Shown: positions 1 to 33,754 of the stretch, piece after piece
Layout of the letters: each line of letters begins with the position of its first letter
How positions within the stretch are numbered: position 1 is the stretch's first letter
DNA from: a bacterium
Lineage (GTDB): Bacteria; UBP14; UBA6098; B30-G16
Length of the DNA: 33,754 nt
NCBI GenBank assembly: GCA_021162205.1
Contig: JAGGZE010000107.1
Location: forward strand, 1 to 33,754
Reading direction: 5' to 3'
Notes under the pieces: model-generated
The model's input: only the letters and a program-made list of their open reading frames with translations
Database searches by the model: none
Told to the model about the DNA's origin: nothing
Translations under genes and position numbers: made by a program

Positions 1-276
1 CCCACACTTTTCCAGAACAGTCCGAACCCATTCAATGCAGCTACCGATATCGAGTTCTCGATTCCACAGAGTGAAAATGTTAAACTCGTTGTAACCGATG
101 TGCTTGGCAAACGCGTGAAAACTCTTTACAATGGCACTATGGCTCAGGGTAATCATTCTATCCGCTGGGATAGCAAAGATGAAAAGGGCAATATTGTATC
201 GAGTGGTGTCTATTTCTACAAACTTACTGTCGGCGATAATTTTGTCGATAAGAAAAAGATGACACTTATAAAATAA
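1..276 (+). CDS. 3' end of a secreted protein with FlgD-like / T9SS-type C-terminal sorting domain (5' truncated)
   Basis: The reading frame is open from base 1 to a TAA at 274-276 and encodes the last 91 residues of a larger protein that starts outside the window. It begins with a SPNPFN motif, continues with VTDVLGKRVKTL, then an HSIRWDSKD strand and SGVYFYKL, and ends in KKKMTLIK. This order is the classical FlgD-like Ig fold used as a C-terminal sorting domain in type IX secretion cargo (TIGR04183-like). The parent protein is therefore probably exported and attached to, or released from, the cell surface; its catalytic or adhesive part cannot be seen. A strong terminator lies 31 bases downstream, so this gene ends its transcript. 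It is a different subtype from the gliding-type C-terminal domains of the two giant proteins further right. Domain identity is confident; the function of the full protein is unknown. Confidence 0.88.
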   Translation, partial: PTLFQNSPNPFNAATDIEFSIPQSENVKLVVTDVLGKRVKTLYNGTMAQGNHSIRWDSKDEKGNIVSSGVYFYKLTVGDNFVDKKKMTLIK

Positions 277-307
277 GAAGTTATCTCCGTTTGAGTTAAT
301 GGTTGGG

Positions 308-341
308 AAACCGTCCGCTGAAAAGTGGGCGGTTTCTTTTT
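308..341 (+). terminator. Rho-independent terminator
   Basis: An 11-pair stem (308-318 with 325-335, two G-T wobbles) closes a TGAAAA loop and is followed by CTTTTT. It sits 31 bases after the stop of the truncated gene at 1-276 and probably ends its transcript. Confidence 0.88.
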
Positions 342-363
342 GAGCCATTCGGCTCTCTTCTTT

Positions 364-641
364 GTGCAACTTTTTTCTTAATCACGATAAAATCGGGGGA
401 CTGCTGATGGAATCAGCAATTCATTGTCGCCGAACCCCTCGGTTCTTTTTAAATGGTGAAAAGTTATTTGATTAATCTGGAGTTGCAGGGAATTGTTCCG
501 CTTTTGTGGAACAAGGTCCCGACTTCATCGGGATTCAGAAAAACGCAATGCGAAGAAAACAGGCGAATGCCTGGTCGCCGGGAAATTTTGATTGAGATAG
601 TGCAACAATGAATGACAACTTGGTTGTCAGAAAAGTTGCAC
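364..641. repeat. MITE-like intergenic element with 11-bp terminal inverted repeats
   Basis: GTGCAACTTTT at 364-374 is repeated as its perfect inverse AAAAGTTGCAC at 631-641. The roughly 256 bases between are packed with small hairpins: 403-417 (GCTGAT/ATCAGC), 432-445 (GAACC/GGTTC followed by TTTTT), 495-512 (GTTCC/GGAAC), 518-532 (CCCGA/TCGGG), 560-573 (CAGGC/GCCTG) and 613-629 (TGACAAC/GTTGTCA, nested inside TGCAAC/GTTGCA at 601-640). No convincing gene lies here and no clear target-site duplication was found. The form fits a non-autonomous miniature element or a structured intergenic repeat. It fills the gap between the terminator at 308-341 and the deoC terminators. Confidence 0.5.
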
Positions 642-644
642 GAT

Positions 645-684
645 AAAAACACCCGAAGGGGTGTAAAAACACCCGAAGAGGTGT
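645..684 (-). terminator. Two tandem intrinsic terminators downstream of deoC
   Basis: A 20-base unit occurs twice (645-664 and 665-684) with one difference. Read on the - strand each unit is an ACACC...GGGTGT stem closed by a CTTC/TTCG-type tetraloop and followed by a T run. The first starts only two bases after the deoC stop, so the pair very likely terminates the nadC-deoC transcript. The one mismatch weakens the deoC-proximal copy (669-684), and the perfect copy (649-664) acts as back-up. Confidence 0.85.
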
Positions 685-685
685 G

Positions 686-1513
686 TTAGCCTTTGACAAT
701 AGCTATTCCCGCAGATGCTCCGATTCTTGTAGCACCGGCTTTAATCATTTCGAGAGCTGTTTCATAATCGTGGATACCGCCGGATGCTTTGATTTGGAGA
801 TCGCCATCGACGACAGCTTTCATAAGTCTGACATCGTCGACAGTCGCTCCACCGCTGGAGAAACCTGTCGATGTCTTAACAAAATGTGCACCTGCTTCTT
901 TTGCTATCGTGCAAGCTTCGACCTTTTCCTCATCGGTCAAAAGTGCGGTCTCGATTATAACCTTTACAGTGTTCGGTGCAACAGCATCGACAACAGATTT
1001 AGTATCCTCGAAAACATATTTAAGATTGTCCGATTTCAATGCGCCGATATTGATTACCATATCGAATTCATCGGCGCCATTTTGCAATGCCTGTTTAGCT
1101 TCGAATACTTTGATTTCTTCCGGAGTCGCACCCAGAGGGAATCCAATAACCGTAGCGATTTTGACATCGGTATTTTCCAAAAGCTCATGGCAAAGTGGCA
1201 CCCAGTATGGATTCACACATACCGATGCAAAATGATATTCTTTCGCTTCACTGCAAAGTTTTCGGATGTCGCTTTCGGTAACATTGGCTTTGAGCAGTGT
1301 ATGGTCGATGAATTTTGCGATTTCCTTATTAGTTGGAAATATGCCCAATGATGAACTAATTCGCGATGCCCCTGCATCGATTATAGCTTGTGTCCCCTGC
1401 GGATTCTGAACGATACATTCCTCACAGCCGAGACAAATACCATCGCATCGCTGAAGGTTCAATTCCTTCATAACAGTTTCATAAACTTCACGCACTATTT
1501 CTTCACGCTCCAT
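686..1513 (-). CDS. deoC: Deoxyribose-phosphate aldolase with cysteine-rich N-terminal extension
   Basis: The 275-residue product is a class I DeoC, which cleaves 2-deoxyribose 5-phosphate to glyceraldehyde 3-phosphate and acetaldehyde in deoxynucleoside breakdown. The TIM-barrel signatures are clear: IDHTLL (69-74), a DEFDMV segment (148-153) holding the catalytic aspartate, the Schiff-base lysine K213 in VKTSTGF, and K242 in IKASGGI. The first 60 residues are an extension before the barrel and carry four closely spaced cysteines, C23, C27, C30 and C33 (C-x3-C-x2-C-x2-C), which could bind a metal or Fe-S cluster; typical DeoC proteins are about 220-260 residues. The ATG at 1513 is preceded by AGGGGTG at a good distance, supporting this long start. 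It lies 54 bases after nadC on the same strand and is probably cotranscribed with it. Function is confident; the role of the extension is unknown. Confidence 0.95.
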
Positions 1514-1529
1514 TTTTCACCCCTGATGT

Positions 1530-1551
1530 AAGTTTTATCGAGAGAAAACTT
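1530..1551 (-). promoter_or_regulatory. Inverted repeat just upstream of deoC
   Basis: A perfect 7-base inverted repeat (AAGTTTT at 1530-1536, AAAACTT at 1545-1551) with an 8-base spacer lies 16 bases before the deoC start codon, in the nadC-deoC gap. It could be an operator or a 5' mRNA hairpin. No regulator is visible in the window, so its role is a guess. Confidence 0.3.
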
Positions 1552-1567
1552 CCTCGTTTTAGTTAAT

Positions 1568-2422
1568 TTAATATTTTTTTATTTCGATATCAAGCGATAA
1601 ATCGAGTTGTGGTGCGGAATGTGTAATCGCACCCATCGAAATAAATTCCACGCATGTTTCAGCGTATTCGACAGCATTTTCGATTGTGATACCACCGCTG
1701 CATTCGAATGGAATTTCCGAATCCATTTCTTTTCGGATTTTTATAGCTCGGACCACATTCTCGCAAGTGAAATTATCGAGCATAATTCTATCGACAGGAT
1801 ATTTCAAAATAATTTCGAGTTGGTCGAGATTTGTAATTTCGATTTCCACAGGAACAGCGGGTTTTTGCGAACGGTATAGTTTTCTCATTACATTTTCGAT
1901 TCCGCCAGCCGCTGCAATATGATTGTCCTTGATGAGTATCATATCGTAAAGTCCGAACCTATGATTTTGTCCGCCGCCACATTTCACGGCATATTTTTCC
2001 GCGAAACGAAGTCCTGGTGTGGTTTTTCGAGTATCGAGAATTTTCGTGCCATAATTCTCAGTTTCCTCGACAATTTTCCCTGTTAGCGATGCAATTCCAG
2101 ATAAATGTCCTAAAAAATTCAAAGCTGTTCTCTCCGCAGATAGCACCGATACAGCATTGCCCGATATTTCGACAATGATATCGCCTTTTTTAATTTTATC
2201 ACAATCGGAATAAAATAAATTGAATTTTGTTTCATCATCGATTAGTTTAAATGCCATCTCGGCAAAATCCAATCCACAAATAATTCCGTTTTCCTTAGCG
2301 ATAATTTTGCCTTCTGCTTTGCAACCTGGAGTCAAAACCGAGAAACTTGTGATATCTCCCTCGCCGATATCGCATTTAAGTTCCGCTTCGACAATTTCTC
2401 TAATATATTCGGGTGTAATCAT
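1568..2422 (-). CDS. nadC: Quinolinate phosphoribosyltransferase (nicotinate-nucleotide pyrophosphorylase)
   Basis: The product (284 residues from the chosen start) converts quinolinate and PRPP to nicotinate mononucleotide, CO2 and pyrophosphate in de novo NAD synthesis. The family motifs appear in order: GDITS near the N-terminus, ERTALNFLGHLSG, LDTRKTTPGLR, KYAVKCGGGQNHR, DMILIKDNHI, the PVEIEITNLDQL strand, IMLDN, ECSGGI, and the terminal FISMGAITHSAPQLDLSLD. The frame also opens upstream at a TTG (2455), giving 11 more residues. The ATG at 2422 is preferred because it is the first ATG and gives the usual length; neither start has a strong Shine-Dalgarno sequence. Neither nadA nor nadB is in the window. 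deoC follows on the same strand, and the 5' side faces the divergent giant gene at 2598. Function is confident. Confidence 0.95.
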   Translation of the reverse strand: MITPEYIREIVEAELKCDIGEGDITSFSVLTPGCKAEGKIIAKENGIICGLDFAEMAFKLIDDETKFNLFYSDCDKIKKGDIIVEISGNAVSVLSAERTALNFLGHLSGIASLTGKIVEETENYGTKILDTRKTTPGLRFAEKYAVKCGGGQNHRFGLYDMILIKDNHIAAAGGIENVMRKLYRSQKPAVPVEIEITNLDQLEIILKYPVDRIMLDNFTCENVVRAIKIRKEMDSEIPFECSGGITIENAVEYAETCVEFISMGAITHSAPQLDLSLDIEIKKY

Positions 2423-2531
2423 ACTTTCAATATATGCTAAAAAATCAAAAACCAAAAATTAAATTTTAATTTCTCGACAAAATCGGGATAAAAAAATACT
2501 TAAATCGGAAAATTTCTTTTTAATTCTTTTC

Positions 2532-2560
2532 TTGACTTAAACTTTTATTATATTTATTAT
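2532..2560 (+). promoter_or_regulatory. Sigma-70-type promoter for the 2598 gene
   Basis: TTGACT (2532-2537) and TATTAT (2555-2560) are separated by exactly 17 bases, in the AT-rich gap between the divergent nadC and the giant gene. The start codon lies 37 bases after the -10 box. This is the best promoter match seen in the window. Confidence 0.72.
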
Positions 2561-2580
2561 ATTGTTTAAACAGTATATAA

Positions 2581-2587
2581 GAGGGGG
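2581..2587 (+). promoter_or_regulatory. G-rich Shine-Dalgarno that fixes the start at 2598
   Basis: GAGGGGG lies 10 bases before the ATG at 2598. The frame is also open from a TTG at 2562, but that codon has no such site and lies within 3 bases of the -10 box, so 2598 is the start. Confidence 0.75.
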
Positions 2588-2597
2588 TAAAAAAATA

Positions 2598-5500
2598 ATG
2601 AGAAGGTTTTTATTTCTGTTAATTCTATTTTCCTTTGTCGGTTTGAATTGGAGTAGCACCGATACTCTAATTCCTGACAAGCATTTGTCGCAAAATCCAA
2701 AAATGTTTGTTCCCGATGCAAATTATAAACGACCGCCGACACTGAGCGATTTATTGATGTATGCGATGAAACACAAACTCCATAAGACTCCACTTCTTCC
2801 ACCGAGACATTTATCGCCGGGTATCGAAAAATATTTTGGGGCACTTCCTGTTTCCATATTATCTGCGATTAGCGAAAATGAAACTAATCCACCTGTGAAA
2901 CATTTTCGTTCTGCACCGACATCTTCATTCGAGACAATGGACTATGGCGGTTTCGATGCCTCGGATATTTTAGCATCGCTACCAGCTACCGATGGTCAAT
3001 TTCAACCATCGATTGCAACAGATGATTCGGGAAATGTTTTCGCTACATGGACAGAAGAAATCAGCTCTAATAACTGGGCTATTAAAGCATCGAGGTCCAC
3101 AGATGGTGGATACACCTGGGAGAGTGCTATTACTGTCGATGGTTCGGGATGGAATATGATGCCGCAAATCGCTGCTTTCACTATGGGTGCATATACCAGA
3201 ACTCACATAACATATCAGAAAGTTGAAAGACATATCTATGATATATATGACACCACCGGCACATATCTCGGTCAGGACACGACTTATGAGGGCGATATTT
3301 ATTATTCCCGCTCGAATAATACGGGTGCGTCTTATTCTACTCATTTCGCTATTGCGAATTCAGATATCGATTTGATTATTTTGCATTTCAATTTCGATGA
3401 AAGTTACCCCGATATCGCTGTCGATGATGCCAACGATGTTATTATAGCTTATGATTCTCAGGCAAGTGAAGGATATTTACTTTCGATTGCAACCTGGATT
3501 TTATATATCATTATAACAGGTGGACTTCCGCCTTTCTGGTGGGAATACACCTGGTATATTATCGATTATAAAACATCGACAAATGGTGGAGGAACCTGGA
3601 GTTCGGAGAAACAACTTGTCAACGATTGGTTTGTCGATAGATGGTATCCCGCTATAGATGTATCGGGAACGGGAGTATCGGCAAAAATGTTTGGCACTTA
3701 TGCTGAATCGGGGTTTTTATCGTTAATGAGCGCTACTACCGCAATGAAAGAAGTTACCAACCCATTTTATTCCCCATCGGTTGGCGATGAGGTATTTGTT
3801 GGAGATGGCTATTGTGTTCCAGGTGGTCTTAAAATAGGTAACGATGGCAATCCCTGTTCTGCTATCACCGATGATTTCTCTTGGGATGATTACGATGTCT
3901 ATTATACATATTCCACCGATGGCGGTTCATCGTTTATCACACCGATTGCAATAGATATCGGATATCATGATTCTTACGAACCTCGTCTCGCTCTCGATGA
4001 TGCCGATAACCCATTTATAGCATGGACAGATGCCCGCGAGGGAAACTATGATATTTTTTGTGTATGGTCTGAAGATGGTGGCGTAACACTCAGAGACGAC
4101 CAGCACAGAGTTAATCAAGATACTTGGAGCGATGACCAATATTGGCCCGGTGTTTCGTTATTTTTATCCGATTGTTTTAGAAGACTCGATATCGACTGGG
4201 ATGACACCAGATACGACCCCGATGGCGATATTTATTATAACCATGTTACCTGGTGGCGAACAAATTTGAATATCCGAATTCACGATACTCTCGCAAATCC
4301 TATGGGCGGAACTGTTACTTTGCAATACACATCGTTCGGAATGCCTATTAGCAGACAAATCGGCGAGGGCGATTGGATTGTCTATCACGACCCATTCACT
4401 AACATAACCGTCGATGGTGTTTCGAGCGGTTCGAACGCTACTGAAAGATGGGTTCTAAATGAAGCTCTCACAGATACGACAATTACAGTAACTTCACCGT
4501 GTAATAACGATACATTGATTTATTATAACCAATATTATACGACATTCACGGTTACTAAGGGCAATCCGCCAGCTTGCACTCATACTCCTCCGCCAGGGAT
4601 TAATTTTACATTTCAGTATTTCACAGGAGTCGAATTCGGTGCGACCGATTATACTCATTGGTCAAATGTTCACGGGATATATAGCTATACTGCAACTGTC
4701 GTCATCACTCCATCGGTCGAGCGATGGCATTGTCCTGAACCGAGCGGTTATGTGATGAGCACTACTATCGCACCGACTTTTTATCATCAGTGGAATTCTA
4801 ATTTTGAAACACCCGATAAGCAAAATCCATCGTCGGGCGAATGCGCTTGCACACATACTGTTCCATCGTTTGCATTGATTCAGCGCTATGTCGATGGCGG
4901 AAATATCGGTGGTGCAACAGATTTGACATCGTGGACCGACTGTGGAAGTATTTATGAATACGAAAACCCGAAAGTGATAACTACTCAGCAAAGATGGTTG
5001 ATTACATCCGACGAATCCGCTGTTGTTGATGGTATCGGTCCATATCAACCACCTGTCTATCATCAATGGAAACCGAGCATTGTGTTAATCGGTCCATCGG
5101 ACAGCAATACAACTTGTGCGGAAAGTTATTGGAACGGCGGAGTCGAGTATTACGAAACGGATTTGTGGGGAACATACTATCCTTGGGTCGATTGTGCCAG
5201 TCGTCTGAAAATGTGTGATTTCACAACACTCGGATGGGTTGCTCGTGACCCGACCGAATTTCCCTGCGTTACATCGGCATTTATGGCGAGTATCAGATAT
5301 GGCAATGTCGTAGCGGTTACATTGCGCAACGATTTCGGATATGGTTTTGTTATTGCCGATGGCGATACATATTCATCACCTGCTGTTATCGGCTGGGCAC
5401 CTGCATCCGACCATACTATCACCGCTGTTACTCCGCAGGAATTCGGTGCGACTCGATATGTATGGGACCACTGGGATGATGGTGGCGGAGTTTCACATAT

Positions 5501-8500
5501 GGTTACCGTGATTTCCGATACAGAATTCGTGGCATTTTTCAACAGGCAGTTCGAACTCGATGTAATATCGGATTACGATTCCCCATGGGGCGATGGTTGG
5601 TATGATGAAGGAATCGAGGCAGAATTCGGTGTCGATAATTACGATTCTGTCGGTGGAATTAGATATATTTTCACTGGCTGGACTGGAACAGGCACCGGAA
5701 GTTATACCGGCACAGACACTTGCGATACGGTTATTATGGCTAATCCGATTATCGAGGAAGCTCACTGGGATGTTCAGTATAAGTTGAATCTGACATATAC
5801 AGGAACACCGATACCGCCGACACAGACAGGTTCGGGCTGGTATGATGCTGGCACTATGGCGGACATCTCGACAGATTCCATTCTCGGTGATGAAGGCACG
5901 GATACCGACTCGGTAAGATATGTATTCGACCACTGGCAGTCTATACCAGATGGTGCGGTTATCGGTTGTCCAAACTGTGCAAATACGCAAGTATTTATGG
6001 ACCAGCCATATAATTTGACAGCGGTCTATTTCACTCAATATAGATTTTGGGTCGATAACGATACATTCTCGGATACACTCGGCGCGCCGAATCCATCGGT
6101 CGGTGCACATTGGGTAACTTTTGGCGATTCGATTGCCGCTTATGTTATTTCACCTTATGATGGAATGTATTGCACTGGATACGATGGTGCAGGTTCGGTC
6201 GACCCGATTGGATATACCGATTCAATCGTATTTGTCATCGATGAACCATCGTCTATAAATTGGCATTGGGGAGACCAATATATTCTCGAGATTCACGCAG
6301 TCCTCGATGGTGTTGGCGGATATTCCGACTGGCTAATCACTCATCCATCGATGGGAGCATCGCCGATTGCTGGAAGCACTTATGTTACTCCCGGTGCCGA
6401 TGCCACAGTGAAACTTGCAAATACGATTTATAGTTTTCTCGGTCCGGGATGGCGCGATACTTGTTATGAATGGAGTGCCGAGGGTGCTCCTTGCGGTCCA
6501 TTGGATTCTTGCTGGGGAACTGGCGATTCCGTAACATTTGCTATGACAGAAAATACACTTTGGATTTGGCACTTCAAGCAGCAGGTTCAATTCACAATTA
6601 AATGCACGACTTCGACCGGCGGCGGATGCGGATACGATTCACCGAACCCGCCTTATGGCACGCTTTGGGTAGATTATATGTCCGACATAACCACTCATGT
6701 GGACTCTATCGACGGTTCTATGTATTGTGTAGGATATTACAGCACCTGGGGACCGGGTTACAATTATAATCCGACCTTTACAGTCAGCGGTCCATCTTGG
6801 CTCGCATGGCGATGGTATGACATTTCCGATATCGAAAGTCTTACAGTAATCTCGGAACATGGGCAATGGGGTTGTATTCCACCTGCAGGAGTTACTTATC
6901 TTCCGATCGGTGAGGTAGTCGATGTTCAGGCACCTTATATAGATGAACCCGAAACGCTCGATGGCACGAGGTTTATATGCACTGGCTGGACTGGAACAGG
7001 TTGTATACCAGCATCGGGAACAACGAATTACATTCCCGGTGGAGTTACGATTACGGAATCCGGCACAGTTACCTGGAATTGGCGCACCGAACATCGAGTT
7101 ACGATAAACAGCGATTACGATTCACCTGTTCCCGACACGGGTGACCATTGGTATCCCGAGGGTGCAGTATCGACCTGTTCGCTCACGACTATTACAGATA
7201 CCACCGATACAGGCACAACTGTGTATTGCACCGGTTGGCATCCCGATTTTCCCGGCGATACCTGTCTCGACCTCGGAATGATGGACACGACGAGTAATGG
7301 ACCGCTCTCATTCACTGTGAACTGTCCTGTTACTATAACCTGGAAATGGTGCGATTTTCTTGCTCCACTAATTGTGATTTCAGACCACGATTCACCGATA
7401 CCTGCACCGGATACAAGTTGGTGGATACCTGGAACGGAAATTACTGCATTCGTTACAAGTCCCGCAGATATCGATACCGATTACGGCGAGAGATGGGTTT
7501 GCACCGGCTGGACTGGAACAGGCGATGTTGTCCCTGCATCTGGAACAGGGACAGCTGTTACATTTACAATAGATGATACATCGACGATTACATGGAATTG
7601 GGGACAGCAATATAGATTGCATCTTACGACAAATACATATCCAACTGTAGTTTATGGAATGCCATCTCCGACAGTCGGCGATTACTGGTTCGATGTCGGC
7701 GATTCACAATATTGCAATACGAGGCCGACCGATTTGGATTCATTGGGTGATACTGTTTATTGTGTAGGTATTCACGGAACGGGCTGTGTGCCACTCGAAT
7801 GGCCTATGGTGGAAATTTGGATTCACATTACCGAGCCTGGAACACTTTCCTGGCAATGGTATCCGAGTGATACTGTTACAAGTTTAACTATTTATTCGGA
7901 TTATGACAGTCCGTTTCCATATGGTGTATCTTACTGGTTGCTCGGCGATACTGTCGATGCGGTTGTCGATGATTCGGTAATTGTCGGTCCAGATGTTATA
8001 AGTTGTATTGGCTGGCATGGCACAGGCGATTCACTGCCGACATTCGGCGATTCTACTCATGCTGTATTCACAATATGGACCGCTTGCACATTGACATGGG
8101 ATTGGTCCACTGTTTATCATTTCACTGTGAGCAATCCAACTGGATACGATACTCCACATCCACCTGTGGGCGATTATATTTATCCTGCTGGAAGTTATGT
8201 TTCCGGCTATGTCGAAGAACCTGTGTTTATAGATGCATTCTTGGATACGCATTGGTGTATCGGATATTATGGAACAGGTGATTTGGATTCGGTTTCACCT
8301 CAGACAGATTTCAATTTCTCGATTACGGAGAACTCGTCTATTCAATGGCGATGGGCTGATACTGTGGTTCATCTCGATGTGTATTCCGATTATGGCTCAC
8401 CGCATCCTTATGGGACGACATACTGGATACCTTCGACGAGTGTTCACGCCGATGTCGATGCGAATGTTGAAATCGGTGAGGGAATTCGAGCGAGCTGCAC

Positions 8501-10859
8501 AGGATTTGTCGGAACGGGTTCGGTGCCATCGTCGGGCGGAAGTAATTCGGTTAATTTCACGATAGACGAGAACTCGACGATAACTTGGCTTTGGGAAATT
8601 CAGTATCGATTTACTGTGAATTGTTCTACTATAGCGGTCGGTGGCAGTTGCGGCTATGATGCTCCAAATCCATCCTATGGCGACCATTGGTATAATGACA
8701 GTGCGTTGGTTTCCGGTATTGTAACCACGAATCCTGTTTATGTGGGACCTCCCGAGGATTCTATGTATTGTATCGGATATTTCGGCACGGGCGATTTGGC
8801 TGGCACAAGCCACCAGACGGATTTCGAGTTCGATATAACTCAACCGACATCGATTACTTGGATTTGGGCACCGGCGGACACTGTGGTTCAACTTATTGTC
8901 AATTCCGACCACGATAGCCCGATGCCTTATGGAACGACATATTGGTTGATAGGTCAATTTGTCGATGCTATGGTCGATTCGGTTGCATATAGTCCAGATT
9001 CGACTGAAAGGCATAATTGCCGTGGATTTGTATCGACTGGTTCGGTGGATTCTACCGATTCTTCTGGAAACACTGAATTGGCATTTATAATCGACAGAAA
9101 TACCGAGATAACATGGCTTTGGGATGACCAGTATTATATCACACTCGATTACGATGGATTACCATCTGGCTATGAACCCGTTCAAGTAGGTGCGGGCTGG
9201 TATTCTGCTGGTGATACTATATGGATCGAGACCGAAACACCTGTCGATTGCGGTCCCGATGGAATGTATGGTTTCTATCTCTGGACATATACGCCTCACG
9301 ACCCAGATGTTGTCGGCGATACGCTTATCAATGCGACTTCGTTGATTGTCGATAATAACTATACGCTTACAGCACATTATTCATTAGCATATCAAGTTGT
9401 TGTTCGCAAGAATCCCGACAGAAATAATGACGGATGGATTTTAATCGATACTTATTATCACGACAGCACCGATATAGTTGTCGATTGGTGGGGCGATGGC
9501 AGTTATCACGATATCGGCGTGCCATCGATAGATACTACCGCTTATGGACGAAGATACATTTTCGATAACTGGTCCGATGGCGGCGATACACTTCATAGAG
9601 TCGGTCCGATACATAACGATACATCGTTCACGGCATATTACACCGAACAAATTCTCGCTATTATCGCTAAAAATCCAGCTCACACTACTGGCTGGGTCGA
9701 TGTCGATAGTGTGAGATATTGGGACAGCACCTATGTCTATGGGACCTATGTGGAAACCACTTCTGTGAACTGCGATACATTCGGCGACCCGTTATCGCCA
9801 GATTCGGTGATTTGCGATACTCATAGTGTTATTGTGTGTGCCGATAGTGCGACAACTGGATGTAGCAGAGTTCTTCAGTTCTGGTGGTTGCCCGGATTTA
9901 CTCATACATTCGAGGCGAGCGATGCCGATTCGTTCTTTGCATCGAGTGATTCCGCGAGATATTTCTTCAAACATTGGGTATATAATTATGGGAATACAGA
10001 ATCCACGATGGTCAATGATACTATCGAAGAAACATATATCGCCACCGATACTATGGTCGGTCCTGGTTCATTTATTGCCCATTATATTTCGAAATGGCGA
10101 ATAAGTTTGTATAAAGTGCCACCAGAGACACTCGGGTATTTCCTGTTTTTCACTCCGACAGATACCGACACTGTATATGGTGAATCTCAATATAATTTCT
10201 GGTCGTTAGGCGATGAAAATGTTGTTATCGGTGTTTCCGAATTCGACATTCTCGATTTGGCGGGAGTAGCGAACGATTCTGTCTATGCATTCGACCGTTG
10301 GAGCGATGGCGGCGATTTGACCCACACTATAGGACCTATAACCGGTGCAGTGGAGGATACTGCTTATTACAATGGGGATGTTGCGGTTTTGGCGATATAT
10401 TTCGACCCACAAGAACCCGGTTCGCTTCAATATAATTGGCAATTAGATACACTCGACCCGGGCGAGACTCGAGCGATGGCTGCCGGTGATTCGTTTAAGG
10501 TTGTGAATGCAGGTAATGTTCCAATCGATATCGGAATCGAAGTATATCGAACTGTTCCATCGGGCTGGTTTGCTGCTTTCTATCAGGGACCCGATAACTT
10601 TATGCTTCTATGCGAATTCACCGACAATAATACTCCACCTATAACATTTTCACCTGTGCGCGATTATGTGAAAATGACTGTCGAATGGGCTAATGAAAAC
10701 AGATTCGGTGCTAAGGGATTTAACTTGCTTCCACCGCCATATCCTTATGAAGACCAAATGGATTATATCTGGCTGAAATTCCTTGCACCATCCAGCACAT
10801 CGATTATTGCTCAGATGCGAGTCGAGGTTATGGTCATAGCAAAATATAGAATGCCATAG
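2598..10859 (+). CDS. Giant secreted Asp-box / InlB-like beta-repeat protein
   Basis: The product is 2753 residues with a clear signal peptide (RR then the hydrophobic run FLFLLILFSFVGL, residues 2-16). Residues about 120-550 carry four Asp-box (BNR/sialidase-type) motifs: STDGGYTW at 167, STNGGGTW at 327, STDGGSSF at 439 and SEDGGVTL at 491. Each is followed by strands of the PxIAxDDxxNxxxAW kind, so this part is probably a beta-propeller. Residues about 985-2600 hold roughly 18 repeats of 80-90 residues, with hallmarks SDYDSPxPYGxxYW, WYxxG, CTGWTGTG and ITWxW; these resemble divergent InlB B-repeats. The last 150 residues (from about 2600) form another beta-rich domain that I do not recognise. 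There is no FlgD-like or gliding-type sorting domain, unlike the other giants here. The protein is likely an exported surface or matrix protein. The Asp-box fold alone does not prove glycosidase activity, and no catalytic residues were identified. A terminator follows at 10925. Confidence 0.85.
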   Translation: MRRFLFLLILFSFVGLNWSSTDTLIPDKHLSQNPKMFVPDANYKRPPTLSDLLMYAMKHKLHKTPLLPPRHLSPGIEKYFGALPVSILSAISENETNPPVKHFRSAPTSSFETMDYGGFDASDILASLPATDGQFQPSIATDDSGNVFATWTEEISSNNWAIKASRSTDGGYTWESAITVDGSGWNMMPQIAAFTMGAYTRTHITYQKVERHIYDIYDTTGTYLGQDTTYEGDIYYSRSNNTGASYSTHFAIANSDIDLIILHFNFDESYPDIAVDDANDVIIAYDSQASEGYLLSIATWILYIIITGGLPPFWWEYTWYIIDYKTSTNGGGTWSSEKQLVNDWFVDRWYPAIDVSGTGVSAKMFGTYAESGFLSLMSATTAMKEVTNPFYSPSVGDEVFVGDGYCVPGGLKIGNDGNPCSAITDDFSWDDYDVYYTYSTDGGSSFITPIAIDIGYHDSYEPRLALDDADNPFIAWTDAREGNYDIFCVWSEDGGVTLRDDQHRVNQDTWSDDQYWPGVSLFLSDCFRRLDIDWDDTRYDPDGDIYYNHVTWWRTNLNIRIHDTLANPMGGTVTLQYTSFGMPISRQIGEGDWIVYHDPFTNITVDGVSSGSNATERWVLNEALTDTTITVTSPCNNDTLIYYNQYYTTFTVTKGNPPACTHTPPPGINFTFQYFTGVEFGATDYTHWSNVHGIYSYTATVVITPSVERWHCPEPSGYVMSTTIAPTFYHQWNSNFETPDKQNPSSGECACTHTVPSFALIQRYVDGGNIGGATDLTSWTDCGSIYEYENPKVITTQQRWLITSDESAVVDGIGPYQPPVYHQWKPSIVLIGPSDSNTTCAESYWNGGVEYYETDLWGTYYPWVDCASRLKMCDFTTLGWVARDPTEFPCVTSAFMASIRYGNVVAVTLRNDFGYGFVIADGDTYSSPAVIGWAPASDHTITAVTPQEFGATRYVWDHWDDGGGVSHMVTVISDTEFVAFFNRQFELDVISDYDSPWGDGWYDEGIEAEFGVDNYDSVGGIRYIFTGWTGTGTGSYTGTDTCDTVIMANPIIEEAHWDVQYKLNLTYTGTPIPPTQTGSGWYDAGTMADISTDSILGDEGTDTDSVRYVFDHWQSIPDGAVIGCPNCANTQVFMDQPYNLTAVYFTQYRFWVDNDTFSDTLGAPNPSVGAHWVTFGDSIAAYVISPYDGMYCTGYDGAGSVDPIGYTDSIVFVIDEPSSINWHWGDQYILEIHAVLDGVGGYSDWLITHPSMGASPIAGSTYVTPGADATVKLANTIYSFLGPGWRDTCYEWSAEGAPCGPLDSCWGTGDSVTFAMTENTLWIWHFKQQVQFTIKCTTSTGGGCGYDSPNPPYGTLWVDYMSDITTHVDSIDGSMYCVGYYSTWGPGYNYNPTFTVSGPSWLAWRWYDISDIESLTVISEHGQWGCIPPAGVTYLPIGEVVDVQAPYIDEPETLDGTRFICTGWTGTGCIPASGTTNYIPGGVTITESGTVTWNWRTEHRVTINSDYDSPVPDTGDHWYPEGAVSTCSLTTITDTTDTGTTVYCTGWHPDFPGDTCLDLGMMDTTSNGPLSFTVNCPVTITWKWCDFLAPLIVISDHDSPIPAPDTSWWIPGTEITAFVTSPADIDTDYGERWVCTGWTGTGDVVPASGTGTAVTFTIDDTSTITWNWGQQYRLHLTTNTYPTVVYGMPSPTVGDYWFDVGDSQYCNTRPTDLDSLGDTVYCVGIHGTGCVPLEWPMVEIWIHITEPGTLSWQWYPSDTVTSLTIYSDYDSPFPYGVSYWLLGDTVDAVVDDSVIVGPDVISCIGWHGTGDSLPTFGDSTHAVFTIWTACTLTWDWSTVYHFTVSNPTGYDTPHPPVGDYIYPAGSYVSGYVEEPVFIDAFLDTHWCIGYYGTGDLDSVSPQTDFNFSITENSSIQWRWADTVVHLDVYSDYGSPHPYGTTYWIPSTSVHADVDANVEIGEGIRASCTGFVGTGSVPSSGGSNSVNFTIDENSTITWLWEIQYRFTVNCSTIAVGGSCGYDAPNPSYGDHWYNDSALVSGIVTTNPVYVGPPEDSMYCIGYFGTGDLAGTSHQTDFEFDITQPTSITWIWAPADTVVQLIVNSDHDSPMPYGTTYWLIGQFVDAMVDSVAYSPDSTERHNCRGFVSTGSVDSTDSSGNTELAFIIDRNTEITWLWDDQYYITLDYDGLPSGYEPVQVGAGWYSAGDTIWIETETPVDCGPDGMYGFYLWTYTPHDPDVVGDTLINATSLIVDNNYTLTAHYSLAYQVVVRKNPDRNNDGWILIDTYYHDSTDIVVDWWGDGSYHDIGVPSIDTTAYGRRYIFDNWSDGGDTLHRVGPIHNDTSFTAYYTEQILAIIAKNPAHTTGWVDVDSVRYWDSTYVYGTYVETTSVNCDTFGDPLSPDSVICDTHSVIVCADSATTGCSRVLQFWWLPGFTHTFEASDADSFFASSDSARYFFKHWVYNYGNTESTMVNDTIEETYIATDTMVGPGSFIAHYISKWRISLYKVPPETLGYFLFFTPTDTDTVYGESQYNFWSLGDENVVIGVSEFDILDLAGVANDSVYAFDRWSDGGDLTHTIGPITGAVEDTAYYNGDVAVLAIYFDPQEPGSLQYNWQLDTLDPGETRAMAAGDSFKVVNAGNVPIDIGIEVYRTVPSGWFAAFYQGPDNFMLLCEFTDNNTPPITFSPVRDYVKMTVEWANENRFGAKGFNLLPPPYPYEDQMDYIWLKFLAPSSTSIIAQMRVEVMVIAKYRMP
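5550..10400 (+). repeat. About 18 tandem InlB-like coding repeats, partly as alternating pairs
   Basis: Repeat starts fall near residues 985, 1065, 1147, 1225, 1330, 1412, 1500, 1588, 1672, 1759, 1838, 1922, 2003, 2096, 2179, 2265, 2350 and 2498 of the giant protein. Between about 1330 and 2180 two subtypes alternate: one with GYDxPxPxxGDHWY and one with SDxDSPxPYGTTYW. Short near-identical DNA stretches persist: GGCTGGACTGGAACAGG occurs at 5676-5692, 6984-7000 and 7506-7522. Confidence 0.75.
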
Positions 10860-10924
10860 GTTATCGACTTGAAAACGGATATTCTTGTTTGGATGATAGC
10901 TTCGAGTATTGAAAATGAGATTCG

Positions 10925-10953
10925 GGAGCGTCATAGGGGACGCTCCTTTTTTT
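10925..10953 (+). terminator. Rho-independent terminator of the giant gene
   Basis: A perfect 8-base stem (10925-10932, GGAGCGTC, with 10939-10946) closes an ATAGGG loop and is followed by seven T residues. It separates the giant gene from the Cupin_5 gene. Confidence 0.92.
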
Positions 10954-10969
10954 AATTATCGAAAAATTT

Positions 10970-11413
10970 ATGAAATCTGATGAGATTAAAAAAATATTGG
11001 AACTCGAACCACTCGAATCCGAAGGCGGTTTTTTTCGCGAAACTTTCCGTTCGCAAATCGAAATCGACCCGAAAATTATTCGCACTGAATACGATGGCAA
11101 ACGCTCGTTATTCACGGTTATTTATTATTTATTGACCGATGGGGCAAGTTCTACACCGCATAAACTGAAATCGGATGAAATCTGGTTTTTCCATAAAGGT
11201 GATTCTATAAAAATCGATTTGATATATCCCGATGGCAAAAATGAAAAAGTTATTCTCGGCGATAATATTGAAAATGGCGAGAAATTGCAATCGATTATTC
11301 CTGCTGGGACAATTCAAAGTGCAAAAATTATAGATGGCGAGCATAAATTCGCTCTCGTCTCGACTATTGTTATCCCGGGATTCGACTATAAGGATTTCGA
11401 GATTTTAGACTAA
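10970..11413 (+). CDS. Cupin_5 (DUF985) family protein
   Basis: This is a 147-residue single-domain cupin. Family landmarks: LEPLESEGGFFRETFRS (12-28), SLFTVIYYLL (46-55), the metal-pocket-like segment H64-KLKSDEIWFFHKGD with H64, E70 and H75, a PAGTIQSAK strand (111-119), and the PGFDYKDFE end typical of the family (136-144). Members such as yeast Yml079w are small beta-barrels of uncertain ligand, so no reaction is assigned. The ATG has no Shine-Dalgarno sequence and lies 16 bases after the preceding terminator's T run, so transcription must start very close or read through. Its stop overlaps, tail to tail, the stop of the phosphatase gene on the other strand by four bases. Family assignment is confident. 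Confidence 0.9.
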   Translation: MKSDEIKKILELEPLESEGGFFRETFRSQIEIDPKIIRTEYDGKRSLFTVIYYLLTDGASSTPHKLKSDEIWFFHKGDSIKIDLIYPDGKNEKVILGDNIENGEKLQSIIPAGTIQSAKIIDGEHKFALVSTIVIPGFDYKDFEILD

Positions 11414-12057
11414 CCACCTTCCTCTACGACAAATTGCCCGAGATATGAATTTATATTCGACTGATAAATTTCAAATCCTCGTTCTAAATTGTGATAGATG
11501 ATGCAATATGCGGCATTGTCGATATGAATTTTCCAAAAATATGGAGCGGGAAGACCTATCAATCCTGCGATAAGCGGTTTTATCACAGCACGATGCGAGA
11601 CAAGTGCAATCGTCTGCTCTGTGTGTTTGCGAACCGATTCATCGACAGACTCGACCGAGCGAATTCGAACATCTGCGAGTGTTTCACCATCGGGAATTCG
11701 TAATTTTTCTGGTTCGGTAAGCCAAAGATGATACTGTTCTGGGTATTTTCGCTCGATTTCGCTGTATGGAACGCCTTCCCAACTGCCGAGCGATATATTG
11801 TTCAAGCGCGGTTCTATTTGCAAAGGAATATTAAATTTTTCTGCGACAGGTGCAGCGGTTTCAGTTGTTCGACTTAATGGACCCGAATAAATAGCGTCGA
11901 GCGAGAATTTTTTTGCGATGTGTTCGGCAAGTTGTTGCGCCTGCAAAATCCCGTTTTCATTTAAGGGAAAATCTTTTCTCCCACGAAATATTCCATCACG
12001 ATTTGCCGTAGTTTCGCCGTGTCTGATTAGAATTATTATAGTTTTTTCATTATTCAT
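11410..12057 (-). CDS. Histidine phosphatase family protein (phosphoglycerate mutase-like)
   Basis: The 215-residue product has the RHG signature in LIRHGET (H13 is the phospho-acceptor, with R12), R63 in the PLSRT segment, LGSWEG with E94, and the second catalytic histidine H155 in VSHRAV. This is the PhoE/CobC/GpmB-like branch, which removes phosphate from small molecules; the substrate (for example alpha-ribazole phosphate) cannot be decided, and no cobalamin gene is nearby. The frame is open upstream to an ATG at 12138, but that codon lacks a ribosome site. The ATG at 12057 has AAAGGTGG just before it, gives the normal length, and overlaps the stop of a leader ORF in an ATGA junction. The gene end overlaps the convergent Cupin_5 stop by four bases. 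No terminator was seen. Family is confident; substrate is not. Confidence 0.9.
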   Translation of the reverse strand: MNNEKTIIILIRHGETTANRDGIFRGRKDFPLNENGILQAQQLAEHIAKKFSLDAIYSGPLSRTTETAAPVAEKFNIPLQIEPRLNNISLGSWEGVPYSEIERKYPEQYHLWLTEPEKLRIPDGETLADVRIRSVESVDESVRKHTEQTIALVSHRAVIKPLIAGLIGLPAPYFWKIHIDNAAYCIIYHNLERGFEIYQSNINSYLGQFVVEEGG

Positions 12058-12113
12058 TGGCCACCTTTCAGGTGTTTTTTGTGTGTTGCTTTCCTTGCGT
12101 GCTGGATTGACAT
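12054..12113 (-). CDS. 19-residue leader ORF coupled to the phosphatase gene
   Basis: ATG at 12113 opens a frame of 19 codons ending in TGA at 12054-12056. The product begins MSIQHARKA and ends HLKGGQ and is strongly basic. It has the best ribosome-binding site in the window (GGAGGA, five bases upstream). Its stop overlaps the phosphatase start as ATGA, the hallmark of translational coupling. The phosphatase ribosome site lies inside this ORF, in the 3' arm of a small hairpin (CACCT/AGGTG, 12062-12074), so translation of the leader would unmask it. The peptide itself may have no function. No similarity is recognised. Confidence 0.55.
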   Translation of the reverse strand: MSIQHARKATHKKHLKGGQ

Positions 12114-12117
12114 TTTG

Positions 12118-12123
12118 TCCTCC
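12118..12123 (-). promoter_or_regulatory. Strong Shine-Dalgarno of the leader ORF
   Basis: GGAGGA within AAAAAAAGGAGGACAAAATG (- strand) points to the leader ATG at 12113, not to the phosphatase frame. This argues against starting the phosphatase at 12138. Confidence 0.65.
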
Positions 12124-12173
12124 TTTTTTTGTTTTCATTTATTTTCATTAACTACCGAATCAGTTTTCTCTGT

Positions 12174-12289
12174 GCTCCCTCATCCGGCGCTACGCACCAC
12201 CTTCTCCTTCGTCAGTGAAAAGGATAGATGGTGAGCACCTTCAAAGTCCTTCTCCCATTCATTGGGAGAAGGATTTAGGATGAGGGAGC
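12174..12289. repeat. Nested inverted-repeat intergenic element
   Basis: GCTCCCTCATCC at 12174-12185 is perfectly inverted at 12278-12289. Inside is an 11-pair hairpin (12247-12257 with 12263-12273, TCCTTCTCCCA/TGGGAGAAGGA, loop TTCAT) and a partly paired CACCACC/GGTG region. No T run follows on either strand, so it is not an intrinsic terminator. It looks like a dispersed intergenic repeat (REP/ERIC/MITE kind) and lies between the leader ORF and the gene remnant. The flanks 12140-12173 and 12290-12301 hold nothing I can identify. Confidence 0.55.
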
Positions 12290-12301
12290 TTTCTCCATTC
12301 T

Positions 12302-12508
12302 TCATTTAATCGGTTCCGGCATCGGTTTTCCGCGCCACTCGAATGCGAAAATGACCTGTGCGCCGATTTCTCCTGACCGGGGGGATGCTATATGTTCGAT
12401 AACGATTTCGTTCTTGAGCGCTCCGAGTCACAATCCGTAGTCGGCGATTGTCGCTTTGTGCCCGCAATAGACAAATCCATATGGGTCGCCACAATTCTGG
12501 AAATAATC
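12302..12508 (-). pseudogene. Gene remnant with an in-frame TGA
   Basis: Just after the stop of the barrel-OmpA gene, one - strand frame reads as protein-like sequence broken by a single TGA at 12428-12430. Before it is CGDPYGFVYCGHKATIADYG; after it comes LGALKNEIVIEHIASPRSGE and then a GAQVIFAFEWRGKPMPEPIK end with stop TGA at 12302-12304. There is no start codon, and the frame is closed by a stop just upstream inside the neighbouring gene. The composition (balanced, no low complexity) suggests a decayed 3' fragment of a gene rather than chance, but I do not recognise the family. A chance open frame remains possible. Confidence 0.4.
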
Positions 12509-12510
12509 GA

Positions 12511-15288
12511 TTATTTTTTTATCATCTCATCTATTTCGATAACGACTCTTCGATTTATACTTCTGCCCTCGGGTTTGGAATTATCACCGATTATTACTTT
12601 TTCAAAATCGCCATTTCTATATCTTTCGATTGTGTATGGCTGTGTATCTCTTTTGCCAGTGCTTTTAAGTTGAGTATTATTCCTTTTAAGCCATTGGTCC
12701 AATTCGAGGTCGGAATCGAGTCCGAGAATAAATCGCATCATATTTCGCAGGTATTTGAGTTCCTTTTTGCCACGAATTTCCGATAGTCTCTGATTTCGTA
12801 TCGGAGTGCCGATTATATCGGTATTCCCTGTTAAGCGAACTATAATGCTATTATCAGGGATTTGAGATTTATCGATAATCAAACGAGCGAATTCCTCGAG
12901 TCTGCTTTCAAGATATTTCGATTCGGTAACAGCTTCATCGAACGAAAATTGCACAACAATCGACGATTCGATTCTGTGTTCCCATTCCTCGACAATAACC
13001 CATATCGGATCCGAAATGATATGATATTTCTGTCCGAGTTCATCGGTCAAATCGAGAATGATACGATAAGTTCCTCTCGGGTCGATTAAATTTCCATTGT
13101 CATCGCGCCAATTCCATACGACCTGCGATGGAGGAGGACCATCACCAGCAGCAAATATCCGCACAGTATCGTCGACATCTTCATTTATTGCAAATATTTT
13201 ATATCGATTCACACTTTCGGGATTATTTACCGAAATAATGATAAGATTGCGGCGAACATCGTCGGGAATTTTGAATTCCTTTGCAACTTCAGCTTGCTCG
13301 ATAGGTTTGAATATTATCTTTTCAGCAGATAACCAAATTCTAACCAGGGCTTTTTTAGCATCGCCCTCGCCGAGCGATATCGGAATTCGTTCGAGTGGGC
13401 AGAAAACCTGAAGTCTCGGTAGTAAATATTTCCTAACGATATCTAAACTTAGCAGAACATCGACAGGGTCGTCATCATAACCTGGAATGCCCTCGACTAA
13501 AATTACTGCACTATGGTCGGAACACAAGACACCTGCAAGTTTTTCTGCAATAGTGTCGAGAACTTCACGATTTTTCTTCGGAATATCCTGCGAACCTGCT
13601 GGAAGTTGAAATTCATACACCATAAGTGGAATGTTTTGGAAACGAGCCGACATTTCTACTCGACGGTTTTCCTCAGCAATCATTCGTTTTTCCTGCAATG
13701 ATATATTTTCACTTGTCAATGAAATTCTCGGAGCAGTCGGATTATATTCAGCGGTATCGATTTTGACAATCGACGATGGCGGCACACCCAATCGGATTAA
13801 CTTTTGCGCAACAGAATCCATTCGTGTTACCGCGTAGTCGAGTTTTTTATTATCGCTTTCGGGGTCGATATAACCTTTAAGCTCGATAACGACATCGGGG
13901 TTCGATTGAAGTCGCTGAGCGATTATCGAAAGCATCGTATCGAACCTTTCATGGACAATTGTCGAACTCGAATCGAAAAATACCACAGGGACAATCGGTT
14001 CATCCTGACGAACAAAAGTAACCGTCGGGATAGAGAGAACTTGAAGAAGCGGCGAAATGGAAACAATAAGTTTTCCAAAAACAAGTAAATTATGGTCGAT
14101 ACGGTTATCATCTTCCTGTGATTCATCGAGTTCCCCAAAAATTCCAGGGAAATGTGAACCATCGTCATCAGCAGTGAAAATAAGTTTATATGAACCGGGA
14201 TGAGGAGGCAGCCAGATAAATTGTGCGAGATATTCCTTTCCCTGTTTAAGTTTTGGCACAGGTTTTGTCCCGATTGATATTGTTTCATCTTGAGCTACTA
14301 CAAATAGGGAAATCCAAGCGCTATCCGATTCGGTTTCTGAGCGATTAACAACAGCGGCACTGAAATAAGCTGTGTCGACAGTCCAAAGGTCTGGAAGTTC
14401 ACCGGGTTCCACGACAAGGTTCGTTTTAGGAGTAGGTGGGGGCTTTATATGTGGGAAAAGAATATCGATTCCTATAGAATGCGATGTCATTTCAGGCGAT
14501 GCAACATCCTGCGATGCCGTATGATAACCAGCTTCGTATCTTGTCCATATTCGTTCGAGAACAATCGGTGCAGAAAGATTTGCTCTAATAGCATTTTTCT
14601 CATATCCTGCCGATATACCCCAGCCGTTATGTCTCCAACCTAAACCGATAGAGGGATATAACTTGTCGGTTTTGCCATCGAATAGACCGCCAATCCACGG
14701 ACTAAATTGCCCGATTTTGCATTTAAAGATACAATTTGCCGAAATCGGTTCATCACCATCGGCGGAATTTAGCAGTGAAAGATTTGGAGAATAAAGATTT
14801 TCACCCCATAAATTTAATGTGAAATTTTTATAATGTGCAAAAATTCCTGCATCGGTGAACGGAGAGAATTTTGAATTTCCCTGCGCAAAAACCTCATCGC
14901 TGAAATCGAAATTATAGAAATTAGCTGTCGAATAACCGATTCGAGCGATACCGGGTGCGAGCCAAATTCTGCTCCATAATTTACCAAATCTGATACGCGG
15001 AGCGATATAATAAAATTTACCGAATTGAGTAGTCAGATATTGATTGCCAGTATGGTCGATGGACAAACCGAATGAACCGAATTTTTTATCTCCGATAAAA
15101 ACCCGAATATTTGCAGTGTGCAATTGGTCACCTACCGAAAGAAACGGTTTTGAAAACGATGCCGAGATGAAATATTTAAAATTCCCATAACTAATTGGCT
15201 CATACGGGTAATCGAGAATATTGCTCTCACTGCCAAATGCCGCAGTGATAAGTGTAGCGATTATAAATATTTTAAGATATATTTTCAT
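12511..15288 (-). CDS. PorP/SprF-like outer-membrane barrel fused to CARDB-like and three OmpA-like modules
   Basis: The product is 925 residues. A signal peptide (cut near 19, TAAFG) leads into a beta-barrel region (about 20-280). Strand patterns such as FGLSIDHTGNQ, FSPFTDAGIFAHYKNFTLNL and IGLGWRHNGWGISAGYE resemble PorP/SprF type IX secretion barrels. A CARDB-like adhesion domain (about 285-405) follows. Then come an OmpA-like module (430-548, with PVVFFDSSSTIV and ENRRVEMSA), a degenerate second one (552-665), a FlgD-like Ig strand pair (about 720-768, VVWNWRDDNG) and a C-terminal OmpA module (778-920). The last keeps D824 in GNTD and R839 in NQRLSEIRG, spaced as in peptidoglycan-binding OmpA proteins, plus NRRVVIE. 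It should span the outer membrane and grip the wall. It is the last gene of the locus, 92 bases after its PorV-like paralogue, with which it shares everything but the barrel. The barrel family is less certain than the OmpA parts. Confidence 0.85.
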   Translation of the reverse strand: MKIYLKIFIIATLITAAFGSESNILDYPYEPISYGNFKYFISASFSKPFLSVGDQLHTANIRVFIGDKKFGSFGLSIDHTGNQYLTTQFGKFYYIAPRIRFGKLWSRIWLAPGIARIGYSTANFYNFDFSDEVFAQGNSKFSPFTDAGIFAHYKNFTLNLWGENLYSPNLSLLNSADGDEPISANCIFKCKIGQFSPWIGGLFDGKTDKLYPSIGLGWRHNGWGISAGYEKNAIRANLSAPIVLERIWTRYEAGYHTASQDVASPEMTSHSIGIDILFPHIKPPPTPKTNLVVEPGELPDLWTVDTAYFSAAVVNRSETESDSAWISLFVVAQDETISIGTKPVPKLKQGKEYLAQFIWLPPHPGSYKLIFTADDDGSHFPGIFGELDESQEDDNRIDHNLLVFGKLIVSISPLLQVLSIPTVTFVRQDEPIVPVVFFDSSSTIVHERFDTMLSIIAQRLQSNPDVVIELKGYIDPESDNKKLDYAVTRMDSVAQKLIRLGVPPSSIVKIDTAEYNPTAPRISLTSENISLQEKRMIAEENRRVEMSARFQNIPLMVYEFQLPAGSQDIPKKNREVLDTIAEKLAGVLCSDHSAVILVEGIPGYDDDPVDVLLSLDIVRKYLLPRLQVFCPLERIPISLGEGDAKKALVRIWLSAEKIIFKPIEQAEVAKEFKIPDDVRRNLIIISVNNPESVNRYKIFAINEDVDDTVRIFAAGDGPPPSQVVWNWRDDNGNLIDPRGTYRIILDLTDELGQKYHIISDPIWVIVEEWEHRIESSIVVQFSFDEAVTESKYLESRLEEFARLIIDKSQIPDNSIIVRLTGNTDIIGTPIRNQRLSEIRGKKELKYLRNMMRFILGLDSDLELDQWLKRNNTQLKSTGKRDTQPYTIERYRNGDFEKVIIGDNSKPEGRSINRRVVIEIDEMIKK

Positions 15289-15380
15289 TTCTAAAATTCA
15301 AATATCAAAATTCCACGCAACACAACAGGTCTGAATAAATAGGGGGAAAAGTTGCTAACTGGAATGGAGTTAATTTTCTT

Positions 15381-18299
15381 TTAATGAAAATGTTTAATAA
15401 TTTCATATTCTAATGCAACTCGTCTATTGATAAATCTTCCCTCGGGATAATCGTCATCCCCTATAAGAACATCGCGGAAATATCCTCTATCCCAAATTCG
15501 AACCTTATATGGTTTAGAATATCCATATCCTTTCGCATTGATAGAAACATTGTGTTCGCCAAGCCATGCATTCAATTCAGTTTCGTTCCTCAGTTTTAGC
15601 AAGAATTTTAGGATATTTTTCATATTACGGTCCTCTCGTTTAGCTCGCTGAAGACTCAATCGTTGATTGGCCTCGGGACTTCCGATAATATCGGTGTGTC
15701 CCCCGACGATAACTTTGAAAATAGTTTTCCGTTGAACAGCTTTTTCGATAAAATCCGATGCAATTCGCTCCATTCTGCCTTCGAGATAGGGAGATTGCGG
15801 GAATGTTCCGCCGAAAGTGAAATTGACGAGTATGAGTTCCTGACGCTTTTCTTTCCGCGTAATTTTAATTTTTACAGGGTCGGATTCTGATTCGAGAATC
15901 TGTCCAACATTGTCTTTAATATATAGATAAGCATAGTAGTTTTTATTAGGTTCGGGCGGTTCGCCATCGTTTCCATGCCAATCCCATGGGATTTTATCGG
16001 GTGGATAGCCTCTGCCCGATGCAAGAAGTTTAAATTCGGTCATATCATTATCGACAATAGCGATATAATATGAATCCACTCCTGCATCCACTCGAAGTCC
16101 GGTGAGACTGATTTCATTTCGCTCACGAGCGGCTACCTGAAAACCCTGAGCAGCTCTGGCTGAACCCCTTGGACGATATATCACCGCATCACCGCTGATA
16201 TGTATCGCAACCATATCTACACTATCAGGTGCCGATGCATAAACCATCATTCTATTCGCAGTTCGTTTGGAAACCAATTGACCAGCATAATTTCGCACTT
16301 TCAATGCTCTATCCATAGACCTATCCCATCTCGCACTATCCTCGTGTGAACTCATCCCATGAAAAAGAATTATTACATCGGGATTTTGTTCGAGTAAATT
16401 CTTTGTCAATTTCATCGAGTTCTCTATTTCGATTTTTCCCTCGGGTGGAATATCTGTCTCGCCGATTCGATAATTGACGCAACATATCAAAATCGAATCT
16501 GGAAAATCGATAACTTCTGTTCCAATTTCGACACGGCGGTTTTCCTGAGCAATCATATTTTCATAAGCGCTTGTTTTTCTACGATTTCGCTTGCCGGCAC
16601 GGGGTTGTGTATAATCATATTTTGAAGCATCGACAACTATTATTTGCCTTTCTGAAACACCAAGGTTCATTAAATATCTTTTTAAGGATTGTGCTCGTGC
16701 ATTTGCAAGGTCGATAAGGTTGGGAATTTTATCCTGTTCGGTAACTTTATCGACATATCCTTTCAATATAAGAGCAACATTAGGATTTCTCCCCAATCTT
16801 TTAGCAACAGTTTGCATCGATTGCAAAAATCTATCGGGAACAATAGTGTCGGTTTCATCAAAAAATACAAATGGAGCCATCGGCACTTCTTCTCGGATAT
16901 AATTGATTTCAGAAAGCTTTAAGACACTTTTAAGCAATTGTGGATTCTTTTCGAGTGTCGGTGAATTAAATGCTGGAACTCTGAAACTTGCGATATTATT
17001 TTTTGAATTCACATCTGGAAGTGTTCCCTCACGCACTTTCCCTTTATCTGAAACATCATCGACCGAAACATAGACATCATAATAACCTTTTTTAGGTGGT
17101 GCCCAATCGAAGTCTAAATTTAATGTCTTTTCACCGGATAATTCAGAAATTTTTCGCTTCTCGATTAGTCCATAGTTGCTGTCTTCATCGAAATAGTAAG
17201 TTCGAGTATAGAATTTTTTAGCATCATCCTTGCCAAGATTTGCGATAACCGAATGAATAATCCCGAGTGAATCTGGTTGCAGGATTTTAGGTTCTGTCGA
17301 AAGACTTTCAGCGAATACAGCGAGGTCGATTTCTTTAGGTGGTGGAATTGGGAAACCATATACGAGCGAAAACTTATGATGTGGATGTCCTGAAATCTCT
17401 CCCTGTGGAAGTATTAAAGCATAATCGAAACCGAAATTGTGTTTAGCTAAACTTCGGAATCCGAAACCGAGATGCAAAGCACCCTTACCGCCTTCGCCGA
17501 TATTCATATCGTATCCGCCGCGAATATGAAGTTTTCTCTCGAGCAATTGTCCCTCGAGACCAAAACAAAGTTTCATCGGGTCTTGAAGAGTCGCCGAGCG
17601 AATCGGCATATCCAAATCCATCGCACCGACAATAAAATCGCGATAAATATATGAAAAACCTGTTCGCATTCGTCTCGGTAATGCTCCAGCAGGGTCATCG
17701 CCGATTGCGATATTCGGTTCGTTCAAGTCGGATAATTTAAGTCCCACAGTTGCATTATTTATCTTAGCGAAAACATCGATTCCACCGCTGAATGCCATTT
17801 TGCTCGTTCCATTGTTCCAAAGTGGGTCGTTGGGGTCGTCGCCGTGAAGAGTATCGTAAGTGGCATTATCGAGATTATAACCGACTCTGTAAAGGTCGGC
17901 TGTTAGTGCGAGTCCTAAAAATCCATTCACATTTTCAAATTTCATCATTTTCCTGCCGAAAGAAAACGATAATTTCATCTGCGAGAAAATATCCTGATAG
18001 AAATATGAACCTGCCAATGAATATACATAATGTTTTCCTGGAATAGGTGAAAAGAAAAAAGTGCCTTCGGAAATCGAACCGACATCTAATCCTGCAAAGA
18101 ATTTTGTATATGCAGCGGAAAGTTGCATTCTTTTAGATAAAAATAATCCAGCAGGATTTGTTGCCGCACCATAAGCCTCGTCGGCGAGTGCAACCTCGGC
18201 ATTGCCCATACCGGCACTTCGCACACTTTCGAGCTGCACACCCGTCTGGGCGAATACATAAACGCCAAAAAATAATATTAAAATTATAGACTTTCGCAT
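15381..18299 (-). CDS. PorV-like outer-membrane barrel fused to CARDB-like and three OmpA-like modules
   Basis: The product is 972 residues. A signal peptide (about 1-18, VYVFAQ) precedes a PorV/PorQ (UPF0164)-type barrel (about 20-320), marked by the signature RSAGMGNAEVALADEAYGAA followed by TNPAGL (27-52). A CARDB-like domain (about 323-441) follows. OmpA-like module 1 is at 475-595 (FVFFDETDTIV, GYVD, ENRRVEIG), a degenerate module at 600-720 lacks the aspartate, and a FlgD-like Ig pair (about 768-812, IPWDWHGNDGEPP) comes next. The C-terminal OmpA module (823-965) has GHTD with D870, NQRLSLQRA with R885, and NRRVALE. The C-terminal module probably binds peptidoglycan. In Bacteroidetes, PorV receives the sorting domain of cargo at the outer membrane, so the barrel here may serve the neighbouring giant proteins (inference). 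AGGAG precedes the ATG. Paralogous to the next gene downstream. Confidence 0.87.
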   Translation of the reverse strand: MRKSIILILFFGVYVFAQTGVQLESVRSAGMGNAEVALADEAYGAATNPAGLFLSKRMQLSAAYTKFFAGLDVGSISEGTFFFSPIPGKHYVYSLAGSYFYQDIFSQMKLSFSFGRKMMKFENVNGFLGLALTADLYRVGYNLDNATYDTLHGDDPNDPLWNNGTSKMAFSGGIDVFAKINNATVGLKLSDLNEPNIAIGDDPAGALPRRMRTGFSYIYRDFIVGAMDLDMPIRSATLQDPMKLCFGLEGQLLERKLHIRGGYDMNIGEGGKGALHLGFGFRSLAKHNFGFDYALILPQGEISGHPHHKFSLVYGFPIPPPKEIDLAVFAESLSTEPKILQPDSLGIIHSVIANLGKDDAKKFYTRTYYFDEDSNYGLIEKRKISELSGEKTLNLDFDWAPPKKGYYDVYVSVDDVSDKGKVREGTLPDVNSKNNIASFRVPAFNSPTLEKNPQLLKSVLKLSEINYIREEVPMAPFVFFDETDTIVPDRFLQSMQTVAKRLGRNPNVALILKGYVDKVTEQDKIPNLIDLANARAQSLKRYLMNLGVSERQIIVVDASKYDYTQPRAGKRNRRKTSAYENMIAQENRRVEIGTEVIDFPDSILICCVNYRIGETDIPPEGKIEIENSMKLTKNLLEQNPDVIILFHGMSSHEDSARWDRSMDRALKVRNYAGQLVSKRTANRMMVYASAPDSVDMVAIHISGDAVIYRPRGSARAAQGFQVAARERNEISLTGLRVDAGVDSYYIAIVDNDMTEFKLLASGRGYPPDKIPWDWHGNDGEPPEPNKNYYAYLYIKDNVGQILESESDPVKIKITRKEKRQELILVNFTFGGTFPQSPYLEGRMERIASDFIEKAVQRKTIFKVIVGGHTDIIGSPEANQRLSLQRAKREDRNMKNILKFLLKLRNETELNAWLGEHNVSINAKGYGYSKPYKVRIWDRGYFRDVLIGDDDYPEGRFINRRVALEYEIIKHFH

Positions 18300-18444
18300 A
18301 TTTCTCCTCTCATCGAGAATTTTTATATGTCAATATTTCAAAATTCTTTCAATTTTCAAAGTTATTTCGAGGTGATAAAATAAACTATCTTAAAGGCATT
18401 CCAATACGATAAAATCACCACCGAAAAATCGAGATATTTCCCAT

Positions 18445-21400
18445 CTATCTTGCTATCACAATCGTTCCCTTGCAAATATTTTTTCCGCCCGATTCGACCG
18501 TATAAATATAAGGTCCCGCCGGTGCAAATTTCGAATGCAAATCAATTCCATCCCATTTTACGATATAATCGCCCTCGAGTCTTCTGACTAATGCACCATC
18601 GATAGTAAATATTTTAACTACAATCGACCTGTCCGAAAATACTTTGAATGTTACAAAATCGTTGAAACTATCACCGTTTGGAGTGAATGTTTTAGGCGAT
18701 ACCGAACATCCACTTTTCATCGGCAGAAACCAGAAACAGTATTCATCCATAATATTCGGCAATCCAAGATTTGTATTCTTATCGGCACAAAGCACACATA
18801 CATCGACCGTATCCGAAGAAGAAATATGAATTCCAGCGGCATCGAGGTCGAGTATAGCCCGTGAACCATCGTAAGTCGAAGCGTAATTGTCGTATTCGAT
18901 AAATAAATTGTCCACCTGAAACACAATCGAATGCGGGTCGACACCGATACCATCATCGGTAAGTTCGACCACGATGTTCTGCGGAATATTCTGAACAATA
19001 CCGTTCGGATTAGCATTTCCACAAATCGGTGGGCTGAAATCGCATATAAAATAAGATGATAACTGTGTCGAGAGACCGATTTCATCATAGGCGGTCAATT
19101 CCAAACGCACAGTGTCGCCATCTTGCCATTCCTGCGATGGATGAAAACGAATCGTATCGCCAGAATTCGTTAAACTCGAACTGTTTATATGATAATCGAT
19201 ATCGTTTATCGACAAGTTTGCTGCCGACCAATCGATTTCATTTTCGCCGATTACCTTTATCACAATGTCCTGTAATGGATTATGAGTGAATTGCCCTCGA
19301 GGCGGTTCGATAATAGTCGCTGTAGGTTCAGCACCGGGAACAGTGAAATTCCAACATACCCGCGAACTTCTGGGTTCGCAGATGTCCGGTATATCCGAAG
19401 CGGTTATGCAAACCTCGATATCGCCGAGTATATTTGCAGGCAAAGCCATTATTAATGTGTCTCCCTGCCAATTTAATAATGTATCTGGAATGTATGAATT
19501 CCCATTGAATTGAACCATAACATCGCTTCTATTCACGCCGGTGTAATCGTCATCGATGATAGCGATAATCGAACTTCCAGAACCGACCTGTTCATCGGGT
19601 GCGGGATATATCGGCAAAATAGTCGGTGGAAGTGCATCGTATAAAATCGGGATGAAAACAGTTTCATCGAGTGCGATTCTATGTGTGTTATCGACAATAT
19701 TCCATACTGTTAATGTGTTCACGCCGGATGTTAGGAAATTTGCTGAAATCGGAATGAAAATAGTGTCCGATAAATCGTTGCTCAGAAGAGCATTCTCGGC
19801 GATTGCACAGTGAATAGATGAAAAATCGATTGCAAAATTTGAATGGAAAATTAATTTGGCATTCACAGTATCGCAGGCGGAAACACCATTCGGTGCGGCA
19901 AGTTCCCACCAGAAATCGGGATGAAAAACGAAATAGTTCCACGATGTATCCAAAATATTCGAGCAAATATAAGCATTATCATTCAGGTGAATCGCACAAA
20001 AAATACTTTCGCTATCAGCGATTCCCGCCAGCGTAGGATTGAAAATTAGTGTATCGCCGACATAATCGAGAGCATCGTCGGCAATCGTGTAAAGGTCGCC
20101 ATTAACAAGAAATGATATACTCATCCAATCGATACCCGAAAGTGTATCCATCACAACAATTTTCCAATCGTCTGAAATATCGTAAAGTTCGGTATCGGGA
20201 GATGGCGAAATGAATCTAACAACTGGGGGTGTTCTATCGACAGAAAAGTCGAATGTATCGGATGAACCGAACCCTAAAATGTCGTATCCCGATAGAATAA
20301 TTTCTATATGTGAAATATCGGAAGTGTTCACGCTGAAACTCACCGTATCGTCGAGCCAATGGAATATAGCATCGCTGGCGGAATGAAGTGAACCGTTTAT
20401 ATTTATTATCGAATGAGTTCTATCGAAACCATCGGGGTCGAACCATAAGATTTTGATTTCCTGTTCTGCGCAGCCGATAAACGAATCACCCGGCGGTGAA
20501 ATCACTGCCGATGCAGGTCCGCTTTGCTCGACAAAAAATCGAACACAACTATCGATAGCATTGGGTGTGCATTCCGACACATTATCTACAATGTGAGCAC
20601 ACACGGTCAGCGTATCGCCATCGAGAGCGGATAGCCAAAACGCCGATGGGACAAAAAAATGCAAGCCATCGTAACCCATTTCATCGGGATATATCATCGT
20701 ATCGCCATCGCAAACTATAAAACTTCTATCGGGTGAAATTCCGCTGACATCATCGATACAACCGAATACAATGGATTCCGAACCTGTCAATACTCCCGAT
20801 GGCAATAGCGATAAAATTCTCGGCGGATTATGGTCCACAGTAATATAAACACTCGTTCCAATAGAGATTTCGTTCCCCCAGCTATCCGCAATTCCACCGA
20901 TTTGTATCGAAATATCACCGCTTGGGATATCGAGCGATGAAAACTTAAAAATAAGCGTATCGCCATAAAGACTTAAATTGTGCGAATCGAGACTATATCT
21001 TGTGCCATCGTATTCTACCCAAGCCGAATCGGCATCGACACCCTCATCATCACGAATTAACATAATGATATTTATCGTATCACAGGCGGAAACTCCCTCG
21101 GGATTAATAAGGATAATATCGGGTGGAGTGCATGGAATCGCCATCGAAAAAGCTAGTGTATCGAGATAATTCGCACCGCAAAGTTGTGCATTATCGTTTG
21201 CAAAAATCCACATCGACAAATTTGAACACCCATGAAAATCCAATCCAATATCTCCCAATGTGATAGCAAGATTATGTCCATCGAATATCACTCCCGATGA
21301 ACTCGAATAGACGACCGTAGTGTCCCCGTCGAATGCGATGCGAACTCCAATCGATGCACTGTCCACGCCAGAAACTGCATCGTCCAATGTATATGTCAGC

Positions 21401-23229
21401 ACATCGTATGGTGAAGTTAAAGTTAAAATCTCTGCACCAGCAGATAATTGCGGTGGTGTTCTATCGATAGTGTAATTCCAGTCGATTTCATTCGACCTGT
21501 TCAATTCATCAACAGCATCGAAATGTATATTATGCGAGCCATCGGAAAGCCCAGATGCGAAGGAAAATACCGTATCTCCACGAACCGCAAATGGAATTGC
21601 TGTGCCATCGATTTGCAACGATGACATATCTATCGAAAGTCCAGCAGGGCAACTCACAAGCATTTTAATCGTATCTTCATCGCAGCTCGAAATCGCATCG
21701 GGAGAAGGATTTAAGATTGTTATTTCAGGTGCAGAAGGCATCTCGACCATGAAATCTATCGCAAACGGTTCGGATTCGCAGCCATAAATATCATTTACAT
21801 TAGATATTTCAATATGATGTGAACTATTCTCGAGACTAAGCAGATGAATCGACATAATAGAGCCATCCCAATTGTATGAAATAGGTGAACCATCGAGCAT
21901 TACCACTGCCGATGTTATGTCTATTCCGCTTTCATCATCGATAGATAAATTTATTGTAAGCGTATCGTAGATAACAGGCGATGGGAGCGGTGAAATCAGC
22001 GAAATATTCGGCGGTGAACCATCTGGTGCGGTTATCGTTATTTCTCGTTCAATCGATGTCGAGGAATATCCGGGTGTCGTCAGTTCGATACTTAAAGTGC
22101 CAATTTGTGTCGAGGCATCCGGTGCGACAGCGATATTCCACGATGCAGTGCCTATCATATCGGGAAAAACGATACTCGGAGTAATCGGCCGATTACTGTC
22201 ACCGACAATATTCAAGAATGACGGTGTTCTCAACGATGCTATCGCTCCACCGATTGTATCCTCGGGAGAGACGAACAGTGTGATAACGAAACTGTCGGGA
22301 GAAAAACCATCGCAGTCGGCAGGACGAATTTGTTCGGGATAAGTCAGAGACATAGATATTTCGCCGAGAGTTCTATCTGCAACACCGATACCATAATATG
22401 TTACAATCGTTCGATAATTCCCCGGTGAAAGCACTATGGGATTCCATCGCAGCAGAACTGCGCTATCGCTGAACAATCCGCCGACAAATGTGTAATCCCA
22501 TTCGATAGAATGATAGTTCCAGAAATTGCCATAGATTAAAACATCGGGAGGAGTGGCTTCCGCACCGATTATAATTCCTTGACCGACAAGTTTATTCGGC
22601 GGCTGAAATGGATTTTGCTCGAATGCCTGCCAGAACGATGGCACATCGTCGACAAATTCCTGTTCGGATTCGAAATATCCCAGCGGTGTTGCAATCGGAG
22701 CACAATCGTTTGTGCCAATCATCGTATCTAAAAATAGAAGCAAGCCGACACTATGAGCGATTGCATCGGTATTTTCGATTCGATATTCGATTTTAACCTG
22801 TGGGTCTGCTCCGACATAAATTGGAACGAGAATTTGAGTGAATTCGACTCCACCAACAGACCAGGATGTGATAATAGAATCGCCGACTCGATGTGGCGTG
22901 ACAGTGATAGGTGCGGGAAGTGGATGCCCTGCGATAGTATCGTCATAATTGCCCCAAATAGCGCCATCGACATAGAAATGTGTATGCGATGTTTGTGCAC
23001 TGAACGGATAACCGAAAAGCAGAGATTTCCCGCCAGCAGTGCCGATAGAAAATATCCCCGAACTCTCGGTTATTGCTCCGACACTGTCGTTCTGCGTGCG
23101 GACAATCATAGATTTTGCAGCAGAGGTTCTATATATATCGATTTTTCTGCTCGCACTATCCTGAGCCATAACAATACCGCAGCTCGATATTAAAATTAGA
23201 ACGATTATTTTAAAATTATTCGAACTCAT
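18445..23229 (-). CDS. Large secreted protein with alternating Ig-like modules and gliding-type C-terminal domain
   Basis: The product is 1594 residues. A signal peptide (KIIVLILISSCGIVMAQ) opens an N-terminal domain (about 45-300) shared with the 2984-residue protein; shared marks are SVGLLLFLDTMIGT, VPSFWQ, ATPPD and VTYYGIG. From about residue 405, eleven Ig-like modules of about 100 residues follow; after the first they alternate between type A (xxCDxxxI, DxxGxD, ending FxxDxxPP) and type B (DxxSGVD, ending C-x-PN...C-W-x-F). The last 87 residues (CSVSPKTFTPNGDSFND, VKIFTIDGALVRR, KWDG, GPYIYTV) are a gliding-motility-type (T9SS type B-like) sorting domain. The protein is likely exported and displayed on the surface, perhaps as an adhesin. 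The frame extends to a TTG at 23256 overlapping the lipoprotein stop, but the ATG at 23229 has GGAGA just upstream and an immediate signal peptide. It lies 23 bases after the lipoprotein gene. Confidence 0.85.
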   Translation of the reverse strand: MSSNNFKIIVLILISSCGIVMAQDSASRKIDIYRTSAAKSMIVRTQNDSVGAITESSGIFSIGTAGGKSLLFGYPFSAQTSHTHFYVDGAIWGNYDDTIAGHPLPAPITVTPHRVGDSIITSWSVGGVEFTQILVPIYVGADPQVKIEYRIENTDAIAHSVGLLLFLDTMIGTNDCAPIATPLGYFESEQEFVDDVPSFWQAFEQNPFQPPNKLVGQGIIIGAEATPPDVLIYGNFWNYHSIEWDYTFVGGLFSDSAVLLRWNPIVLSPGNYRTIVTYYGIGVADRTLGEISMSLTYPEQIRPADCDGFSPDSFVITLFVSPEDTIGGAIASLRTPSFLNIVGDSNRPITPSIVFPDMIGTASWNIAVAPDASTQIGTLSIELTTPGYSSTSIEREITITAPDGSPPNISLISPLPSPVIYDTLTINLSIDDESGIDITSAVVMLDGSPISYNWDGSIMSIHLLSLENSSHHIEISNVNDIYGCESEPFAIDFMVEMPSAPEITILNPSPDAISSCDEDTIKMLVSCPAGLSIDMSSLQIDGTAIPFAVRGDTVFSFASGLSDGSHNIHFDAVDELNRSNEIDWNYTIDRTPPQLSAGAEILTLTSPYDVLTYTLDDAVSGVDSASIGVRIAFDGDTTVVYSSSSGVIFDGHNLAITLGDIGLDFHGCSNLSMWIFANDNAQLCGANYLDTLAFSMAIPCTPPDIILINPEGVSACDTINIIMLIRDDEGVDADSAWVEYDGTRYSLDSHNLSLYGDTLIFKFSSLDIPSGDISIQIGGIADSWGNEISIGTSVYITVDHNPPRILSLLPSGVLTGSESIVFGCIDDVSGISPDRSFIVCDGDTMIYPDEMGYDGLHFFVPSAFWLSALDGDTLTVCAHIVDNVSECTPNAIDSCVRFFVEQSGPASAVISPPGDSFIGCAEQEIKILWFDPDGFDRTHSIININGSLHSASDAIFHWLDDTVSFSVNTSDISHIEIILSGYDILGFGSSDTFDFSVDRTPPVVRFISPSPDTELYDISDDWKIVVMDTLSGIDWMSISFLVNGDLYTIADDALDYVGDTLIFNPTLAGIADSESIFCAIHLNDNAYICSNILDTSWNYFVFHPDFWWELAAPNGVSACDTVNAKLIFHSNFAIDFSSIHCAIAENALLSNDLSDTIFIPISANFLTSGVNTLTVWNIVDNTHRIALDETVFIPILYDALPPTILPIYPAPDEQVGSGSSIIAIIDDDYTGVNRSDVMVQFNGNSYIPDTLLNWQGDTLIMALPANILGDIEVCITASDIPDICEPRSSRVCWNFTVPGAEPTATIIEPPRGQFTHNPLQDIVIKVIGENEIDWSAANLSINDIDYHINSSSLTNSGDTIRFHPSQEWQDGDTVRLELTAYDEIGLSTQLSSYFICDFSPPICGNANPNGIVQNIPQNIVVELTDDGIGVDPHSIVFQVDNLFIEYDNYASTYDGSRAILDLDAAGIHISSSDTVDVCVLCADKNTNLGLPNIMDEYCFWFLPMKSGCSVSPKTFTPNGDSFNDFVTFKVFSDRSIVVKIFTIDGALVRRLEGDYIVKWDGIDLHSKFAPAGPYIYTVESGGKNICKGTIVIAR
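18709..22016 (-). repeat. Ig-like A/B module array of the 1594-residue protein
   Basis: Residues about 405-1507 hold eleven diverged modules. B modules end with paired cysteines in motifs such as CTPNAIDSCVRF and CEPRSSRVCWNF; A modules carry a lone cysteine near their start (SSCDEDT, SACDTIN, IGCAEQE, SACDTVN). Identity is at protein level only; no near-identical DNA repeats were noted. Confidence 0.7.
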
Positions 23230-23252
23230 AAATCTCCAAATCGATTTTCCTT

Positions 23253-23699
23253 TCAATTACCCGATACTGCAACCGTTCCATACCAATCTATTGCAATTGC
23301 ACCATCATTGACTCCACGAAAAATCTGAATCCAATATGTTCCAGTTACATAAACCTGAATATCTGTCGATACATCGAAATAGCAAATGCTATCATCGAAA
23401 TGACTTTGATAGCACATTTCGGTTAATTTCAATGTATCACCCAAAACTTCGAGTCGCACAATTACCGAATCTTTCGACATACCGAACAATGCAATATTGT
23501 GAATGTGAATCACCAAACCATCGGCAGTCGCAGTAGTCGATGAATGCTGCCGACAATCATCGCCGATATCATAACCGATAATTTCAGCATCAGAAAAAAT
23601 ATTGCCATCACCCGAACTCGAATTATCCTTTTCACATCCAGTAATAGCGATTATCACAAACACAAAAATTAAAAGAACATATTTTATTTTAATCTGCAT
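23253..23699 (-). CDS. Small lipoprotein
   Basis: The product is 148 residues. A short basic start (MQIKIKY), a hydrophobic stretch (VLLIFVFVIIA) and an ITGC lipobox make C22 the probable lipid-modified residue. It is followed by a polar, serine-rich linker (EKDNSSSGDG) of the kind that marks export to the outer membrane or beyond. The remaining 115 residues are a compact beta-rich domain containing VIVRLEVLGDT and VYVTGTYWIQIFRG; three cysteines follow the lipobox (C49, C96 and C107). I do not recognise the family. The gene sits between the two giant proteins, 31 bases after a 40-codon ORF and 23 bases before the 1594-residue gene, so it is probably part of the same transcript and may serve surface assembly (inference). 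The start has no Shine-Dalgarno sequence but is the only one giving the signal sequence. Confidence 0.82.
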   Translation of the reverse strand: MQIKIKYVLLIFVFVIIAITGCEKDNSSSGDGNIFSDAEIIGYDIGDDCRQHSSTTATADGLVIHIHNIALFGMSKDSVIVRLEVLGDTLKLTEMCYQSHFDDSICYFDVSTDIQVYVTGTYWIQIFRGVNDGAIAIDWYGTVAVSGN

Positions 23700-23730
23700 T
23701 TCAAAATATTTTAATTTTTTAGTGCCTTTC

Positions 23731-23853
23731 TTATCGATATATCAGCATTGGGTCAGCCCCGAATGCCCTTAATTTATCTCCCGACCACGATGCGAATCCC
23801 ACACTTTTGATTCCCCACGATGCAAATCCCATCCTGTCATTTCCAATATTCAT
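23731..23853 (-). CDS. 40-residue ORF with internal GFASW repeat
   Basis: Between the giant gene and the lipoprotein gene, an ATG at 23853 (19 bases after the giant stop) opens 40 codons ending in TAA at 23731-23733. The product has a ten-residue internal repeat, RMGFASWGIK then SVGFASWSGD, and ends FGADPMLIYR. It has no signal peptide and no good ribosome site. It may be a real small protein translated by coupling, or the surviving tail of a decayed gene. The sequence looks protein-like (glycine/tryptophan spaced as in beta-strand repeats), but the family is not recognised. Confidence 0.4.
   Translation of the reverse strand: MNIGNDRMGFASWGIKSVGFASWSGDKLRAFGADPMLIYR
23785..23844. repeat. 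Two copies of a 30-base direct repeat
   Basis: CCACGATGCRAATCCCA occurs at 23785-23801 and again at 23815-23831, exactly 30 bases apart; the remaining 13 bases of each unit are partly alike. The period equals ten codons and encodes the GFASW repeat of the 40-residue ORF. Confidence 0.7.
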
Positions 23854-23872
23854 AACGATAATATGCACCAAC

Positions 23873-26800
23873 CTATCGAGCCAGCACGAGTGTTCCAGTG
23901 CAAATCACCTCGTCGCCATCCTTGATAACATATAGATAAACTCCAGGTCTGCAATCGTTGTCGTCGCTATCTTTGCCATCCCAGCTATATGAATGAGCAT
24001 CGCCGACATTTATTTTCTGAAGTTCGACACCCTGCATATCATAAATGAAAACGGTAGCATTTCGGAATACCATCTTCGGGAATTCGATATAAACATTATC
24101 ATTCGAGCCATCATTGTTAGGTGTGAACGGATTCGGATGTGAACGGCATACAAATTCTGCGACAATATATTTCGGGCAAAATAGCGAATCTGCAATACAA
24201 TTCGCACCGCATCCTCGAGAATTATCACAGGCGTTGGAAATAACTATCCAGACAGAATCCTCATTCTCGATAGCGATATATGGAAGCATAGGAATTATCA
24301 AAGTCAGTTTGCCAGATGGTTCATCGTAGGAAACACCGTTATCGCCGATTGTATATGAATTGATATAATCGTAGGATGTCGGATTATATATGCCATTTTG
24401 AAGATGTTTGCCGACTATCTCGATTCCAATACTATCAGGATTAACACCCGCGAGTTCATCGGTTATATCGATATTCACAGTATCGAATTGGTCGATATAT
24501 AGATTAGTGTCATCGTAACAATGCTCATAATAAACAATCGGCGGCATCCAATCGATTGTGAACGAGTATGTATAAATCGAATCTTCCGATAGAGCATTTT
24601 CCCATATATTTCCGAAAATATCCGCCCAATGCCATACTCTGACATTCACAGTATCGCCATTTTGCCAGCAGTTATCAGGAGTGAAATGAAGATATGTAGT
24701 GCCCGGCATAGAAATCGCTCCTGTGAAAGATATTTCGGGACTGCTAAGTGTATCGAATGGATATTCGATACCATTCACCTCGAGAGTTCCTGGTATCCCA
24801 AGAATTCCACCAAAGATATCGAAACCATCATAATCGTGGAAACCGATTATAAGTTCTTGATTATCGCAGGTGCAGGAATAGAACCAGCCATCCCGAGGGT
24901 TATCAGCCCAGATACTCGGAGCGTCGATATCGTGGAAATAGCAACTTTCGCAAACAGAATATGCCTGCGTTCTGTCGAATGTGGTATCGAAATCGAAATC
25001 GTTGTCGTAAGCATAGACTATATAATACACCCAGGTTCCAACATCGAATAGCGGGAATGCTCCCGGCATAGTTTGTGCGGTTCCACCGAAGTCATCGCCC
25101 GCGGTATAATCGAGTTGCACGATTCCCACATAATTCCCCGTAGATAAATCGGGACAACCAGCAGTATCGTATACGAGGAAAATCCCTTGTCCATTTGTAT
25201 CGGTGGCATCGTCGTATATTCCAGATGTATCCCACAGCGAGCAGGTAACAAAGAAATCGGATGACATCGCAGGCCAATTGCAAGTATCGGAAACTAATAT
25301 TTCGGGACCTGTCGAATCGTCATCGCCGACTGTGAAACACCAACCGATGATATTATTGTTCGCAGGACATAGCACCGTATCAGTGCTGTCCTGAACATTC
25401 AGATAAATGCAATATTCGTGAAATTCGTGCCACAAACTATCGATTTGAATATGAATAGTAGAATCCGAATTGTCATACCACAATTGAGTAGAATCCCATT
25501 CAAAAGTGAACAATGGATTCCCATTATCTGTTATCAATACACTAATTGCATTCGTATCTAACCAACTAACCGAATCCCAAACCTGTGCGGAAATATGCTG
25601 ACTCCAATCGAAAACGACCTCGCCATCGGTGGGAATAAAGTTGTCGCCGACAGGTGCGGACAAATCCACTATGAATGTCAATTGCGCAGGAAATCCTGGA
25701 TTGAACAAAGTATCCAATACTTGAGCGAGTGTAACTTGGACAGTTTCACCATTTGTGAACGATGTCAGTGGCGGAACGATTATGGTGTCGCAATGTATGC
25801 TATCTAAACTATCGATAATGTGTGTAATTAAAGCCATATTCGAGATATGACCGGCATCGAACGAATCGATAGTGCCATCGCCGTGCTGAATATAAATTAT
25901 CAAACTATCGAAAAGCACACCCTGGCTGTCGCATAATTCGATTATAATATTTTGGTCGGCGCAAAATGTAGTTGTAGAATCCCATGGAATAATAAACTCG
26001 GCTATCGGTCCACCCTGAGGTAATTTAAATATGAAACATGTATCGGTTGTCCAATTCGGTCCGCAGGTATCCGGCATATCTGCGATGGAATCGAGACAAA
26101 CCTGCACAGAATCACCACCTGAAAATTCGAGACCATCGAGGAATAATGTATCACTTCCAGTATTCCAAAACATTGCAGGGTCTGTAATTCTGTATGTGGT
26201 CGATGTCCCACCGATGATATTTACAGTTACAACGGATGTCGTAGTATCTATTCGACTTAAGTCATCGAAATAGAACCAGATTGTAGGATGCGGGTCGAGT
26301 ATAATTCCCGATGGATATTCTGCCAAAATCGATGGCCCCGACCAATCGATAAAAAATGTATAAATAGTCGAACTATCGGTCGGATTGCCGAGAGCATCCT
26401 CGATATGAATAATTTGCACATAAATCGTATCGCCATCGGTGAATAAAGCGGGCGGTGGACCGAATATCAATGTATCCTCTATATAGCTTATCGCACCCGA
26501 TACATCGTCGTATATCACAGGAGTTCCAGTATCACCGATTTGCAATGAAACTTGCGCATTCGAATGTCTCAATCCCATCGTCGTATAGCAACTCCATTCG
26601 ATTACAAACGAATCGCAGGCGATTGTAGCGCTGTCTCTATCGGGTATAATCAATGTTGGAATTGGTCCAGAAGTGGCACTTACAATATATTCCCAGCAAG
26701 TCGTATCCAAATTGATATAACCCGCGCAGTTCGGATTATCAGCCACAATTATACAAACAGAATCCGTATCGCCAGCAAGAAATGTATCGTATGAAACACT

Positions 26801-29800
26801 CGCATCATATTCCAAAATCGATGTAATTATATTCCATGTAAGTGTATCGTCATCGCCGAGTATCGCATCGACAGGATAAGATAAGCCGTCGAGACCGTGT
26901 GGGAAAAACAGAATCGTTGTGCTATCGACAGCATTTAGCGAATCGACTATGTGAATCTGGAATGGCGGAGTTCCAGGCGGAATCGTAATCGGTTCGGGTG
27001 GCGAACCCGGACTTACCCAATTCGCAACAGGTGGGTCGACATCGATATACAATGTGAATACAATCGAATCGGCTTCATAACCGAGAAGGTCCTGCATTCC
27101 CCAAAGCGATAAATATATCGGCGACCAGCTATATGGCGATGGTGGAACATAGACGAGTGTAGTTTCATTCGCCCAATATGGATTAGTTCCAATCGGATGT
27201 TCGGTGCCATCGTCGGCAAAATGAACCGTGCTCGTATCGACACCATCGGGGTCGGAAAGGACAAACACGAACGAATCGTTCGCACAGACCAATCCCACAC
27301 TGTCGGGAACTGGATATATAAGATTCGCTGTTGGACCGCCTTGAGCGATATAAATCCAATAGCAAGTATCGATAAATGCCCAGTTAGGACAAGCATCGGC
27401 AGCATCCCAAACAGTATCGACACAAATCTGAACGCTGTCTCCCGTATCGAATAGTCCACTCGGAATGTGTAGGGTTAATGTATCGTTAGACCATTCGATT
27501 GTATCGTCAATATTACATACTTCGAGTGTATTCGCCGGCATAAACAAAGTATTCCACATCAAAGTTACACAAATCAAATTTGTATCGGGACTTGCGGCAT
27601 CAGGAAAACGAAGTAAAATGTCGGGAGTAAGTGTCATTACATTTTCAGTCCAAAGAGGACTTATGATTTCAAATCCCGGAGCGGTAGTGTCGATTATCAC
27701 GATAAATTCGTTCGGTCGCTGCGGATTCAAAAGATTATCGAGAACTTCGACCGTGATATGCATCTCATTGCCCGCAGGACAAGGGAACGAGAGGACATCC
27801 CAAAGCAATGTATCGCCGATGACCGACAAATCGGGGTCGGGCCAACATTGGCTAACAGTGGGAATCGTATCGCCCATCGAATCTATGCAGAAATAGTTCA
27901 CGCAAATCGAGGATGTATCGAAACCATCGGGGTCATCGAGTAAAAATGCGAAAGTATAAGGATATGTGCATCCAAAATATATATATCCATCGCCATTTAT
28001 ATCTAACGGGTTGATAATACTAATATCGGGTCCTGTCGATGATATTGGAATTCTGCAGGTATCGCCGACCACACCATAATTAGGAGTGCAAAGGTCGGAA
28101 TAATCTGCGAACTGTTCTATCCACCAGACAATCGTATCACCACCGGTATAACTGATTCCAAGCGAATCGAGAATTATAAAAATCGTATCGCCGACACCGA
28201 CAATAGCGGAACTCGACGAACCACAAACACGAGTGGTATCGCCATTGGTATCGATAATACCGATACAAAACATATTCGGGTCGGGATAGCCGAGTGAATC
28301 TTCGGCGATAACCCACAATGTTTCGGGAATATTCATTGCTGTCGAATCGCACAATGGTGTATATTCGGATATCAAAGGTGCAGAATGGTCGATTACGAAC
28401 CAGTATTCATAAAATCCGCCAGATACTATATTGCCGAGACTGTCTTGAATTTCGATAGTTACCGAAACTGTTCCCTCATCCGCAAAGACAGCATCGATTA
28501 TAATTGTATCGCCAGAAGTATGAATCGCCGGGTTAGGATAAGTAATATCGTAAGATGCTCCCGCTCCATCGGCAACAATGTGGAAAGTGTTTATGTCTAT
28601 ACCGTTTTCATCGGTTGCGACAATAACGAGCGAATCGATTGTATCGCAAGTAATGATGGAACTTTCCGCAGGCTCGATAGCATCGACAATAGGACCGCCA
28701 GCAGCAACAGTGAAATGCCAACAGGTATCTGTTACATTCGAATCGCACATAATAGCATTATCGGCGACCTCGAAACAAATTTCGACAGTATCACCGCCTC
28801 TGAAAATTGTATCGGCATAGATAGCACTGAAAAATGCTGTGTCTCCCGACCAATACACAATCGAATCATCCCAGCAATAAGTATTCAAACCGCCGAATGT
28901 GAAACAACCAGTTTGTTGATTAACTCCAGCAATCAAATCGTTTGCTACAATCCATATAAGTGGGCGAGCTGTAAATATTTCTTCCCAGTCTGTAGGCCAA
29001 TATACTCCGATTTGCGGTGGCGTCCAATCCATCCAGTAAGTTCCACCGCGCGGCGCTGTATTCGGCACACCGAGATAATCCTGAACAGAATCCACAGAAA
29101 AAGTTATTTCATAACCATCCATCAATATATCGGGAATACAAAGGATTAAATTATCGGGGTCTCCGCTGGAAGAACCTGAAACCCATGTTACAAATGGGTC
29201 GGCGATTGTGACATCGCTCACAGGTCCACCGTTTATCTGGTAAGATATATGTATCGATGAAGAATCGACTCCGTCACTATCCTGAAATGCAAAAGTTATA
29301 CATAGTGTTTCACAGGAAATACTCGAACCGACAGGCGGGTCTAAAATCGCAATCGATGGACCGCCAAGACTGTAAAAGAACGAAAGACAAGTAGTGTCGG
29401 ATATGCCATTATATCCGCAAGTGTTGTCATCGAGCGTATCGAAAGATTGGACGAGACAAACATATACACTGTCACCGCTTCCGAGTTCCATTCCAAGCGA
29501 ATCGAGAATATCATTTATATGGAATCTTGCGGTATCATCCGATGAATATGCACCGGGGAACCAGTTTATATCGGGGTCATCGCCGCAAACTGTTATATTG
29601 GTGACAGTGCTGCCCATATTTCTCACTGTAATCTCGAAACAGGTTTGACTTTCACTTATTGGTGAACAATCATCGATTACCTCGAAAACTACCGAATCCT
29701 CGGCTGTTGTGGTAGCATTGGGATACATATATCCTGCATAAGGACCTTCGAGGTCGGATGTAAAATAGAATGTATCGGCGAAAAGAGCGATATTTCCAAG

Positions 29801-32800
29801 ATTATCGGCTACCTGAACGATAACAATCGGCACAGGTTCACAGGAATTTATTATCGCATCGATAGGAATCGGTCCGCAAAATCTATCGACATCGCTATAA
29901 TACAGCCATCCCGATGATACAGGTGCAGAATTTCCAACTGTAACAACAACCGAACCTGGATTTATATCGTTTATATCGATGAAATCTATGCAAATCCAAC
30001 CCTCACCGAGACCACACGCCCAGGTTGCGCTATCCTCGGGCTGAACTAAAATAGCTTCGGGCGGCTGGTTATCGATTATATAGCACCAGGTAAATGGTGT
30101 TTCTATATTATTAGCAGGGCAGACATCGGCATTGTCGAATATAGTATCGAGTGTGAAACAGACCGTATCAAGATAACCCGCATCGTATAAATCTGCGTGA
30201 ACAACAAGCCATCCCGAACTAAATGAAAGGTCGGTAGGATATGTCAGAACAGAATCGGGACCGCCATTTATCGACATTTTAACGGTTATATAACTCAGGT
30301 TTATACCTGAATAGTCATCATTTACAAGCAAAGAACACACTGGGTCACTTACAGGACTCGGTGGTGTTATGAACGAACCATCCGGCGGGTCGAGCGAAGC
30401 TACCCAGGGTCCCTGAGTATCCATCAAGAATGTATAGGTCGGTGTAGATGTTCCAATGGAATTTCCAAGTGTATCGCAAAGTTTCATAATTATAACATTA
30501 ACCTCTGTTCCGCTTGGATAAGGCGAATTATATGCATCGTCGATACACACTGTATCGCCATTTATGTATACATTTGGGTCGCAGACATTGTATGCCGCAC
30601 TTTCTATCCAGACTACGAGACTTTCGCAGGGAGTCGTCAGAAAACCGTTCATATCGTTTACTACAAAGCATACGGTTGGAGTATCGCAACTGACATAAGC
30701 CACCGAATCGGGTGGAGCTATAAATTCGACAACAGGTGCGGTATAATCGACAATAAACGACCAGCAAGTTGTGTCCGCTACATTCGGCGAACAAGTTGCA
30801 TCTACATTGTCGATAGCATAAGTAACACAAACCGTAACCGTAGTTTCGCTGGGGATATCGGTCGGAGTGAACGATATATCTACACAATGTGTGTCGGCAT
30901 CGGGAATTCTTACTATACCCGAACTTGTTGAACTAAGAAAAATCGTATCCGTCCCGTAAGTATAGAAAAATTCGATACTATCGATTTGCACACCCGAAAT
31001 AGAATCGCAAACAGTGAAACCGATATTAGGAGTAGAAGTAGTAGCATATCCGCTATCTATAGGAATCAAATCAGTAATAATCGGCGGGTCATTATCCCAG
31101 ATAATTGTCGTTCTCAATGTCTCGGCGGAGCGACATCCGCAGCCATCTGCAATCGGCGGAATCAACACTAAAACAGTTTCGAGACTATCCACAGTGAAAA
31201 GTGTCCCCGGCACATCGACAAAAAATGTATCATCCAGAGGATTCACAGGTGGATGCCAGTTTACGAATCCAGCACTCGAATAACCATTGATATTAGGTAG
31301 AACACTCGATTGGTCGATTCCTTCATCATCGGTAAAATAGACATCGATTTTAAATGTAGTGCAGTTGACAAAAAAGGATGGAGCTGTTAGCAGTGTCATA
31401 TTCGGTGGAATTCCAGAAAACATAGGGACAGAAATGACTACAAAAGAATCTGTTGCTTCGGTTACATCGTTGGAATTACCATAATATCCCAAATTTCCTG
31501 TAAGTCCTGTTAAGTGAAGAGACTCGGGAATATGAACTGTCCATTCTATATCCACAGTGCTATCTGTGGGCAAACTATCTAATAAAATACAATTAGAATC
31601 TATAATATACCCCCCATAAAGCAGAGTATCCCAATAGGCAGAATATACTGTAATTGGTGAAGGTGGATAAATACAAATAGTATCGTCAAAATAAGTATTT
31701 CCTGAAGCATCATGCTGGGTGACAAGAGTATGAATATCGACCAATGTATCGATTGTGCAATCGTGGCAGCTAATTTCAGGAACAATCGGTGAAATAGGCA
31801 TTTCTGCAGGAGGCTGATATCCTGAACCGAAACCATAATAGGTAACCCAATCGAAATGACTGCCCGCTGAAATACTTCTCTGGTTCCATTGAACAAGAAA
31901 TGCTACATCGCCTGTTGGATTACCCGAGAAAGTAGTAGCCCAATATTCAGAATCTGGATGACATCCGAGGTCTGTTCTAACCCAAATATATCTCCATATT
32001 GGGCTTTGCTGACCGATAGCAAAATAATCGGGCGGTGTAGCATCGCCGCCGCGAAGAATACCTCTTGCAATTGCCGATGCTAACGATATATCCGGATTGT
32101 CCGCTCCCTGCCAATAGGATGGCACAGGCGCTTCATAAAATCGAGAAAGAGTCGTATAAGTTCCTGCTATCATTATACTCGGTCTATCCGATGTGCCGAT
32201 AAAAGCATCGACAATGAATTTAACACCTATACTATGCTGCACAAAATCTTGATTAAATGCCTGAAATAAAATTCGTGTTTGTCCACAGGTATCGGGACCG
32301 AAAACCATAGAAACAGGTTTAAGTATCTGGTAAAAATCTATAAGTCCACCGACACCGATAGGTATTTGCCAGTGTGAATGAATTTCATAGATACCCTCTA
32401 TCGTGATAACTGTATCACTTCCCATGAAATAATCGTTTATTTGATGAAGAGAAACAGGGGGACCACTACATAATGTTAGTTGAGAAGCTGTATAATTGGC
32501 AAAAGAATAGTATGCACCATCGATGTATAAAACGAAATGTTCACCGGCTATGCTGTCGGGCCAATGAAAATTTCTCATAAGTGGAATATAACCAGTTCCT
32601 ATTCCACCTACACCGAATTGACCTCTTGTTAGACCAAAAATTCCTACCGATGAATCCATAACCTCGATTCTTATGGGGTAGTCTATAGCAGTATCTCCTT
32701 CTACCCACCAATCTGCATGTCCTGGAGGTCGTTCGGTTGTGAGGAATGAAGCATAACCGCCATCGCCGAAAGCGATTACAGCAAAATTAAATATTACCAG

Positions 32801-32827
32801 TAAAAATAAGATTTTTTTAATATTCAT
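23873..32827 (-). CDS. Giant secreted protein with alternating Ig-like modules and gliding-type C-terminal domain
   Basis: The product is 2984 residues, the largest in the window. A signal peptide (IKKILFLLVIFNFAVIAFG) is followed by an N-terminal domain (about 35-345) homologous to that of the 1594-residue protein (SIGVKFIVDAFIGTSD, VPSYWQG, ATPPDYFAIG, VTYYGFGSG). A linker domain runs to about 472. About 21 Ig-like modules follow to residue 2893, alternating almost without exception between type A (lone Cys near the start, DxDGxD, end FxxDxxxP) and type B (end C-x-PN-x(4-7)-C-W-x-F); one odd module precedes the last pair. The final 91 residues (CRSHPNPFTPNNDGSNDN, FIYDMQGVELQKI, YSWDGKDSDDN, RPGVYLYVIKDG) form a gliding-motility-type sorting domain, so export by a T9SS-like route is likely. 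A G6 ribosome site precedes the ATG. A giant adhesin or surface-layer role is an inference; no enzyme motif was seen. Confidence 0.86.
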   Translation of the reverse strand: MNIKKILFLLVIFNFAVIAFGDGGYASFLTTERPPGHADWWVEGDTAIDYPIRIEVMDSSVGIFGLTRGQFGVGGIGTGYIPLMRNFHWPDSIAGEHFVLYIDGAYYSFANYTASQLTLCSGPPVSLHQINDYFMGSDTVITIEGIYEIHSHWQIPIGVGGLIDFYQILKPVSMVFGPDTCGQTRILFQAFNQDFVQHSIGVKFIVDAFIGTSDRPSIMIAGTYTTLSRFYEAPVPSYWQGADNPDISLASAIARGILRGGDATPPDYFAIGQQSPIWRYIWVRTDLGCHPDSEYWATTFSGNPTGDVAFLVQWNQRSISAGSHFDWVTYYGFGSGYQPPAEMPISPIVPEISCHDCTIDTLVDIHTLVTQHDASGNTYFDDTICIYPPSPITVYSAYWDTLLYGGYIIDSNCILLDSLPTDSTVDIEWTVHIPESLHLTGLTGNLGYYGNSNDVTEATDSFVVISVPMFSGIPPNMTLLTAPSFFVNCTTFKIDVYFTDDEGIDQSSVLPNINGYSSAGFVNWHPPVNPLDDTFFVDVPGTLFTVDSLETVLVLIPPIADGCGCRSAETLRTTIIWDNDPPIITDLIPIDSGYATTSTPNIGFTVCDSISGVQIDSIEFFYTYGTDTIFLSSTSSGIVRIPDADTHCVDISFTPTDIPSETTVTVCVTYAIDNVDATCSPNVADTTCWSFIVDYTAPVVEFIAPPDSVAYVSCDTPTVCFVVNDMNGFLTTPCESLVVWIESAAYNVCDPNVYINGDTVCIDDAYNSPYPSGTEVNVIIMKLCDTLGNSIGTSTPTYTFLMDTQGPWVASLDPPDGSFITPPSPVSDPVCSLLVNDDYSGINLSYITVKMSINGGPDSVLTYPTDLSFSSGWLVVHADLYDAGYLDTVCFTLDTIFDNADVCPANNIETPFTWCYIIDNQPPEAILVQPEDSATWACGLGEGWICIDFIDINDINPGSVVVTVGNSAPVSSGWLYYSDVDRFCGPIPIDAIINSCEPVPIVIVQVADNLGNIALFADTFYFTSDLEGPYAGYMYPNATTTAEDSVVFEVIDDCSPISESQTCFEITVRNMGSTVTNITVCGDDPDINWFPGAYSSDDTARFHINDILDSLGMELGSGDSVYVCLVQSFDTLDDNTCGYNGISDTTCLSFFYSLGGPSIAILDPPVGSSISCETLCITFAFQDSDGVDSSSIHISYQINGGPVSDVTIADPFVTWVSGSSSGDPDNLILCIPDILMDGYEITFSVDSVQDYLGVPNTAPRGGTYWMDWTPPQIGVYWPTDWEEIFTARPLIWIVANDLIAGVNQQTGCFTFGGLNTYCWDDSIVYWSGDTAFFSAIYADTIFRGGDTVEICFEVADNAIMCDSNVTDTCWHFTVAAGGPIVDAIEPAESSIITCDTIDSLVIVATDENGIDINTFHIVADGAGASYDITYPNPAIHTSGDTIIIDAVFADEGTVSVTIEIQDSLGNIVSGGFYEYWFVIDHSAPLISEYTPLCDSTAMNIPETLWVIAEDSLGYPDPNMFCIGIIDTNGDTTRVCGSSSSAIVGVGDTIFIILDSLGISYTGGDTIVWWIEQFADYSDLCTPNYGVVGDTCRIPISSTGPDISIINPLDINGDGYIYFGCTYPYTFAFLLDDPDGFDTSSICVNYFCIDSMGDTIPTVSQCWPDPDLSVIGDTLLWDVLSFPCPAGNEMHITVEVLDNLLNPQRPNEFIVIIDTTAPGFEIISPLWTENVMTLTPDILLRFPDAASPDTNLICVTLMWNTLFMPANTLEVCNIDDTIEWSNDTLTLHIPSGLFDTGDSVQICVDTVWDAADACPNWAFIDTCYWIYIAQGGPTANLIYPVPDSVGLVCANDSFVFVLSDPDGVDTSTVHFADDGTEHPIGTNPYWANETTLVYVPPSPYSWSPIYLSLWGMQDLLGYEADSIVFTLYIDVDPPVANWVSPGSPPEPITIPPGTPPFQIHIVDSLNAVDSTTILFFPHGLDGLSYPVDAILGDDDTLTWNIITSILEYDASVSYDTFLAGDTDSVCIIVADNPNCAGYINLDTTCWEYIVSATSGPIPTLIIPDRDSATIACDSFVIEWSCYTTMGLRHSNAQVSLQIGDTGTPVIYDDVSGAISYIEDTLIFGPPPALFTDGDTIYVQIIHIEDALGNPTDSSTIYTFFIDWSGPSILAEYPSGIILDPHPTIWFYFDDLSRIDTTTSVVTVNIIGGTSTTYRITDPAMFWNTGSDTLFLDGLEFSGGDSVQVCLDSIADMPDTCGPNWTTDTCFIFKLPQGGPIAEFIIPWDSTTTFCADQNIIIELCDSQGVLFDSLIIYIQHGDGTIDSFDAGHISNMALITHIIDSLDSIHCDTIIVPPLTSFTNGETVQVTLAQVLDTLFNPGFPAQLTFIVDLSAPVGDNFIPTDGEVVFDWSQHISAQVWDSVSWLDTNAISVLITDNGNPLFTFEWDSTQLWYDNSDSTIHIQIDSLWHEFHEYCIYLNVQDSTDTVLCPANNNIIGWCFTVGDDDSTGPEILVSDTCNWPAMSSDFFVTCSLWDTSGIYDDATDTNGQGIFLVYDTAGCPDLSTGNYVGIVQLDYTAGDDFGGTAQTMPGAFPLFDVGTWVYYIVYAYDNDFDFDTTFDRTQAYSVCESCYFHDIDAPSIWADNPRDGWFYSCTCDNQELIIGFHDYDGFDIFGGILGIPGTLEVNGIEYPFDTLSSPEISFTGAISMPGTTYLHFTPDNCWQNGDTVNVRVWHWADIFGNIWENALSEDSIYTYSFTIDWMPPIVYYEHCYDDTNLYIDQFDTVNIDITDELAGVNPDSIGIEIVGKHLQNGIYNPTSYDYINSYTIGDNGVSYDEPSGKLTLIIPMLPYIAIENEDSVWIVISNACDNSRGCGANCIADSLFCPKYIVAEFVCRSHPNPFTPNNDGSNDNVYIEFPKMVFRNATVFIYDMQGVELQKINVGDAHSYSWDGKDSDDNDCRPGVYLYVIKDGDEVICTGTLVLAR
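24149..31412 (-). repeat. Ig-like A/B module array of the 2984-residue protein (about 21 modules)
   Basis: Module boundaries are marked by xPP or GGP tripeptides about every 100-115 residues from 473 to 2893. Type B endings include CSPNVADTTCWSF, CPANNIETPFTWC, CDSNVTDTCWHF, CGPNWTTDTCFIF and CPANNNIIGWCF. Type A starts include SCDTPTV, SCETLCI, TCDTIDS, ACDSFVI and FCADQNI. Confidence 0.75.
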
Positions 32828-32835
32828 AAAGAATT

Positions 32836-32841
32836 CCCCCC
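32836..32841 (-). promoter_or_regulatory. Poly-G ribosome-binding site of the 2984-residue gene
   Basis: GGGGGG lies 8 bases before the ATG at 32827. It resembles the GAGGGGG site of the other giant gene at 2581-2587 and confirms the start. Confidence 0.55.
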
Positions 32842-32870
32842 GTTAAGTTCTGTTTATATTCTAATTGAAT

Positions 32871-32898
32871 ATAATAATAATAAATAAATATAAAACAA
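32871..32898 (-). promoter_or_regulatory. Possible promoter of the surface-protein locus
   Basis: On the - strand TTGTTT (32898-32893) and TATTAT (32876-32871) are 16 bases apart, in the very AT-rich 73-base gap between murI and the giant gene. The -10 box is the same as in the promoter at 2532-2560. The region is so AT-rich that other alignments are possible. Confidence 0.35.
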
Positions 32899-32900
32899 GC

Positions 32901-33710
32901 TTAAAGTTCGATTTGTATTAATTCAATTTTTTCTAATTTCTTCTCTAAAAATTTTGTTCCAATTCTACTAAATCGTTGTGGTGCATCGGTTACGAAAAAT
33001 CGTGCATACAAATCATCGTTATTTGAAGTTATTTTTTCATCTGTTAAATATTTTTTTAATTCACCAATTAAAGATTTTGCCGAATCGATTACACGAATTT
33101 TTCCACCGATAACTTTTGTAATCGTTCTTTTAAGCAACGGATAATGTGTGCATCCAAGAACGAGCGTATCGATGTCTTTTTGCAATAGTTCATCGAGGTA
33201 AAAATGAGCCACGAGTTCGGGAATTTCACCATCGAGCCAACCCTCCTCTGCAAGTGGAACGAATAGCGGACAGGCTTTACCAAAAACATCGATAGCAGGT
33301 TCGATAGCGGAAATTGCATTTTGATAAGACTTCGATGAAATTGTTCCCACTGTGCCGATTATTCCAATTCTCCCATTTTCAGTGGATTTGACAGCTTCTC
33401 GCGCACCTGGTTCGATAACTCCCATAATCGGTATCGAAATCCATTTTCTAAGTTCATCCAATGCTACACTCGAAGCGGTATTGCAAGCAACGATTAAAAC
33501 TTTTATTCCAAATCCCATCAAAAATCTCGCATTCTGAAGAGCAAATTTGCGAACAATATCCGCAGAACGCGGTCCATAAGGATATCTTCCAGTATCACCG
33601 AGATAAACAAAACTTTCGCAGGGCAATCGATTCAATATTTCCTTCACAACAGTAAGTCCACCGACACCCGAATCGAAAATACCGAGCGGTGCATTTTTAT
33701 AATCGTGCAT
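32901..33710 (-). CDS. murI: Glutamate racemase
   Basis: The 269-residue product interconverts L- and D-glutamate, supplying D-glutamate for peptidoglycan, in the cytoplasm. The family signatures are complete: GIFDSGVGGLTV (10-21), YLGDTGRYPYG (36-46), the first catalytic cysteine C76 in VACNTAS, GVIEPGA (97-103), and the second catalytic cysteine C187 in GCTHYPLL. Length is normal. AGGGAT precedes the ATG, supporting this start. It lies on the same strand as, and 73 bases upstream of, the surface-protein locus. The gap holds a possible promoter, so cotranscription is uncertain. Nothing unusual was seen in the protein. The 44 bases beyond its start contain no identifiable gene end. Confidence 0.96.
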   Translation of the reverse strand: MHDYKNAPLGIFDSGVGGLTVVKEILNRLPCESFVYLGDTGRYPYGPRSADIVRKFALQNARFLMGFGIKVLIVACNTASSVALDELRKWISIPIMGVIEPGAREAVKSTENGRIGIIGTVGTISSKSYQNAISAIEPAIDVFGKACPLFVPLAEEGWLDGEIPELVAHFYLDELLQKDIDTLVLGCTHYPLLKRTITKVIGGKIRVIDSAKSLIGELKKYLTDEKITSNNDDLYARFFVTDAPQRFSRIGTKFLEKKLEKIELIQIEL

Positions 33711-33754
33711 ATTTTATCCCTGTTTAATTTTCCTTAAATCCATTTTTAATTATA

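Follow-up and report, generated by a model that had tools for sequence, protein, structure and literature searches.

In the Bacteroidota, type-B substrates of the T9SS depend on cognate PorP/SprF-like shuttles, often encoded directly downstream, and stay bound (PMC12618676; PMC9143113). For those whose operon includes a homologue of PorE, a protein composed of TPR, propeller and OmpA parts (PMC9143113), a static position on the wall has been suggested (PMC12618676; PMC9143113). The locus described here, from a bacterium assigned to UBP14, appears to join the two roles in single polypeptides. We suggest, at a probability of roughly 0.73, that its proteins P0002 and P0001 are dedicated type-B shuttles with a PorE-like wall tether built in, serving the giant proteins encoded upstream, which would be exported by SprA. 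A shuttle with a built-in tether is the simplest reading because the barrel is the same, the gene order is the same, and the wall-binding module sits on the same polypeptide. More broadly, the outer-membrane barrels that in this uncultured phylum most probably capture and retain giant secreted proteins at the cell surface are fused to predicted wall-binding modules.

The window, that is, the whole stretch of DNA analyzed, is 33,754 nucleotides long and makes up all of contig C143 of a 2.57-Mb draft genome. On the minus strand, transcription runs through murI, P0004, P0006, P0003, P0002 and P0001, with successive gaps of 73, 173, -4, 145 and 92 bases, a spacing consistent with an operon (Table 1). 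The preliminary description of this DNA had the open frames right, save that position 23229, the upper limit given, is an internal ATG of P0003, whose frame reaches 23256; it had also placed two giants directly upstream on the same strand, which is so, with P0004 lying outside the interval it covered (12511-23229) and P0006 sitting between the giants. A Pfam search found no family match for P0006, and among the fetched regions a homologue occurs only in G003. On the plus strand, positions 2562-10859 encode a 2765-residue giant that has BNR-like modules, ~YSDYDSP..G modules in many copies, a secretion-type N-terminus and no recognized C-terminal sorting domain (CTD), and a gene fragment at the contig edge (22-258) carries a type-A CTD (Por_Secre_tail).

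Table 1. Genes and predicted domains of the shuttle-cargo locus, in window coordinates
Feature	Position	Strand	Description and basis
P0001	12511..15288	-	925-aa paralogue, architecture as P0002; orthologous group B; tandem after P0002
P0001 OmpA module 3	12526..12960	-	~aa 777-921; aligned to P0002, invariant Asp and Arg present
P0001 OmpA module 1	13765..13980	-	aa 437-508; PF00691 7.1e-8
P0001 CARDB	14074..14421	-	~aa 290-405; PF07705 3.4e-4, below cut-off; profile matches to CARDB structures
P0001 divergent 14-stranded barrel	14449..15180	-	~aa 37-280; AlphaFold2 model, Foldseek, profile match
P0002	15381..18299	-	972-aa barrel-CARDB-OmpA-OmpA-Ig-OmpA fusion; orthologous group A
P0002 OmpA module 3	15393..15836	-	~aa 822-969; Foldseek Pal, OprF, PorE C-terminal domain 6top
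P0002 Ig-like (FlgD-like) domain	15882..16121	-	~aa 727-806; between OmpA modules 2 and 3; model beta strands
P0002 degenerate OmpA-like module 2	16194..16484	-	~aa 606-702; model secondary structure
P0002 OmpA module 1	16512..16925	-	~aa 459-596; PF00691, model
P0002 CARDB	16971..17327	-	~aa 325-443; PF07705; Foldseek 3idu, TMt 0.72-0.79
P0002 plug helices and 14-stranded PorV/PorP-type barrel	17340..18236	-	~aa 22-320; family matches, AlphaFold2, Foldseek
P0003	18445..23256	-	1603-aa Ig-repeat giant, presumed cargo
P0003 type-B C-terminal sorting domain	18448..18732	-	last 95 aa; CHU_C 1.7e-5, TIGR04131 6.8e-6
P0006	23253..23699	-	148-aa predicted lipoprotein between the giants; overlaps start of P0003 by 4 bases
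P0004	23873..32827	-	2984-aa acidic giant, 90 cysteines, presumed cargo
P0004 type-B C-terminal sorting domain	23876..24160	-	last 95 aa; CHU_C 5.2e-10

That two adjacent paralogues, of 972 and 925 residues, carry barrel and wall-anchor modules on one polypeptide was recognized at the outset and is borne out. Pfam detects OmpA and CARDB domains in both (the CARDB of P0001 below cut-off); of the three OmpA modules originally counted, the second is degenerate, and what had been called a FlgD-like Ig pair is a single Ig-like domain in the P0002 model, one that Pfam does not recognize. The AlphaFold2 model of P0002 (mean pLDDT 76.5) runs from plug helices through 14 strands, a CARDB-like sandwich, OmpA module 1, module 2 and the Ig-like domain to OmpA module 3, and the model of residues 1-405 of P0001 (pLDDT 77.5) also contains 14 strands. 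With an even number of strands the chain would end in the periplasm, like that of SprF (PMC12635249). Unlike the N-terminal part of PorE, P0001 and P0002 have no TPR or beta-propeller domains by Pfam.

The N-terminal regions are predicted to be FadL-family 14-stranded barrels related to PorP and PorV, with family scores below the curated cut-offs, as expected at such distance. Among NCBIfam models, P0002 has a match to PorV_fam at 7.5e-11 and a lesser one to PorP_fam at 8.8e-6, and P0001 matches PorP_fam only, and weakly (0.0039), all of them below cut-off; the best PorP_fam (TIGR03519) score in the genome is 62.8 bits, against a curated cut-off of 90.55. The nine matches to that model in the genome include all seven fusions found there, and the best six are fusions; P0001 ranks eighth, behind an unfused 289-residue barrel on C43 that follows a 1069-residue protein with a CHU_C-type C-terminal domain. 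In the alignments, PorP_fam is matched by 19 of 22 and by 23 of 23 members. Searched singly against the PDB, P0001 and P0002 match OmpA-type domains only; reaching PorV required profiles, and that of the P0001 barrel finds F. johnsoniae PorV at 1.1e-8. By its sequence the P0001 barrel appears very divergent, and this counts against our explanation.

The barrel models are of moderate confidence (pLDDT 76-78, TM ~0.5 to PorV). For P0001, the top two Foldseek matches are PorV (8gl6_F and 6h3i_F; F. johnsoniae PorV), with FadL below; for P0002, FadL comes first and PorV (8gl6_F) third, followed by CARDB, Pal, OprF and the PorE C-terminal domain (6top). Structure prediction, proposed earlier as a check, thus gave 14 strands in each N-terminal region with PorV among the best matches, and the assignment of both barrels to the PorV/PorP type stands. 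The sharper contrast first drawn between them, one PorV/PorQ-like and the other PorP/SprF-like, is soft, since most paralogues match both families, and for the same reason we rejected a functional split between P0002 and P0001 along those lines. The top match of P0002 does lend something to the idea that the fusions are ordinary FadL-type channels, or OprF-like wall tethers, whose proximity to giant genes is incidental. Although a FadL-like match had been named as grounds for refutation, it does not serve as such, since the literature places PorV and PorP themselves among the 14-strand barrels of the FadL family (PMC9143113).

Sorting domains had been claimed at the ends of both giants, and type-B CTDs are found there by matches to CHU_C and TIGR04131, the latter matched by P0003 and P0004 below its cut-off. 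With CHU_C, P0004 scores 39.8 bits, above the cut-off, and P0003 scores 25.3 bits in hmmscan, just below the cut-off of 27, and above it in the genome scan. A type-B model of this lineage, built from 16 sequences, gives 86 bits for P0003 and 115 bits for P0004, both of which are seed sequences of that model. P0004 has a Lys plus Arg content of only 1.7%, and from its composition it is possibly a disulfide-rich, very acidic filament.

In OmpA module 3, all 86 family members examined keep Asp870, Asn878 and Arg885 (P0002 numbering), and we take the Asp and Arg to be the counterparts of those with which OmpA binds diaminopimelate. Across the same 86 proteins, Arg535 of module 1 is invariant and Asp517 mostly kept, and the ligand residues of module 2 are without conservation. 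The fusions, then, end in an OmpA domain with predicted peptidoglycan-binding residues, like a PorE-type wall tether.

Seven fusions occur on six contigs of this genome, and the genome-wide search for further barrel-OmpA fusions that had been called for shows them to be present throughout the phylum: a profile of the seven has 5-11 matches, mostly full-length, in each of 17 out of 17 phylum genomes (12 genera, 4 families). In a sample of 290 genomes taken at all distances, no genome from outside the phylum shows the full architecture, and a search of ~85,000 species for a single conserved motif returned 34 loci, titled only as unclassified MAGs, UBP14_UBA6098 and Zixibacteria 4484_93. A type-B gene lies immediately upstream, on the same strand, of 47 of the 77 informative fusions (86 have neighborhoods), against 54 of the 476 other genes in these regions, which are themselves enriched; orthologous loci among the 77 are not independent, a binomial p value for the count is therefore not to be read literally, and the strength of the linkage rests on the pattern by group. 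Fusions of groups A to E nearly always follow a type-B CTD gene directly (11/11 informative cases in A, 8/12 in B, 12/13 in C, 4/5 in D and 10/10 in E), and for 46 of 46 linked CTDs the type-B score exceeds the type-A score. Among the unlinked cases of group B, an overlapping spurious frame hid the cargo gene in G014, the fusions of G004 and G008 are one gene away from a type-B giant of 3813-4023 residues, and the G009 contig breaks off after the start of the matching giant. In these last three genomes (L188 in G004, L187 in G008, L189 in G009) the stretch from murI to the group B fusion lacks both giants as well as the group A fusion, and a type-B giant of 3.8-4.0 kaa, cut by the contig end in G009, follows a His-phosphatase gene.

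The linkage of fusion and cargo is not chance, and it weighs heavily against incidental proximity. In control regions of the genome, 0 of 91 genes exceed 31 bits with the type-B model, against at least 51 bits for linked cargo; the adjacency is conserved across many genera in all four families, and it mostly recurs in other phyla despite unrelated C-terminal fusions. The genes ahead of group G are PilM-like, pseudopilin-like and ComEA-like instead of cargo, which favors an ordinary channel or tether; on balance we nonetheless consider it very unlikely that the fusions as a whole are such proteins. The architecture alone nevertheless does not mean "cargo shuttle," because groups F (0/10) and G (0/9) are never downstream of type-B cargo, and groups H and I, with the same architecture, are mostly without an upstream type-B gene. 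The expectation that fusions always co-occur with giants thus largely holds across the phylum for the five groups A to E, and fails for F and G. On C115 (L039:7740-13294) the group G fusion ends a run of ComEA-like, pseudopilin-like, PilM-like and PilN-like genes, an arrangement that recurs in several phylum genomes.

The fusions might instead be general parts of the T9SS, anchoring the secretion machine to the wall, in the way suggested for PorP-PorE and the PorK/N ring, rather than receiving particular cargo. Group F (C48) has the wide spread and slow evolution that such a part might show, and in no case does it follow type-B cargo; small amounts of PorK and PorN come down with the P. gingivalis PorP-PorE pair (PMC9143113). 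A machine part, however, would need no copy per cargo operon, and here there are several paralogues per genome, five groups of which stay beside a type-B giant; as an account of the fusions at large we find this improbable. Group F by itself (L035:9151-12126 and orthologues) is found phylum-wide, in most cases with a secreted-type protein of 575-963 residues downstream, and by analogy it might be the counterpart of a general PorP-PorE machine anchor. Type-B cargo genes without an adjoining fusion also exist in this genome (contigs C147, C2, C124, C93, C51, C72, C76, C86 and C44), which counts against our explanation; several of their CTDs resemble in sequence those of C22 and C154, and shuttles might be common to them.

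The nearest barrels outside the phylum come from seven genomes (loci L176-L186). A type-B CTD gene lies directly upstream of L176-L180, L182 and L183, its CTD also matching TIGR04131, mostly below cut-off, and no directly upstream type-B CTD gene was seen at L181, L184, L185 or L186. The C-terminal additions of these barrels range from none (L177, L178, L179) through TPR (L176, L180, L185) to coiled coil plus OmpA (L182, L183) and two Ig-like domains plus OmpA (L186). In a tree of the barrels, those from other phyla form a separate group. Because L182 and L183 nest there among unfused, cargo-linked barrels, their OmpA domain would have been gained separately, and the fusion of barrel and OmpA appears from the tree to have arisen separately in at least one other lineage. 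L182, L183 and L186 resemble P0001 and P0002 in combining a PorV/PorP-type barrel with a C-terminal OmpA domain, and L182 and L183 also in their adjoining type-B genes, but all three are without CARDB and have a single OmpA module. The OmpA module of the L186 barrel-Ig-Ig-OmpA fusion (13385-15532) has TC where TD is usual. At L185 (13339-17430), the gene that comes after a barrel-TPR gene encodes a beta-propeller-OmpA protein; the pair looks like a split PorE with the TPR part joined to the barrel, because PorE consists of TPR, propeller and OmpA (PMC9143113). SprA-like proteins occur in these genomes too, mostly as weak matches.

The T9SS core had been proposed as a further search, and in the window's genome it yields the SprA/Sov translocon (622 bits, contig C31) and leaves GldL/GldM (PorL/PorM) without a match. 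For the latter (TIGR03517 and TIGR03513) no match in this genome is convincing, unrelated control genomes matching at the same loose threshold; divergent GldL/GldM could escape these models. Of the "self-contained export or display module" first envisaged, the export part finds no support: SprA is encoded on another contig, so the module, which has no translocon, would serve capture and display rather than self-contained export. On C76 (L044:6409-11248), a PorV-family barrel with TPR precedes one TolQ/ExbB-like and two TolR/ExbD-like genes, a possible energizer for the T9SS.

Could the complexes be mobile, with the OmpA modules riding an internal track as SprF does and the giants acting as gliding adhesins? 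F. johnsoniae SprB-SprF is such a moving pair of type-B giant and barrel (PMC12635249). SprF, however, is coupled through a Cys-X-Cys C-tail, whereas the fusions end in OmpA modules and have 0 to 8 cysteines after residue 28, and neither GldM nor GldL was found in the genome; we regard movement as the least probable of the alternatives. A wider proposal, doubtful as yet, is that the phylum has a T9SS without recognizable GldL/GldM in which nearly all PorP-like shuttles are riveted to the wall, one per giant operon, for fixed display, with a separate origin in at least one other phylum.

In the shuttle-tether explanation that we prefer, the giants would cross the outer membrane through the SprA translocon of the genome, and the cognate barrel would take up the CTD of its giant, retaining it at the cell surface. 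The barrel's predicted periplasmic C-terminus would bear the CARDB, OmpA and Ig modules, the last OmpA module, and perhaps the first, binding peptidoglycan, and each giant would thereby be fixed at one place on the wall. One polypeptide would thus do the job proposed, for static type-B proteins of the Bacteroidota, for a PorP-like barrel and a separate PorE-like tether. Secretion by SprA, the contacts of CTD with barrel and of OmpA with peptidoglycan, static display and the pairing of each shuttle with its giant are all steps that we infer.

Static anchoring of type-B proteins by a barrel and a PorE-like tether is so far only a proposal (PMC9143113; PMC12618676), and we found no described barrel-OmpA shuttle fusion in the open-access literature. 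Natural fusions beside type-B cargo, phylum-wide and separately evolved elsewhere, are strong genomic evidence for a barrel-tether complex; they extend type-B shuttle logic past the Bacteroidota and provide single polypeptides on which the proposed anchoring complex becomes testable. PorV (PDB 6h3i, 8gl6), the nearest solved T9SS structure, shares the barrel fold of P0001 and P0002, but it serves type-A cargo generally and has no OmpA fusion. F. johnsoniae SprB-SprF (PMC12635249) likewise pairs a type-B giant with a dedicated barrel that has a coupling periplasmic C-tail; in SprF this is a short, moving Cys-X-Cys peptide with a bond to GldK, whereas in P0001 and P0002 it is a region of ~650 residues predicted to bind the wall. 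Fjoh_3952-3951-3950 of F. johnsoniae (PMC12618676) presents the same order of giant type-B gene, cognate SprF-like shuttle and proposed wall tether, but in three genes, with static anchoring still a proposal, where the present locus uses two. The P. gingivalis PorP-PorE-PG1035 system (PMC9143113) has in common with it a FadL-family barrel holding a surface type-B CTD protein and a wall-binding OmpA-type domain; there PorP and PorE are separate proteins and PorE employs TPR and a propeller, whereas P0001 and P0002 are fused and employ CARDB, Ig and extra OmpA modules.
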